DNA of 64,000 nt. Origin: Pseudomonas fluorescens (GTDB lineage Bacteria; Pseudomonadota; Gammaproteobacteria; Pseudomonadales; Pseudomonadaceae). The number at the start of each line of letters is the position of its first letter. Positions within the stretch are counted from its first letter, which is position 1. The stretch covers positions 5,068,326 through 5,132,325 of the forward strand of contig NZ_OZ024668.1 of the NCBI RefSeq assembly GCF_902497775.2, read 5' to 3'. The position numbers and the translations under genes were made by a program. Below the pieces are notes generated by a model. The model did no database searches and had not been told where the DNA came from. It saw only the letters and a list, made by a program, of their open reading frames with translations. Below, one piece after another: positions 1-64,000 of this stretch.

Positions 1-944
1 TGATGAACGGCACCGCGGTGATGACCGGCCTGGCCTGCCTGGCATTCGCCCGCGCCGATTACCTGCTCAAGCTCGCTACACGGATCACCGCGCTGAACGT
101 GGTCGCCCTGCAAGGTAACCCGGAGCACTTCGACGAGCGCCTGTTCGCCGCCAAGCCGCACCCGGGGCAAATGCAGGTGGCTGCCTGGTTGCGCCAAGAC
201 CTCGCTATCGACGCACCGACCGCGCCGCTGCACCGCCTGCAGGACCGTTACTCGCTACGCTGTGCGCCGCATGTGCTGGGTGTGCTGGCCGACAGCCTGG
301 GCTGGCTGCGCGGCTTTATCGAAACCGAACTGAACAGCGCCAACGACAACCCGATCATCGACGCCGAAGCCGAACGCGTACTGCACGGCGGGCACTTCTA
401 CGGCGGCCATATCGCATTTGCCATGGACAGCCTGAAGAACCTGGTGGCCAACGTCGCCGACCTGCTCGACCGCCAGCTCGCCTTGCTGGTCGACGTGCGC
501 TACAACCACGGCCTGCCGAGCAACCTGTCGGGCGCCAGCGCCGAGCGGGCGATGCTCAACCATGGCTTCAAGGCCGTGCAGATCGGCGCCAGCGCCTGGA
601 CCGCCGAAGCCCTGAAAAACACCATGCCGGCCAGCGTGTTCTCACGCTCCACCGAGTGCCACAACCAGGACAAGGTGAGCATGGGCACCATCGCCGCCCG
701 CGATGCCCTGCGGGTGCTGGAGCTGACCGAACAGGTCGCCGCCGCCGCCTTGCTGGCCGCCAACCAGGGCGTCTGGCTGCGCAGCCGCGAAGCCGATGCC
801 CGCGACCTGCCGCCAGCCTTGGCCGAAATGCACGCGGCGCTGCTTGAAGAGTTCGCCCCGGTGATCGAAGACCGCGCCCTGGAAAGCGACCTGCGCCTGT
901 GCCTGAGCCGAATTGCCGAACAACACTGGAGGCTGCATGCGTAG
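1..944 (+). CDS. Aromatic amino-acid ammonia-lyase (HAL/PAL/TAL family), 5' end cut by window
   Basis: The C-terminal 313 codons of a MIO-type ammonia-lyase are visible; the Ala-Ser-Gly that forms the MIO cofactor would lie upstream of base 1. Visible family blocks are NGTAVMTG (2-9), QDRYSLRC (80-87), DNPIID (115-120), the helix GGHIAFAMDSL (134-144) and HNQDKVSMG (220-228). The HNQD version of the last block is nearer phenylalanine/tyrosine lyases than classical HutH (QEDHVSM). I infer that it makes a cinnamate or coumarate starter for the aryl polyene built by the downstream genes. It is the first visible gene of a run in which every gene overlaps the next; its stop lies 8 bases inside the thioesterase. 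The family is certain, the substrate is not. Confidence 0.85.
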   Translation, partial: MNGTAVMTGLACLAFARADYLLKLATRITALNVVALQGNPEHFDERLFAAKPHPGQMQVAAWLRQDLAIDAPTAPLHRLQDRYSLRCAPHVLGVLADSLGWLRGFIETELNSANDNPIIDAEAERVLHGGHFYGGHIAFAMDSLKNLVANVADLLDRQLALLVDVRYNHGLPSNLSGASAERAMLNHGFKAVQIGASAWTAEALKNTMPASVFSRSTECHNQDKVSMGTIAARDALRVLELTEQVAAAALLAANQGVWLRSREADARDLPPALAEMHAALLEEFAPVIEDRALESDLRLCLSRIAEQHWRLHA

Positions 945-1362
945 TCAGGGAGTACTGCACGTCGATACCGAAGTGCTGGTGCCGTTCTTCGATGTCGACA
1001 GCATGCTGGTGGTCTGGCACGGGCACTACGTCAAATACCTCGAGGTAGCGCGCTGCGCGCTGCTCGACCACCTCGATCACAACTACCTGCAGATGCAGGC
1101 CTCGGGCTTCGCCTGGCCGGTGATCGACCTGCAACTGCGCTACATGCGTGGCGCCACTTTCGGCCAGCGCCTGAGCGTGCGCGCCAGCCTGGTGGAGTGG
1201 GAGAACCGTCTGAAGATCAACTACCTGATCAGCGATGCCGCCACCGGCGAGCGCATGACCCGCGCCAGCTCCGTGCAGGTCGCGGTCGAAATCGCCAGCG
1301 GCGAGATGCAACTGGCTTCGCCGCAGGTGATGCTCGACGCCGTGAACAAGGTGCTGCCATGA
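937..1362 (+). CDS. Hotdog-fold acyl thioesterase (4HBT/YbgC type) of the aryl polyene operon
   Basis: This 141-residue protein fits the 4-hydroxybenzoyl-CoA thioesterase family. The active-site loop FFDVDSMLVVWHGHYVKYLE (residues 18-37) matches the YbgC pattern in which an Asp (D21 here) acts before a conserved Tyr-x-Lys. The ATG at 937 is chosen because it starts at the family N-terminus; an in-frame ATG at 913 would add eight residues unlike the family. Aryl polyene clusters normally carry such a thioesterase, probably for release or proofreading of carrier-bound acyl chains. It overlaps the lyase by 8 bases and the LolA-like gene by 4 (ATGA). Confidence 0.82.
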   Translation: MRSQGVLHVDTEVLVPFFDVDSMLVVWHGHYVKYLEVARCALLDHLDHNYLQMQASGFAWPVIDLQLRYMRGATFGQRLSVRASLVEWENRLKINYLISDAATGERMTRASSVQVAVEIASGEMQLASPQVMLDAVNKVLP

Positions 1363-1958
1363 AGACGCTGCTGCGTGGCCTGCTGTGCCTCGGCCTGCTG
1401 GCCAGTTGCCCCCTGGCCCAGGCCTTTGGCCTCGATGATCTGAGCAAGCAACTGGGCGAACCTGCGGTCATCAAGGGCCCGTTCATCCAGGAAAAACACC
1501 TGCGCGCCCTCCCGCAGCCGCTGGTGAGCAAAGGCCAGTTCGTGCTAGCCCGTGACCATGGCTTGCTCTGGCTGCTACAAACGCCGCTCAGGCAGGACTA
1601 CCGCCTCAATGCCCAGGGCATCGCCCGCCGCGATCCGTCCGGCTGGCAGATGCTGCCGGGCAAGAGCGCCGGCGCCGAGCAGAACCGCCTGTTCTTCGCC
1701 GTGCTGCAAGGCGACAGCAGTGGCCTGCAGCGTGACTTCGAGCTGAGCCTGCAAGGCGACGCCGCGCACTGGCAACTGCGCCTGACGCCGCGTTCGCTGC
1801 TGCTCAAGCAGGTGTTCAGCCAGATCGATATCGATGGCGGGCGCTACGTCGAACGCATCCAACTGCTGGAAACCCAGGGCGACAGCACCGTATTGCGCAT
1901 GCCATCGAGCAGCAGCGCCAGCCTGACCGACACGGAGCGCCGCGATTTTGCCGAGTGA
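1359..1958 (+). CDS. LolA-like outer-membrane lipoprotein carrier protein
   Basis: The 199-residue product has an N-terminal export signal and a LolA-like body (for example the segment VIKGPFIQEKHLRALPQPLVSK shortened: PFIQEKHLRALPQPL near residues 35-49, matching the FxQ..L start of LolA). It is probably periplasmic and may carry the polyene lipid or a lipoprotein partner across the periplasm, together with the MMPL exporter encoded next. The signal peptide is ambiguous: A-Q-A at residues 20-22 suits signal peptidase I, while L-A-S-C at 14-17 is a good lipobox. Start ATG overlaps the thioesterase stop; its own stop lies 11 bases inside the exporter gene. The chromosomal housekeeping lolA is not in this window. 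Confidence 0.78.
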   Translation: MKTLLRGLLCLGLLASCPLAQAFGLDDLSKQLGEPAVIKGPFIQEKHLRALPQPLVSKGQFVLARDHGLLWLLQTPLRQDYRLNAQGIARRDPSGWQMLPGKSAGAEQNRLFFAVLQGDSSGLQRDFELSLQGDAAHWQLRLTPRSLLLKQVFSQIDIDGGRYVERIQLLETQGDSTVLRMPSSSSASLTDTERRDFAE

Positions 1959-4260
1959 GCGCCTGTTACCACGGCTGTTTTTGCTGCTGCTGATCGCTGT
2001 GCTGGCCCTGGCCGGTTGGCAGTGGCACCGCGCTGCACCCTTGTCTGCCGACCTGATGGCGCTGGTCCCCGGTGCCACCCAGGACCCGCTGGTACAGCGC
2101 GCCGAGCAGCGCATGCAGGAGCCGCTGAACCGCGAGATGCTGGTGCTGGTCGGCCATCCCCAGCGTGACCAGGCCATCGCCCTGGCCCAGCGCCTGGGCG
2201 AGCAATGGCAGGCCAGCGGCTTGTTCGAGAAGGTCCAGTGGAGCCTGCAGACCGACCTGCAGGCACTGCGCGAACAGTTGCTGCAAGGGCGCCTGGCGAT
2301 GCTCGCGCGTGCCGACCGCAGCAGCCTGGTCGACAACCCGCAAGGCTTTATCGAGCAGCGCGTGCAGAGCCTCTACGATCCCTTTGCAGGTTTTAGCCTG
2401 GTGCCGAGCCAGGACGACTGGCTGGGCCTGACCGGGCGCATCCAGAACAGCCAGCCACGCCCTGCTGCGGTGCAACTGGACACCGCCAGCGGCGCGCTGC
2501 TAGCCGAAGCCGACGGCCAGCATTGGGTGCTGCTGCGTGCCCGCACCCTGGGCAACGCGTTCGACATGCAACTGCCCCTGCAGGTCGCCGACCTGCTCGC
2601 CAGCAGCCGGGTTGCAGCCGACCAGAGCGGCGCGCGCCTGCTGGCTGCCAGTGGCTTGCTGTATGCAGCCAACGGCCAGCGCCAGGCCAGCCAGGAAATC
2701 ACCTGGGTCGGCGGCGGCGCCACCGTGGGCATCCTGTTGCTGTTGCTGCTGGCGTTCCGGCGCCTGCGGGTGTTGCTGGCGTTCGTGCCGGTGCTGGTCG
2801 GCATGCTGTTCGGTGCGGTGGCTTGCGTGGCGCTGTTCGGCCAGATGCATGTGATGACCCTGGTGCTCGGCTCAAGCCTGATCGGCGTCGCCGTCGACTA
2901 CCCGCTGCACTATCTGTCCAAGAGCTGGAGCCTGCGCCCCTGGCAGGCCTGGCCGGCGCTGCGCCTGACCTTGCCGGGCCTGAGCCTGAGCCTGGCCACC
3001 AGTTGCATCGGCTACCTGGCCCTGGCCTTCACGCCGTTCCCGGCCCTGACCCAGATTGCCGTGTTTTCCGCTGCCGGCCTGATCGGCGCCTATCTCAGCG
3101 CCGTGTGCCTGCTGCCGGCATTGCTCAAGGGTATCGACCTGCAGCCCGCACAATGGCCGCTGCGCATTGCCCAATGGTTGGTGGACCTGCGCCTCAAGCT
3201 ACTGGGCAAGGTCCCCAGCCCGGTCCTGCTCGGCCTGCTGATCCTGTTCTGCGCAGCCGGCCTGTGGCAGTTGGACAGCCGCAACGACATTCGCCAGTGG
3301 GTCGGCAGTCCGCCGCAACTGCTCGAAGAAGCCCAGGCCGTGGCGCGCATTACCGGCTACCAGCCCACCAGCCAGTTCTACCTGGTGCGCGGCGCCGACC
3401 AGAGCCAATTGCTGGCGCGCCTGCAAAGCCTCGGCGCACGCCTGGACGAACTGATTGCAACCGACAAGCTCAAGGGCTACATGGCCCTCAGCCAACTGGT
3501 TGCCAGCCCCGCCGAGCAGCAACAGGTTCGCGATGCGCTGAGCACGCTGCCGCTGCAACCGCTGCTGGCCCTGGGCGTCCCGCAAAGCGCGTTACAGGCG
3601 GAACTGGCGCAAATCCAGGCATTGCCTACCCTCGACATCGATCACGCCCTCAGTGGCCCGCTGGGCGAACCCTGGCGCACCTTGTGGCTGGGTGCCGACG
3701 GTCAGGGCGTGGCCGCCATCGTCAGCCTGCAGGGCTTGAACGATCCGGCATTGCTGCGCCTGCAAGCCGACGACCTCGACGGCGTGCAACTGGTCGACCG
3801 CCTCGGCGACCTCAACCGAGTGTTCGCCGCGACCCAGGTCAGCGCCGCCGAGCTCAAGCTGTTGTCGTGCGCGTTGATCGTGGTGCTGCTGATCCTGCCA
3901 TTCGGCCTCGGCGGTGCCCTGCGCATCGTCGCCCTGCCGCTGCTTGCCGCGCTGTGCAGCCTGGCTTGCCTCGGCTGGCTGGGCCAGCCGCTGACCCTGT
4001 TCAGCCTGTTCGGCCTGCTGCTGGTGACCGCCATCAGCGTCGACTACGCGATCCTCATGCACGAGCAGATCGGCGGCGCCGCCGTCAGCCTGCTCGGTAC
4101 CCTGCTCGCGGCGACCACCACCTGGCTGTCGTTCGGCCTGCTGGCGGTGTCGAGCACCCCGGCGGTGAGCAACTTTGGCCTGGCGGTCAGCCTCGGCCTG
4201 GCTTTCAGCTTCGTCCTGGCGCCCTGGGCGGCCAGCGGCCACAAGGAAGTGTCGGCATGA
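1948..4260 (+). CDS. MMPL/RND-family exporter of the aryl polyene operon
   Basis: This 770-residue inner-membrane protein has an N-terminal membrane helix, a periplasmic domain starting with LSADLMALVPG, a first membrane block (about residues 250-400) containing GVAVDYPLHYLSKSW, a second periplasmic domain, and a second membrane block (about 640-760) containing AISVDYAILMHEQ. Two such VDY motifs are the proton-relay signature of MMPL transporters. The start is a TTG at 1948, overlapping the LolA-like gene by 11 bases; I see no better in-frame start. MMPL proteins move lipids or lipid-linked products, so its likely role is extraction of the aryl-polyene lipid from the inner membrane, handing over to the LolA-like carrier. 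Confidence 0.85.
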   Translation: MPSERLLPRLFLLLLIAVLALAGWQWHRAAPLSADLMALVPGATQDPLVQRAEQRMQEPLNREMLVLVGHPQRDQAIALAQRLGEQWQASGLFEKVQWSLQTDLQALREQLLQGRLAMLARADRSSLVDNPQGFIEQRVQSLYDPFAGFSLVPSQDDWLGLTGRIQNSQPRPAAVQLDTASGALLAEADGQHWVLLRARTLGNAFDMQLPLQVADLLASSRVAADQSGARLLAASGLLYAANGQRQASQEITWVGGGATVGILLLLLLAFRRLRVLLAFVPVLVGMLFGAVACVALFGQMHVMTLVLGSSLIGVAVDYPLHYLSKSWSLRPWQAWPALRLTLPGLSLSLATSCIGYLALAFTPFPALTQIAVFSAAGLIGAYLSAVCLLPALLKGIDLQPAQWPLRIAQWLVDLRLKLLGKVPSPVLLGLLILFCAAGLWQLDSRNDIRQWVGSPPQLLEEAQAVARITGYQPTSQFYLVRGADQSQLLARLQSLGARLDELIATDKLKGYMALSQLVASPAEQQQVRDALSTLPLQPLLALGVPQSALQAELAQIQALPTLDIDHALSGPLGEPWRTLWLGADGQGVAAIVSLQGLNDPALLRLQADDLDGVQLVDRLGDLNRVFAATQVSAAELKLLSCALIVVLLILPFGLGGALRIVALPLLAALCSLACLGWLGQPLTLFSLFGLLLVTAISVDYAILMHEQIGGAAVSLLGTLLAATTTWLSFGLLAVSSTPAVSNFGLAVSLGLAFSFVLAPWAASGHKEVSA

Positions 4261-5417
4261 GTATTGTGTTGTTCTGGACCCTGGCCCTGGCCCTGTTCTG
4301 GATCGCCAGCGAGTTGGGGCGGCGCCTGGGACTGATCCCGATTGTCAGCCAGTTGCTGCTGGCGACCCTGGGCCTGCCGCTGCTGATGCTGTTCTGGGTC
4401 GAGCCACATTGGCAACTCAGCGGCGCCGCGCTGGTGGCGCCGTCCTGGTTGAAAACCTTGTACGGCCTGAGTTTCGCCCTGCTGCTGGGGCATATTCTGG
4501 CGGACGTGGTGGAGCTGAAATTCGACCGCCAGAGCCTGAAGATCGCCCTGCCCAGCTTCTTCGTCCCCTTTGCCTGTGGCCTGGCCTGCGGCGCGTTGTT
4601 GCTGGCGCAGCAGCCCTGGCTGGCCACCCTGGCCCTCGGCCTGGTGTTCGCCATCACCGCCATCCCGGTGCTCTACCTGTACCTGCGCAACATCGACTAT
4701 CCGCCCGCGGCAACCCGCCGCCTGATGCAATCGGCGATCCTCATCGACCTGACCTGCTGGCTGCTGTTCGGCCTGGGCAAAGGCAGCCTCGACCCCGCGA
4801 GCTTGCTGCTGCCACTGCTCGGGGCCTGCCTGCCCATGCCGCTGTACGCCCTCGGCGTGCGCCGACCCTGGGTCTACAGCCTGGGCTTTTTCGCCCTGCT
4901 GTTCGTCGCCGAACACTACCGGCTCAATGCATTGATCTTCGGAATCGGCTACCTGTGCTGCCTGGCCTGGCTCAAGCTGGCGCTGCACATGCCGCTGTCG
5001 ACGCTGTGGATAAAACGCCTGCAGAACGGCATCGCCATCCCGTTGATCCTGACCTTCGGCATCATCCAGATCGATATCCACAACGTGCTTCAGGGCTTTG
5101 AAGCCATCCAGTTGAGTGCCTTGCTGCTGTTGCCGATCGTCAGCAAGCTGCTCGGCAACTGGCTAGGCCTGTGCTGGGCGACGCCGTCGTTCGCCGGCGC
5201 GAGCAAATGGCGGGAGAGCCTGCTGCTCAATATTCGCGGCTTGAGCGAGATCGTCTTTCTCAACCTGCTGCTGCAACAACAGCTGATCAGCCCGGCGCTG
5301 TACTTCGCGCTGATGCTGATGAGCCTGGTCGCCACGCTGATGCCCGCGCTGGCCGGCCTGCACCGGATTCCATTGAAGTCTGCCCAACCGGCAAGGAGGC
5401 CTTATGCCAAACACTGA
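4257..5417 (+). CDS. CPA2 antiporter-like polytopic membrane protein
   Basis: The 386-residue protein is almost entirely hydrophobic helices. Its layout follows monovalent cation:proton antiporters of the CPA2 type: GLIPIVSQLLLATLGLP near the N-terminus, LGLVFAITAIPVLYLYLR (about 127-144), the core SAILIDLTCW (159-168), and LLNIRGLSEIVFLN near residue 330. CPA2 proteins usually have Asp-Asp in the core helix; here it is Ile163-Asp164, so only the second Asp remains. It may exchange a cation for protons or couple proton flow to pigment export; neither is shown by sequence. Start ATG overlaps the exporter stop (ATGA) and the stop lies 14 bases inside the flavoprotein gene. Confidence 0.7.
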   Translation: MSIVLFWTLALALFWIASELGRRLGLIPIVSQLLLATLGLPLLMLFWVEPHWQLSGAALVAPSWLKTLYGLSFALLLGHILADVVELKFDRQSLKIALPSFFVPFACGLACGALLLAQQPWLATLALGLVFAITAIPVLYLYLRNIDYPPAATRRLMQSAILIDLTCWLLFGLGKGSLDPASLLLPLLGACLPMPLYALGVRRPWVYSLGFFALLFVAEHYRLNALIFGIGYLCCLAWLKLALHMPLSTLWIKRLQNGIAIPLILTFGIIQIDIHNVLQGFEAIQLSALLLLPIVSKLLGNWLGLCWATPSFAGASKWRESLLLNIRGLSEIVFLNLLLQQQLISPALYFALMLMSLVATLMPALAGLHRIPLKSAQPARRPYAKH

Positions 5418-6651
5418 ACTGCAACAGCGGCAGGTACTGATCATCGGCGCCGGCCCGTCCGGCGCCATCGCCGGGGCCCTGCTCAAGCGCAATGGCCACG
5501 ATGTGCTGATCATCGAGCGCCAGCGCTTCCCGCGTTTTTCCATCGGCGAGAGCCTGTTGTCGCACTGCATCGACTTCGTCGAAGAAGCCGGGATGCTTCC
5601 GGCCCTCGAAGCGGCGGGCTTCCAGTGCAAGAACGGCGCGGCCTTCGCCTGGGGCGACGAATACAGCGCCTTTGATTTCGGCGACACCTTCAGCAATGGC
5701 AAGCCGAGTACCTTCCAGGTCCAGCGTGCCCAGTTCGACCAGTTGCTGGCCGACCAGGCCGCAGCCCAGGGCGTGGAAATCCGCTACGAAGAAGAGATCA
5801 TCGCCGCCGACCTCGAGCGCCCGCGCCCGCAGGTCCGCGTTCGTCGCCTGGATGGCAGCGAGTACTGCGTCGAGGCCGAATTCGTCCTTGATGCCAGTGG
5901 TTATGGCCGCGTGCTGCCGCGCCTGCTGGACCTCGAAGCGCCGTCGAACTTCCCGGTGCGCCAGGCCGTGTTCACCCACATCGAAGACCGCATCGACCAC
6001 CCGGCTTTCGACCGGGAAAAGATCCTCATCACCACCCACCCGCAGCACCGCGATATCTGGTTCTGGACCATCCCGTTCAGCAACGGCCGCTGCTCCCTGG
6101 GCGTGGTCGCCGCCGCCGAGCACTTTGCCGCCGCGCCGGCTGACCTGGATGCCTGCCTGAAGGACTTCGTCGCCCAGACGCCAAGCCTGGCCAAGGTGCT
6201 GGCCAACGCCGTGTGGGACACCCCGGCGCGGACCATCGGCGGCTACTCGGCCAACGTCAAGACCCTGCACGGCCCGGGCTTTGCCCTGCTCGGCAACGCC
6301 GCCGAGTTCCTCGACCCGGTGTTCTCCTCCGGGGTGACCATCGCCATGCGCTCGGCGAGCATGGCCGCCGGCGTGCTGCACCGTCAGTTGCAGGGTGAAA
6401 GCGTCGACTGGCAGCACGAGTTCGCCGAGCCGCTCAAGCGCGGCGTCGATACCTTCCGCGCCTACGTCGAGGGCTGGTACAACGGCAGCTTCCAGGACGT
6501 CATCTACCACCCGGCGAGCTCGCCGGAAATCCGCGCGATGATCAGCTCGATCCTAGCCGGCTACGCCTGGGACCTGCGCAACCCGTTCGTCAGCGAACCC
6601 AAGCGGCGCCTGCGCATGCTCGCTGAAGTCTGTGCAAGGACGGCGGCATGA
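5404..6651 (+). CDS. FAD-dependent oxidoreductase of the flavin-halogenase family
   Basis: The 415-residue protein begins with a Rossmann FAD motif GAGPSG (15-20), followed by FSIGES (45-50), GFQCKNGAAFAWG (72-84) and the motif WFWTIP (219-224), which matches the WxWxIP signature of flavin-dependent halogenases. Lys76 sits where phenol/carrier-type halogenases have their catalytic lysine. GNAAEFLDPVFSSGV (about 298-312) is the second FAD-contact block of this superfamily. It could halogenate or hydroxylate the aryl head group, or reduce the polyene; related proteins are often annotated tryptophan halogenase or geranylgeranyl reductase. RBS AGGAGG lies just before the ATG. The methyltransferase gene overlaps its stop by 4 bases. 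Confidence 0.75.
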   Translation: MPNTELQQRQVLIIGAGPSGAIAGALLKRNGHDVLIIERQRFPRFSIGESLLSHCIDFVEEAGMLPALEAAGFQCKNGAAFAWGDEYSAFDFGDTFSNGKPSTFQVQRAQFDQLLADQAAAQGVEIRYEEEIIAADLERPRPQVRVRRLDGSEYCVEAEFVLDASGYGRVLPRLLDLEAPSNFPVRQAVFTHIEDRIDHPAFDREKILITTHPQHRDIWFWTIPFSNGRCSLGVVAAAEHFAAAPADLDACLKDFVAQTPSLAKVLANAVWDTPARTIGGYSANVKTLHGPGFALLGNAAEFLDPVFSSGVTIAMRSASMAAGVLHRQLQGESVDWQHEFAEPLKRGVDTFRAYVEGWYNGSFQDVIYHPASSPEIRAMISSILAGYAWDLRNPFVSEPKRRLRMLAEVCARTAA

Positions 6652-7382
6652 AATTCCTCAGCGACAGCTACGTCGAGGAAACCCGCTTCGGCTTCTGGTT
6701 CCTGCGCAGCCACACCTGGCAGCACCATGTGCTGCGGGTGGCGATCAACGACCTGCGCCGGCTGTTCGACGCGCCGCTGCCGCACGCGCCGGTGCTGCTC
6801 GATGCCGGCTGCGGCCAGGGCAAGTCGTTCCAGTACCTGCAGCAGGTGTTCGCCCCCGGCCAGTTGCTGGGCACCGACGCCGACCCGCACAGCCTCGAAC
6901 TGAGCCAGGCCGAGGCCGGGCGCCTGGGCCTGAATGTCGAGCTGCGCGGCAGTGACTGCGCGGCCTTGCAGTTTGCCGACAGCAGCGTCGATATCCTGTT
7001 TTGCCACCAGACCTTTCACCACCTGGTCGAGCAGGAAAAGGCCCTGGCCGAGTTCTACCGGGTGCTCAAACCCGGTGGCTACCTGCTGTTCGCCGAGTCC
7101 ACCGAAGCCTATATCGACACCTGGGTTATCCGCTGGCTGTTCCGTCACCCCATGCACGTGCAGAAAAGTGCCGGGCAGTACCTGCAGATGCTCCGCGACC
7201 AAGGCTTCGAGTTCGGCGCGCAGAATGTCTCCTACCCCTATCTGTGGTGGAGCCGTTCCAGCGACTTCGGCCTGCTCGAACGCTTTGGCCTGCGCAAGCC
7301 GCCAGCGGTCGGCCAGCGCGAAGAAACCCTGGTCAACGTAGTTGCCCGCAAACCCTTGAAGCCAACCGAGCCGAGTGCATGA
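6648..7382 (+). CDS. SAM-dependent class I methyltransferase of the aryl polyene operon
   Basis: The 244-residue protein has motif I VLLDAGCGQG (49-58) for S-adenosylmethionine binding and a post-motif block YRVLKPGGYLLFAE (about 139-152), both typical of class I methyltransferases (UbiE/COQ5-like). HQTFHHL near 121 occupies the motif IV region. Aryl polyenes often carry a methylated aryl ring, so ring or O-methylation of the head group is the likely role; the acceptor cannot be read from sequence. ATG overlaps the upstream stop by 4 bases (ATGA) and the next gene overlaps its own stop by 4. Confidence 0.82.
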   Translation: MKFLSDSYVEETRFGFWFLRSHTWQHHVLRVAINDLRRLFDAPLPHAPVLLDAGCGQGKSFQYLQQVFAPGQLLGTDADPHSLELSQAEAGRLGLNVELRGSDCAALQFADSSVDILFCHQTFHHLVEQEKALAEFYRVLKPGGYLLFAESTEAYIDTWVIRWLFRHPMHVQKSAGQYLQMLRDQGFEFGAQNVSYPYLWWSRSSDFGLLERFGLRKPPAVGQREETLVNVVARKPLKPTEPSA

Positions 7383-7864
7383 AACGCCTGTTGCTGATCC
7401 TCGCCTTCGCCCTGTTGAGCGCCTGCGCCAGCCGTGCGCCGCTGCCCGCACAAGTACCGGCGCTGACGCTGCCGATGCAGTTGCATATCCAGCGCGAACA
7501 GGCAGGAGAACGTCAGGACTGGCTGCTGGTGATCCAGCGCGAGGACGCCAGCCTGCGCTGGTCGCTGTTGGACTTGCTGGGCATTCCGCAAGCCCGGCAG
7601 TTGCTCAACCAGGGGCAGTGGCACGCCGACGGCCTGCTGCCGCCCAACCCGGCTGCACGTGAATTGTTCGCCGCCCTGCTGTTCGCCCTGACCCCGGCCG
7701 AGCAGCTGCAAGCGCTCTACCCCGGCGCCCGTCAGCAAGGCCAACAGCGCTGGCTGGGTGAACGCTGGCGCGTCGACTACCGACAAGCCGACGACTTCAC
7801 CTTGAACCTAGGCCAGGGCCTGCGTTATCTAGTCAGCCCACTGCCCAGCGAGAACACGCCATGA
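7379..7864 (+). CDS. DUF3261 family outer-membrane lipoprotein
   Basis: The 161-residue product starts with a short signal peptide and a clear lipobox L-S-A-C at 13-16, so the mature protein should be lipidated on Cys16. The body fits DUF3261, a small family found mostly inside aryl polyene and related pigment clusters. The mature C-terminal half (GARQQGQQRWLGERWRVDYR) resembles LolB-like lipoproteins in layout. With the LolA-like carrier and MMPL exporter in the same operon, it is a reasonable candidate for the outer-membrane receptor of the pigment. Overlaps both neighbours by 4 bases. Confidence 0.75.
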   Translation: MKRLLLILAFALLSACASRAPLPAQVPALTLPMQLHIQREQAGERQDWLLVIQREDASLRWSLLDLLGIPQARQLLNQGQWHADGLLPPNPAARELFAALLFALTPAEQLQALYPGARQQGQQRWLGERWRVDYRQADDFTLNLGQGLRYLVSPLPSENTP

Positions 7865-9048
7865 CCGCTTATCTCAATGCCCTGGGCCTGGTCTGTGCCC
7901 TCGGTCGCGGCCAGGCCGACGTCGCCCGCAAGCTGTTTGCCGGCGACTGCTCAGGCATGCGCATCGAAGACGGTTGGGTGCCGCAACGCAGCCTGCCGGT
8001 GGCAGGCGTGCACGGTGAGCTGCCCGAGCCGCAGGCCCATCACAGTCGCAACAACCAGCTGCTACTTGAGGCTTGCCTGCAGATCAGCGCAGCGATTGAA
8101 GCGGCCATCGCCCGCTTTGGCCGCCAGCGCATCGGTATCGTCCTGGGTACCAGCACCTCGGGCATCAAGGAAGCCAGCGACGGCATCGCCCACTACCTGC
8201 GTGAACAAGCGTTTCCGGCCAGCTACGACTATGCCCAGCAGGAGCTCAGTGCTCCGGCCAATTTCCTCGCCGACCGGTTGCAACTGAGCGGCCCGGCCTA
8301 TGTGATTTCCACTGCCTGCACCTCCAGCGCCCGGGCCTTGATGAGTGCCCGGCGCCTGCTCGATCTCGGTGTTTGCGATGCAGTGATTTGCGGCGGGGTC
8401 GACAGCCTGTGCAAGCTGACCCTCAACGGCTTCAGCGCCCTGGAAGCCGTCAGCGCCGAGCGCTGCAATCCGTTCTCGGTCAACCGTAACGGCATCAACA
8501 TCGGCGAAGCTGCAGCGCTGTTCCTGATGACCCGTGAAGCCAACCACGAAGGTTCAAGCATCGCCTTGCTCGGCGCTGGCGCCAGCTCCGATGCGCACCA
8601 TATCTCGGCGCCAGAGCCCAGCGGCAAAGGCGCCTTGCAGGCCATGCGCAAGGCGCTGGACAATGCTCGCCTGCAACCTGCACAGATCGACTACCTGAAC
8701 TTGCACGGCACCGCCACCCGGCACAACGACGCCATGGAAAGCCTGGCCGTGCATGAACTGTTCGGCAGCCAGTTGGCCTGCTCGTCGAGCAAGCCGATGA
8801 CCGGCCATACCCTGGGTGCCGCTGGCGCCCTGGAAGCGGCGTTCTGCTGGCTGAGCCTTTGCGCCGACAATGCCCAAGGGCGCCTGCCACCGCATGTCTG
8901 GGATGGCGCGGCTGACCCGCAGCTGCCGGCCCTGAACCTGGTCGATGCCAGCCAGCGCCTACCGGCCCAGGGCCCGCGGCGCCTGATGAGCAACTCGTTC
9001 GCCTTCGGCGGCAACAATGTCAGCCTGATTCTCGGAGACACGCAATGA
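7861..9048 (+). CDS. Beta-ketoacyl-ACP synthase (ApeO-like ketosynthase)
   Basis: The 395-residue thiolase-fold protein keeps the full Cys-His-His set: nucleophile C153 in STACTSS, H282 in NLHGTATRHND and H316 in MTGHTLGAAGALE. It should therefore catalyse decarboxylative chain extension on an acyl carrier protein. It opens a four-gene block of ketosynthase, dehydratase, ketoreductase and ketosynthase, the same order as apeO-apeP-apeQ-apeR of characterised aryl polyene clusters, where these enzymes form an iterative type II polyene synthase. Overlaps of 4 bases on both sides point to translational coupling. Housekeeping FabB/FabF is unlikely given the context. Confidence 0.88.
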   Translation: MTAYLNALGLVCALGRGQADVARKLFAGDCSGMRIEDGWVPQRSLPVAGVHGELPEPQAHHSRNNQLLLEACLQISAAIEAAIARFGRQRIGIVLGTSTSGIKEASDGIAHYLREQAFPASYDYAQQELSAPANFLADRLQLSGPAYVISTACTSSARALMSARRLLDLGVCDAVICGGVDSLCKLTLNGFSALEAVSAERCNPFSVNRNGINIGEAAALFLMTREANHEGSSIALLGAGASSDAHHISAPEPSGKGALQAMRKALDNARLQPAQIDYLNLHGTATRHNDAMESLAVHELFGSQLACSSSKPMTGHTLGAAGALEAAFCWLSLCADNAQGRLPPHVWDGAADPQLPALNLVDASQRLPAQGPRRLMSNSFAFGGNNVSLILGDTQ

Positions 9049-9515
9049 TCACCTGGCCACTGGCCGAACTGCTGCCTCATGCCGGCGATATGATCCTCAT
9101 CGATCAGGTCGAGTCGTTCGATGAAGAGCAGATTCATACCCACCTGACCGTGCGCCCCGGCGGCCTGTTCAACCGCGCCGACGGCAGCCTGCCGGCCTGG
9201 GTCGGCATCGAACTGATGGCCCAGAGCGTGGCCGCCTACGCCGGTTGCCGCGCACGCCAGAAAGGCCAGCCGGTGGAGCTGGGCTTTTTGCTTGGCACGC
9301 GTAAATTCGAATGCAATGTCGAACATTTCCCTGCCGGTGCCCACTTGCGTATCCATGCCCTACGCTCGCTCGAAGACGACAACGGCATGGGCGTGTTCGA
9401 GTGTCACCTGCGCGGCCAGGGCATCCATGCCATGGCCCGTTTGAACGTTTTTCGCCCGCCGCAAGTGACCAGCTACCTGGCCGAAGCGGGCCCAGAGGAG
9501 TCCCCCCATGACTGA
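9045..9515 (+). CDS. 3-hydroxyacyl-ACP dehydratase, hotdog fold (ApeP-like)
   Basis: The 156-residue protein has the FabA/FabZ-type dyad: H12 in LLPHAGDM and E56 in WVGIELMAQS. FRPP follows the C-terminal strand. It should dehydrate the 3-hydroxyacyl-ACP to the trans-2-enoyl form; since no enoyl reductase is seen beside it, double bonds would accumulate and give a conjugated polyene. It overlaps the upstream ketosynthase by 4 bases and the ketoreductase by 8. The short C-terminal tail (from about residue 145) is not conserved in the family as I know it. Confidence 0.85.
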   Translation: MITWPLAELLPHAGDMILIDQVESFDEEQIHTHLTVRPGGLFNRADGSLPAWVGIELMAQSVAAYAGCRARQKGQPVELGFLLGTRKFECNVEHFPAGAHLRIHALRSLEDDNGMGVFECHLRGQGIHAMARLNVFRPPQVTSYLAEAGPEESPHD

Positions 9516-10236
9516 CACCATCCTGGTCACCGGTTCCAGCCGTGGCATTGGCCGGGCCATCGCCCTGCGCCTGGCGCGCGCCGGTTTCGACCTGGTCCTG
9601 CATTGCCGAAGCGGGCGCAGTGAAGCCGACGCCGTTGCAGAAGAAGTCCGGGGCCTGGGCCAGCAAGCCCGCGTGCTGCAGTTCGACGTCGCCGACCGCG
9701 CCGCCTGCGCCGCCATTCTCAGCGATGACGTGGAAACCCATGGCGCCTACTACGGCGTGGTCTGTAACGCCGGCCTGACCCGCGACGGCGCCTTCCCGGC
9801 ACTGACCGAAGAAGACTGGGACCAGGTGCTGCGCACCAACCTGGACGGTTTCTACAACGTCCTGCACCCGTTGATGATGCCGATGATCCGCCGGCGCAAA
9901 GCCGGGCGTATCGTCTGCATCACCTCGGTATCGGGCATGATCGGCAACCGCGGCCAGGTCAACTACAGCGCCTCCAAGGCCGGTGTGATCGGCGCCGCCA
10001 AAGCCCTGGCGATCGAGCTGGGCAAGCGCAAGATCACCGTCAACTGCGTTGCCCCGGGATTGATCGATACCGCCATGCTCGACGAGCACGTGCCGGTCGA
10101 AGAGCTGCTGAAGATGATCCCGGCGCAGCGCATGGGCACCCCGGAAGAAGTCGCCGGCGCGGTGAATTTCCTCATGTCGGCCGAAGCCGCCTACATCACC
10201 CGCCAGGTGCTGGCAGTCAACGGAGGCCTGTGCTGA
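9508..10236 (+). CDS. 3-oxoacyl-ACP reductase, SDR family (ApeQ-like, FabG-like)
   Basis: The 242-residue protein is a classical short-chain dehydrogenase: cofactor motif TGSSRGIG (8-15), NAG at 87-89, and the catalytic Ser140 (ITSVSG), Tyr153 and Lys157 (YSASK). The size and ending (YITRQVLAVNGGLC, near the FabG GGMYM end) fit NADPH-dependent 3-oxoacyl-ACP reduction. Its location between a dehydratase and a ketosynthase makes it the ketoreductase of the polyene synthase. An AGGAG ribosome binding site lies at 9495-9499. The next gene's ATG uses the last base of its stop codon. Confidence 0.9.
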   Translation: MTDTILVTGSSRGIGRAIALRLARAGFDLVLHCRSGRSEADAVAEEVRGLGQQARVLQFDVADRAACAAILSDDVETHGAYYGVVCNAGLTRDGAFPALTEEDWDQVLRTNLDGFYNVLHPLMMPMIRRRKAGRIVCITSVSGMIGNRGQVNYSASKAGVIGAAKALAIELGKRKITVNCVAPGLIDTAMLDEHVPVEELLKMIPAQRMGTPEEVAGAVNFLMSAEAAYITRQVLAVNGGLC

Positions 10237-11462
10237 TGAAACGTGTGGTCGTCACCGGCATGGCCGGTATCACTTCGCTGGGCAGCGACTGGCAGACCAT
10301 TGCCGGCAACTTCGCCAACAACCGCAGCGGCATCCGCCGCATGGACGAATGGGACCGCTTCGAGGAGCTCAACACGCGCCTGGCCGGCCCCATCGATGAC
10401 TTCAAGGTGCCCGCTGGCTGGACCCGCAAGCAACTGCGCAGCATGGGCCGGGTCTCGCGCCTGGCCGTGGCGGCAGCACAGAACGCCCTGCGCGACGCCG
10501 GCCTGCTCGATGACCCGTCGATCCGCGACGGGCGCATGGGCGTGGCCTGCGGCTCGTCCACCGGTAGCACCGACGAGATCAAGGCGTTTGGCAACATGCT
10601 GCTCAACTCGGTGGCCGAAGGCCTCAACGCCAATTCCTATGTGCGGATGATGCCGCACACCACCGCGGCCAATATCAGCATCTTCTTCGGCCTCACCGGG
10701 CGCCTGATCCCCACCTCCAGCGCTTGTACCAGCGGCAGCCAGGGCGTCGGCTACGCCTATGAGGCGATCAAGTTCGGCCGCCTGCCGCTGATGCTCGCCG
10801 GCGGCGCCGAAGAGCTGTGCCCGACCGAAGCCATGGTGTTCGATGCGCTGTACGCCACCAGCCTCAAGAACGACACCCCGCACAAGAGCCCGAGCCCCTA
10901 CGACAGTGGCCGCGATGGCCTGGTGATCGGTGAAGGCGGCGGCATGCTGGTGCTTGAAGAACTTGAGCACGCACTGGCCCGTGGCGCGCACATCTATGCC
11001 GAAATCGTCGGCTTTGGCAGCAATGCCGACGGCCAGCACACCACCCGCCCGGAGCAGGCAACCATGCGCCGGGCCATGGAGCTGGCGCTAGAAGATGCAA
11101 GCCTGGCGCCCGAGGCCATTGGCTACGTCAACGGTCATGGCACCGCCACCGAGCAGGGCGATATCGCCGAAACCCTGGCCACCAGCAGCCTGTTCGGCCC
11201 GCGCATGCCGATCAGCTCGCAAAAAAGCTTCCTCGGCCACACCCTGGGTGCTTGCGGCGCGTTGGAGTCCTGGTTCAGCATCGAGATGATGAACAGCGAC
11301 CGCTATGTGCACACCCTCAACCTTGAGCACATCGACCCGCGCTGCGGCGAGCTGGACTACCTGTGCGGCGAGTTTCGCAGCATGAGTCACGACTACGTGA
11401 TGAACAACAACTTCGCCTTTGGCGGGGTCAACACCTCGCTGATTTTCCGTCGCTGGACCTGA
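10236..11462 (+). CDS. Beta-ketoacyl-ACP synthase (ApeR-like, FabF type)
   Basis: This 408-residue KAS II-type enzyme has nucleophile C164 (SSACTSG), H301 (NGHGTATEQGD) and H335 (FLGHTLGACG), so it should be a catalytically complete elongating ketosynthase and not a chain-length factor. I start it at the ATG at 10236, nine bases after the GGAGG at 10222-10226; a GTG two codons earlier is too close to that site. It is the last gene of the overlapping run. The second ketosynthase of such clusters is thought to share elongation or starter selection with the first, but sequence alone does not divide the tasks. Confidence 0.9.
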   Translation: MKRVVVTGMAGITSLGSDWQTIAGNFANNRSGIRRMDEWDRFEELNTRLAGPIDDFKVPAGWTRKQLRSMGRVSRLAVAAAQNALRDAGLLDDPSIRDGRMGVACGSSTGSTDEIKAFGNMLLNSVAEGLNANSYVRMMPHTTAANISIFFGLTGRLIPTSSACTSGSQGVGYAYEAIKFGRLPLMLAGGAEELCPTEAMVFDALYATSLKNDTPHKSPSPYDSGRDGLVIGEGGGMLVLEELEHALARGAHIYAEIVGFGSNADGQHTTRPEQATMRRAMELALEDASLAPEAIGYVNGHGTATEQGDIAETLATSSLFGPRMPISSQKSFLGHTLGACGALESWFSIEMMNSDRYVHTLNLEHIDPRCGELDYLCGEFRSMSHDYVMNNNFAFGGVNTSLIFRRWT

Positions 11463-11487
11463 TCTGAAACCTGCTGGAGAGAAAGGA

Positions 11488-11931
11488 ATGTCTTCATTGA
11501 TTCGCGCCGCTGTCCTCGGCCTGGCCCTGGCGGGCCTGGCTGGCTGTACCTCGAAACCGGTACTGACCCCGCAAGAGCAGCTTGTAGCCGGGCACAACTA
11601 CAGCCACGAGCAGGTGCAGCAGGCCATCCTCAAGGCCGTGGCCGAGCGCGGCTGGACCGCCCGCAAGGTCACCCCGAACCTGATCCAGGCCGACATCCTG
11701 GTACGCAATACCTTCTATGCCGCCGTCGACATCCGCTACAGCGTCAGCAACTTTCGCATCAACTACCGCGACAGCCGCGAGCTGGGCTACAAGAACGGCA
11801 AGATTCACCGCAACTACAACCGTTGGGTGAACAACCTCGACAAAAGCATTGTGCAGGAGTTGAACAGGCAGAATGCGCAAAACATGGTGCAACGCGCCAT
11901 CAATGAACAGCACTCGAACACTGTTAAATAA
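11488..11931 (+). CDS. Small lipoprotein of unknown function
   Basis: The 147-residue product has a 19-residue signal with lipobox L-A-G-C (17-20), so the mature protein should be lipid-anchored at Cys20. The mature part is basic and Tyr/Asn-rich (for example NFRINYRDSRELGYKNGK, about 87-104) and ends in a charged helix. I do not recognise a named function; similar short lipoproteins occur widely in Pseudomonas. It starts 25 bases after the ketosynthase stop behind a GGAGAGAAAGGA site, so it may be the tail of the pigment operon or a separate conserved gene read through from it. Confidence 0.75.
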   Translation: MSSLIRAAVLGLALAGLAGCTSKPVLTPQEQLVAGHNYSHEQVQQAILKAVAERGWTARKVTPNLIQADILVRNTFYAAVDIRYSVSNFRINYRDSRELGYKNGKIHRNYNRWVNNLDKSIVQELNRQNAQNMVQRAINEQHSNTVK

Positions 11932-11946
11932 TCAAGGAACGACACA

Positions 11947-12393
11947 ATGCGTCTGAAAACCTGGACCGCCACCGCCACTTTGCTGCTCTGCGCCCTGCCC
12001 GGCCTCAGCCAGGCCCGCGATACCACCCACTACCTGCCGTTCGAGAAAGTCGTGACGCAGATGACCGCCGAGAACAAGCTCGACGGTTCGGTGAAGTTCT
12101 ACCTGGCCGGCGTGCAGCCCAAGGGCAAGGTCACCGTGGTCAGCCCGGCGGCGGTCACCAACAAGAAAACCAACGCCTTCAACAAGACTGACGAAGCAGC
12201 CTGTGAATGGGCCCTGCAATCGGCACTGCTGACCATGCAGGACGCCGCTCGCAAGGTCGGCGCCAACGCCGTGACCAACATCAGCAGCTACTACAAGCGC
12301 AACGAGCGCAAGGACGCCACCACCTACGAATGCCACGCCGGCGCAGTCATGGCGGGCGTGGCGCTGAAGGGCGACTTGGCCAAGGTCCAGTAA
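11947..12393 (+). CDS. Small exported protein of unknown function (RcsF/YbjQ-like segment)
   Basis: The 148-residue product has an N-terminal signal peptide likely cleaved after S-Q-A (residue 23). The mature protein holds two cysteines, one in ACEWALQ and one in YECHAG, which could form a disulfide in the periplasm. The segment ARKVGANAVTNISS resembles the conserved part of RcsF and YbjQ folds. I recall homologues labelled excinuclease ATPase subunit in Pseudomonas genomes, which this size and export signal make untenable. It starts 15 bases after the lipoprotein stop, so the two are probably co-transcribed, and it ends one base from the convergent LysR gene. Confidence 0.72.
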   Translation: MRLKTWTATATLLLCALPGLSQARDTTHYLPFEKVVTQMTAENKLDGSVKFYLAGVQPKGKVTVVSPAAVTNKKTNAFNKTDEAACEWALQSALLTMQDAARKVGANAVTNISSYYKRNERKDATTYECHAGAVMAGVALKGDLAKVQ

Positions 12394-12394
12394 C

Positions 12395-13294
12395 TCAGCT
12401 GCGTTCCAGGGCCTGCCGGGTCAACAGCTCGGCAAAGGCCCTGGCCATCGCCGACGGCGCAGCGCGGCGCTGCACCAGCCACACAGCAGTCACCGCGTCG
12501 TCGTCGAGCAAGGTCCGGTACACCACGCCGTCGATGCGCATGCGCTGAAACGACGCCGGCAGTACCGACACCCCCAACCCCGCCGCCACCAGGCCGATGA
12601 TGGTCATCGCCTCCCCCGCCTCCTGGGCAAAATGCGGGCTGAACCCGGCCTGACGCGCCAGGCTCAGCAATTGCGCATGCAAGCCACTGCCGTAACTGCG
12701 CGCAAAGAACACGAAGGGTTCGTGGGCCAACTCGGCCATGTGCACCCCGGCTTCGCTGCCCCGAGCTAACGGGTGGGCCGCATTGATCACCGCCACCAGC
12801 GGCTCGCGAAACAGCTCGACGGCAATTAGGCTGTCGGGCAAGGCCAACGGCCGCATCAGGCCGACTTCGATCGACTCGTCGAGCAAGGCATCGGCCACGT
12901 CGCGGCTGCTCATTTCCTTGAGGTTCAAGTGCACTGCCGCAAAGCGCTGGCGAAAGGCGTGAATGGCCTTGGGGATGCTCGAATTGAACGGCGCCGAGGA
13001 AGTGAAGCCGATCTTCATCTCGCCCAGTTCGCCCAGTTGCGCTCGCCGGGCGACATCGGCGGCCTTGTCGACTTGCGCCAGCACCAGCCGCGCCTCTTCA
13101 AGGAACAGGCGCCCGGCCTCGCTGAGCTCGACCCGACGACTGGTACGCTCGAACAAGCGTGCCCCCAGCTCCTGTTCCAGGGCCTGGATCTGCTGGCTCA
13201 ACGGCGGTTGGGAGATCCCCAGGTTCTGCGCCGCCCGGCCAAAATGCAGCTCTTCGGCGACGGCAATGAAGTAGCGCAGATGACGCAATTCCAT
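12395..13294 (-). CDS. LysR-family transcriptional regulator
   Basis: The 299-residue protein starts with the LysR winged-helix domain (MELRHLRYFIAVAEELHFGRAA, shortened here to residues 1-20 as the key helix start, then ISQPPLSQQI about 27-36), followed by a linker helix and a substrate-binding domain of the BenM/CatM type. It is divergent from the MFS gene at 13416 across 121 bases, the usual geometry for a LysR protein controlling the divergent gene in response to a small ligand carried by the transporter. No ligand can be named. Its stop is one base from the stop of the convergent small exported protein. Confidence 0.9.
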   Translation of the reverse strand: MELRHLRYFIAVAEELHFGRAAQNLGISQPPLSQQIQALEQELGARLFERTSRRVELSEAGRLFLEEARLVLAQVDKAADVARRAQLGELGEMKIGFTSSAPFNSSIPKAIHAFRQRFAAVHLNLKEMSSRDVADALLDESIEVGLMRPLALPDSLIAVELFREPLVAVINAAHPLARGSEAGVHMAELAHEPFVFFARSYGSGLHAQLLSLARQAGFSPHFAQEAGEAMTIIGLVAAGLGVSVLPASFQRMRIDGVVYRTLLDDDAVTAVWLVQRRAAPSAMARAFAELLTRQALERS

Positions 13295-13415
13295 GGTGGC
13301 TCCAATAGGTCGTAAAACCTCTTAAACAGGTCGAACAATATATTGGAAATGATCATTAGCCAGCTATATGCTTTTTTCACTGCCTGACAGGCCGTAGCGC
13401 CCACCGAGGTCACCC
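13295..13415. promoter_or_regulatory. Divergent LysR/MFS control region with candidate operator
   Basis: This 121-base AT-rich region must hold both divergent promoters. It contains the 10-base palindrome AATGATCATT (13348-13357) flanked by TGG and CCA, giving an imperfect inverted repeat of the size LysR proteins bind, and a nearby TATAT (13366-13370) that could serve as the -10 region for the MFS gene. This is a pattern-based suggestion without a known consensus for this regulator. Confidence 0.4.
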
Positions 13416-14678
13416 GTGAAAACTGCTGTTGCGCCACACGCCCACGAATTACCCGTGGCTCCCCTCGACGAAATCGTCGCTACTCTCAACGAAAGCTGGA
13501 TCGAGAAAGGCACCCCGGCCTTTATGCGCACCGTGCTGGCGCTGTTCTGCGGCGGCTTTGCCACCTTTGCCCTGCTGTATTGCGTGCAGCCGATGATGCC
13601 GCTGCTGTCCCACGAGTTTTCGATCAGCGCCGCGCAGAGCAGCCTGATCCTCTCGGTATCCACCGGCATGCTGGCATTCGGGCTGTTGATCACCGGGCCG
13701 ATTTCTGACCGCATCGGGCGCAAGCCGGTGATGGTCTTCGCCCTGTTTTGCGCAGCGCTGTGCACCATCGTCAGCGCCCTGATGCCCAGTTGGCATGGCG
13801 TGCTGCTGACCCGCGCGCTGCTCGGGCTGTCGCTCAGCGGCCTGGCGGCGGTGGCCATGACTTATCTGAGCGAAGAAATCCACCCCCAGCACATCGGTCT
13901 GGCCATGGGCCTGTACATCGGTGGCAACGCCATCGGCGGCATGAGCGGGCGGCTGATCACCGGGGTACTGATCGACTTCGTCAGCTGGCACACGGCGATG
14001 CTGGTGATCGGTGGCCTGGCGCTGATTGCAGCGGCGGTGTTCTGGAAGATCCTCCCCGAATCGCGCAACTTCCGCCCGCGCTCGCTGCACCCGCGCAGCC
14101 TGCTTGATGGCTTCACCCTACACTTTCGCGATGCCGGCCTGCCGTGGCTGTTCCTGGAAGCCTTCCTGCTGATGGGCGCGTTCGTCACCCTGTTCAACTA
14201 CATCGGCTATCGCCTGCTGGCCGAGCCCTATCACATGAGCCAGGCGCTGGTCGGGCTGCTGTCGGTGGTGTACCTGTCGGGGATCTACAGCTCGGCGCAG
14301 ATCGGCGCCCTGGCCGATAAGCTGGGCCGGCGCAAGGTGTTCTGGGCAACGATTTTGCTGATGTTCAGCGGCTTGCTGATGACCCTGCTTGGCCCCTTGC
14401 TGCTGATAATCGTCGGCATGCTGGTATTCACCTTCGGCTTTTTCGGCGCGCATTCGGTGGCCAGCAGCTGGATCGGTCGCCGGGCGACCAAGGCCAAGGG
14501 CCAGGCGTCGTCGTTGTACCTGTTCAGCTATTACGCAGGGTCGAGTGTGGCGGGCACGGCGGGCGGGGTGTTCTGGCACCAGGCGGGATGGAACGGCATC
14601 GGCCTGTTCATTGGCAGCTTGCTGGTGGTGGCGTTGCTGGTGGCGTTGCACTTGAGCCGGTTGCCGGCCAAGGCTTGA
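13416..14678 (+). CDS. Major facilitator superfamily transporter, 12 TM (YnfM/AraJ-like)
   Basis: The 420-residue protein has an unusually long hydrophilic N-terminus (about 35 residues) and twelve predicted membrane helices. The MFS motif A is seen as GPISDRIGRKPV in loop 2-3 and a weaker repeat, GALADKLGRRKV, in the second half. Length and motif fit drug:proton antiporter or arabinose-efflux-like permeases (YnfM group). Control by the divergent LysR gene is likely. The start is GTG at 13416, three codons after a GAGGTCACC segment; a downstream start after the hydrophilic leader cannot be excluded. REP elements follow its stop. Confidence 0.85.
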   Translation: MKTAVAPHAHELPVAPLDEIVATLNESWIEKGTPAFMRTVLALFCGGFATFALLYCVQPMMPLLSHEFSISAAQSSLILSVSTGMLAFGLLITGPISDRIGRKPVMVFALFCAALCTIVSALMPSWHGVLLTRALLGLSLSGLAAVAMTYLSEEIHPQHIGLAMGLYIGGNAIGGMSGRLITGVLIDFVSWHTAMLVIGGLALIAAAVFWKILPESRNFRPRSLHPRSLLDGFTLHFRDAGLPWLFLEAFLLMGAFVTLFNYIGYRLLAEPYHMSQALVGLLSVVYLSGIYSSAQIGALADKLGRRKVFWATILLMFSGLLMTLLGPLLLIIVGMLVFTFGFFGAHSVASSWIGRRATKAKGQASSLYLFSYYAGSSVAGTAGGVFWHQAGWNGIGLFIGSLLVVALLVALHLSRLPAKA

Positions 14679-14683
14679 ATACC

Positions 14684-14748
14684 ATCGCGGGACAAGCCCG
14701 CTCCTACAGATGACAACCATCCCTGTAGGAGCGGGCTTGCCCCGCGAT
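14684..14748. repeat. REP element pair (inverted)
   Basis: Two 26-base arms, 14684-14709 and 14723-14748, are reverse complements with a single mismatch and share the core CGCGGG(A/G)CAAGCCCGCTCC. They are separated by 13 bases, forming a long stem-loop between the MFS gene and the convergent YgiW gene. This is the REP family repeated throughout the window. Confidence 0.92.
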
Positions 14749-14753
14749 GCTTT

Positions 14754-15101
14754 TTAGTTGATCACTTCAACCAGATCAACATCCACTTCACGGCTCATCA
14801 GGTGCTTCTCGACTTCGCCGGTCAGCTTGACCTTGGTCTTGTCGTTGAAGGCCACCGGCGGCAGGTCTTCGTCATCGATCTCGACGGTGATGGTGCCGGT
14901 GGTGTCCTTGAACTCGTACTTGTCATCGTTGTTCACTTTCTTGATGACGTAGCCTTGCAACACCACCGGGGTGTCGTCAGCGGCGTCATTGGCAGCGGCA
15001 ACCGTGGTTACCGACTGGGCGCCAGGGCCGGTGTAGCCGGCAGCCAGGGCAGCGGTGCTGAACAGCGGGGCAAGCAGCAGAGCGAGGTAACGAGTTTTCA
15101 T
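14754..15101 (-). CDS. YgiW/YdeI-family periplasmic OB-fold stress protein
   Basis: The 115-residue product has a signal peptide ending A-L-A (residues 19-21) and a bacterial OB-fold (BOF) domain: YVIKKVNNDDKYEFKD, then GTITVEIDDEDLP, then VKLTGEVEKHLMSREVDVD. This matches YgiW and YdeI, periplasmic proteins linked to resistance to peroxide, cationic peptides and metals in enterics. Fourteen of its acidic residues fall in the mature part. It stands alone between two REP pairs, with a GGATC-type spacing upstream and no operon partner visible. Confidence 0.85.
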   Translation of the reverse strand: MKTRYLALLLAPLFSTAALAAGYTGPGAQSVTTVAAANDAADDTPVVLQGYVIKKVNNDDKYEFKDTTGTITVEIDDEDLPPVAFNDKTKVKLTGEVEKHLMSREVDVDLVEVIN

Positions 15102-15170
15102 GGTGAAGATCCTGTCTGGGTTTCGATGGAGCCAGATTACCCAGGCAGGCTGAATTGAACCTTAATAGCA

Positions 15171-15241
15171 GTGGGAGCGGGCTTGCCCCGCGATCGCGCT
15201 GGTTCAGTCAGATCGCAATCGCGGGGCAAGCCCGCGCCTAC
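15171..15241. repeat. REP element pair (inverted)
   Basis: Arms at 15171-15194 and 15218-15241 carry the REP core in opposite orientation around a 23-base centre. The second arm runs directly up to the hemE stop codon (complement of CTA at 15241-15243), so the hairpin lies immediately after the hemE coding region and may protect or end its mRNA. Confidence 0.9.
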
Positions 15242-16302
15242 TAGTGGTACTGCGCCGACAGCTCGTGCACGGCGTTGATGAACGCGCCGGCGTGCTCCGG
15301 GTCAACTTCCGGGGTGATACCGTGACCCAGGTTGAACACATGACCGGTGCCATGGCCGTAGCTGGCGAGGATGCGCCCGACTTCGGCACGGATGGCCTCC
15401 GGCTTGGCGTACAGCACGGTCGGGTCCATGTTGCCCTGCAGGGCAACCTTGCTGCCGACGCGCTGGCGCGCTTCGCCGATGTCGCAGGTCCAGTCCAGGC
15501 CCAGGGCATCAGCACCGGCATCGGCGATGCTTTCCAGCCACAGGCCGCCGTTCTTGGTGAAGAGGATGACCGGCACCTTGCGCCCTTCGTGCTCGCGGAT
15601 CAGGCCGCTGACGATCTTGCGCATGTAGGCCAGGGAGAACTCCTGATAGGCCGCCGCCGACAGGTTGCCGCCCCAGGTGTCGAAGATCTGCACCGCTTGT
15701 GCACCAGCGAGGATCTGCCCGTTGAGGTAGCTGATGACCGACTGCGCCAGCTTGTCGAGCAGCAGGTGCATGGCCTGCGGGTTGTCGTAGAGCATGGCCT
15801 TGGTCTTGCGGAAGTCTTTCGACGAGCCGCCTTCGACCATGTAGGTGGCCAGGGTCCAGGGGCTGCCGGAGAAGCCGATCAGCGGCACGCGGCCGTTGAG
15901 CTCGCGGCGGATGGTGCTGACCGCGTCCATGACGTAGCCCAGGTCTTTTTGCGGATCAGGGATCGGCAGCGCCTCGATGTCGGCCAGGGTGCTGATGACC
16001 TTTTTGAAACGCGGGCCTTCGCCGGTTTCGAAGTACAGGCCCTGGCCCATGGCGTCGGGGATGGTGAGGATGTCCGAGAACAGGATCGCGGCGTCCAGCG
16101 GGTAGCGGTCCAGCGGCTGCAGGGTGACCTCGCAGGCAAACTGCGGGTTCATGCACAGGCTCATGAAGTCGCCGGCCTTGGCGCGGCTGGCGCGGTATTC
16201 CGGCAGGTAGCGGCCGGCCTGGCGCATCATCCACACCGGGGTGACGTCTACGGGTTGCTTGAGCAGGGCGCGCAGAAAACGATCGTTCTTCAAGGCAGTC
16301 AT
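15241..16302 (-). CDS. hemE: Uroporphyrinogen III decarboxylase
   Basis: The 353-residue enzyme decarboxylates the four acetate side chains of uroporphyrinogen III to give coproporphyrinogen III in heme synthesis, in the cytoplasm. The family signature [14 protein letters not shown] is at residues 24-37, followed by [12 protein letters not shown] (about 78-89) with the catalytic Asp, and [14 protein letters not shown] near residue 148. Length is that of other proteobacterial HemE proteins. It lies downstream of gltD on the same strand but is separated by a terminator and a REP pair, so it probably has its own promoter. Confidence 0.98.
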
Positions 16303-16350
16303 GTCGGCATCCGGAAAAAAAGTGGGGGCATTTTCTCAGAGCCCAACGTA

Positions 16351-16376
16351 AAAGGCACGGTATCAACCGTGCCTTT
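16351..16376 (-). terminator. Intrinsic terminator after gltD
   Basis: AAAGGCACGGT (16351-16361) and ACCGTGCCTTT (16366-16376) are perfect complements around a four-base loop ATCA. Read on the minus strand the stem ends in a T run and lies about 105 bases after the gltD stop, upstream of hemE. Confidence 0.8.
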
Positions 16377-16418
16377 TGTCTATCGACTTGTGACAGGTCA
16401 ATAGATTTTGTTGAATTC

Positions 16419-16474
16419 ATCGCGGGTCAAGCCCGCTCCTACACAGGTTCTGTAGGGGCGGGCTTGTCCCGCGA
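16419..16474. repeat. REP element pair (inverted)
   Basis: Arms at 16419-16444 and 16451-16474 share the REP core in opposite orientation with a short loop. The pair sits between the gltD stop and the gltD terminator. Confidence 0.9.
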
Positions 16475-16481
16475 AGCTTTT

Positions 16482-22379
<5,898 letters not shown>

Positions 22380-22742
22380 AGACACTTTCTCACCAGGTTC
22401 GCCTCTCACCAAGGCAAATCTTTTTTTAGTACAACCACTTACCATCCACGCCGAACGAATGCCAGCTTTGCGGGGGCAATAGGGGAGCCATTGTTGCACA
22501 GCGACAGGGAAGCCCACAAATTTACGACGAATTGCCGCAAATCCATGTCGCATTTTTGAATGTTTTTAAGCGCGCGCCGTGGTAACGGCATGGCTTGAGT
22601 CTGAAGCGTTTCAGCCTGGACTGCAAGATGGGCTTGTGGCCGGCAGTCTGGGACAGAAAAGCCTGCCGCGCAGTACGCAGCAGGCTTGACCGATGTTCAG
22701 GAGTCGCTCAGCAGGTGGCGGGGGTAGTGCCACCAGGCTATA
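22380..22742. other. gltB leader and damX-gltB intergenic region (363 bases, no gene)
   Basis: This is the only gap above 300 bases. The part next to gltB is AT-rich in patches and, on the minus strand, contains a run of seven A residues and the hairpin TTTGCCT-N7-AGGCGAA (22398-22418), 19-39 bases before the gltB start. I could not settle a -35/-10 pair. The part next to damX holds that gene's terminator. The open frame through the leader (22380-22553) has no family homology and is not counted as coding. Confidence 0.6.
22659..22687 (-). terminator. Probable intrinsic terminator after damX
   Basis: AAGCCTGC (22659-22666) and GCAGGCTT (22680-22687) form an 8-base stem; on the minus strand the stem is followed by TTTTC. 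It begins 56 bases after the damX stop and precedes the gltB leader. Confidence 0.7.
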
Positions 22743-24344
22743 TCAGCGGGTCGAGGCCAGTTCTTGTTGGACGCTGGCGACGGTACGTGGCCAAGGTTTA
22801 CCAGCCTGGACCTTGGCTGGCAAGGCCTTGATTGCAGCCAGGGCGGCATCACGGCTGGTGAAGTTGCCGTAAGTGATGACGTACAGCGGCTTGCCCTGCA
22901 GGGTTTTCTTGAAGTAGCGATAGTCGCCACCCTGCGCCTTGACGTAGGCCTGGGCCGACGCTTCGGAGCTGGTGCCGAGGATTTGCACGACATAATTGCC
23001 CGGCTTCTGCCCGGTGTACCAGCCACCACCGGCTGCTGGCTTGGCTGCCGGCTTCTCGGCAGGTTTAGGTGCAGGCTTGGCGGTTGCAACCTGGGTTGGC
23101 GCAGGCTTGGCCACAGGTGCAACCGGCTTGCTGACAACTGGCGCTACCGACTGCTGCACAGGTGCAACCGCAACCGGCTGGGCTGGCGTTGGCGCAGGAC
23201 CAGCGGTGACGCCTGCCGGAGGTGCGATAGTGGTGACGGTAGGCGGTGTAGAAGGCTGCAGCGCGGTTTCACCGGCTGGCGTCGATTCTTCGCCTTCACC
23301 CATACCGGTGGACTCGGCCAGTGGGCCACGCATGACCGGTTGCGACTGGCCAACCAGCGGTAGCGGCATCGGCTGCGAGTTGCCGGCGAATTCGATCGCC
23401 GGGCCGCCGTTGTTCGACTGGGCATTACCCGGCTGACCTTCGCCCAGCGGCAGTTGCGCCTGTTCGGCAGGAGCAGTTGGCGCCTGATCACCCTTCTTCG
23501 GCATCAGCACGGCGGCCGCGACAGCGACCACGACAACTGCAGACAGCGCCAGCACATGTTTCTTCGGCATATTGAACCCCATTGATGGTCGCTTCGCCGT
23601 GGTACGGCTGGCGATCATGGCTTCGATCAAGGTATCGCGGGCGACCTGGTTGATATTCCCGGGCCAGCCGTCAGAGTTTTGGTGAATATCAACGATCTGT
23701 TCACTGCTGAACACCTCGATGCCCCGCCCGGCACCTTCCAGGCGCTGCTCGAGGTATTCACGGGTTTCTTCTTCGCTGTAGGGCTCAAGCTCGATGACGT
23801 GGAACCGCTCCTGCTCGGCATTGAGCTCTTCCAGCCCGGCGATCAATGAAGGCTCGCCAAACAGGAATACATGCGGACGCCCTTCAGGGGTACCCGCCGC
23901 CAACTCCAGCAAGGCTTGGAGTGCCGACTCGCCAAGTTGTTCCGCATCGTCCACCAGCAGATAGACTTCCTGCCCGGTCAGTGCCAACTGCACCACCTGG
24001 GCAAGGATGTCCGGGACTTCAGCCTGGGCCACGCCCAGCGACTGGGCAACCTGGCCAAGCAGGCTGGCGGCATCGCTGGCGCCACGGGCGGAAACCACCA
24101 CGCTTTGCACCGATTGTTTGTTGGTGCTGGCCACCAGCGCCTGGCGCAGCAGGGTCTTGCCACTGCCTTGAGGGCCGGTGACCACCAGCAGCAGCTGGCT
24201 GTAGCGCGCCAGGTGATGCAGTTGGCCGAGTACCGGCTTGCGCTGGGCAGGGAAGAATTTGAAACCCGGTACCCGTGCAGCAAAGGGGTCGTGGTTCAAC
24301 TGGTAATGGCCGAGAAAGGCCTCGTCGGCATGCAAACTAGTCAT
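22743..24344 (-). CDS. damX: DamX-like protein: AAA ATPase domain, TM helix and SPOR domain
   Basis: The 533-residue protein has an ExeA-type P-loop ATPase domain (Walker A GPQGSGKT 57-64, Walker B VYLLVDDAEQ 127-136), one membrane helix (about 263-281), a long Ala/Pro/Val-rich periplasmic linker (about 285-450) and a C-terminal SPOR domain (about 450-528) that in this family binds denuded septal peptidoglycan. The order aroK-aroB-damX is the same as in E. coli, where DamX is a division-ring protein; there the ATPase part is missing or reduced, so the Pseudomonas version is the fuller form. It starts 16 bases after the aroB stop. Confidence 0.88.
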   Translation of the reverse strand: MTSLHADEAFLGHYQLNHDPFAARVPGFKFFPAQRKPVLGQLHHLARYSQLLLVVTGPQGSGKTLLRQALVASTNKQSVQSVVVSARGASDAASLLGQVAQSLGVAQAEVPDILAQVVQLALTGQEVYLLVDDAEQLGESALQALLELAAGTPEGRPHVFLFGEPSLIAGLEELNAEQERFHVIELEPYSEEETREYLEQRLEGAGRGIEVFSSEQIVDIHQNSDGWPGNINQVARDTLIEAMIASRTTAKRPSMGFNMPKKHVLALSAVVVVAVAAAVLMPKKGDQAPTAPAEQAQLPLGEGQPGNAQSNNGGPAIEFAGNSQPMPLPLVGQSQPVMRGPLAESTGMGEGEESTPAGETALQPSTPPTVTTIAPPAGVTAGPAPTPAQPVAVAPVQQSVAPVVSKPVAPVAKPAPTQVATAKPAPKPAEKPAAKPAAGGGWYTGQKPGNYVVQILGTSSEASAQAYVKAQGGDYRYFKKTLQGKPLYVITYGNFTSRDAALAAIKALPAKVQAGKPWPRTVASVQQELASTR

Positions 24345-24360
24345 CGGACGCTCATCAACC

Positions 24361-25458
24361 TCAAAGCTGGGCCACGATCGCGCGGTAATCCGCGGCCAGC
24401 GTGGCCTGAAGAATCTCTTTCGGATAGTCGTCGGTGACCACCGCTTCGCCCATGCGGCGCAGCAGGACCAAACGCAGACGACCGTCGAGTACCTTTTTAT
24501 CTACTGCCATGTGCTCCATGAACTGCGCCGGGGTCATTTGCGTCGGTGGCACCACAGGCAAGCCTGCGTTCTGGAACAGACGGATACCACGGTCACGCTC
24601 CTGCTGGCTGATCCAGCCCAGGCGCATGGACATTTCCAGGGCCATGACGGTGCCCGCAGCAACGGCCTCACCGTGCAGCCACACACCATAGCCCATGTGG
24701 GTCTCGATGGCGTGGCCAAAGGTGTGGCCCAGGTTCAGCGTGGCGCGCACACCCGATTCGCGCTCATCGGCGCCCACCACTGCGGCCTTGGCTGCGCAGG
24801 AACGACGGATGGCTTCGGTCAGCGCGACCTGATCGAGGTCGCGCAGGGGCTGCATGTGCTCTTCGAGCCAGCCAAGGAAAGGTTCGTCGCAGATCAGGCC
24901 ATACTTGATCACTTCGGCCAGACCCGCCGACAGCTCGCGCGGCGGCAGGGAATTGAGACTGCGGGTGTCGATCAGCACCGCGTTGGGCTGATAGAAGGCA
25001 CCGACCATGTTCTTGCCCAGCGGATGATTGATGCCGGTCTTGCCGCCCACCGACGAATCGACCTGGGACAGCAAGGTCGTCGGCACCTGGATGAAATCCA
25101 CGCCGCGCTGGTAGCAGGCGGCGGCAAAGCCGGCCATGTCGCCGATCACCCCGCCGCCAAGCGCTACCACGGTAGTGCGGCGGTCGTGGCGGGCGGTAAG
25201 CAGCGCATCGAAGATCAGTTGCAGGGTTTCCCAATTCTTGTAGGCCTCGCCGTCGGGCAACACCACCGGCAGTACCGAATAGGCACCCAGGGTCTTGCTC
25301 AGACGCTCGAGATAGAGGGGCGCGACAGTCTCGTTGGACACGATGGCGACCTGCCGGCCGGCAATGTGCGGCGCCAGCAGTTCAGGCTGATCCAGCAAGC
25401 CTTCGCCAATGTAGATCGGGTAGCTACGTTCGCCCAATTCGACCTTAAGTGTCTGCAT
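24361..25458 (-). CDS. aroB: 3-dehydroquinate synthase
   Basis: The 365-residue NAD- and metal-dependent enzyme turns DAHP into 3-dehydroquinate, step two of the shikimate pathway. Family blocks are [17 protein letters not shown] (about 99-115), the segment [16 protein letters not shown] (about 141-156), and [11 protein letters not shown] (about 246-256) with metal-binding histidines. The family start MQTLKVELG is at 25458; the open frame four codons longer starts with a poorly placed codon. It follows aroK by 99 bases, on the same strand as pilQ and aroK. Confidence 0.97.
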
Positions 25459-25557
25459 GTGTCCCCACAATGAACTAGGCGCGGCATCGATGGCTCGAAC
25501 CGCGCGATAACGGTGTGCCCTGTCACGGCATGACTGGTCGCCGAGGATAGTCCTGGC

Positions 25558-26076
25558 TTAACGGGGCGGCAACTTCTGCAAGCGCTCGAGAATATCCTGC
25601 ACCACCATCCGCGGCGGCCGTTCGTCGGTTTCCACCACCAGATCGGCAATTTCGCGATACAGCGGGTCGCGAACCTCCAGCAGCGCACGCAAGGTCGCCT
25701 CCGGGTTGGCCGTGCGCAGCAACGGCCGGTTGCGATCGCGCGAAGTACGCCCGACCTGCTGCTCGACCGAGGCATGCAGATACACCACCCGCCCGCCAGC
25801 ATGCAGGGCCTGGCGGTTGGCATCGCGCATCACCGCGCCACCACCGGTAGCCAGCACCACGCCATCGAACGCGCACAGCTCGGCGATCATCGCCTGCTCG
25901 CGGTCACGAAAGCCCGGCTCGCCTTCTTTATCGAAGATCCACGGGATATTGGCGCCAGTGCGCAATTCAATTTCCTTGTCGGAATCCTTGAACGGCAGGC
26001 GCAGCTCTTTGGCCAGCAGGCGGCCGATGGTGCTTTTGCCAGCACCCATGGGCCCCACAAGTATCAAATTTCGCAC
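25558..26076 (-). CDS. aroK: Shikimate kinase
   Basis: The 172-residue kinase phosphorylates shikimate with ATP. The Walker A loop is GPMGAGKST (8-16), the shikimate-binding Asp and Arg lie in FKDSDKEIE (about 33-41) and FRDRE (about 56-60), and GGGAVMRD (about 78-85) is the family glycine block. Length is typical. It begins 4 bases after the pilQ-like secretin stop, so it is probably co-transcribed with the pilus genes, with aroB downstream. Confidence 0.97.
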
Positions 26077-26080
26077 AGAA

Positions 26081-27322
26081 TCAACGACTCACAGCAATCG
26101 CCTGGTCACTCATGATACGCGGAGTCAGGAAGACCAGCAGCTCGGATTTTTTCTCTTGTAGAACATCGCGACGAAACAGCCGCCCAACATACGGCACATC
26201 GCCGAAAAATGGCACCTTGTCGACAACTTTACTTTGCACCGTCGAGTACACGCCGCCGATGACGATGGTCTCGCCGTCATTGATGCGCACCTTGGCGTTG
26301 ACCTCGTTCTTGCGGATCGCCGGCACATGATCCAGGGCATTGAGGTAGTCGGGCTCGTCCTTGGTGACCTTGACCGCCATGATCACCCGGTTGTCCGGGG
26401 TGATCTGCGGGGTTACCTCAAGAGACAGCGAAGCCTCGCGGAAGGTCACGGAGGTGGCGCCACTGCCGCTGGTTTCCTGGTACGGCACCTCGGTGCCCTT
26501 GAGGATCCGCGCGGTTTCCTTATTGGCGGTGACCACCTTGGGCTGAGAGATGATCTCGCCGTTGCCGGTCTTCTCCATGGCGCTGAGCTCCAGATCAAGC
26601 AGCACGTTGTTACGCACCAGGCCCACGCCGATACTGGCCGCTGCGCGATCGACACCAAGATCGACAAAGGTATCGGCGCTGCCCAGGCTCAAACCCTTGC
26701 CCAAGCGGACTTCCCCTCCCCAGCGCACGCCCAGGCTCTTTTCGAAATCGACATTGGCTTCGACGATACGCGCCTCGATCATCACCTGGCGCACCGGCAC
26801 ATCCAGTTCGCCGATCAGCCTGCGCAGTTCTTCCAGGCGCTCCGGCGACTGGCTGGCGACCAGGGTATTGGTGCGCTCATCGACACTCAGCGAGCCGTGG
26901 CTGGCGCCTCCGGCCTCATGGGCCATCAGGGTATGAAAAAGTTCGGCGATATCAGTGGCCCTGGCGTGGTGGATCGGAATCAGCTCGCGCCGCGACCGCG
27001 CTGATCCGGCCAGTTCGGCAAGCGGTGCCACCAACAACACATTACCGTCCTTGCGCTGCTCCAGGCCTTTGCTGCGCAGCACCAGCTCCAGGGCTTGATC
27101 CCAGGGCACATCCTGCAAGCGCAAGGTCACCTTACCTTGCACCGAGTCACTGGCCACCAGATTGACCCCGGAAAAGTCCGCCAGCACCTGTAATACCGTA
27201 CGCACTTCGACATCCTGGAAATTCAGCGACAGCGGCTCACCTGCATACATCTGCTTGCTGGCAAACGCGCCGGCAGACAGGCAACTGCCTATCAGCGCCG
27301 CAATAACACCTCCCTTGCCCAT
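26081..27322 (-). CDS. pilQ: Short PilQ/HofQ-type outer-membrane secretin
   Basis: The 413-residue protein has a signal peptide (cut near A-F-A, residues 19-21), one STN/N0-type domain (about 30-95), an N1 domain (about 105-165) and a secretin domain (about 170-405) with [14 protein letters not shown] and [21 protein letters not shown] motifs. P. aeruginosa PilQ is about 714 residues and starts with AMIN domains that bind peptidoglycan; these are absent. The length is that of E. coli HofQ (about 412). It should form the outer-membrane ring for a type IV pilus or DNA-uptake pseudopilus. It lies 25 bases after the PilO-PilP fusion gene. Confidence 0.88.
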
Positions 27323-27347
27323 CGATGACCTCCCTGGTCAGCACCTT

Positions 27348-28202
27348 TCAACGCAAGGCGAGTGTTCGCCGCCGCGCTTGCCAGCCTTGGCCGGCGATAA
27401 AAACCTGCTCGATGACGTCGACCTGGCGCTCGCTGATTTCGCTCACCTGGCCCTGATCACGGCCCAGCCGGTCACCCACCTGCAACCGATGCACCTGGCC
27501 ATCGGCCTGAATCAGCGCGTAGTACGCACCGCGACTGGCGAGGCTACCGACCATCTCGAATTGCTCCAGCGCCAGACGCTGCAAAACATCGGCATGCGCC
27601 TGCAGCGCAGAAGGCGCAAAGGGATTGCGCAACACCGCGACGGTTCGTAGCTCAGGAGCCTCTGGCTGCTCCCTCTGCGCCAGAGCCTGCAGCGAGTGAT
27701 GCCGGTACGACCTGACGTGCAGCTCCATGTGCATGAGCTGCGCATCGGCTGGTTTGAGTGAAAGCCCATGCACAGTCACCAGCCGCGGCTGCGCGGCCAG
27801 CTCTGCGAAGAACGCGGCAAGGGCCGAGAAGGTGCCACGCAGGCGTAATTGCAGGGGCAGCTCAAGGTAATGTTCAGCGTGGGATGCTTCGAGCACCTGC
27901 AATTGCTCGATGGCCACCCCGTGGGCCTCGGCCAGGCGGGACAGGGTTTCGAATACCGCAGGCTCGCCGCCCCCCGCCGACAATTGCCAACGGGCTTGCT
28001 GCAGGCGACTGTGCAGCGCTTGCACCTGCTCGGCGCTGCCTGCGCCTTCGAGCGGCATTTGCTCGGCGCCTCGCGCAGCCTGCATCAGCAACGGTTGCAA
28101 GTGCAGGGCGTAAGCCAGGCCCGCCAGCACTGCCAGCAGCCCCACCAGCATCAGGACCTGCACAGGCCAGGCACGCCTTGCCGGGCGGTCCCAGAGGCTC
28201 AC
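27348..28202 (-). CDS. PilO-PilP fusion protein (pilus alignment subcomplex)
   Basis: The 284-residue protein reads as two known proteins in one chain. Residues 1-168 look like PilO: short cytoplasmic start, membrane helix (14-33), coiled region and a ferredoxin-like domain. Residues 178-284 look like PilP: the RNPFAPS block (192-198), LEQFEMVGSL (212-221), then VHRLQVGDRLGRDQGQVSEI (237-256) and VDVIEQV (261-267). Free PilP is a lipoprotein; the fused form has no lipobox, so it is held in the inner membrane by the PilO helix. The start is GTG at 28202, sharing GTGA with the stop of the PilM-PilN gene. There is no stop or frame break between the halves. Confidence 0.85.
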   Translation of the reverse strand: MSLWDRPARRAWPVQVLMLVGLLAVLAGLAYALHLQPLLMQAARGAEQMPLEGAGSAEQVQALHSRLQQARWQLSAGGGEPAVFETLSRLAEAHGVAIEQLQVLEASHAEHYLELPLQLRLRGTFSALAAFFAELAAQPRLVTVHGLSLKPADAQLMHMELHVRSYRHHSLQALAQREQPEAPELRTVAVLRNPFAPSALQAHADVLQRLALEQFEMVGSLASRGAYYALIQADGQVHRLQVGDRLGRDQGQVSEISERQVDVIEQVFIAGQGWQARRRTLALR

Positions 28203-29305
28203 GGCGCAACCTGCAGGGCTGCGATCAACTCGAACGCATGGCCTTGTTCGACCGCACTAATCTGCTGCACCTCGGCAGAGCCGATCAAGGGTGAAGACGC
28301 CAGCTCGTCTGCCAGCTGCGCAACCAGAGAGGCCGACCCGGCGACCCCGGCAAGCTTTAGCACAGCCGCTTCCTGGCCAAGGGCGGTGAGGTACAGACCG
28401 TCGGGCATGGCCCGCTCGACCAGCTCGAACACATCCACTGCCAGATAGCGGCTGGCCTGCAAGCGCCGCAAATGACGCAGCTCATGCAACAGAGCCTCAG
28501 GCTGCAGTTGCGCGTCTTGCTGGCTGAGCGTAGCCAGGCTCCGCGCCTGTTCCTGCACTACGCCGCGAAAATGCTGGTCGATGACTCCGCTGGCAACCGC
28601 AACGAGCAACACGACACTCGCACAACCTGCCTGAAACCTTCGCACCCGCAGCTTATGGCGGCGCTCGCGCCAGGGCATCAGATTGAGCCGCACACCTCCC
28701 ATGGCCAGGCCACAGGCCACGGTCAGGCTCGACCCCACCGGTTCCAGGTCGGCATCGAGCGGCACCGCTGGAGCACGCTGCAGCGCATGGCTATCAATCT
28801 CCAGCACCCTTGCGCTCAGCCCTGCGACTTCAAAAGCGGCCTCCAGCACATCCAGCAACCCGCGATGGCAGGCCGCAACGACCACCTGCACGCTCGTCGC
28901 ATCGCCGGCAGTCGGCTCCAGCACCTGGTAATCCAGCGCGGTATCGTCAAGGTCAAAGGGGATGAACTGCTCGGCGGCATCGTGCAGCCGTGCCGCGACT
29001 TCGGCATCGTTCAGGCCCGCCGGCAAAGCGATCAACTTGCTGATGGCCCGCGTCGCCGGCAAGGCCACAGCGGCCTGCCGACTGCGGCTGCCACTGCGTT
29101 GCAGCGCACGTTTCAAGGCCTGGCCAACCATCTCGGGATCGGCGATCCAGCCGTCCAGCATGGCCGCTGCAGGCAGCGGCTCAAGCGCCCAGGCCCGCAC
29201 GCACCAGGCGCCTTTGCGTCGGTGCAACTGCACCAGTCGGATAGACGGCGGGGCAATTTCTATCCCCAGGAGTGAACCGGCATCCATGCCGAAGCGTCCA
29301 AGCAT
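28199..29305 (-). CDS. PilM-PilN fusion protein with shortened PilM part
   Basis: Residues 1-180 match the first half of the actin-like PilM: GIEIAPPSIRLVQL (14-27), VALPATRAISKLIALP (80-95), AEQFIPFDLDDTALDYQVL (111-129) and the segment LEIDSHALQRA (168-178). About 150 residues of PilM are then missing; VACGLAM (196-202) looks like the PilM C-terminus and runs straight into VRLNLMPWRERR (205-216), the N-terminal motif by which PilN docks onto PilM. A membrane helix (about 226-243), coiled coil and ferredoxin-like domain of PilN follow. The gene is divergent from mrcA and heads the pilus-aroKB strand. Start ATG 29305; a Met at residue 7 is an alternative. Confidence 0.82.
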   Translation of the reverse strand: MLGRFGMDAGSLLGIEIAPPSIRLVQLHRRKGAWCVRAWALEPLPAAAMLDGWIADPEMVGQALKRALQRSGSRSRQAAVALPATRAISKLIALPAGLNDAEVAARLHDAAEQFIPFDLDDTALDYQVLEPTAGDATSVQVVVAACHRGLLDVLEAAFEVAGLSARVLEIDSHALQRAPAVPLDADLEPVGSSLTVACGLAMGGVRLNLMPWRERRHKLRVRRFQAGCASVVLLVAVASGVIDQHFRGVVQEQARSLATLSQQDAQLQPEALLHELRHLRRLQASRYLAVDVFELVERAMPDGLYLTALGQEAAVLKLAGVAGSASLVAQLADELASSPLIGSAEVQQISAVEQGHAFELIAALQVAP

Positions 29306-29362
29306 TGGTTTTTTCCTTGCTGGCGACAGCCGCGCGCGTAACGCGGCGAGTTGAAAAATGCT

Positions 29363-29368
29363 TATAAT
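29363..29368 (+). promoter_or_regulatory. mrcA promoter -10 hexamer
   Basis: TATAAT at 29363-29368, within TGCTTATAATGC, is a perfect -10 sequence; no good -35 is seen at 17 bases, so the upstream TG may help. Transcription would start near 29375, which rules out the in-frame TTG at 29351 as the mrcA start and supports the TTG at 29438. Confidence 0.65.
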
Positions 29369-29437
29369 GCCCAGCGTTTATCCTTTGTCCGCTGGCCCCG
29401 CGCGCAACCCATTCTTCTATCTGGACGCCCAAAAGCC

Positions 29438-31894
29438 TTGATACGCCTGCTGAAGTTCTTCTGGTGGTCTTTCGTCGCAGTCATCTGCGCGCTCGTGCTC
29501 GGTCTGAGCGGCGCATTTCTGTATCTTAGCCCCAGCTTGCCCTCGGTAGAGGCCCTCAGAAGCATCCAGTTGCAGATCCCTTTGCGGGTCTACAGCAGCG
29601 ACGGCAAGCTGATCGCCGAGTTCGGCGAAATGCGCCGCTCGCCCATCCGTTTCGCCGACATTCCGCCGCATTTCATCCAGGCTTTGCTGTCGGCTGAAGA
29701 CGATAATTTCGCCAATCACTATGGGGTCGACCCCAGCAGCCTGATGCGTGCTGCAACACAATTGCTCAAGTCCGGGCACATCCAGACCGGCGGCAGCACC
29801 ATCACCATGCAGGTGGCGAAGAACTTCTTCCTTAGCAGCGAACGCAGCTTCTCGCGCAAGACCAACGAGATTCTCCTGGCCCTGCAGATCGAACGCGAGC
29901 TAACCAAGGACGAGATCCTTGAGCTGTACGTCAACAAGATCTACCTGGGCAACCGCGCCTATGGCATCGAGGCCGCCGCGCAGGTGTACTACGGCAAATC
30001 GATCCGCGATGTGAGCCTGGCGCAGATGGCGATGATCGCCGGCCTGCCGAAAGCGCCGTCGCGCTTCAACCCGCTGGCCAACCCGGTGCGCGCCAAGGAG
30101 CGCCGCGACTGGATCCTGGGGCGCATGTACAAACTCGGCAAAATCGACGAAGCCAGCTATCAGACCGCCCTCGCCGAGCCGATCAACGCCAGCTACCACG
30201 TCCCGACGCCAGAAGTTAACGCGCCCTACATCGCCGAAATGGCCCGCGCCGAAATGGTCGGCCGCTACGGTAGCGATGCCTACACCGAAGGCTTCCGCGT
30301 TACCACCACGGTACCGAGCGACCTGCAGGAAATCGCCAACAAAGCCGTACTCAACGGCCTGAGTGCCTACGATGAGCGCCATGGCTACCGTGGCCCCGAG
30401 TCGCGCTTCCCGGGCAAGACCCGCGACGCCTGGCTGCAGGAACTGAGCAAGCAACGCCCGCTGGGCGGCCTGGAACCTGTAATCGTCACCGAAGTCAGCA
30501 AGACCGGCCTGCAGGTGCTGACCCGCGCCGGCAACCAGGAGTCGGTAGCCTGGGAGACCATGAAGTGGGCTCGCCCGTTCCTCAACACCAATAGCCAGGG
30601 CCGCGCACCGCAGCAGCCCGCTGACGTTGCCCAGGTCGGCGACCTGATCCGCGTGCAGCGCCTGGACGATGGCAGCCTCAAGTTCAGCCAGGTGCCGGGG
30701 GCGCAGAGTGCCCTGGTATCGCTGGACCCGAACAGCGGTGCAATCCGCGCCCTGGTCGGCGGCTTCTCGTTCGAGCAGAGCAACTACAACCGCGCCATGC
30801 AGGCCAAGCGCCAGCCGGGCTCGAGCTTCAAGCCGTTCGTATATAGCGCCGCGCTGGACAACGGCTACACCGCCGCCAGCCTGGTCAACGACGCACCGAT
30901 CGTGTTCGTCGACGAGTACCTGGACAAAGTCTGGCGACCGAAGAACGACACCAACACCTTCCTCGGCCCGATCCGCATGCGCGAGGCACTGTACAAGTCA
31001 CGCAACCTGGTATCGATCCGCCTACTGCAGGCCATGGGTGTGGGCCCGACCATCGACTACATCAGCAAGTTCGGCTTCAACAAGCAGGACCTGCCACCCA
31101 ACCTGTCCCTGGCCCTGGGCACCGCGACCCTGACCCCGATGGAAATCGCCACCGGCTGGAGCACCTTTGCCAACGGCGGCTACAAGATCAGCCCGTACCT
31201 GATCGAGCGCATCGAAAGCCGCAACGGCGAGACCCTGTTCACCGCCAACCCGCCGCGGGTACCGCAAACCGAGCAGGTCGAAGCCGGCATTGCCGCGCCC
31301 GAGCAGCCGATCACTACCCAACTGCCGGGTGAAGGCTTGAGCACTGTTGCCAGCACCCCGCCTGTCGCCGCTGCACAGCCGCCGGCCGTGGCCGAGCGCA
31401 TCATCGATGCTCGCACCAGCTATATCCTCACCAGCATGCTCCAGGACGTGATCAAGCGCGGCACCGGGCGCCGTGCCCTGGCCCTGGGCCGTACCGACCT
31501 TGCCGGCAAGACCGGTACCACCAACGAATCCAAGGATGCCTGGTTCTCCGGCTACAACGCCGATTACGTGACCACCGTGTGGTCCGGCTTCGACCAGCCG
31601 GAAACCCTCGGCCGTCGCGAGTACGGCGGCACCGTGGCGCTGCCGATCTGGATGAGCTACGTGGGTGCCGCACTCAAGGACAAGCCCAACCATGCCCCGG
31701 CCGAGCCGGAAGGCATCCTCAGCCTGCGCGTCGACCCGGTCAGCGGCCGGGCGGCGACACCGAGCACGCCGAATGCCTACTTCGAGCTATTCAAGGCCGA
31801 AGATACGCCACCATCGGTCAACGAGCTGGGCAACGGCAGCGCGCCGGGCAGCCCGCTGCCAGCGGATGAGGCGGCGCCGATCGATCTGTTCTGA
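29438..31894 (+). CDS. mrcA: Penicillin-binding protein 1A (bifunctional transglycosylase/transpeptidase)
   Basis: The 818-residue class A PBP has a cytoplasmic start, one membrane helix (LLKFFWWSFVAVICALVLG), a GT51 glycosyltransferase domain with SAEDDNFANHYGVD and GGSTITMQVAKN, an OB-like insert, and a transpeptidase domain with S462-x-x-K465 (PGSSFKPF), SRN and AGKTGTT. It polymerises and cross-links peptidoglycan at the inner membrane. The start is TTG at 29438, chosen because it gives the family N-terminus (IRLLKFFWW) and lies after the TATAAT promoter. Divergent from the pilus genes, as mrcA is from hofM in E. coli. Confidence 0.95.
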   Translation: MIRLLKFFWWSFVAVICALVLGLSGAFLYLSPSLPSVEALRSIQLQIPLRVYSSDGKLIAEFGEMRRSPIRFADIPPHFIQALLSAEDDNFANHYGVDPSSLMRAATQLLKSGHIQTGGSTITMQVAKNFFLSSERSFSRKTNEILLALQIERELTKDEILELYVNKIYLGNRAYGIEAAAQVYYGKSIRDVSLAQMAMIAGLPKAPSRFNPLANPVRAKERRDWILGRMYKLGKIDEASYQTALAEPINASYHVPTPEVNAPYIAEMARAEMVGRYGSDAYTEGFRVTTTVPSDLQEIANKAVLNGLSAYDERHGYRGPESRFPGKTRDAWLQELSKQRPLGGLEPVIVTEVSKTGLQVLTRAGNQESVAWETMKWARPFLNTNSQGRAPQQPADVAQVGDLIRVQRLDDGSLKFSQVPGAQSALVSLDPNSGAIRALVGGFSFEQSNYNRAMQAKRQPGSSFKPFVYSAALDNGYTAASLVNDAPIVFVDEYLDKVWRPKNDTNTFLGPIRMREALYKSRNLVSIRLLQAMGVGPTIDYISKFGFNKQDLPPNLSLALGTATLTPMEIATGWSTFANGGYKISPYLIERIESRNGETLFTANPPRVPQTEQVEAGIAAPEQPITTQLPGEGLSTVASTPPVAAAQPPAVAERIIDARTSYILTSMLQDVIKRGTGRRALALGRTDLAGKTGTTNESKDAWFSGYNADYVTTVWSGFDQPETLGRREYGGTVALPIWMSYVGAALKDKPNHAPAEPEGILSLRVDPVSGRAATPSTPNAYFELFKAEDTPPSVNELGNGSAPGSPLPADEAAPIDLF

Positions 31895-31906
31895 TGGGCA
31901 GGCCCC

Positions 31907-31939
31907 ATCGCGGGCGTAGGAGCGGGCTTGCCCCGCGAT
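31907..31939 (+). repeat. REP element, single arm, left of terminator
   Basis: GTAGGAGCGGGCTTGCCCCG (31916-31935) is the REP core with ends that fold on themselves. It is in opposite orientation to the REP arm at 32008-32031, so the two bracket the terminator between convergent mrcA and maeB. Confidence 0.85.
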
Positions 31940-31960
31940 AGTGGTTCCCACCCACAAAAA

Positions 31961-31986
31961 AGCCCCGGCTCTCACGAGCCGGGGCT
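31961..31986. terminator. Bidirectional intrinsic terminator between mrcA and maeB
   Basis: AGCCCCGGCTC (31961-31971) pairs perfectly with GAGCCGGGGCT (31976-31986) around TCAC. Six A residues precede it and five T residues follow, so it works for mrcA on the plus strand and maeB on the minus strand. Confidence 0.95.
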
Positions 31987-32007
31987 TTTTACTACGCGTT
32001 GCAGCTA

Positions 32008-32031
32008 ATCGCGGGTCAAGCCCGCTCCCAC
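32008..32031 (-). repeat. REP element, single arm, right of terminator
   Basis: ATCGCGGGTCAAGCCCGCTC (32008-32027) plus CCAC is a REP arm two bases before the maeB stop codon, inverted relative to the arm at 31907-31939. Confidence 0.85.
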
Positions 32032-32032
32032 A

Positions 32033-33301
32033 TTAGCCGTTGAACACGTCATCCACGCTTTTCAGCGGGTAGTTCTTCGGATACGGCAGGGTCGCCACAC
32101 CGGTCTCGATCGCGGCTTTGGCCACGGCATCGGAAACCAGGGTGATCAAACGGGCATCCATTGGCTTCGGAATGATGTACTCACGACCGAATTCCAGAGC
32201 ATCGACGCCATAGGCTGCACAGACTTCCTTCGGCACTGGCAGTTTGGCCAGGTCTTTCAGGGCGTTGGCGGCGGCGATCTTCATTTCTTCGTTGATGCGC
32301 TTGGCGCGAACGTCCAGGGCACCACGGAAGATGAACGGGAAGCCCAGTACGTTGTTGACCTGGTTCGGGTAGTCGGAACGACCGGTGGCCATGATCACGT
32401 CGCTACGGGTGGCATGGGCCAGCTCCGGGGAGATCTCTGGATCAGGATTGGAGCAGGCGAACACGATCGGGTTCGGCGCCATCGACTTCAGGCCTTCAGC
32501 GCTCAGCAGGTTCGGGCCGGACAGGCCGACGAACACGTCAGCGCCTTGCAGGGCGTCTGCCAGGGTGCGCTTGTCGGTAGCGTGGGCGAACACCGCCTTG
32601 TACTGGTTCAGGTCGTCACGGCCAGCGTGGATCACGCCAGTACGGTCAACCATGAAGATGTTCTCGATCGCTGCGCCCATGCTCACCAGCAGTTTCATGC
32701 AGGAGATGGCGGCTGCACCGGCGCCCAGGCAGACGATCTTGGCGTCGGCCAGGGTTTTGCCAGCGATTTCCAGGGCGTTGATCATGCCGGCGGCGGTAAC
32801 GATCGCGGTACCGTGCTGGTCATCGTGGAACACCGGAATGTCGCACTGTTCGATCAGCGCGCGCTCGATTTCAAAGCACTCTGGCGCCTTGATGTCTTCG
32901 AGGTTGATGCCACCGAAGGTGATGGAGATGCGCTTGACGGTGTCGATGAAGGCCTGCGGGCTCTCGGAGTCGACTTCGATGTCGAACACGTCGATGCCAG
33001 CGAAACGCTTGAACAGAACACCCTTGCCTTCCATGACCGGCTTGGAGGCCAGTGGACCGAGGTTACCCAGGCCGAGGATGGCGGTGCCGTCGGAAATGAC
33101 TGCTACCAGATTGCCCTTGCCGGTGTACTTGTAGGCCAGCTCCGGATCGCGACCGATTTCGCGAACCGGCTCAGCCACGCCTGGGCTGTAGGCCAGTGCC
33201 AGGTCGCGAGCAGTCGCGGTAGGTTTGGTGAGCTCGACGCTCAGTTTCCCCGGACGAGGTTGAGCGTGGTATTCGAGAGCGGCAGTTTTCAAATCTGACA
33301 T
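32033..33301 (-). CDS. maeB: NADP-type malic enzyme, short (non-PTA) form
   Basis: The 422-residue enzyme oxidatively decarboxylates malate to pyruvate with NAD(P), feeding pyruvate and NADPH. Signature blocks are YSPGVAEPV (about 38-46), YKYTGKGNLVAVISDGTAILGLGN split as YTGKGNLVAVISDGTAI (about 57-73), DDQHGTAIV (about 158-166, metal/substrate) and the nucleotide-binding VCLGAGAAA (about 189-197). It lacks the C-terminal phosphotransacetylase-like domain of E. coli MaeB. The family start MSDLKTAALEY is at 33301; longer in-frame starts have no support. The region upstream has candidate operator sites (33439-33475). Confidence 0.95.
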   Translation of the reverse strand: MSDLKTAALEYHAQPRPGKLSVELTKPTATARDLALAYSPGVAEPVREIGRDPELAYKYTGKGNLVAVISDGTAILGLGNLGPLASKPVMEGKGVLFKRFAGIDVFDIEVDSESPQAFIDTVKRISITFGGINLEDIKAPECFEIERALIEQCDIPVFHDDQHGTAIVTAAGMINALEIAGKTLADAKIVCLGAGAAAISCMKLLVSMGAAIENIFMVDRTGVIHAGRDDLNQYKAVFAHATDKRTLADALQGADVFVGLSGPNLLSAEGLKSMAPNPIVFACSNPDPEISPELAHATRSDVIMATGRSDYPNQVNNVLGFPFIFRGALDVRAKRINEEMKIAAANALKDLAKLPVPKEVCAAYGVDALEFGREYIIPKPMDARLITLVSDAVAKAAIETGVATLPYPKNYPLKSVDDVFNG

Positions 33302-33438
33302 GGTGGGCATTCCGCTATTTACTGTTCTGACGGACCGCCGAGGATACGCAAAGAGCAAAGGGCCGACAAGACTGCCCGGTCACTTGTGTCAAGGCCTTTA
33401 ACCTACGACTTTCCGCCAAGAGCCGCAGCCTGCAAGGG

Positions 33439-33475
33439 TTTCGATGTGTACAATCGAAATTAAAAATGTAGACAA
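33439..33475. promoter_or_regulatory. Candidate operator sites between maeB and the nuclease gene
   Basis: TTTCGAT-N7-ATCGAAA (33439-33459) is a perfect interrupted inverted repeat. On the minus strand, TTGTACACA (33453-33445) and TTGTCTACA (33475-33467) are similar nine-base words 22 bases apart start to start, close to two DNA turns. The TTGTnnACA form is like GntR/FCD operators. They lie 144-174 bases upstream of maeB and just past the nuclease stop. No GntR gene is in the window. Confidence 0.4.
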
Positions 33476-33479
33476 TTTT

Positions 33480-34283
33480 TTATCTTTCGACCCTTTCCAG
33501 CATCGAAGGATCGGTCAGTGGCAGCAACCAGCGCTGCTGACCAGGCTTGAGGCCACCCTTGCGGGAACGATCCAGCACCCAACCGCGAGCTTCGATGGAT
33601 CGACCTTTCAGATCGGTAAGGAAGGTAGAGGGGAAATTGCGCTGCAGGCGCGCCGGCACCTGAAGCACCAGAGAATCATCGATTTCGATCCAGATACCCC
33701 CGCGATTGCGCTGGATATCCATCACCTTGCCGCTTATCAGCGCAAAGCCGGACTGGCGCAACTGGCTCGCCGGGGTCAATGGCGATTGCCGCCACAGGCC
33801 TTTGCCGGCCTGACGAGCGGCGCGCTCGGCCTGCTCCTGGCAGCCCGTCAGCGAGACGTTTGGCGCCACCGCAACCCGGTAGCCAAGGCCTTCACTGAGC
33901 AGTTGTGCCTCGAAATTGTCACCAGAGCGGCCATAGACATGCGCCAGAGTGCGGCCATATTTGTCCCGCGCCTCGACGCCAGGAACCAGGCCCACCTGGC
34001 CGCCACTGGCCTTGACCAGGGCCTGCAAGCGCTGGCGCGCGGCCTCGGCGAAGGCTTCACTGCGGCGACCTTTTCGCCCGATTTCCGGCGCATTGATGCC
34101 AATCAGGCGAACACTGCGACCATCATTCAGACGCAAGGTATCGCCGTCGACCACCTGACGCACGCTGACCACCTGTGCATCGACCGGTGCCGCGCAGAAC
34201 GCCAGGGCCGGCAACTGCCAAATCGCGCCCACAAAAAAGGCGCCCGCAAGGGACGCCTTTTTCAGCAGCAATGCCAAACCCAT
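33480..34283 (-). CDS. Secreted/periplasmic thermonuclease-like protein (SNase family)
   Basis: This protein of 267 residues (from the Met at 34283; another in-frame ATG at 34301 adds six) has a signal peptide ending near A-F-C-A and a staphylococcal-nuclease-like OB domain. The three catalytic positions are kept: Arg and Glu in VRLIGINAPE and Arg in DKYGRTLAHVYG. The SNase core is followed by about 90 residues (NRGGIWIEIDDSLVLQV) that look like a second OB-like domain. Its function on DNA or RNA in Pseudomonas is not settled. Codons 5-15 lie inside the rpmE terminator hairpin, which would cut read-through from rpmE and may limit this gene's expression. Confidence 0.85.
   Translation of the reverse strand: MGLALLLKKASLAGAFFVGAIWQLPALAFCAAPVDAQVVSVRQVVDGDTLRLNDGRSVRLIGINAPEIGRKGRRSEAFAEAARQRLQALVKASGGQVGLVPGVEARDKYGRTLAHVYGRSGDNFEAQLLSEGLGYRVAVAPNVSLTGCQEQAERAARQAGKGLWRQSPLTPASQLRQSGFALISGKVMDIQRNRGGIWIEIDDSLVLQVPARLQRNFPSTFLTDLKGRSIEARGWVLDRSRKGGLKPGQQRWLLPLTDPSMLERVER
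34234..34262 (-). terminator. rpmE intrinsic terminator, inside the nuclease coding sequence
   Basis: AAAAAGGCG (34234-34242) pairs with CGCCTTTTT (34254-34262), with inner CCC-GCAA-GGG and one bulged A. On the minus strand the stem is followed by six T residues. It begins 42 bases after the rpmE stop and lies within codons of the nuclease signal peptide (KKASLAGAFF). Confidence 0.85.
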
Positions 34284-34303
34284 GGGGCCAGCTTCGCGCA
34301 ATC

Positions 34304-34519
34304 TTACTTCTTGGCACCGAACATGCCGAAGCGATCTGCGAACTTCTGTACGCGGCCGCCGGTGTCCAGGACCTTCTGCTTACCGGTGTAGAACGGGTGG
34401 CAGAGGTTGCAAACGTCGATCGGCAGGGCCTTGGCCAGAGTCGAACGAGTTTCGAATTTGTTACCGCAGCTGCAGGTAACTTCTACAGCTTCGTATACCG
34501 GATGGATATCGGCTTTCAT
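34304..34519 (-). CDS. rpmE: 50S ribosomal protein L31, zinc-binding form
   Basis: The 71-residue protein is L31 of the C+ type: Cys16, Cys18, Cys37 and Cys40 (CSC and CNLC) form the zinc ribbon. It sits on the large subunit and bridges to the small subunit. Zinc-containing L31 is normally replaced by a C- paralogue when zinc is short; that paralogue is not in this window. It is divergent from priA; a promoter and leader hairpin are seen upstream. Confidence 0.98.
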
Positions 34520-34549
34520 GGTGTTTCCTCAGTGCTGACGTGCCGCCAC

Positions 34550-34565
34550 TCAACACCATTGTTGA
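34550..34565 (-). promoter_or_regulatory. Hairpin in the rpmE 5' leader
   Basis: TCAACA (34550-34555) and TGTTGA (34560-34565) form a six-base stem around CCAT, 31 bases before the rpmE start and inside the predicted mRNA. L31 leaders that bind their own protein have been described in gammaproteobacteria; whether this is one needs a structural alignment. Confidence 0.35.
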
Positions 34566-34590
34566 ATACCGCACGCAAAATAGGGTCCGA

Positions 34591-34618
34591 ATAATACCAG
34601 AGCAAACAGCCAACGCAA
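34591..34618 (-). promoter_or_regulatory. Putative sigma-70 promoter of rpmE
   Basis: On the minus strand TTGCGT (34618-34613) and TATTAT (34596-34591) are separated by 16 bases, a good match to -35 and -10 spacing. Transcription would start near 34584, giving a leader of about 65 bases. Confidence 0.5.
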
Positions 34619-34690
34619 GTTGTCGCTTAGACCGGCGGTCGTCTGCTAGGCTCGCCGGACCCTGGAATTCCCCTGCAGAGAACCTTTCGC

Positions 34691-36910
34691 GTGTCCGACG
34701 TCATTCTACGCCTTGCCCTGCCCTCGCCCCTGCGGCGGCTGTTCGACTACAGGGCACCGGCGAGCATGGCGCGCCAGGCACTGACCCCGGGCATGCGCAT
34801 CCGCGTGCCGTTCGGCCGACGTGAAATGATCGGCATCCTCATCGAGATCAGCGACACCAGCGAGGTGCCGGCCGACAAACTGAAGCCGGCCATCGCCCTG
34901 CTCGACCCGGTGTCGCCGCTGCCGCCGGCGCTGTTCAAGCTGTGCCTGTGGACCGCGCAGTATTATCAGCACAGCCTCGGCGACACCCTGAGCTGGGCCC
35001 TGCCGGTGCTGCTGCGCCAGGGCGAGCCGGCCGAGGCGCGCCAGGAGCGCTTCTGGCAAGTGGCCCCCGGGGCACGCCAGGACGACCCGCGCATCGCCCG
35101 TGCGCCGCGCCAGCGCGAAGCCCTGGCAACCCTGGCGCAGCATCCCCACGGCGTTGCCCATACCTTGCTGAGCAAACTGATGCTGAGCAAGGACAGCCTC
35201 GACTTGCTGCTGGCCAAGGAGCTGGTCCAGGTCGAAGTGCGCCGCCACCTGCCCCAGGAGCGCCACGAGCACTGGCTGGCGCAGCCGGAGTTGCCCCTGA
35301 ACGACGAGCAGCGCGCTGCCTTCAATGCCGTGCGCTCCGGGTTCGACAGCTTTCATGCCTTTTTATTGGCTGGAGTCACCGGCAGCGGCAAGACCGAGGT
35401 CTACCTGCAGTTGATCCGCGAAGCCCTGGAAGCCGGCAAGCAGGCGCTGATCCTGATCCCGGAGATCAACCTCGGGCCGCAAACCCTGGCGCGTTTCGAG
35501 CAGCGCTTCAACGCGCGCATCGCCCTGCTGCACTCGGCGGTCAACGACCGTGAGCGCCTGGATGCCTGGCTCGCCGCCCGCGACGGCGAGGCCGACATCA
35601 TCATTGGCACCCGCTCGGCACTGTTCACGCCGATGAAAAATCCGGGGCTGATCATCATCGATGAAGAGCACGACGGCTCATATAAACAGCAAGAGGGCCT
35701 GCGCTACCACGCTCGCGACCTGGCGCTGGTGCGCGCACGCCAGGAGAACATCCCGATTCTGCTGGGCTCGGCCACGCCGTCGCTGGAGAGCCTGCACAAC
35801 GCCCACAGCGGCCGCTACGGCCTGCTGCGCCTCAACCAGCGCGCCGGCGGCGCCCAGCAGCCGCGCTTCCTGCGCCTGGATGTCAAAAGCCGACCGCTGG
35901 ACAGCGGTATCAGCGGGCCAATGCAGCAAGCCATCGGCCAGACCCTGGCTGCCGGCCAGCAAGTGCTGGTGTTTCTCAATCGCCGCGGCTTTGCCCCGAC
36001 ACTGCTGTGCCATGACTGCGGCTGGATGTCCGAATGCCCGCGCTGCGATGCGCGCATGACCGTGCACCAACGCTCCAATGAGCTGCGCTGCCACCACTGC
36101 GGCTATGACGAGCGGGTACCGCGCCAGTGCCCGCAGTGCAACAAGGTCGACCTGCGCCCGGTCGGCGCCGGCACCGAGCGCGCCGAAGAGCGCCTGAGCA
36201 TTCTTTTTCCGGATTTCCCGGTGCTGCGCGTCGACCGCGACAGCACCTCGCGCAAGGATGCGATGAACCAATTGTTCGCCACCATCCAGCGCGGCCAGCC
36301 GTGCATCCTGGTCGGCACCCAGATGCTCGCCAAGGGCCACCACTTTCCACGGGTGACCCTGGTGTCGATCCTCGATGCCGACGGCGGCCTGTTCTCGGGG
36401 GATTTTCGCGCCAGCGAACGCATGGCGCAGATGATCGTCCAGGTCGCCGGCCGCGCCGGGCGCGCCGAAGAGCCGGGCAAGGTGATTATCCAGACCCACC
36501 TGGCCGACCACCCTTTATTGGTGCAACTGACCGAGCAGGGCTACTTCGCCTTTGCCGAGCAGGCTCTGAGCGAGCGTCGCGCCGCCGGCCTGCCGCCGTT
36601 CGCGCACCTGGCCCTGTTGCGCGCCGAAGCACACAAGCCGGGGCAAGCCGAGGGCTTTCTTGATGAAGCCTGCAGCGCCGCCGAGCAATTGCTGGCCGAA
36701 CAGGACCTGCACGGCATCGAGTTGCTCGGCCCGGTGCCAGCACCGATGGAGCGCCGTGCCGGGCGGTTTCGTGCCCAATTATTGCTCCAGGCCAATGCCC
36801 GGGCACCTTTGCATCGACTGATCAGTGCCTGGTTGCTAGTGTTGGAACAAATGCCGTCCGGGCGCCAGGTGCGTTGGTCGCTGGATGTCGATCCGGTGGA
36901 TTTGTACTGA
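34691..36910 (+). CDS. priA: Primosomal protein N' (PriA helicase)
   Basis: The 739-residue 3'-5' superfamily 2 helicase reloads the replisome at broken forks. It has an N-terminal 3'BD region, Walker A GVTGSGKT (228-235), the DEEH box in [10 protein letters not shown], and a zinc-binding insert with eight Cys ([13 protein letters not shown] ... CHHCG ... CPQC) between helicase motifs. The start is GTG at 34691 behind GAGAAC; length matches Pseudomonas PriA. It lies upstream of argS with 106 bases between. Confidence 0.97.
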
Positions 36911-37016
36911 CAGCATTGGCCCAAAGGTTGGCAACCTCGCCCCGGCAACGGATAATGTCCAGTTTTTCCACCTGCGCATCGAAGCGCCGCCGCGCTTGCG
37001 GTCGAAAGAGAAGCCC

Positions 37017-38753
37017 ATGAAAGACACCATTCGCCAGCTGATCCAGCAAGCCCTCACCCAACTCGTCACCGACGGTGTGCTGCCTGAAGGGCTGACGCCG
37101 GCGATCCAGGTGGAGAACGCCCGGGACAAGACCCACGGCGACTTCGCCAGCAACATCGCGATGATGCTGGCCAAGCCGGCCGGCATGAAGCCGCGCGACC
37201 TGGCCGAGAAGCTCATCGCCGCACTGCCTGCCGACGAGCAGGTCAGCAAGGTCGAGATCGCCGGCCCAGGCTTTCTCAACTTCTTCCAGAACACCCAGGC
37301 CCTGGCTTCGCGCCTGGATGCAGCCCTGGCCGACGCCAAGCTTGGCGTGAAAAAAGCCGGCCCGCAGCAGAAGGTGGTGGTCGACCTGTCGGCGCCGAAC
37401 CTGGCCAAGGAGATGCACGTCGGCCACCTGCGCTCGACCATCATTGGTGACGCCGTGTCGCGCGTGCTGGAGTTCCTCGGCGATGACGTGATCCGTCAGA
37501 ACCACGTCGGCGACTGGGGCACCCAGTTCGGCATGCTGATGGCCTACCTGCAGGAAAACCCGATCACCAGCGACGAGCTGTCGGACCTGGAGAACTTCTA
37601 CCGCGCAGCGAAAAAACGCTTCGACGAATCCGAAGAGTTCGCCGACCGCGCCCGCGGCCTGGTGGTCAAGCTGCAAGCCGGCGACCCGGAATGCCTGAAG
37701 CTGTGGACCCGCTTCAAGGACATCTCGCTGTCGCACTGCCAGAAGACCTACGAACTGCTCAACGTCAAACTGACCATGGCCGACGTCATGGGCGAAAGTG
37801 CCTACAACGACGACCTGGCCAATGTCGTCAGCGACCTCAAGGCCAAGGGCCTGCTGGTCGAGAGCAAGGGCGCCCAGTGCGTATTCCTTGAAGAGTTCAA
37901 GACCGCCGAAGGCGAGCCACTGCCGGTCATCGTGCAGAAAGCCGACGGCGGCTACCTGTACGCCACCACCGACCTCGCTGCCGTGCGCTACCGCAGCAAC
38001 GTACTCAAAGCCGACCGCGCCCTGTACTTCGTCGACCAGCGTCAGGCCCTGCACTTCAACCAGGTGTTCGAAGTTGCCCGCCGCGCCGGCTTCGTCGGCC
38101 ATCCGATGCAAATGGAGCACATGGGCTTCGGCACCATGAACGGCGCCGACGGCCGTCCGTTCAAGACCCGCGACGGCGGCACGGTGAAGCTGATCGACCT
38201 GCTCACCGAAGCCAAGGAGCGCGCCTACGCCCTGGTCAAGGAGAAGAACCCGGAGCTGGCCGAGGCCGACCTGCGCGCCATCGGCGAGGTGGTGGGGATT
38301 GGCGCGGTGAAGTACGCCGACCTGTCCAAGCACCGCACCAGCGACTACAGCTTCAATTTCGAACTGATGCTCAACTTCGAAGGCAACACCGCGCCTTACC
38401 TGCTGTACGCCTACACCCGCGTTGCCGGCGTGTTCCGCAAGCTGGGCAAGGACTTCAATGAAGTCGACGGGCAGATCATCCTGCAAGCACCACAGGAGCA
38501 GGACCTGGCCGCACGCCTGGCGCAGTTTGGCGAGATCCTCAACAACGTCGCCGAAAAAGGCACGCCGCACGTGCTGTGCGCCTACCTGTACGACGTTGCC
38601 GGCCTGTTCTCCAGCTTCTACGAGAACTGCCCGATCCTCGGTGCCGACACCCCTGAACAACAGCAGAGCCGCCTGCGTCTGGCAGCCCTGACGGGTCGTA
38701 CCCTCAAGCAAGGTCTGGAACTGCTCGGCCTGGAAACCCTGGAGCGCATGTAA
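37017..38753 (+). CDS. argS: Arginyl-tRNA synthetase
   Basis: The 578-residue class I synthetase charges tRNA-Arg. The N-terminal additional domain leads to the HIGH-type motif MHVGHLRST (about 130-138); [12 protein letters not shown] and the late anticodon-binding domain (ALERM-type end TLERM) are present. As usual for ArgRS, no clear KMSKS is seen; [17 protein letters not shown] takes its place. The start MKDTIRQLI at 37017 follows an AAGAGAAG site. The SPOR gene starts one base after its stop region, so the two are probably co-transcribed. Confidence 0.97.
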
Positions 38754-38754
38754 G

Positions 38755-39444
38755 TTGGCTGCCAAGAAAAAACCCGCACCCAAGCGCGGCGCCAGTCGCT
38801 ATCAGGCACCTGCCAAGCAACCGATCCCGGGCTGGCTGTGGCTGGCAATCGGCCTGTCGGTGGGCGCCTTCGTCGTGTTCCTGATGAAGCTCGAGCCTGG
38901 CAACGGCGAGGTCAAGCGCACCAAGCCCGAGCAGCAGAAGGCCGAGAAGGTCGCCGAAGCCAACAAGACCGCGCCAAGCCCGCAGCAGCCGGTGAAGCCG
39001 AAGTACGACTTCTATACCTTGCTGCCGGAATCGGAAGTGATCGTGCCGCCTGAAGCTGTGCCGGAGAAAACCCCGCCGGTGCCGGCGCAACCTCCGGTCA
39101 CCCCGGCGGAAGCCGCGAAGATCGACACCGCCCGTGCCCAGGCCGCGCTGATGGGGCAGACGCCACCGCCAGCACCACCGGTGATCAAGCCAGCGGCCAC
39201 CACCCAGTTCTTCCTGCAGGCCGGTTCGTTCCGCAAGCAGGCCGATGCCGACAAGGTCCGCGCGCAGATCATTCTGCTCGGCCAGGCGGTCAAGGTGGAG
39301 TCCGGTACGGTGAAGGAAGAAACCTGGTACCGCGTGCTGGTCGGACCGTTCAGCAACCGTGAACAGCTGACCGTGGCGCAAAAGCAACTGGCCGGCAGCG
39401 GCTTCAGCAACCTGCTGTTGCAGCAACGCCAGACCCGCCAGTAG
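38755..39444 (+). CDS. SPOR-domain cell-division protein (FtsN-like)
   Basis: The 229-residue protein starts with a basic cytoplasmic tail (AAKKKPAPKRGA), one membrane helix (about 24-44), a Lys/Pro-rich periplasmic linker and a C-terminal SPOR domain (about 148-225: QFFLQAGSFRKQADADKVRA). This bitopic layout is that of FtsN-like division proteins. In P. aeruginosa the gene after argS has the same layout. The start is TTG at 38755, directly after the argS stop. In P. aeruginosa hslVU follows; here a TM2-domain gene does. Confidence 0.88.
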   Translation: MAAKKKPAPKRGASRYQAPAKQPIPGWLWLAIGLSVGAFVVFLMKLEPGNGEVKRTKPEQQKAEKVAEANKTAPSPQQPVKPKYDFYTLLPESEVIVPPEAVPEKTPPVPAQPPVTPAEAAKIDTARAQAALMGQTPPPAPPVIKPAATTQFFLQAGSFRKQADADKVRAQIILLGQAVKVESGTVKEETWYRVLVGPFSNREQLTVAQKQLAGSGFSNLLLQQRQTRQ

Positions 39445-39455
39445 CCCCGCCCCAA

Positions 39456-39487
39456 AGGCCTTGGCGCAGCACCCTGCGACAAGGCCT
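39456..39487. terminator. Hairpin between convergent SPOR and TM2 genes
   Basis: AGGCCTTG (39456-39463) pairs with CAAGGCCT (39480-39487), and inside it CGCAG pairs with CTGCG around CACC, giving 8 plus 5 base pairs with one mismatch. There is no T tract, so it may be a Rho-dependent end or an mRNA-stabilising hairpin. Confidence 0.5.
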
Positions 39488-39493
39488 CAGGCC

Positions 39494-39913
39494 TTAACGC
39501 CGCTGCGCGTTGGCCAGTGACACCTGGGTATTGAGCGTCCAGAAGTCATACAGCACACCCACCAGAAACAGCCCGCCGGTGCACAGGTAGATCAAGCCAG
39601 TGATCCACTTGCCCTGGTACATGCGGTGCACGCCGAATACCCCCAGGAAAGTCAGCAGGATCCACGCCAGGCTGTAGTCCAAAGGCCCAGGCTGAAAGCG
39701 CAGATCGGCTTCGCGGTCCATCGCCGGGATCAGGAACAGGTCGATCAGCCAGCCAATGCCCAACAGGCCCAGGGTGAAGAACCAGAGGGTGCCGGTGACC
39801 GGCTTGCCGTAGTAGAACCGGTGCGCGCCCGTGAAGCCGAAAATCCACAGCAGATAACCGATCACTTTGCTGTGCGTGTCGTGTAACTGACCACCCTGCT
39901 GATAACTGTTCAT
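39494..39913 (-). CDS. Protein with two TM2 domains
   Basis: The 139-residue protein carries two TM2 repeats, each two membrane helices joined by the family turn: GFTGAHRFYYGKPVTG (about 26-41) and GVFGVHRMYQGKWITG (about 90-105). The D-R-F/H-R-F type motif is kept in both. TM2 proteins are inner-membrane proteins of unknown function. It stands alone, convergent with the SPOR gene and divergent from the NlpC/P60 gene. Duplicate TM2 domains in one short protein look like an internal duplication. Confidence 0.8.
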   Translation of the reverse strand: MNSYQQGGQLHDTHSKVIGYLLWIFGFTGAHRFYYGKPVTGTLWFFTLGLLGIGWLIDLFLIPAMDREADLRFQPGPLDYSLAWILLTFLGVFGVHRMYQGKWITGLIYLCTGGLFLVGVLYDFWTLNTQVSLANAQRR

Positions 39914-40098
39914 TCATAGCCCCTGTGGGTTATCGATAAATTTTCTAAAAAAAAATGTGACTTTTCTCTGGCGACCCGACGTGTGGTCATTTTCCACCCT
40001 ACCCGCCGCAACCCCCTATCCTGTCTGGCCCGCGCCTTTCGAATGCAGGCCAATCGCCGCTTTTGCCGGTTTTTGCCGCCGCCTGGAATCGACCAACG

Positions 40099-40129
40099 GA
40101 TCAGAATTTGATCAAAAAGCTGTTATAAA
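40099..40129 (+). promoter_or_regulatory. Candidate promoter region of the NlpC/P60 gene
   Basis: TATAAA (40124-40129) is a plausible -10 box, 32 bases before the ATG. An interrupted inverted repeat GATCA-N5-TGATC (40099-40113) sits just upstream where a regulator could cover the -35 region. The rest of the 247-base gap to the TM2 gene shows nothing I can name. Confidence 0.35.
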
Positions 40130-40160
40130 GTTGCGCGCTAACCAACCTAGAGCCCTGCCT

Positions 40161-40796
40161 ATGCGTCCTTTTTTCAAGACATGGCTGACCATCTGCCTAT
40201 TATTGCCACTGGCTGCCCACGCCACCAATCGTGAGCAACGGTTACCCAACGGTTTCTCCGGGTACACCACCAATTCCACTGCTGCGCGTGCGCACAAGAA
40301 CGTCAGCAGCAACAAAGTCCAGCACAGCCCCAAGCGCAGCACGCGCTCGCTCAAGCCGCTGCCGGTCGCCGCAGCCATGTCGCCGCAGCAGAGCAGCGAT
40401 GTGCTCAGCCGTGCGGTCAATGTGCTTGGCACCCCGTACCGCTGGGGTGGCAGCAGCCCGAGCAAGGGCTTTGACTGCAGCGGCCTGGTCAAGTACGCCT
40501 TCAACGACATCGATGAAGTCGACCTGCCACGCACTTCCAATGCCATGGCCAGCGGCCACGGCATCAAGGTCGATCGCAACGACCTCAAGCCGGGCGACCT
40601 GATCTTTTTCAACATCAAGAGCCGCCGGGTCAACCACGTCGCCATCTACCTGGGCAACGACCGCTTCATTCACGCGCCACGCACCGGCAAGCGGGTGAGC
40701 ATCGATACCCTGAACAAGCCGTACTGGAACAGCCGTTACGTGGTCGCCAAGCGCGTCCTGCCAAAAAGCCAGCAACTGGCCCTGGCTAAACGCTAG
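40161..40796 (+). CDS. NlpC/P60-family peptidoglycan endopeptidase
   Basis: The 211-residue exported protein has a signal peptide (cut near A-H-A, 19-21), a basic Ser/Lys-rich linker (about 35-70) and an NlpC/P60 domain (about 78-205) with the catalytic Cys106 (GFDCSGLV), His159 (VNHVAIYLG) and a polar third residue at His171. Such enzymes cut stem peptides between D-Glu and meso-diaminopimelate or within cross-links. No lipobox is present, so it should be free in the periplasm. It ends 4 bases inside the convergent pilT stop region. Confidence 0.88.
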   Translation: MRPFFKTWLTICLLLPLAAHATNREQRLPNGFSGYTTNSTAARAHKNVSSNKVQHSPKRSTRSLKPLPVAAAMSPQQSSDVLSRAVNVLGTPYRWGGSSPSKGFDCSGLVKYAFNDIDEVDLPRTSNAMASGHGIKVDRNDLKPGDLIFFNIKSRRVNHVAIYLGNDRFIHAPRTGKRVSIDTLNKPYWNSRYVVAKRVLPKSQQLALAKR

Positions 40797-41821
40797 AAAC
40801 GCCCCGGCGCCCGCTCACGGGCGCTTTCAGGGTTGACCAGCCCTTGTCGCACCAGGCCCTGCAGACAAGCGTCGAGGGTCTGCATACCCTGCGCCCCACC
40901 GGTCTGAATCGCCGAATACAGCTGCGCCACCTTGCCCTCGCGAACCAGATTGCGCACCGCAGGCGTTGCCAGGAGGATCTCCTGGGCTGCCAGCCGCCCG
41001 CCGCCAACCCGCTCAACCAATACCTGCGACACCACCGCCTGCAGCGACTCGGCGAGCATGGCGCGCACCAGTTGCTTCTCTTCGGCGGCAAACACATCCA
41101 CCAGGCGATCGATGCTTTTCGCCGCCGAGCCGGTATGCACCGTAGCCAGCACCAAATGCCCGGTTTCCGCCGCGGTCAGGGCCAGGCGAATGCTCTGCGG
41201 GTCGCGCAGCTCGCCGAGCATGATCACGTCCGGGTCCTGACGTAGCGCGGCGCGCAAGGCCTGGGCAAAACCTTGAGTGTGCCGACCGATCTCGCGCTGG
41301 CTGATACGGCTGCGTTTTGAGCTGTGGATAAACTCGATGGGGTCCTCGAGGGTGACGATATGCAGCGCCCGCTCACGGTTCAGGTGATCGACCAGGGCCG
41401 CCAGGGTGGTGGATTTACCCGAACCGGTGGGCCCGGTGACCAGCACCAGTCCGCCCGACAGCTCGGCAATTTGCCGAAACACATCGCCAAGGCCAAGTTC
41501 AGCCAGGCTGCTGACCTGCGCCGGAATCACCCGCAACACGGCAGCGGCACCCTGCAACTGCTGGAATGCGTTGACGCGAAAGCGGGCCAATGCTGGCACG
41601 GCAAAGGCAAAGTCGATATCCAGATGTGTTTCAAAATCCTTTTGCTGCGCCTCGGACATGATCTGTCCGAGCATTTCAGCCATGCGCTCCGACGTCAGCG
41701 GCGGCAGTTCCAGCGGCCGCAAACGCCCTTCAAGACGCAGCGCCGGCACCTCGCCCGCCGCCAGGTGCAGGTCCGAAGCTGCGGCCCGCACTGCCAGCGC
41801 CAGCAGTTCAGTCACATCCAT
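40793..41821 (-). CDS. pilT: PilT-family twitching/retraction ATPase
   Basis: The 342-residue hexameric ATPase powers retraction of type IV pili. It has the N-terminal PAS-like domain (ASDLHLAAGEVPALRLEGRL, residues about 15-34), Walker A GPTGSGKST (about 129-137), the Asp box region ITLEDPIEF, a Walker B VIMLGELRDP, the His box LATVHTGSA and the PilT C-terminal signature AVRNLVREGK. The family start MDVTELLALAV is at 41821. It lies far from the pilMNOPQ-like locus and is divergent from yggS. Confidence 0.93.
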   Translation of the reverse strand: MDVTELLALAVRAAASDLHLAAGEVPALRLEGRLRPLELPPLTSERMAEMLGQIMSEAQQKDFETHLDIDFAFAVPALARFRVNAFQQLQGAAAVLRVIPAQVSSLAELGLGDVFRQIAELSGGLVLVTGPTGSGKSTTLAALVDHLNRERALHIVTLEDPIEFIHSSKRSRISQREIGRHTQGFAQALRAALRQDPDVIMLGELRDPQSIRLALTAAETGHLVLATVHTGSAAKSIDRLVDVFAAEEKQLVRAMLAESLQAVVSQVLVERVGGGRLAAQEILLATPAVRNLVREGKVAQLYSAIQTGGAQGMQTLDACLQGLVRQGLVNPESARERAPGRF

Positions 41822-41887
41822 GAGACTCCCCAAAGGCCGCCAAGCAGGTAGAATGCCGCAGACCCAAAGAGCCGCTGGCATCGATCA

Positions 41888-42574
41888 ATGTCCACCATAG
41901 CAGACAACCTTTCCACGCTCGCCGCACGCATCCGTGCCGCCGCGCTGGCCGCCGGGCGCGAGCCTTCGGCCGTCCAGCTGCTGGCCGTGAGCAAGACCAA
42001 ACCCGCCGCTGCCGTGCGCGAAGCCTTCGCTGCCGGGGTGCGCGATGTCGGTGAGAACTACCTGCAGGAAGCCCTGAACAAACAGGGCGAATTGACCGAC
42101 CTGCCCTTGACCTGGCACTTCATCGGCCCCATTCAGTCGAACAAGACTCGTGCGATTGCCGAGCACTTTGACTGGGTACATTCCGTGGACCGCCTGAAAA
42201 TCGCCCAACGCCTGTCCGAGCAACGCCCTGATAACCTCGCAGCGCTGAACATCTGCCTGCAGGTCAACGTCAGTGGCGAAGCCAGCAAATCCGGCTGCAC
42301 GCCCGAGGAGTTGCCGGCCTTGGCCTGCGCCATCGCCGCGCTGCCACGCCTGCGCCTGCGCGGGTTGATGGCGATTCCCGAGCCGACCGACGACGAGGCC
42401 GCCCAACACGCTGCCTTCGCCCGGGTCCGTGAGTTGCAGGCGAGCCTGCAGTTACCCCTCGACACCCTGTCCATGGGCATGAGCCATGACCTGGAAGCCG
42501 CGGTTGCCCAGGGCGCGACCTGGGTGCGTATCGGCACCGCGCTGTTCGGTGCCCGCGACTACGGCCAGCCCTGA
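41888..42574 (+). CDS. yggS: PLP homeostasis protein (YggS/PROSC family)
   Basis: The 228-residue protein folds as one alanine-racemase-like barrel. Lys36 in AVSKTKPA binds pyridoxal phosphate; GENYLQEA (about 54-61), FIGPIQSNK (about 78-86) and SMGMSHDLEAA (about 198-208) are family blocks. It has no known catalytic reaction and buffers PLP and amino/keto acid pools. It starts the run yggS-proC-yggT, as in most gammaproteobacteria. Confidence 0.96.
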   Translation: MSTIADNLSTLAARIRAAALAAGREPSAVQLLAVSKTKPAAAVREAFAAGVRDVGENYLQEALNKQGELTDLPLTWHFIGPIQSNKTRAIAEHFDWVHSVDRLKIAQRLSEQRPDNLAALNICLQVNVSGEASKSGCTPEELPALACAIAALPRLRLRGLMAIPEPTDDEAAQHAAFARVRELQASLQLPLDTLSMGMSHDLEAAVAQGATWVRIGTALFGARDYGQP

Positions 42575-42612
42575 CCCATGCTTTTTCCCTCTTTCCCTAT
42601 CAAGGACCTGAC

Positions 42613-43431
42613 ATGAGCAAGACTCGTATTGCCTTTATCGGCGCCGGCAACATGGCTGCCAGCCTGATCGGCGGCCTGCGCGCCCAGGGCCTGGAAGCTT
42701 CGCAGATCCGCGCCAGCGATCCGGGCGCCGAGCAGCGGGCGAATATCCATGCCGAGCACGGCATCGAGATGTTCGCCGACAACGCCCAGGCCATCGACGG
42801 CGCCGACGTGGTGGTATTGGCGGTCAAGCCACAGGCGATGAAAGCCGTGTGCGAAGCGCTCAAGCCCAACCTCAAGCCTGAGCAACTGGTCGTCTCGATT
42901 GCCGCCGGGATTACCTGCGCGAGCATGAACAACTGGCTCGGCGCCCAGCCGATCGTGCGCTGCATGCCCAACACCCCGGCGCTGCTGCGCCAGGGCGTCA
43001 GCGGCCTGTTCGCCACCACCGAGGTTTCGCCGGCCCAGCGCCAGCAGGCCGAGCACCTGCTGTCGGCCGTGGGTATTGCCCTGTGGCTGGACACCGAACA
43101 ACAGCTGGATGCGGTGACTGCGGTATCCGGCAGCGGCCCGGCGTACTTCTTCCTGCTGATCGAGGCCATGACCGCCGCCGGCGAGAAACTCGGCCTGCCA
43201 CGGGAAACCGCCGCCAAGCTGACCCTGCAAACTGCCCTGGGCGCCGCGCACATGGCGGTCAGCAGCGATGTCGACGCCGCCGAACTACGTCGCCGGGTCA
43301 CCTCGCCGGCCGGCACCACGGAAGCGGCGATCAAGTCGTTCCAGGCCAATGGATTCGAAGCGCTGGTGGAAAAGGCGCTGGGTGCCGCTGCGCACCGCTC
43401 GGCCGAAATGGCCGAACAACTGGGCAACTAA
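42613..43431 (+). CDS. proC: Pyrroline-5-carboxylate reductase
   Basis: The 272-residue enzyme makes proline from pyrroline-5-carboxylate with NADPH. The Rossmann motif FIGAGNMAASLIGG (7-20) is at the N-terminus; the C-terminal dimer domain includes AVSGSGPAYFFLLIEAM and SPAGTTEAAIKSF, the family substrate site. Start ATG follows AAGGACCTGAC. It is 38 bases after yggS and 10 bases before yggT. Confidence 0.97.
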   Translation: MSKTRIAFIGAGNMAASLIGGLRAQGLEASQIRASDPGAEQRANIHAEHGIEMFADNAQAIDGADVVVLAVKPQAMKAVCEALKPNLKPEQLVVSIAAGITCASMNNWLGAQPIVRCMPNTPALLRQGVSGLFATTEVSPAQRQQAEHLLSAVGIALWLDTEQQLDAVTAVSGSGPAYFFLLIEAMTAAGEKLGLPRETAAKLTLQTALGAAHMAVSSDVDAAELRRRVTSPAGTTEAAIKSFQANGFEALVEKALGAAAHRSAEMAEQLGN

Positions 43432-43441
43432 GGAGCCGAAA

Positions 43442-44032
43442 ATGATCGGATTGAACACCGCTGCAATCTATGTGCTGCAGACCCTCGGCAGCCTGTACCT
43501 GCTGATCGTGGTCCTGCGCTTTGTCCTGCAACTGGTCCGCGCGGACTTCTACAACCCGCTCAGCCAGTTCGCCGTACGCGCCACCCAACCGCTGCTCAAG
43601 CCAATGCGCCGGGTGATCCCGAGCCTGTTCGGCCTGGACATGTCGTCGCTGCTGCTGGCGATCATCATCCAACTGCTGGTGATGGGCCTGACCCTGCTGC
43701 TGGCCTACGGCACCACCGGCAACCCGCTGCAACTGCTGGTCTGGGCGATCATTGGCGTGACCGCGCTGTTTCTGAAGATTTTCTTCTTCGCCCTGATCAT
43801 CAGCGTGATCCTCTCGTGGGTCGCGCCGGGCAGCCACAACCCGGGCGCCGAGCTGATCAACCAGATCTGCGATCCGTTCCTCGCGCCGTTCCGCCGTATC
43901 CTGCCGAACCTGGGCGGCCTGGATATCTCGCCGATCCTGGCGTTCATGGCGCTGAAGCTGATCGACATGCTGGTGATCAACAACCTGGCGGCGATGAGCG
44001 GCATGCCGGAGATTCTGCGCCTGCTGGTCTGA
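43442..44032 (+). CDS. yggT: YggT family integral membrane protein
   Basis: The 196-residue protein holds two copies of the YGGT repeat (about 5-90 and 100-185), each with two membrane helices and the pattern RxxxPLLxPxRRxxP (TQPLLKPMRRVIP; CDPFLAPFRRILP). The family is linked to osmotic stress and to membrane protein placement; its biochemical role is unknown. The start is chosen at the ATG at 43442 behind AGGAGCC. Probably in one operon with yggS and proC. Confidence 0.93.
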   Translation: MIGLNTAAIYVLQTLGSLYLLIVVLRFVLQLVRADFYNPLSQFAVRATQPLLKPMRRVIPSLFGLDMSSLLLAIIIQLLVMGLTLLLAYGTTGNPLQLLVWAIIGVTALFLKIFFFALIISVILSWVAPGSHNPGAELINQICDPFLAPFRRILPNLGGLDISPILAFMALKLIDMLVINNLAAMSGMPEILRLLV

Positions 44033-44036
44033 TCTC

Positions 44037-44092
44037 TCGCGGGTCAAGCCCGCTCCCACAGCGCTTCTGTAGGAGCGGGCTTGACCCGCGAT
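44037..44092. repeat. REP element pair (inverted)
   Basis: Arms at 44037-44061 and 44067-44092 form a nearly perfect stem-loop with the REP core. It lies between yggT and metX, just after the yggT stop. Confidence 0.92.
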
Positions 44093-44157
44093 GCTTTCCT
44101 TGCCGCCCACCCCGGTGGTCTTTAGACTTACGCCTCATTTAAGCGTGAGCAGGGTCG

Positions 44158-45297
44158 ATGTCCACTGTCTTTCCCGAAGATTCGGTCGGTCTGGTAACAC
44201 CGCAACTGGCACAGTTCAGCGAGCCGCTGGCGCTGGCCTGCGGTCGCTCGCTGGCCACCTATGAACTGATCTACGAAACCTACGGCACGCTCAACAGCAG
44301 CGCCAGCAACGCCGTGCTGATCTGTCATGCGCTGTCCGGCCATCATCATGCCGCCGGCTACCACAGCCCCGACGACCGCAAACCGGGCTGGTGGGACAGC
44401 TGCATCGGCCGCGGCAAGCCAATCGATACCAATCGTTTCTTCGTGGTCAGCCTCAACAACCTCGGCGGCTGCAACGGCAGCACCGGCCCCAGCAGCCTCA
44501 ACCCGCTCACCGGCAAGCCCTACGGCGCCGACTTCCCGGTACTGACCGTGGAAGACTGGGTACACAGCCAGGCGCGCCTGGCCGATCGCCTGGGCATCCA
44601 GCAATGGGCAGCGGTGGTGGGCGGCAGCCTGGGCGGCATGCAGGCGCTGCAGTGGACCATCACCTACCCGGATCGCGTGCGTCACTGCCTGGACATCGCT
44701 TCGGCGCCCAAGCTTTCGGCGCAGAACATCGCCTTCAACGAGGTGGCGCGCCAGGCCATCCTCACTGACCCGGAGTTCCACGGCGGCTCGTTCCAGGACC
44801 AGGGCGTGATCCCCAAGCGCGGCCTGATGCTGGCGCGCATGGTCGGGCATATCACCTACCTGTCCGATGACTCCATGGGCGAGAAATTCGGCCGCGAGCT
44901 CAAGAGCGACAAGCTCAACTACGACTTCCACAGCGTCGAATTCCAGGTCGAAAGCTACCTGCGCTATCAAGGCGAGGAGTTTTCCGGCCGTTTCGACGCC
45001 AATACCTACCTGCTGATGACCAAGGCGCTGGACTACTTCGACCCGGCCGCCAGCCACGGCGGCGACCTGGCGGCGACCCTGGCGCATGTCACCGCGGACT
45101 ACTGCGTGATGTCGTTCACCACCGACTGGCGCTTCTCGCCGGCGCGCTCGCGGGAGATCGTCGACGCGCTGATCGCCGCGCGCAAGAACGTCTGCTACCT
45201 GGATATCGACTCGCCCTATGGCCACGATGCCTTCCTGATCCCGACCCCGCGCTACATCACGGGATTCACGAACTACATGAACCGCATCGTCTGCTGA
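44158..45297 (+). CDS. metX: Homoserine O-acyltransferase (MetX family)
   Basis: The 379-residue alpha/beta hydrolase activates homoserine for methionine synthesis. The catalytic Ser157 is in [14 protein letters not shown], His356 in [10 protein letters not shown], and the Asp is in LDIDSPYG. In Pseudomonas MetX has been shown to prefer succinyl-CoA in spite of the name homoserine acetyltransferase, so O-succinylhomoserine is the probable product. It is followed by metW at 7 bases. I looked for a SAM riboswitch upstream and saw only a weak hairpin. Confidence 0.93.
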
Positions 45298-45304
45298 GGA
45301 CCCT

Positions 45305-45925
45305 ATGAGAGCCGACCTGGAAATCATCCAAGACTGGATCCCCGCCGGTAGCCGGGTACTCGACCTCGGTTGCGGTACCGGTGAACTGCTGGCGTCGCTG
45401 CGCGACCACAAGCAGGTTGCCGGCTATGGCCTGGAAATCGACCCCGACAACATCGCCCAGTGCGTGGCCAAGGGCGTCAATGTCATCGAACAGGACCTCG
45501 ACAAGGGCCTGGGCAACTTTGCCAGCAACAGTTTCGACGTGGTGGTCATGACCCAGGCCCTGCAGGCCGTGGAATACCCTGACCGGATCCTCGACGAAAT
45601 GCTGCGCGTCGGCCGCCAGTGCATCATCACCTTCCCCAATTTCGGCCACTGGCGCTGCCGCTGGTACCTGGCGACCAAAGGTCGCATGCCGGTGTCCGAC
45701 TTCATGCCGTATACCTGGTACAACACGCCGAACATCCACTTCTGTACCTTCGAAGACTTCGAGGCCCTGTGCAGCGAACGCCGCGCCCAGGTCCTCGACC
45801 GCCTGGCGGTCGACCATTTGCACCGCCACGGGTGGGCGAGCAAGCTATGGCCTAATCTTCTAGGTGAGATCGGCATTTACCGTGTCAGCAGCCCCGGCCT
45901 TACCGAACACAAGGTCGCGGTTTAA
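45305..45925 (+). CDS. metW: Methionine biosynthesis protein MetW
   Basis: The 206-residue protein has a class I SAM-binding motif RVLDLGCGTGE (17-27) and resembles methyltransferases, but its known role is to partner MetX for full homoserine acyltransferase activity. Genes metX and metW are adjacent here as in other Pseudomonas. The C-terminal part (FPNFGHWRCRWYLATKGRMP, about 111-130) is the family signature. Start ATG lies behind GAGGACCCT. Confidence 0.93.
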   Translation: MRADLEIIQDWIPAGSRVLDLGCGTGELLASLRDHKQVAGYGLEIDPDNIAQCVAKGVNVIEQDLDKGLGNFASNSFDVVVMTQALQAVEYPDRILDEMLRVGRQCIITFPNFGHWRCRWYLATKGRMPVSDFMPYTWYNTPNIHFCTFEDFEALCSERRAQVLDRLAVDHLHRHGWASKLWPNLLGEIGIYRVSSPGLTEHKVAV

Positions 45926-45949
45926 CCCGCACACCGGAGGAGAACGATC

Positions 45950-46384
45950 ATGGGTCGCTTGTTGAGCTGTTTACTGGTTGCCTGCCTGAGCCTGTCGGCA
46001 GTTGCCGCCGATGCCATCAAGGGCGAGCGCAAGGAAGTGTTCGGCGATACCACCGTGCACTACAGCACTTTCATTTCCACCTTCCTGACGCCCGAGACCG
46101 CCAAGGCAACTGAACTGGTGCGCAGCAAGAACCAGGGCGTGATCAACGTCTCGGTGATCAAGGCCGGCAAGCCGGTGTTCACCCAGGTCAGCGGAACCGT
46201 CAAGGACCTGACCAGCAACTCGGTACCGCTGAAGTTCAAGCAGATCACCGAAGATGACGCGATCTACTATCTCGCCCAGTTCCCTGTTGAGCAGCAGGAA
46301 ACCCGTACCTTCACCATCAACGTTCGCGTTGACGGCAAAACCGAAACCATCAGCTTCAACCAAGAGCTTTTCCCAGGGCAATGA
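45950..46384 (+). CDS. DUF4426 family exported protein
   Basis: The 144-residue product has a signal peptide (cut near A-V-A-A, residues 18-21) and a DUF4426 domain over the rest, a beta-rich periplasmic protein of unknown function. [20 protein letters not shown] is the N-terminal block. It sits between metW and rdgB, a placement I recall as conserved in Pseudomonas, with 24 bases from metW and a 4-base overlap with rdgB. Confidence 0.85.
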
Positions 46385-46977
46385 TGACTTTTCAGCAAAT
46401 CGTATTGGCCAGCCACAACGCCGGCAAACTCAAGGAACTGCAGGCTATGCTCGGTGACACCGTGCAACTGCGTTCCATTGGCGAATTCAGCAGCGTCGAG
46501 CCGGAGGAAACCGGCCTGTCGTTCGTCGAGAACGCCATCCTCAAGGCGCGCAATGCCGCGCGCATTTCCGGTATGCCGGCGCTGGCCGACGATTCGGGCC
46601 TGGCCGTGGACTTCCTCGGTGGCGCGCCCGGCATCTATTCGGCACGTTATGCCGATGGCAAAGGCGATGCAGCGAACAACGCCAAGTTGCTCGCTGTGCT
46701 CAAGGACGTCCCGCGAGAACAGCGCGGCGCCCAGTTCGTCTGTGTCCTGGCCCTGGTCCGCCATGCCGACGACCCGCTGCCGATCCTCTGCCAAGGCCTG
46801 TGGCACGGCCGTATCCTGACCCAGGCCAGCGGCGAACACGGCTTTGGCTATGACCCGCTGTTCTGGGTGCCGGAGCGCGATTGCTCCAGCGCCGAACTGA
46901 GCCCTGCCGACAAGAACCAGATCAGCCACCGTGCCCGCGCCATGAGCCTGTTGCGTCAACGTCTGGGCCTGGCATGA
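46381..46977 (+). CDS. rdgB: XTP/dITP pyrophosphatase
   Basis: The 198-residue Ham1/RdgB-type enzyme removes non-canonical purine triphosphates (dITP, XTP) from the nucleotide pool. [14 protein letters not shown] (11-24) binds the triphosphate, [12 protein letters not shown] and [17 protein letters not shown] carry catalytic acids, and the end ([13 protein letters not shown]) fits. ATG overlaps the DUF4426 stop by 4 bases; a second Met is the next codon. Its stop overlaps hemW by 4 bases. Confidence 0.96.
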
Positions 46978-48188
46978 CCGATCGTTCGCCGGCACAGCCA
47001 CTGCACCTGGGCGAGGCTGGCTTTACTTCCCAAGCACCGCGGGCGGCCCTGCCACAGCTGCCGCCCCTGGCGCTGTACATCCATATCCCCTGGTGCGTGC
47101 GCAAATGCCCGTACTGCGACTTCAACTCCCACGCCGCCACCCCTGAGCTACCGGAAGAAGCCTACGTCGACGCCTTGCTGGCCGACCTGGACCAGGAACT
47201 GGGCGCCGTCTACGGCCGCCCGATCAGCTCGATCTTCTTTGGCGGCGGTACCCCGAGCCTGTTCAGTGCCCGCGCCCTGGGCCGCTTGCTGGTGGGCGTG
47301 GAGCAACGCATCCCGTTTGCCAGCGACATCGAAATCACCCTGGAAGCCAACCCCGGGACCTTCGAGCAAGAGAAGTTCAAGGCCTACCGGCAGCTGGGCA
47401 TCAATCGCCTGTCGATTGGCATCCAGAGCTTCCAGCAGGCCAAACTCGAAGCCCTGGGCCGCATCCACAACGGTGACGAAGCCATTCGCGCCGCCGACAT
47501 GGCGCGCAATGCCGGCTTCGACAACTTCAACCTCGACCTGATGCATGGCCTGCCCGACCAGTCGTTGGACGACGCCCTGGGCGACCTGCGCCAGGCCATC
47601 GCGCTGAACCCCACGCACCTGTCCTGGTACCAGTTGACCCTGGAGCCGAACACGGTGTTCTGGAACCAGCCGCCGCTGCTGCCCGAAGACGACATCCTCT
47701 GGGACATCCAGGAAGCCGGCCAGGCCCTGCTGGCCAGCCACGGCTATGCCCAGTACGAAGTCTCGGCCTACGCCCCGCCGGGTCGTGCCGCGCGGCACAA
47801 CCTCAACTACTGGAGCTTTGGCGACTTCATCGGCATCGGTGCCGGCGCCCATGGCAAGCTCAGCCACCCGGACGGGCGCATCCTGCGCACCTGGAAGACC
47901 CGCCTGCCCAAGGACTACCTGAACCCGGCCAAGGCCTTCAAGGCCGGCGAGAAGCTGCTGCCGGTGGATGAGCTGCCCTTCGAGTTCCTGATGAACGCCC
48001 TGCGCCTGACCCAAGGGGTGGACATCGTGCTGTTCAGCCAGCGCACCGGCCTGCCACTGGAGCAGTTGGCGGCGGCGCGGCGTGAAGCCGAACAAAAAGG
48101 GCTTTTGCAGGTCGAACCGACGCGACTGGTCGCTACCGCGCGCGGCCAGTTGTTCCTCAACGACCTGCTGCAGTATTTCTTGACCTAA
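46974..48188 (+). CDS. hemW: HemW-like radical SAM protein (heme chaperone)
   Basis: The 404-residue protein has the radical SAM cluster Cys41-x3-Cys45-x2-Cys48 followed by Phe50 ([11 protein letters not shown]), the form that marks HemW and not the oxygen-independent coproporphyrinogen oxidase HemN, which has a longer N-terminus and CxxxCxxCxC. It is thought to insert heme into membrane proteins. A long N-terminal extension (about 30 residues) precedes the radical SAM domain; GGTPSLF and the C-terminal HemN_C domain (LRLTQGVD) follow. Start ATG overlaps rdgB by 4 bases. Confidence 0.92.
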
Positions 48189-48197
48189 GGATTGCGA

Positions 48198-48521
48198 ATG
48201 GACCTGGTACTCGACCTGCTCTCGACCGTTTCCCGCTGGAGTCGCAGCAACCTGTCGGAGATTTCCCTGGCCTTGGTGGGCTGTTTGCTGGTGTTATTCG
48301 GCACCGACATCAAAGGCTGGGTCGAACAACGCCTGGGCGGCCTTGCAGGCGCCTTGCGCGTGCCGTTCATGGCCCTGTTGGTGATGATCGGCAGCGGTGC
48401 GGCACTGATCTATGCCACCCCGTGGGTGGTGAAGGGGCTGGCGCAGTTCAACAACTATGCGTTGGCGCCGGTTTTGCTGATTGTGCTGGTGTTGATTGGC
48501 GTGGTGGCCGATCGGCGCTAA
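48198..48521 (+). CDS. DUF3392 family membrane protein
   Basis: The 107-residue protein has three hydrophobic helices and fits DUF3392, a small gammaproteobacterial family of unknown function. The segment LFGTDIKGWVEQRLGGLAGA is amphipathic. The ATG at 48198 is used; an in-frame TTG two codons earlier is less likely. It follows hemW by 9 bases, so it closes the rdgB-hemW operon before a REP pair. Confidence 0.8.
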   Translation: MDLVLDLLSTVSRWSRSNLSEISLALVGCLLVLFGTDIKGWVEQRLGGLAGALRVPFMALLVMIGSGAALIYATPWVVKGLAQFNNYALAPVLLIVLVLIGVVADRR

Positions 48522-48525
48522 AAGC

Positions 48526-48591
48526 ATCGCGGGGCAAGCCCGCTCCCACAGGGATGTTAAGTCCCCTGTGGGAGCGGGCTTGCCCCGCGAT
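48526..48591. repeat. REP element pair, perfect 28-base inverted repeat
   Basis: Arms at 48526-48553 and 48564-48591 are exact reverse complements (28 of 28) around 10 bases. It lies between convergent DUF3392 and trmB genes and could serve as the end of both mRNAs. Confidence 0.95.
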
Positions 48592-48596
48592 AGGTC

Positions 48597-49319
48597 TTAA
48601 GCCAGTTTTTCGAACTTCAGATCCCACACCCCATGCCCAAGCCGCTCGCCGCGGCGTTCGAACTTGGTGATCGGGCGCTCGGCCGGGCGCGGCACGCATT
48701 TGCCGTCTTCGGCCAGGTTGCGATAACCCGGGGCCACGTTCATCACTTCCAACATGTATTCGGCATAGGGCTCCCAGTCGGTGGCCATATGGAACACTCC
48801 GCCAACCTTGAGCTTGCTGCGCACCAGTTCGGCAAATTCCGGCTGGACGATGCGACGCTTGTGGTGACGGCTCTTGTGCCAAGGATCGGGGAAGAACAGC
48901 ATCAGCCGGTCGAGGCTGTTGTCCGCCACGCACTTGTTCAGCACTTCGATGGCATCGCAGTCATACACCCGCAGGTTCTTCAGGCCCTGGGTCAGCACGC
49001 CGTTTAACAGCGCCCCGACACCCGGACGGTGCACTTCGACACCGATGAAGTCCTGTTCCGGCGCGGCAGCGGCCATTTCCAGCAGGGAATGGCCCATGCC
49101 GAAACCGATCTCCAGGGTACGCGGCGCCGAGCGGCCGAAGACCTGGTCGTAGTCCACCGGGCTTTCAGCCAGGGGCAGGATGAACAGCGGCCCACCCTGA
49201 TCCAGGCCACGCTGCTGGCCTTCGGTCATGCGCCCGGCACGCATCACGAAACTCTTGATGCGGCGGTGTTGGCGCTCTTCGCCTTCGGTGGTGATCGGCG
49301 TTTCTTGCGATTCAGTCAT
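48597..49319 (-). CDS. trmB: tRNA (guanine-N7-)-methyltransferase
   Basis: The 240-residue SAM enzyme methylates G46 in the tRNA variable loop. Family blocks are [14 protein letters not shown] (SAM motif, about 71-84), [17 protein letters not shown] (about 145-161) and the end WDLKFEK. A 50-residue polar N-terminal arm is usual in Pseudomonas. It lies 9 bases downstream of thiG and may be in one transcript with thiS-thiG. Confidence 0.96.
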
Positions 49320-49328
49320 CAGGGGCTC

Positions 49329-50123
49329 TTACTTGATCAGACCATCCAGCGGCGACGAGGCGCTGGCATAGAGTTTTTTCGGCATACGGCCGGCGAGGTA
49401 AGCCAGACGGCCGGCGACAATGGCGTGTTTCATGGCTTCAGCCATCATGATCGGCTGCTGTGCGTGAGCGATCGCCGAGTTCATCAGCACCGCCTCACAG
49501 CCCATTTCCATGGCGATCGTGGCGTCCGAAGCAGTACCGACACCAGCATCGACCAGCACCGGGACTTTCGATTCTTCGAGGATGATCTGCAGGTTGTACG
49601 GGTTGCAGATCCCCAGGCCCGTACCGATCAGGCCGGCCAGCGGCATCACCGCGATACAGCCGATTTCGGCCAGCTGGCGGGCGATGATCGGGTCGTCGCT
49701 GGTGTAGACCATCACATCGAAACCGTCCTTGACCAGCACTTCGGCGGCTTTGAGGGTCTCGATCACGTTGGGGAACAGGGTCTTCTGGTCGGCCAGGACT
49801 TCGAGCTTGACCAGATTGTGGCCATCGAGCAGTTCACGGGCCAGGCGGCAGGTGCGCACGGCTTCGACCGCGTCAAAGCAGCCGGCGGTGTTCGGCAGGA
49901 TGGTGTAGCGATCAGGTGGCAGTACGTCGAGCAGGTTCGGTTCGCCCGGGTTCTGGCCGATGTTGGTGCGGCGCACGGCGACGGTGACGATCTCGGCACC
50001 AGAGGCCTCGATGGCCAGGCGGGTTTCTTCCAGGTCACGGTACTTGCCGGTGCCGACCAGCAGGCGCGACTGGAAGGTACGACCGGCCAGGGTAAAGGGC
50101 TTGTCGCTACGAACATTGCTCAT
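49329..50123 (-). CDS. thiG: Thiazole synthase
   Basis: The 264-residue TIM-barrel enzyme joins DXP, dehydroglycine and ThiS-bound sulfur into the thiamine thiazole. Lys106 ([10 protein letters not shown]) is the Schiff-base lysine; RRTNIGQ (51-57), TSDDP and [23 protein letters not shown] split here as [17 protein letters not shown] are family phosphate-site segments. It follows thiS by 48 bases on the minus strand; no TPP riboswitch is seen before thiS. Confidence 0.97.
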
Positions 50124-50171
50124 CGGTAATCCTCTTGAAGGTTGAGGGACTTGCAGGTGAAGCGCGAAGGC

Positions 50172-50372
50172 CTAGCCGCCGCCAATAGCGTGCACCACTT
50201 CAACCTGGTCGCCTTCGCTCAATGCGGTGGCTTCATGCTGGCTGCGCGGCACGATGTCCAGGTTGAGTTCGACCGCCACCCGGCGACCCGCCAGGTCAAG
50301 CCGGTTGAGCAGGGCCGCGACGCTTTCGCCATCGGGCAATTCGAAAGGTTCACCGTTCAATTGAATGCGCAT
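50172..50372 (-). CDS. thiS: Sulfur carrier protein ThiS
   Basis: The 66-residue ubiquitin-like protein ends in Gly-Gly-Gly (VEVVHAIGGG), the tail that is adenylated and thiocarboxylated to give sulfur to the thiazole. The start is the ATG at 50372 encoding MRIQLNGEP; an upstream in-frame ATG adds five residues not found in the family. It is the first gene of the thiS-thiG pair. Confidence 0.95.
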   Translation of the reverse strand: MRIQLNGEPFELPDGESVAALLNRLDLAGRRVAVELNLDIVPRSQHEATALSEGDQVEVVHAIGGG

Positions 50373-50473
50373 GCGCACGGCCGCCATTATTTTTAGGGGC
50401 CCGCATTCTAGCCCTGATCAGGGCGCAAACCCAAGGCCGGGCCGCGCCATTCGTCTCGATCCGGACTCGCGGG

Positions 50474-50845
50474 TCAGCTCAGGCGCCAGGCTGCAAGGCC
50501 CAGGCACAGCCATCCACCGAGAAATGCCAGGCCGCCAAAGGGGGTGATGATGCCAAGCTTGCCGATGCCGCTCAGGGTCAGCACATACAGGCTACCGGAA
50601 AACAGCAGGATCCCCAGGGCGAACAGACCGCCGGCCCAACCGATCAGGCGCCCGGGCAGGTGCACCGACAAGACCGCAACCGCCAACAGGGCCAGGGCGT
50701 GCACCAGTTGGTAGGTGACGCCGGTATGGAAGATCGCCAGGTATTCGCTGCTCAAGCGGCCTTTGAGACCATGGGCAGCAAAGGCGCCCAGGGCCACGCC
50801 GGTGAATCCGAAAAACGCCGAAAGCAGCAGAAAGCTACGAAGCAT
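50474..50845 (-). CDS. DUF423 (YgdD-like) membrane protein
   Basis: The 123-residue protein has four membrane helices and the DUF423 pattern FGFTGVALGAFAAHGLKGRL near the N-terminus and LTPFGGLAFLGGWL-type C-terminus (ITPFGGLAFLGGW). Function is unknown; it is widespread in bacteria. It is divergent from mtgA with 70 bases between the starts, and downstream of it on the same strand lies thiS. Confidence 0.88.
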   Translation of the reverse strand: MLRSFLLLSAFFGFTGVALGAFAAHGLKGRLSSEYLAIFHTGVTYQLVHALALLAVAVLSVHLPGRLIGWAGGLFALGILLFSGSLYVLTLSGIGKLGIITPFGGLAFLGGWLCLGLAAWRLS

Positions 50846-50875
50846 TGGGAAGACTCCTAGTCAGCACAGGGTCTG

Positions 50876-50881
50876 TATAAT
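50876..50881 (+). promoter_or_regulatory. mtgA promoter -10 hexamer
   Basis: TATAAT at 50876-50881 is a consensus -10 box, 35 bases before the chosen mtgA start at 50916. It overlaps an upstream in-frame ATG at 50880, so that ATG cannot be the start if this promoter is used. No clear -35 at 17 bases. Confidence 0.6.
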
Positions 50882-50915
50882 GGCCCGCTCCATCGCTTCG
50901 GCCAAGCCATCGCCT

Positions 50916-51638
50916 ATGCTGTCTTCCATTTTCCGTCGCCTCACCCGAGCCCTGTTATGGTTTGCCGCAGGCAGTGCCCTGCTGGTGCTGGTGTTTCGCT
51001 GGGTGCCACCACCGGGCACCGCACTGATGGTCGAGCGCAAGGTCGAGTCCTGGTTCAACGGCCAGCCTATCGACCTGCAACGGGACTGGGAGCCATGGGA
51101 GCAGATCTCCGATGAGCTCAAGCTGGCGGTAATTGCCGGCGAAGACCAGAAGTTCGCCTACCACTGGGGTTTTGACTTCAACGCCATCCAGGCGGCGCTG
51201 GCCCATAACGAACGTGGTGGCAGCATCCGCGGCGCCAGCACCCTGAGCCAGCAAGTGGCCAAGAACCAGTTCCTCTGGGCTGGCCGTAGTTGGTTGCGCA
51301 AAGGCCTGGAAGCCTGGTTCACCGCGCTGATCGAGCTGCTATGGTCGAAGGAGCGGATTCTTGAGGTCTATCTCAACAGCGCTGAATGGGGTGAAGGCGT
51401 ATTTGGCGCGCAGGCTGCAGCGCGGCACCACTTTGGCGTCGATGCCCGTCAGCTGTCGCGTCAACAGGCCAGCCTGCTGGCCGCGGTGCTGCCAAGCCCG
51501 TTGAACTGGAGCGCCAGCCGGCCAAGTACCTATGTGGCGCGACGTGCCGGCTGGATTCGCCAGCAGATGCGCCAGCTAGGCGGCAGCGGTTATCTGGCCC
51601 AGCTGGACAGCCCGCGCCGGGCGCCCTGGAGCCAATAA
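50916..51638 (+). CDS. mtgA: Monofunctional peptidoglycan glycosyltransferase
   Basis: The 240-residue GT51 enzyme polymerises lipid II without a transpeptidase domain. It has one N-terminal membrane helix (about 8-27), then AGEDQKFAYHWGFD with the catalytic Glu, GASTLSQQVAKN and ERILEVYLNSAEWGEGVFGAQAA (shown as EVYLNSAEWGEGVFG), all family motifs. Length is that of E. coli MtgA (about 242). A TATAAT box lies just upstream. Confidence 0.96.
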   Translation: MLSSIFRRLTRALLWFAAGSALLVLVFRWVPPPGTALMVERKVESWFNGQPIDLQRDWEPWEQISDELKLAVIAGEDQKFAYHWGFDFNAIQAALAHNERGGSIRGASTLSQQVAKNQFLWAGRSWLRKGLEAWFTALIELLWSKERILEVYLNSAEWGEGVFGAQAAARHHFGVDARQLSRQQASLLAAVLPSPLNWSASRPSTYVARRAGWIRQQMRQLGGSGYLAQLDSPRRAPWSQ

Positions 51639-51640
51639 AA

Positions 51641-51670
51641 AACCCGGCAAAGCGCACACCTTACCGGGTT
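51641..51670. terminator. Bidirectional terminator between mtgA and the DUF1993 gene
   Basis: AACCCGG (51641-51647) pairs with CCGGGTT (51664-51670) around a 16-base centre that can pair further. A run of A residues on the left and T residues on the right allow use from either side between the two convergent genes. Confidence 0.7.
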
Positions 51671-51701
51671 CTTATTGTTTGCAGATGACTGGGTAATCGC
51701 C

Positions 51702-52211
51702 TTAGAACGCGCCCATGTAGTCACGCTTGCCCACTTCTACACCATTGTGACGCAGGATTGCGTAAGTGGTGGTGACGTGGAAGAAGAACTGCGGCAGGCC
51801 GTAGGTCAGCAAATAAGCCTGGCCACTGAAGCGCTTCTCTTTCGGCGTGCCCGGACGGGTCACGATTTCGATGCCTTCCTTGCCGTCGATCTGCGCCGGC
51901 GCAATACCGTCCAGGAAAGCCAGAACCTTGCTGATCAGCGCTTGCAGTTCAGCAAAGGTGGTTTCGCTGTCATCGTATTTCGGCAACTCGACCTCAGCCA
52001 GGCGCGCCGATACACCTTTGGCGAAATCAACAGCGATCTGCACCTGGCGAACCAGCGGAAACATATCCGGATACAGCCGAGCCTGGAGGAAGACGCTCGG
52101 ATCAATGTTTTTCGCCGTGGCGTGAGCTTCAGCCTTGTTCAGAACATCACTCAAGGCGTTGAGCATTTGCTTGAAAACAGGAACAGAAGCGACGTACAAG
52201 GAAATGGTCAT
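51702..52211 (-). CDS. DUF1993 family protein
   Basis: The 169-residue cytoplasmic protein fits DUF1993, an all-helical DinB-like family of unknown function. The conserved polar residues near HATAKNIDPSVFLQARLYPDMF (about 36-57; key ARLYPDMFP) and the C-terminal FFFHVTTTYAILRHNGVEVGK block are the family marks. It stands alone between two terminators, so it should have its own promoter within 52212-52243. Confidence 0.85.
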   Translation of the reverse strand: MTISLYVASVPVFKQMLNALSDVLNKAEAHATAKNIDPSVFLQARLYPDMFPLVRQVQIAVDFAKGVSARLAEVELPKYDDSETTFAELQALISKVLAFLDGIAPAQIDGKEGIEIVTRPGTPKEKRFSGQAYLLTYGLPQFFFHVTTTYAILRHNGVEVGKRDYMGAF

Positions 52212-52243
52212 AACAGTCTCGACAGGGGTGGCGGAGAATCATG

Positions 52244-52271
52244 AAAAAGCCCCGACACGTCGGGGCTTTTT
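52244..52271 (-). terminator. Strong intrinsic terminator after rpoH
   Basis: AAAAAGCCCCGAC (52244-52256) and GTCGGGGCTTTTT (52259-52271) are perfect complements with a two-base centre. On the minus strand the stem follows the rpoH stop by 20 bases and ends in a T run. Confidence 0.95.
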
Positions 52272-52291
52272 GTTTATTGCCGTATCGCTAA

Positions 52292-53146
<855 letters not shown>

Positions 53147-53174
53147 ACGAAAAAACCTCCGACTCACTAAACTC

Positions 53175-53187
53175 GTGCCATAGGCAC
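53175..53187 (-). promoter_or_regulatory. Hairpin in the rpoH leader
   Basis: GTGCC (53175-53179) and GGCAC (53183-53187) make a tight five-base stem with a three-base loop near the predicted mRNA start, 29 bases before the rpoH ATG. It may stabilise the 5' end; a thermosensor role is not shown. Confidence 0.35.
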
Positions 53188-53193
53188 TGCCAA

Positions 53194-53221
53194 CATTGAC
53201 CGGGAACCGCGAAACAAGTTC
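53194..53221 (-). promoter_or_regulatory. AlgU/sigma-E-like promoter of rpoH
   Basis: On the minus strand GAACTT (53221-53216) and TCAATG (53199-53194) are separated by exactly 16 bases. This is the -35/-10 layout of extracytoplasmic sigma AlgU/RpoE (GAACTT-N16-TCnnA). In P. aeruginosa rpoH is known to have an AlgU-dependent promoter. The predicted start is near 53187, 40 bases before the ATG. Confidence 0.7.
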
Positions 53222-53258
53222 CCTAAAAATGAAAAGAGTCAATACCAGCAAAAAGACA

Positions 53259-54287
53259 CTATCGCGGTGCAAGCTCGCTCAAGTGGCGGGCGACCGCAAT
53301 CCAAGCACCGATATACCCTAACAATACCGCCCCAAGCAAGAGGGAAAGACCATCGGCTGATGGAACACCGGCCAGGGCAAAATCACTGCCGTATAGCCCG
53401 GAGAGCCCGATTACCGCGTCATTCAGCCAGTTCAGGCCAAACGCCAGCACGCCCCAGGCCAATACCCCGGCGCCCAGGCCATACAAGGCGCCCATGTACA
53501 GGAAAGGCCGGCGCACATAGCTGTCGGTGCCGCCGACCAGCTTGATTACCTCGATCTCGGTACGGCGGTTCTCGATGTGCAGGCGAATTGTGTTACCAAT
53601 TACCAAAAGCAGTGCCGATACCAGCAAAACCGTCAGGCCGAAGACAAAACGGTCACCCAGCTTGAGAATCGCCGCCAGCCGCTCGACCCAAACCAGGTCG
53701 AGCTGCGCCGCTTCGACCTTGGGCAGCTCCGCCAGGCGCTGACGCAGGGCTTCCAGCGCCGGCTTGTCGACTTCCGCCGGGGTTACCACCACCACGCCAG
53801 GCAGCGGGTTCTCCGGCAATTCACGCAGGGCTTCGCCCAGGCCGGACTGCTGCTGGAACTCGTTGAGCGCCTGCTCGCGGCTGACATACTCAGCCTCGGC
53901 AACACCCGGCAGGCCTTTGATCTGCTCGCGCAAAGATTCGCCATCCTGGCTGCTGGCATCGAGCTTCAAGTACAGGGAAATCTGCGCCGCGCGCTGCCAC
54001 GAGCCACCCAGACGCTCGACGTTGCTCAGCAGCAACGACAGACCCATGGGCAGGCTCAGGGCCACGGCCATGACCAGGCAGGTAAAAAAGCTGCCGATCG
54101 GTTGCTTGCCCAGGCGCCGCAGGCTGTCGAGCAGGCTTGAACGGTGGCTTTCCAGCCAGGCGTGCAACAGAGTGCGGAAATCCGGGCCGTCATCGTCGTG
54201 ACCGCCGGGCTTTTTCTTCTCCGGTGCCGGGTCAGCAGCTTTTGGCGCTACCCGCTCGGAAACCTTGGGACTGCGTGTCGCACTCAT
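53259..54287 (-). CDS. ftsX: Cell-division protein FtsX
   Basis: The 342-residue permease-like subunit of FtsEX has a long charged cytoplasmic N-terminus (about 70 residues), four membrane helices and a large periplasmic loop (about 95-205) that in E. coli docks the amidase activator Env[18 protein letters not shown] (about 252-268) is the FtsX family block. Start ATG overlaps the ftsE stop by 4 bases. FtsEX controls septal peptidoglycan hydrolysis. Confidence 0.95.
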
Positions 54288-54955
54288 TGTCCGGCCTCCC
54301 CGTCGCCGATCAAGCGGCCGCGCTGCAGGGTCAGCATGCGATGGCGCATGCGCGCGATCAGCGCCAGGTCGTGACTGGCGATCAGCACGCTGGTGCCCAG
54401 GCGGTTGATATCTTCAAAAACACCCATGATCTCTGCGGCCAGGCGCGGGTCGAGGTTACCGGTGGGTTCGTCCGCCAGCAGCAAGGCCGGGCGGTGGACG
54501 ATGGCGCGGGCAATGCCGACGCGCTGTTGCTGGCCGGTGGACAAGTCGCCGGGGTACAGCTCGGCCTTGTCCGACAGGGCCACGCGCTCGAGCGCCGAGT
54601 CGACCCGCTTGGCCACTTCGGCCTTGGACAGGCCAAGGATCTGTAATGGCAGGGCGACATTATTGAATACGGTACGGTCGAACAGCAACTGGTGGTTCTG
54701 GAACACGACGCCGATCTGCCGGCGCAGGAACGGGATCTGTGCGTTGCTGATCTGCCCCAGGTCCTGCCCGGCCAGCAGCAGCTTGCCGCTGGTTGGGCGC
54801 TCCATGGCCAGCAGCAGGCGCAGCAGGGTACTTTTTCCGGCACCGGAATGACCGGTAACGAACAGGAATTCGCCCCGACGCACCCGAAAACTCAACTCAT
54901 GCAGGCCAACGTGACCATTGGGGTAGCGCTTGGCGACCTGTTCGAATCGAATCAT
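54284..54955 (-). CDS. ftsE: Cell-division ATP-binding protein FtsE
   Basis: The 223-residue ABC ATPase has Walker A GHSGAGKST (35-43), the signature LSTGQQQRV (about 137-145) and Walker B LLLADEPTGNLD (about 157-168). It drives FtsX at the septum. It overlaps ftsY by 4 bases upstream and ftsX by 4 bases downstream: the standard ftsY-ftsE-ftsX operon, followed by rpoH. Confidence 0.97.
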   Translation of the reverse strand: MIRFEQVAKRYPNGHVGLHELSFRVRRGEFLFVTGHSGAGKSTLLRLLLAMERPTSGKLLLAGQDLGQISNAQIPFLRRQIGVVFQNHQLLFDRTVFNNVALPLQILGLSKAEVAKRVDSALERVALSDKAELYPGDLSTGQQQRVGIARAIVHRPALLLADEPTGNLDPRLAAEIMGVFEDINRLGTSVLIASHDLALIARMRHRMLTLQRGRLIGDGEAGQ

Positions 54956-56472
54956 GGATGCTCCCGCTCGGCAAACAGTGCTTTCACGAAGGGTTCGGCT
55001 TCGAAGGTGCGCAGATCGTCAATCCCTTCGCCCACGCCAATATAGCGGATAGGCAGGCCGAACTGCTTGGCCAGGGCAAAGATCACCCCACCCTTGGCGG
55101 TGCCGTCGAGCTTGGTCAGGGCCAGGCCGGTCAGTTCAACGCTCTGGTTGAAGTGCTTGGCCTGGTTGATGGCGTTCTGGCCAGTACCGGCATCGAGCAC
55201 CAGCAGCACCTCGTGAGGCGCGTCGGCATCGAGCTTGCCGATCACCCGACGGACCTTCTTCAGCTCTTCCATCAGGTTGTCTTTGGTGTGCAGGCGACCA
55301 GCGGTGTCGGCGATCAGCACATCGATATTACGGGCCTTGGCGGCCTGCACGGCATCGAAGATCACCGAAGCCGAATCAGCGCCGGTGTGCTGGGCGATGA
55401 CCGGGATCTGGTTGCGTTCACCCCAGACCTGCAGTTGCTCGACCGCCGCAGCGCGGAAGGTGTCACCCGCGGCGAGCATGACCTTCTTGCCTTCGAGCTG
55501 CAGCTTCTTCGCCAACTTGCCGATGGTGGTGGTCTTGCCGGCGCCGTTGACGCCGACCACGAGGATCACGAACGGCTTGCCCTGGTTGTGGATGCGCAGC
55601 GGTTGCTCGACCGGCTTGAGCAGGTCGGCCAGTTCGCCTTGCAGCGACTTGTACAACGCATCGCTGTCGGCCAGCTGCTTGCGCGCGACCTTCTGGGTCA
55701 GGCTCTGGACGATCACCGACGTGGCTTCGACGCCGACGTCGGCAGTCAGCAGGCGGGTTTCGATTTCATCGAGCAGGTCGTCATCGATAGCCTTCTTGCC
55801 GAGGAACAGGCTGGCCATGCCTTCGCCGATGCTGGCGCTGGTCTTCGACAGGCCCTGCTTGAGGCGGGCGAAGAAGCCACCCTTGCTCTCCTCGCTACGC
55901 ACTGGCTCGGCAGGCTCGGACGGCGCTGGCTCGGCAACTGGGGCTGGCGCTTCAACGGCAGCGGTAACAGCTACAGGCTCGGGCTCAACGATCGGCGCAG
56001 GCGCCACAAGCGGTTCAGGTGCAACGACGACCGGCGCAACCACCACCGGCTCAGGTGCTGGCGCAGCTTCAACGACCGGCGCCGGAGCAGGCTCCTGACG
56101 CGGTGGGATCGGTGGCGGCGTGTGCGGCTCAAGGTCGGCAACCAGGGCGACCGGCTCTTCAGGCACAGGCAGCACCAGGCCGACGGGCGCTGCGGGCTGG
56201 ACCTCGACCGACGCAGCGACGGGCGCAACGGTAACGGGCTCTGGCGCGGCGACCGGTGCAGGAGCAGCAACAGGTGCTGCAGCCACCTCGGCCGGGGCCA
56301 CTGCAGCCGGAGTTTCAGCCGGCAACGCAGCAGGTTGCTCGGTTTCAACCGGGATTGGGTTTTGCGGCTGTTCGGCTACAGGTTGCTGCGGCTTTTTGCG
56401 CAGCCAGCCGAACAGGCCTTTCTTTTCACCAGCCGCGGCCGGCGTCTTTTTGTCGTCGTTGGAACCAAACAT
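54952..56472 (-). CDS. ftsY: Signal recognition particle receptor FtsY with long Ala/Pro/Val-rich N-terminus
   Basis: The 506-residue GTPase docks SRP-ribosome complexes at the membrane. The conserved NG domain starts near residue 199 (GFFARLKQGLSKT) and has G1 GVNGAGKTTT (307-316), DTAGR, TKLDGTAKGG and the end GEGIDDLRTFEAEPFV. Residues about 30-190 are a low-complexity Ala/Pro/Val/Glu stretch in the place of the acidic A domain. It is the first gene of ftsYEX and is divergent from the M16 peptidase gene. Confidence 0.96.
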   Translation of the reverse strand: MFGSNDDKKTPAAAGEKKGLFGWLRKKPQQPVAEQPQNPIPVETEQPAALPAETPAAVAPAEVAAAPVAAPAPVAAPEPVTVAPVAASVEVQPAAPVGLVLPVPEEPVALVADLEPHTPPPIPPRQEPAPAPVVEAAPAPEPVVVAPVVVAPEPLVAPAPIVEPEPVAVTAAVEAPAPVAEPAPSEPAEPVRSEESKGGFFARLKQGLSKTSASIGEGMASLFLGKKAIDDDLLDEIETRLLTADVGVEATSVIVQSLTQKVARKQLADSDALYKSLQGELADLLKPVEQPLRIHNQGKPFVILVVGVNGAGKTTTIGKLAKKLQLEGKKVMLAAGDTFRAAAVEQLQVWGERNQIPVIAQHTGADSASVIFDAVQAAKARNIDVLIADTAGRLHTKDNLMEELKKVRRVIGKLDADAPHEVLLVLDAGTGQNAINQAKHFNQSVELTGLALTKLDGTAKGGVIFALAKQFGLPIRYIGVGEGIDDLRTFEAEPFVKALFAEREHP

Positions 56473-56702
56473 GGAAGACGGCTATCTCAGGGTAGCGATG
56501 CGCCACTGCGGCGCTTCTTAAATTCTTTTAACGCAGAACAGTCTACTTTTAATCCGGCTCGTTCTTGCGCAGCATTTTGTCATCAAGCCTTCGGGCCGGT
56601 TCCATGACAGGCATGGTCCTCAGGCAACCGGATCAGTATCCTAGCACCTCCAAGCCCGCCGACGCTAAGACCAAGCGGGCAGTCCTACAGGTTAAACAAC
56701 GT

Positions 56703-58058
56703 ATGAATGCTCTAGCCCGCCGCGCCGCTGGCCTGTTGCTCAGCACAGTTTGTCTGCCGTTCGCGGCCTTCGCCGCCGATACGCAACCCACCCACGAATT
56801 CATTCTCGACAACGGCCTGAAAGTCGTCGTGCGCGAGGACCACCGGGCGCCGGTGGTGGTCTCGCAGATCTGGTACAAGGTCGGCTCAACCTATGAGTCC
56901 CCGGGCCAGACCGGCCTTTCCCATGCCCTGGAACACATGATGTTCAAGGGCAGCGAAAAGCTCGGCCCCGGCGAAGCCTCACGCATCCTGCGTGACCTGG
57001 GCGCCGAAGAGAACGCCTTTACCAGCGACGATTACACCGCCTATTACCAAGTGCTGGCCCGCGACCGCCTGCCGGTGGCCCTGGAACTTGAAGCCGACCG
57101 CATGGCCAGCCTACGCCTGCCGGCTGACGAGTTCAGCCGCGAAATCGAAGTCATCAAGGAAGAGCGCCGCCTGCGCACCGACGACCAGCCCAATGCCAAG
57201 GCCTTCGAGCTGTTCAGCGCCATGGCCTTCCCGGCCAGCAGTTACCGCACCCCGACCATCGGCTGGATGGCAGACCTGGACCGCATGAAGGTCGAGGAAC
57301 TGCGCCACTGGTACGAGTCCTGGTACGTGCCGAACAACGCCACCCTGGTGGTGGTGGGTGACGTCACCGCCGACGAGGTCAAGGGCTTGGCCCAACGCTT
57401 CTTCGGCGCCATCCCGAAACGTGCTGTGCCACCGGCCAAGCTGCCGCTGGAACTGGCCGAGCCGGGCCTGCGGGAAACCACCCTGCATGTGCAAACCCAG
57501 CTACCGAGCCTGATCTACGGCTTCAACGCCCCGGGCCTGGCCACCGCCAAGGACCCGCGCACGGTACATGCACTGCGGCTGATCTCGGCGCTGCTCGACG
57601 GCGGCTACAGCGCACGCCTGCCGAGCCGCCTGGAGCGCGGCCAGGAGCTTGTCTCCGGTGCTTCGTCGAGCTACAACCCGTTCACCCGCGGCGACAGCCT
57701 GCTCCTGATTTCGGCGACGCCGAACCTGCAAAAGCACAAGACCCTGGCCGACGTCGAAGCCGGTATCTGGAAGCTGCTCGACGAGCTGAAAACCACCCCG
57801 CCGTCGGCTGAAGAACTTGAGCGCGTGCGTGCCCAGGTCATCGCCGGGCTGGTCTACGACCGCGATTCGATCAGCAGCCAGGCCACCGCCATCGGCCAGC
57901 TGGAAACCGTCGGGCTGTCGTGGAAACTGATCGACAGCGAGCTGGACGAGCTGAAAAGCGTAACCCCGGCCGACATCCAGAACGCCGCCCGCACTTACTT
58001 CACCCGTGAACGCCTGAGCGTTGCCCATGTACTGCCCGAGGAGAACGCTCATGAGTGA
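56703..58058 (+). CDS. M16 zinc peptidase, active subunit
   Basis: The 451-residue periplasmic peptidase has a signal peptide (cut near A-F-A-A, 22-25), and the inverted zinc motif His74-x-x-Glu77-His78 (LSHALEHMM) with the third ligand at Glu153/Glu154 (EVIKEERR) at the usual distance. It therefore should be the catalytic subunit of a pitrilysin-type two-chain enzyme, paired with the next gene. The start MNALARRAAG at 56703 gives a normal signal peptide; a longer frame upstream does not. The second gene overlaps by 8 bases. Confidence 0.93.
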   Translation: MNALARRAAGLLLSTVCLPFAAFAADTQPTHEFILDNGLKVVVREDHRAPVVVSQIWYKVGSTYESPGQTGLSHALEHMMFKGSEKLGPGEASRILRDLGAEENAFTSDDYTAYYQVLARDRLPVALELEADRMASLRLPADEFSREIEVIKEERRLRTDDQPNAKAFELFSAMAFPASSYRTPTIGWMADLDRMKVEELRHWYESWYVPNNATLVVVGDVTADEVKGLAQRFFGAIPKRAVPPAKLPLELAEPGLRETTLHVQTQLPSLIYGFNAPGLATAKDPRTVHALRLISALLDGGYSARLPSRLERGQELVSGASSSYNPFTRGDSLLLISATPNLQKHKTLADVEAGIWKLLDELKTTPPSAEELERVRAQVIAGLVYDRDSISSQATAIGQLETVGLSWKLIDSELDELKSVTPADIQNAARTYFTRERLSVAHVLPEENAHE

Positions 58059-59544
58059 ACGCAGCGCACCCCGCTACACCCTGATCGGCCTGGGCCTGCT
58101 GTTGCTGATTGGCCTGCTGGCGTTCTTCCTGGCCAAGCCTGCGCAGTCGGATAACGCCGCGCAACCGGCCACCGCCGCCAAGGCGGCCAACACCCTGCAA
58201 TCGCTGGCCGAGCTGGACGGCAAGGCGCCAAGCCGCCGGCAGTTGAACATCCAGACCTGGAACACCGCCGAAGGCGCCCGCGTGCTGTTCGTCGAAGCCC
58301 GCGAGCTGCCGATGTTCGACCTGCGCCTGACCTTCGCCGCCGGCAGCAGCCAGGACGGCGATGCCCCGGGCCTGGCGACCCTGACCAACGCCATGCTCAA
58401 CGAAGGCGTGACCGGCAAGGACGTCACCGCCATCGCCGAAGGCTTCGAAGGCCTGGGTGCCGATTTTGGCAACGGCGCCTACCGCGACATGGCCGTGGCC
58501 TCGCTGCGCAGCCTGAGCGCCGCCGACAAACGCGAACCGGCGCTGAAGCTGTTCGCCGAAGTGGTCGGCAAGCCAACCTTCCCGCAGGACGCCCTGGCGC
58601 GCATCAAAAACCAGATGCAGGCCGGCTTCGAGTACCAGAAGCAGAACCCGGGCAAACTGGCCAGCATCGAGCTGTTCGAGCGCCTGTACGGCACCCACCC
58701 CTATGCTCACCCGAGTGACGGCACCGCCAAGAGCATTGCGCCAATTACCCTGGAGCAACTGCGCGCCTTCCACGCCAAGGCCTATGCCGCCGGCAATACG
58801 GTGATCGCCCTGGTCGGTGACTTGAGCCGCAGCGAAGCCGAAGCCATTGCCGCGCAGGTGTCCTCGGCCCTGCCCAAAGGTCCGGCCCTGGCCAAGGTGG
58901 CGCAGCCAAGCGAACCCAAGGCCGGTGCTACCCACATCGACTTCCAGTCCAAGCAGACCCACCTGATGCTCGCCCAACTGGGCATCGACCGTAACGATCC
59001 GGACTACCCTGCGCTGTCGCTGGGCAACCAGATCCTCGGCGGTGGCACCTTCGGCACCCGGTTGATGAGCGAAGTGCGCGAGAAACGCGGCCTGACCTAC
59101 GGCGTATACTCGGTGTTCAGCCCGATGCAGGTGCGTGGCCCGTTCATGATCAACCTGCAGACCCGCGCCGAGCTCAGCGAAGGTACCCTCAAGCTGGTCC
59201 AGGACATCCTCGCCGACTACCTCAAGAGCGGCCCGACCCAGGAGGAACTGGACGACGCCAAGCGTGAACTGGCCGGCAGCTTCCCGCTGTCCAATGCCAG
59301 CAACGCCAGCATCGTCGGCCAACTGGGCGCCATCGGCTTCTACAACCTGCCACTGACCTGGCTGGAAGACTACATGCAGCAATCCCAGGCGCTGACCACC
59401 GAACAGGTCAAGGCCGCGCTGAACAAACACCTGGCTGCTGACAAGATGGTCATCGTCACCGCAGGTCCCAGCGTGCCGCAAAAACCCTTGCCGCCACCCA
59501 CTGACAAACCCGCTGAGCAGCCGCTTGGCGTACCGGAGCATTAA
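58051..59544 (+). CDS. M16 family peptidase-like protein, non-catalytic subunit
   Basis: The 497-residue protein has an N-terminal membrane helix or uncleaved signal (about 9-29) and two M16 domains. The position of HxxEH reads LATLTNAMLNEG, so zinc ligands are missing; the C-terminal half keeps the Arg-Tyr block EVREKRGLTYGVYS which in such pairs orders substrate. It should be the inactive partner of the upstream peptidase. It overlaps that gene by 8 bases and shares one base with the rsmD start codon. Confidence 0.92.
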   Translation: MSERSAPRYTLIGLGLLLLIGLLAFFLAKPAQSDNAAQPATAAKAANTLQSLAELDGKAPSRRQLNIQTWNTAEGARVLFVEARELPMFDLRLTFAAGSSQDGDAPGLATLTNAMLNEGVTGKDVTAIAEGFEGLGADFGNGAYRDMAVASLRSLSAADKREPALKLFAEVVGKPTFPQDALARIKNQMQAGFEYQKQNPGKLASIELFERLYGTHPYAHPSDGTAKSIAPITLEQLRAFHAKAYAAGNTVIALVGDLSRSEAEAIAAQVSSALPKGPALAKVAQPSEPKAGATHIDFQSKQTHLMLAQLGIDRNDPDYPALSLGNQILGGGTFGTRLMSEVREKRGLTYGVYSVFSPMQVRGPFMINLQTRAELSEGTLKLVQDILADYLKSGPTQEELDDAKRELAGSFPLSNASNASIVGQLGAIGFYNLPLTWLEDYMQQSQALTTEQVKAALNKHLAADKMVIVTAGPSVPQKPLPPPTDKPAEQPLGVPEH

Positions 59545-60137
59545 TGGCCAGTCCATCCGCAAAACCGGCCAAGCCGCACCACGGCCAGGGCCAACTGCGC
59601 ATCATTGCCGGCGAATGGCGCAGCCGACGCCTGGGCTTCCCTGACGCGCCGGGCCTGCGCCCGACCCCGGACCGGGTCCGCGAGACCCTGTTCAACTGGC
59701 TCGCCCCGTACATCGAAGGGGCCAAGGTGCTCGACGCCTACACCGGCAGCGGTGCGCTGTACCTCGAAGCGCTGTCGCGCGGCGCGGGCGAGTCCGTGGC
59801 CCTGGACAGCAACCCGGCAGCCATCGCCAGCCTGCGGCAAAACCTGGAAACCCTGCGCTGCCCCCGCGGCCAGGTGATCCAGACCGACGCCCAACGCTAC
59901 CTGCAAGGCGAGCCGAAGCTGGCTTTTGACCTGGTGTTTCTCGATCCGCCGTTCAACCAGGGCCTGCTGCCCACCACCTGCGCCCTGCTTGAAGAGCGCC
60001 ACTGGCTGGCCGAGAACGCCTGGATCTACACCGAGAGCGAAACCCCGCCATCGACCCTGCAACTGCCCGGAAACTGGCGCCTGCATCGGGAGAAGAAGGC
60101 CGGCCAGGTGTACTACGCACTCTGGCAGCGCGGCTGA
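59544..60137 (+). CDS. rsmD: 16S rRNA (guanine966-N2)-methyltransferase
   Basis: The 197-residue enzyme methylates G966 in 16S rRNA. RPTPDRVRETLFNWL (about 37-51) is the family opening, VLDAYTGSGALYLEALSRGA (SAM motif I; key DAYTGSGALYLEALSRG) follows, and the catalytic loop DPPF is in LVFLDPPFNQGLL. The ATG shares its A with the stop codon of the M16 partner gene, suggesting coupling. A perfect hairpin starts 53 bases after its stop. Confidence 0.96.
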   Translation: MASPSAKPAKPHHGQGQLRIIAGEWRSRRLGFPDAPGLRPTPDRVRETLFNWLAPYIEGAKVLDAYTGSGALYLEALSRGAGESVALDSNPAAIASLRQNLETLRCPRGQVIQTDAQRYLQGEPKLAFDLVFLDPPFNQGLLPTTCALLEERHWLAENAWIYTESETPPSTLQLPGNWRLHREKKAGQVYYALWQRG

Positions 60138-60190
60138 GCACTCACCTCGCACAATAGATATCCAACGCCTTTCTCCTGCCTGTCTGCCTG

Positions 60191-60226
60191 ACAGTGCTCC
60201 TTGTTCTCAACTACAAGGAGCACTGT
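60191..60226 (+). promoter_or_regulatory. Perfect 13-base inverted repeat covering a ribosome binding site
   Basis: ACAGTGCTCCTTG (60191-60203) and CAAGGAGCACTGT (60214-60226) are exact complements around TTCTCAACTA. The right arm contains AAGGAG (60215-60220), seven bases before the ATG at 60228, so the folded mRNA would hide the ribosome binding site. There is no T run, so it is not a standard terminator for rsmD. Confidence 0.7.
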
Positions 60227-60227
60227 C

Positions 60228-60440
60228 ATGGATCGACATTTTTCCCTCCAGGGCGGCCTGATCGGCCTGTTCCTGCTCTCAGGCCAGGCCCTGGCCGAAT
60301 CCTCCTATCGCCATGAGTTCACCCTGGACAACGGGCACCGGTGGTCACCACCCACCTGCTGGTACACGCTGGTTCAAATCAGCGTCGGCCCGACGGTCGA
60401 ACAGGACGCCTTGCCCGAGATTGAGCCGGCGACCGGCTGA
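60228..60440 (+). pseudogene. Decayed fragment of an M16-type peptidase gene
   Basis: The open frame of 70 codons starts at ATG 60228 behind a strong AAGGAG site and encodes a signal peptide (cut near A-L-A) followed by HEFTLDNG (60315-60335), the N-terminal block of M16 peptidases (compare HEFILDNG in the gene at 56703). After that the frame loses homology, but the frame two bases on reads PVVTTHLLVHAGSN (60338-60379), the next M16 block, then ends at a stop (60422-60424). A short deletion with frame change explains both. It may still be translated as a small exported peptide of 70 residues. Confidence 0.55.
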
Positions 60441-60506
60441 TCGGTCCGGGCAACTGTCAGTAACCGGACATACACTTGTCTGAAACATATCTGCGAGTAA
60501 GCCACG

Positions 60507-61499
60507 ATGTTTCCCTCAACCCCCAGCCCTTTCAAACCTGCCTTGGGGCTGGGCAATCCGCATATGCAGACGCTATGGGGGCCGCTGTGGCGCAAGTCGG
60601 CCGCCCTGAGCCGCCAGCGCGAACGCCTGTGGCTGGCTGATGGCGATTTTCTCGATCTCGACTGGCACGGCCCCCATGAAGCGACAACACCGGTGGTGCT
60701 GGTGCTGCACGGGCTCACCGGTTCCTCCAGCTCGCCTTACGTCATCGGCCTGCAACAGGCCCTGGCCGACCGTGGCTGGGCCAGCGTGGCGCTGAACTGG
60801 CGTGGCTGCTCGGGCGAACCGAACCTGCTGCCACGCAGTTATCACTCAGGCGCCAGCGAGGACCTGGCCGAAGCCGTTGACCATCTGCGTGCTCAGCGCC
60901 CGCAAGCGCCGTTGTATGCCGTGGGTTATTCGCTGGGCGGCAACGTGCTGCTCAAGCACCTGGGCGAAGCCGGCTCGGCCAGCCAGTTGCAGGCGGCGGT
61001 AGCGGTGTCGGTGCCGTTTCGCCTTGACCAGTGTGCCGATCGCATCGGCCTGGGCTTTTCCCGGGTGTACCAGGCGCACTTCATGCGCGCCATGCTCGCC
61101 TATGTGAAAGACAAGCAGCGCCACTTCCAGCATCACGGCCACCACGAAGGGCTGGCCGCGCTGGAGCGCCTGGGCCCGCTGGAAAACCTGCGCACCTTCT
61201 GGGATTTCGACGGTCGGGTGACCGCCCCGCTCAATGGCTTTGCCGATGCCAAGGACTATTACCGGCGCGCCTCCAGCCGATATTTTCTGGGCGAGAACCG
61301 CACGCCAACGCTGATCATCCATTCCAGCGACGATCCGTTCGTGTTTGCCCATAGCCTGCCAGCGGCCAATGAGCTGGCGGCGCAGACCACCTTCGAGCTG
61401 CATGCGCGGGGCGGGCATGTGGGGTTTGTCGATGGCAGCGTGCGCAACCCGGGGTATTACCTGGAGCGGCGGATACCGCAGTGGCTGGCTGGAAACTGA
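60507..61499 (+). CDS. Alpha/beta hydrolase, YheT/EMB8 family
   Basis: The 330-residue protein has LGNPHMQTLWG at residues 14-24 (the YheT family start), LHGLTGSSSSPYV (68-80, oxyanion side), nucleophile Ser142 in VGYSLGGNV, an Asp in IHSSDDPFVF and His in RGGHVGFVDG. It should be a carboxylesterase or acyl hydrolase of unknown natural substrate, in the cytoplasm or at the membrane face. It follows the M16 fragment by 66 bases and is followed by a divergent-type REP variant. Confidence 0.9.
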   Translation: MFPSTPSPFKPALGLGNPHMQTLWGPLWRKSAALSRQRERLWLADGDFLDLDWHGPHEATTPVVLVLHGLTGSSSSPYVIGLQQALADRGWASVALNWRGCSGEPNLLPRSYHSGASEDLAEAVDHLRAQRPQAPLYAVGYSLGGNVLLKHLGEAGSASQLQAAVAVSVPFRLDQCADRIGLGFSRVYQAHFMRAMLAYVKDKQRHFQHHGHHEGLAALERLGPLENLRTFWDFDGRVTAPLNGFADAKDYYRRASSRYFLGENRTPTLIIHSSDDPFVFAHSLPAANELAAQTTFELHARGGHVGFVDGSVRNPGYYLERRIPQWLAGN

Positions 61500-61517
61500 G
61501 CTGACGTCCAGGGCCTC

Positions 61518-61568
61518 ATCGCGGGTCAAGTCGGATCGCCGCACCGCCGCTCCCACATGCCCCGCGAT
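61518..61568. repeat. Variant REP element
   Basis: ATCGCGGGTCAAG (61518-61530) and CGCTCCCACA (61548-61557) are parts of the REP core separated by TCGGATCGCCGCACCGC, followed by CCCCGCGAT (61560-61568). It is an expanded or rearranged copy of the REP elements elsewhere in the window, between convergent genes. Confidence 0.7.
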
Positions 61569-61573
61569 GCTTT

Positions 61574-62428
61574 TCAGTCGCCCTTAGCTATCGCCCGCGT
61601 GGGATCAGTAATCCACTCACTCCACGAGCCCGCATACAGCCTGCCCAGCGGATAGCCTGCCAGCGCCAGGGCAAACAGGTTGTGGCAAGCCGTCACCCCC
61701 GACCCACAGTAAGCCACCAGTTGCTCCGGCGGTCGTTTGCCAAACTTCTCGGCAAAACGCTGCTTGAGCTGCTCGGCCGGCAAAAACCGGCCATCGGCGC
61801 CCAGGTTGTCGGTAAATGCCGCGCACTGCGCGCCTGGGATGTGCCCGGCCACCGGGTCTATGGGTTCGACCTCGCCACGAAAACGCGGCAAGCCGCGGGC
61901 ATCGATCAGGGTCAGTTCGGGCTTGCCCAGGCGCTCGCCCAACTGTGCGGCATCCAGCACCAGGCTGTCGTCCGGCTCACCGCTGAAATGACCTTCGCGC
62001 TTGGCCGGCGGGTCGAGGCTCAGCGGCAGCCCGGCCGCGTGCCAGGCTTTAAGGCCGCCATCGAGGATTGATACCCCGCTGCGCTTGCCCAGCCAGGCCA
62101 GCAGCCACCAGGCCCGGGCTGCAAAAGCGCCCGGGCCGTCGTCGTACAGAACAACTTCACTGTCGTTGTCGATGCCCCAGCCACGCAGCCGCTCGACCAG
62201 TTTCTCGGCGTCCGGCAGCGGGTGACGGCCGGTCACACCCTTGATGATCGGCCCGCTGAGGTCGCGCTCCAAATCAACACAATGCGCCCCGGCAATATGC
62301 CCCTCGGCGTAACTGCGCTGGCCATAATCAACATCTTCCAAAGCAAAACGACAATCGAGAATCACCAGCGCCGGCGCCTCCAGGCGTTCGGCCAATTGCT
62401 GGGCGGTGATCAGTTGCGCGAGGGGCAT
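61574..62428 (-). CDS. sseA: 3-mercaptopyruvate sulfurtransferase (two rhodanese domains)
   Basis: The 284-residue protein has two rhodanese domains; the second has the active loop Cys241-G-S-G-V-T-A, the form that marks mercaptopyruvate sulfurtransferase (rhodanese proper has CRxGx[RT]). DGGLKAWHAAGLPLS and GAQCAAFTDNL are family segments. It moves sulfur from 3-mercaptopyruvate to thiols or cyanide. It lies 39 bases downstream of the TetR gene on the same strand. Confidence 0.93.
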   Translation of the reverse strand: MPLAQLITAQQLAERLEAPALVILDCRFALEDVDYGQRSYAEGHIAGAHCVDLERDLSGPIIKGVTGRHPLPDAEKLVERLRGWGIDNDSEVVLYDDGPGAFAARAWWLLAWLGKRSGVSILDGGLKAWHAAGLPLSLDPPAKREGHFSGEPDDSLVLDAAQLGERLGKPELTLIDARGLPRFRGEVEPIDPVAGHIPGAQCAAFTDNLGADGRFLPAEQLKQRFAEKFGKRPPEQLVAYCGSGVTACHNLFALALAGYPLGRLYAGSWSEWITDPTRAIAKGD

Positions 62429-62467
62429 GACAGTCTCCTGAACGATTGAACGGATAAGGCCCGGGCG

Positions 62468-63133
62468 TTATTGCTCCAGCGCCTGGTTAAGCGAAACGTA
62501 GAATTCCTGGCACAAGGCATCCACGGCGGGGCGCGCCTTGGCGGTGACGAAGCCGAGCTCCAGGACCAATACCTGAAAGACACCGCGCTTGAAGGCTTCT
62601 TCACTCAAATGTGCGGAGTTTTCGCGAGTGGTGCAAAGAAAACGTACCCATGACGTGAGGATGATCCAGGCATTGAGGGTCAGCGACTCGATCTGCACGG
62701 TGTCCATTTCAACGATACCGGCCTCGACGAAGCCGCGGTAGATCGCCTGGCCTTGCAGCAGGCAGCGCTGGGAGAAGCGCCGGTAACGGGCGGCCAGCTC
62801 CTTGTCGCTGTCGAGCAGGTGCTCAAGGTCGCGGTGCAAAAAGCGGTAGTTCCACATCGCCGCCAGCAGCGCCTTGAGGTAGAAGCGTTTGTCCTCGACG
62901 GTGGCTACGCGCCCTTGGGGAGGGCGCAGGAAGCTTTCCACCAGCTCTTCGTACTGGGTGAAGAGCACAGCGATGATTTCCTGCTTGTTAGCGAAGTGGT
63001 AGTACAGGTTGCCGGGCGATATCTCCATGTGCGCGGCAATGTGATTGGTGCTGACACTGCGTTCGCCTTGCTGGTTGAACAGCTCCAGGCTGTTCTGCAC
63101 GATGCGCTCGCGGGTCTTGATACGCGGGGCCAT
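62468..63133 (-). CDS. TetR/AcrR-family regulator
   Basis: The 221-residue regulator has an N-terminal helix-turn-helix (about 8-52) with the family end GNLYYHFANKQEI, and a helical ligand domain that I do not recognise. It is divergent from the aldehyde dehydrogenase gene, with an 18-base perfect palindrome between them, the usual arrangement for a TetR protein that represses the divergent gene and itself. An aldehyde, a fatty acid or an aromatic acid could be the effector; the sequence does not say. Confidence 0.92.
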   Translation of the reverse strand: MAPRIKTRERIVQNSLELFNQQGERSVSTNHIAAHMEISPGNLYYHFANKQEIIAVLFTQYEELVESFLRPPQGRVATVEDKRFYLKALLAAMWNYRFLHRDLEHLLDSDKELAARYRRFSQRCLLQGQAIYRGFVEAGIVEMDTVQIESLTLNAWIILTSWVRFLCTTRENSAHLSEEAFKRGVFQVLVLELGFVTAKARPAVDALCQEFYVSLNQALEQ

Positions 63134-63237
63134 GATCAGCTCCAGAAAGTGAGCTTATAAAGAATAGGACCATCTTACGGATTATCCCGACGGGATGTAC
63201 TTGAGTTGTCGTAGGAATGGTCGCAAATGCCGAAAAA

Positions 63238-63255
63238 CTAGAGTATATACTCTAG
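63238..63255. promoter_or_regulatory. Perfect 18-base palindrome, probable TetR operator
   Basis: CTAGAGTATATACTCTAG is an exact palindrome of 18 bases with A runs on both sides. It lies 31 bases before the calB ATG and 105 bases before the tetR start; it includes TATACT on both strands, a fair -10 box, so binding there would block a promoter directly. Confidence 0.8.
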
Positions 63256-63285
63256 AAAAATACTGACCTTGCCGTGGAGTTTCGC

Positions 63286-64000
63286 ATGCTTGCCGACGCT
63301 ACCCGCTCCCTTCCCAGCACCGAACTCGACAACCTCGATGCGCTGTTCACCGCCCAACGCCAGGCCTTCAGCGGCAACCCGCTGCCTTCGCCAGCGCAAC
63401 GCAGGCAATGGCTCAAAGGCTTGCGCCAGGCCCTGCTGGAGCAGAAAAACGCGCTGATCGCCGCGATCAGCGAGGATTTTGCCGGGCGTAGCACCGACGA
63501 AACCTTGCTGGCCGAACTGATGCCCAGCGTCCAGGGGCTGCAGCATGCCGAGAAACATTTGAGCCAATGGATGAAAGCTTCAAGGCGCAAGGTCGGCCTG
63601 GCCTTTCAGCCAGCCAGTGCCAAGGTGCACTACCAGCCACTGGGCGTGGTCGGGATCATCGTGCCATGGAACTACCCCCTGTTTCTCGCAATCGGCCCGC
63701 TGACCTGCGCCCTGGCCGCCGGCAATCGGGTCATGCTCAAGCTCAGCGAGGCCACGCCAGCGACCGGGCTGCTGTTGAAGCAGTTGCTTGGCAAAGTGTT
63801 TCCTGAAGACCTGGTTAGCGTGGTACTGGGCGAAGCTGAAGTTGGCCAGGCGTTTTCGCAACTGCCGTTCGATCACCTGTTGTTCACAGGCGCCACCAGC
63901 GTCGGCCGCCAAGTGATGCTCGCCGCCGCACAGAACCTGACCCCGGTAACCCTGGAACTGGGCGGCAAATCACCGGCAATCGTCTCTTCCAACGTGCCAC
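63286..64000 (+). CDS. calB: Aldehyde dehydrogenase, coniferyl-aldehyde type, 3' end cut by window
   Basis: The first 238 codons are visible. The protein has an ALDH N-terminus, IVPWNYP (125-131), the NAD site FTGATSVG (200-207) and LELGGKSP (223-230) with the general-base Glu224; the catalytic Cys lies beyond base 64000. The short N-terminus and the block LGVVGIIVPWNYPLFLAIGP match coniferyl-aldehyde dehydrogenases (CalB), which oxidise coniferyl aldehyde to ferulate; other alkyl or aryl aldehydes are possible. The ATG at 63286 follows GTGGAG. Likely controlled by the divergent TetR gene. Confidence 0.85.
   Translation, partial: MLADATRSLPSTELDNLDALFTAQRQAFSGNPLPSPAQRRQWLKGLRQALLEQKNALIAAISEDFAGRSTDETLLAELMPSVQGLQHAEKHLSQWMKASRRKVGLAFQPASAKVHYQPLGVVGIIVPWNYPLFLAIGPLTCALAAGNRVMLKLSEATPATGLLLKQLLGKVFPEDLVSVVLGEAEVGQAFSQLPFDHLLFTGATSVGRQVMLAAAQNLTPVTLELGGKSPAIVSSNVP

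Follow-up and report, generated by a model that had tools for sequence, protein, structure and literature searches.

A variable three-gene slot between apeM and apeN in an aryl polyene gene run of Pseudomonas fluorescens

The window is a stretch of 64,000 nucleotides from Pseudomonas fluorescens and opens with the final two thirds of a 20-gene aryl polyene (APE) run. This run quite probably makes an aryl polyene pigment of the cell envelope and delivers it to the outer membrane. The three optional genes of a slot between apeM and apeN likely either decorate this pigment or serve the membrane. The slot genes are absent from E. coli and encode an antiporter-fold membrane protein, a halogenase-like flavoprotein, and a methyltransferase. 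The slot varies by whole genes, and its gene content is optional between species.

Twelve genes of the run lie in the window, all on the forward strand. The first is the 3' part of an aromatic amino acid ammonia-lyase gene (1 to 944; PF00221, E 4.9e-159), whose start lies 595 bases before the window. It is followed by the thioesterase gene apeK (937 to 1362; PF13279; 47% to E. coli apeK), the LolA-like carrier gene apeL (1359 to 1958; PF03548; 36% to E. coli apeL), and apeM (1948 to 4260), which encodes an MMPL/RND-type exporter. The apeM gene begins with TTG here, and of 398 Pseudomonas genomes 315 carry apeM; its product in the window matches E. coli apeM at 28% (E 1.5e-64) and reaches E 8.7 at best against Pfam MMPL. 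The left edge of the slot is an ATGA joint (4257 to 4260). The slot itself holds the gene of the antiporter-fold protein, which is CPA2-like in predicted structure (4257 to 5417), that of the flavoprotein (5404 to 6651), and that of the SAM-dependent methyltransferase (6648 to 7382; PF08241, E 9.9e-25), and it ends at a second ATGA joint (7379 to 7382). The next gene (7379 to 7864) is tentatively placed as an apeN-type lipoprotein (DUF3261). Its position and size fit, its PF11659 score (E 0.0093) is below the cut-off, and BLAST against E. coli apeN gave no match. The run closes with the ketosynthase gene apeO (7861 to 9048; 49% to E. coli apeO), the dehydratase gene apeP (9045 to 9515; PF22817, ApeP-like, E 1.9e-21; 37% to E. 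coli apeP), the ketoreductase gene apeQ (9508 to 10236; 56% to E. coli apeQ), and a second ketosynthase gene, apeR (10236 to 11462; 54% to E. coli apeR). These identities agree with the gene set of the initial annotation. Their weak points are apeM, apeN, and the antiporter-fold protein, for which Pfam gave poor scores or none and whose placement comes from other evidence.

Directly upstream of these genes are apeC, apeD, apeE, apeF, apeG, a fused apeH-apeI, a glycosyltransferase gene, and an acyltransferase gene. The predicted products include a chain-length factor, an acyltransferase, two carrier proteins, and a fused ligase-dehydratase. The initial annotation had placed carrier proteins and a ligase beyond the window start and made its reading depend on them; apeE, apeF, and the fused apeH-apeI are where it expected them. 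On sequence grounds, the cluster is a standard APE biosynthetic cluster. BLAST finds a counterpart for 15 of the 16 E. coli apeC-apeR proteins; here, H and I form a single fusion, and J is represented by two genes. Domains, motifs, and BLAST identify the pair of ketosynthase and chain-length factor (ApeO, ApeC), the second ketosynthase ApeR, the two carrier proteins, and the adenylating ligase. The ApeQ reductase and the ApeI and ApeP dehydratases are recognized by PF22817, PF22818, and BLAST. In the LolA/RND/DUF3261 transport set, L and M are matched by BLAST; the candidate N has a sub-threshold DUF3261 score and no BLAST match. The active-site motifs of the ketosynthases, carrier proteins, ketoreductase, and lyase are kept across copies, e.g., STACTS in 108/108 copies of ApeO.

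Adjacent genes of the run overlap almost throughout. The eleven overlaps in the window are 8, 4, 11, 4, 14, 4, 4, 4, 4, 8, and 1 bases, and every one of these previously reported lengths was reproduced on recomputation. With the upstream DNA, the run spans 17.9 kb and overlaps at 18 of 19 junctions. The exception is a 9-base gap between the two carrier-protein genes, apeE and apeF. It lies outside the window, and the earlier statement that every junction overlaps thus holds for the visible part only. Junctions were counted in other loci with start codons picked nearest the homologous start in the window, a choice biased towards the window's overlaps; among the 97 loci in which apeE and apeF are both seen, 96 keep the 9-base gap, and the 1-base apeQ/apeR overlap is identical in 101/101. 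The counts draw on 104 loci, one of which (L151) is without the operon, after eight (L142-L149) were left out; six of these are duplicates of named loci, and L147 and L148 are not. No Rfam element reached the gathering threshold in positions 1 to 16000. The 20-gene run is likely one operon.

According to passages of PMC6728339, about 15% of co-directional pairs overlap in most prokaryote groups, and the share in this run exceeds that of a random gene set. E. coli apeC-apeR overlaps at 11 of 15 junctions, and overlapping frames in that cluster are already noted in a passage of PMC8253772. Overlaps are a habit of the APE cluster family. Because the cluster is a standard one and the E. coli genes usually overlap too, overlaps are an ordinary feature here and the slot is the point of interest.

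Slot variation was seen in 109 loci and 398 genomes. Counting a match anywhere in the genome as presence, and with adjacency seen just in the fetched loci, the 315 apeM-bearing Pseudomonas genomes divide into 200 with antiporter and flavoprotein genes, 97 with the flavoprotein gene only, one with the antiporter gene only, and 17 with neither. Since some species have the slot genes and others lack them, the pigment chemistry is likely exchangeable through them, as judged from gene content. The antiporter and flavoprotein genes are associated in the raw table (Fisher p 1.7e-7). When relatedness is considered the association is not significant: over independent pairs on a quick FastTree tree of 108 rows, about four changed in the same sense, one in the opposite sense, and five were unchanged (median p 0.375). 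This result and the exceptions G461 and G593 led to the two genes being dropped as a dependent pair.

The joints of the slot differ with its content. A strong antiporter match is lacking in 114 apeM-bearing genomes, and twenty antiporter-less loci from the top of that list were examined. Fully empty sites have a clean 4-base ATGA overlap of apeM and apeN in 5/5 examined, as in the E. coli record. The joint of apeM with the methyltransferase gene is clean in 3/4, that of apeM with the flavoprotein gene is ATGA in 0/11, and that of the flavoprotein gene with apeN is ATGA in 2/8. Where the antiporter gene adjoins apeM, the two overlap by 4 bases in 62 of 83 loci. The methyltransferase gene and apeN overlap by 4 bases in 42 of 89 loci and are separated by more than 20 bases in 40. 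At ATGA joints, a gene can drop out without leaving a gap. The clean-joint pattern is not universal. That ATGA overlaps are ready-made joints through which tailoring genes are gained and lost without a break in the chain, and that most operon-bearing Pseudomonas thereby make unrecognised halogenated APEs, is an improbable extension of these observations.

The strongest competing account has almost an even chance of being right. It holds that the overlaps are inherited genome compaction, that the slot changes by homologous recombination between related operons, and that the ATGA joints have no role. Overlaps are common in the E. coli APE cluster as well, clean joints would also follow from recombination within apeM and apeN, the shared flanks, and many joints are ragged. 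Against it, joints are clean in 8/9 cases where both edges can carry ATGA (apeM-apeN and apeM-methyltransferase), and in 0/11 at apeM-flavoprotein, where one edge has no ATGA, although related loci are counted several times in this tally and flavoprotein-apeN is clean in just 2/8.

The antiporter-fold protein has a predicted NapA-type fold over most of its length (Foldseek, VIA-align), from a model with a pLDDT of just 73.8. It matches no Pfam family at E up to 10, and its profile has no match among PDB sequences. The earlier CPA2-like label gains support from the predicted structure; with no Pfam antiporter family, the protein is named antiporter-fold and is not filed as CPA2. The residue pair in TM5 that includes the ion-binding aspartate reads DD in NapA and ND in CPA1. 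The TM5 of the antiporter-fold protein has one Asp in 87/87 copies, preceded by Ile in 86. Alignment with ordinary CPA2 proteins leaves an ambiguity of one residue. Loss of the essential aspartate was suggested by one alignment; shifting a gap to the pre-helix loop restores the Asp, and the loss is therefore not claimed.

Rather less probable than the recombination account is that the antiporter-fold gene is a free-standing ion-homeostasis gene riding in the operon, unrelated to the pigment. The draft genome G593 lost the operon except for this gene, which is an open frame of 372 codons adjoined by a 46-base leader match. The retention of the gene without the pathway speaks against a purely pigment-related role. 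The dN/dS of the G593 gene is 0.09-0.16 against its six nearest relatives, compared with 0.06-0.15 among five such operon copies, though much of the divergence may predate operon loss. A second genome, G461, has the antiporter gene without the flavoprotein and methyltransferase genes. Against a free-standing role, apeM accompanies the antiporter gene in all but one of the 202 genomes where the latter has a strong match (201 of 202), and 368 other class-level genomes gave just two weak matches, in loci without APE genes. The antiporter gene had no match on plasmids at the DNA level.

The second slot protein, called simply a flavoprotein in the initial annotation, is better named halogenase-like and is likely a flavin-dependent halogenase, as its sequence suggests. 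It scores above the Pfam Trp_halogenase cut-off and reaches 155.9 bits against NCBIfam CmlS (cut-off 900). Across 99 copies, which include the window copy and one from a sister genus, GxGxxG, the lysine, and WxWxIP are each kept in 99 and Fx.Px.Sx.G in 98. The lysine is presumably the active-site residue, its position being read from the alignment to 8zop. Nine copies from other genera keep the lysine, WxWxIP, and Fx.Px.Sx.G in all nine and GxGxxG in eight, the other being gapped. The motif names are those of flavin-dependent halogenases in passages of PMC7336383. The alternative, a hydroxylase or reductase sharing this fold that would hydroxylate or otherwise oxidise the pigment, is rather unlikely. 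Flavin hydroxylases are close behind the halogenases in the fold ranking; after the nearest solved structure, 3nix, it is halogenases that come next by both sequence and fold, and the near-invariant lysine, WxWxIP, and F/P/S/G motifs also favor a halogenase. The methyltransferase is not a moved ApeB, the best BLASTP match to E. coli ApeB having an E of 0.49.

In the proposed pathway, the ammonia-lyase would convert tyrosine (or phenylalanine) to a cinnamate-type starter, which the ApeH part of ApeHI would load on ApeE/ApeF. ApeR would start the chain and ApeO-ApeC extend it, with reduction and dehydration by ApeQ, ApeP, and the ApeI part. The flavoprotein may halogenate the carrier-bound ring and the methyltransferase may methylate it. 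ApeK, ApeD, the glycosyltransferase, and the acyltransferase are candidates for product release and attachment to lipid, and ApeL, ApeM, and ApeN would carry the product outward. Ribosomes may re-initiate from one gene to the next at the overlapping stops and starts. If the flavoprotein halogenates, a halogenated pigment could be produced by the 297 genomes carrying it. The number of slot genes per genome runs from zero to three, a natural series in which the role of each gene is directly testable, and the slot is a clear case for gene gain and loss in overlapping operons.

The closest known system compared is the E. coli APE_Ec cluster (apeA-apeR). It shares the apeC-apeR order, the transport genes L-M-N, overlapping genes, ATGA at apeM/apeN, and a short gap between the carrier-protein genes (11 bases in E. 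coli, 9 here). The ammonia-lyase, the apeH-apeI fusion, the split of apeJ into two, and the three slot genes are found only here, whereas apeA and apeB have no counterpart. PMC5851621 reports an APE cluster in P. donghuensis SVBP6, 40% of whose genes resemble the Vibrio fischeri cluster APE_Vf; an ammonia-lyase gene is among them, as in the run here. Neither a halogenase nor an antiporter nor a slot is mentioned in its passages. Xanthomonadin clusters of Xanthomonas combine an APE core with a halogenase gene, and their products vary in methylation and bromination (passages of PMC3691225). The likeness is by description, not by halogenase sequence, and the xanthomonadin starter comes from chorismate through XanB2 (a passage of PMC3949708), in contrast to the ammonia-lyase starter we infer here. 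The arcuflavin clusters of Azoarcus sp. BH72 join APE-type genes to a predicted halogenase (arcA) and a predicted Na/H antiporter (arcG), the latter likened by description and not by sequence; they differ in being split over two unlinked APE-type loci and in including a dialkylresorcinol part (passages of PMC3949708). Literature listings showed no evident report of a halogenase or antiporter belonging to a Pseudomonas APE cluster, and a word search of PMC10104596 for either gave no match. A literature search for ammonia-lyase with arylpolyene found no paper, and one on gene deletion at ATGA overlaps listed work on coupling and on how overlaps arise.

The best NCBIfam score of the ammonia-lyase is to the tyrosine ammonia-lyase model, below that model's cut-off. 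As expected of a tyrosine ammonia-lyase, it belongs to the aromatic lyase family and has the MIO triplet ASG, present in 105 of 106 copies with a gap in the remaining one. At what is presumably the selectivity position, FH or YH occurs in 105 of 106 copies (one gap) and in 8/8 from other genera.

The cluster in the window is an ordinary aryl polyene (APE) cluster in its main features. The consulted passages of one report describe an APE cluster of this kind in P. donghuensis (PMC5851621), and those of a Pseudomonas pan-genome study use APE clusters as a category (PMC8719888). The literature searches, covering listings and selected passages, found no description of the variable slot between apeM and apeN.

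The genome carrying the window is a single contig of 5.97 Mb, and 10.3 kb upstream of the window (L009) was added to the analysis. A 20-gene run spans L009:3850 to window position 11462, in the order apeC, apeD, apeE, apeF, apeG, apeHI, glycosyltransferase (GT), acyltransferase, ammonia-lyase, apeK, apeL, apeM, antiporter-fold protein, flavoprotein, methyltransferase, apeN, apeO, apeP, apeQ, and apeR. The run is taken to begin with apeC, since the next gene upstream, of ParA type, is on the opposite strand. The closest named operons, which belong to P. donghuensis, P. wadenswilerensis, and P. rubra, mark the genome as a Pseudomonas.

The initial annotation had proposed an APE-type operon, and 15 of the 16 E. 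coli apeC-apeR proteins do have a BLASTP counterpart here. Only apeN has none; it was assigned from its place in the run, its size, and a DUF3261 match below threshold. No counterpart of E. coli apeA or apeB was found. apeHI is a ligase fused to a dehydratase, whereas H and I are separate in E. coli; J is split here into the GT and acyltransferase but fused in E. coli. These opposite fusion states are seen at L009:6404-9745 and, in the E. coli locus, L185:6377-9745. Four genes are without a counterpart in E. coli: the ammonia-lyase gene and the antiporter-fold, flavoprotein, and methyltransferase genes, the last three of which adjoin one another in the slot between apeM and apeN.

Recomputation in the window reproduced the overlaps reported for all eleven visible junctions, with the same lengths. 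Across the whole run, 18 of 19 junctions overlap, the exception being a 9-base gap at apeE/apeF; in the E. coli APE operon, 11 of 15 apeC-apeR junctions overlap. Junction lengths were compared across 104 loci, with coverage differing by locus. Overlaps are 4 bases at apeF/apeG (97/97 loci) and apeO/apeP (101/102) and 1 base at apeQ/apeR (101/101), and the apeE/apeF gap is 9 bases in 96 of 97. Gaps of more than 20 bases (range 23-314) occur at apeHI/GT (48/95), apeK/apeL (41/101), and methyltransferase/apeN (40/89). Translational coupling along the run is likely. Repeat-like inserts at these three junctions were read in loci L112 and L100 and are indicated by gap size in many others; those read resemble REP-type repeats. 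In both loci the apeK/apeL insert leaves the frame open, and apeL could still start at an overlapping ATG.

Slot states were scored as antiporter, flavoprotein, and methyltransferase present (1) or absent (0) in 109 loci with apeM, including the window and one sister-genus locus; 80 of them were retrieved through the antiporter, so antiporter-bearing loci are over-represented. State 111 was observed in 78 loci, 011 in 11, 110 in 8, 000 in 5, 001 in 4, 010 in 2, and 100 in 1; 101 alone was unseen. On a 108-row tree, the minimum number of state changes is 12 for the antiporter, 7 for the flavoprotein, and 12 for the methyltransferase. Among 398 Pseudomonas genomes, 315 have apeM, 297 the flavoprotein (every one with apeM), and 205 the antiporter, including three weak matches that were set aside. 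The weak matches of G447 and G661 are on other contigs, and the third is the decayed copy in G454 described below. The 315 apeM genomes comprise 200 with both genes, 97 with the flavoprotein only, 1 with the antiporter only, and 17 with neither; one further genome has the antiporter without apeM.

Several individual loci are of note. In G454 (L184, about 6990-7290), the antiporter-fold gene has decayed to short remnants beside an intact flavoprotein gene. The G461 operon (L183) has the antiporter-fold gene but lacks the flavoprotein and methyltransferase genes, and on the tree it is basal to the other Pseudomonas rows. G572 has two apeM copies (contigs C1 and C32), one in an empty-slot operon (L135) and the other, on another contig, adjoining antiporter and flavoprotein genes. 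L047, from a record titled Paucimonas MAG, is a Pseudomonas-type operon grouping with P. japonica; the record is probably misnamed.

apeM and apeN share an ATGA stop-start overlap in all five loci whose slot is fully empty (L122, L123, L125, L135, and L141), as in the E. coli record. In L122, the sequence left of the ATGA resembles the end of the window apeM and that on the right the start of its apeN. Loss of the slot genes is the simpler reading for L122 and L123, since both are placed within groups of filled relatives on the tree (support 93 and 97). ATGA is found in 3/4 apeM-methyltransferase, 2/8 flavoprotein-apeN, and 0/11 apeM-flavoprotein joints, counts in which related loci enter more than once. 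This pattern fits deletion between ATGA copies, because the antiporter/flavoprotein junction is not ATGA but a 14-base overlap (72/83 loci). Such deletion does not account well for the flavoprotein-apeN joints, and recombination within the flanking genes would explain the pattern equally well.

The antiporter-fold protein has no Pfam match. Its model groups with NapA, NHA2, and SOS1 (Foldseek, VIA-align), and it shares 26.9% identity with an ordinary CPA2 protein of another genus. Among 368 other genomes of the class, only two weak matches were found, both without APE neighbours. In the draft genome G593, where no apeM was found, the operon is gone except for the antiporter-fold gene (L151 2756-4012, minus strand, draft contig). 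Its flanks match the window neighbourhood, with a ParA gene at one end and LysR/MFS genes at the other. A 46-base match to the operon leader (80%) precedes the gene, and the final bases of apeM are also still present. The frame is open over 372 codons, compared with 386 in the window. dN/dS is 0.09-0.16 against the six nearest relatives and 0.06-0.15 among five operon copies. Private codon changes number 11 silent and 3 not in G593, and 20 and 2 in its nearest relative. The protein may thus have a role that is partly separate from the pigment, although the operon loss may simply be recent. The LysR-type regulator and MFS transporter genes that flank this orphan gene also lie, divergently oriented, downstream of the window operon (12395-14678).
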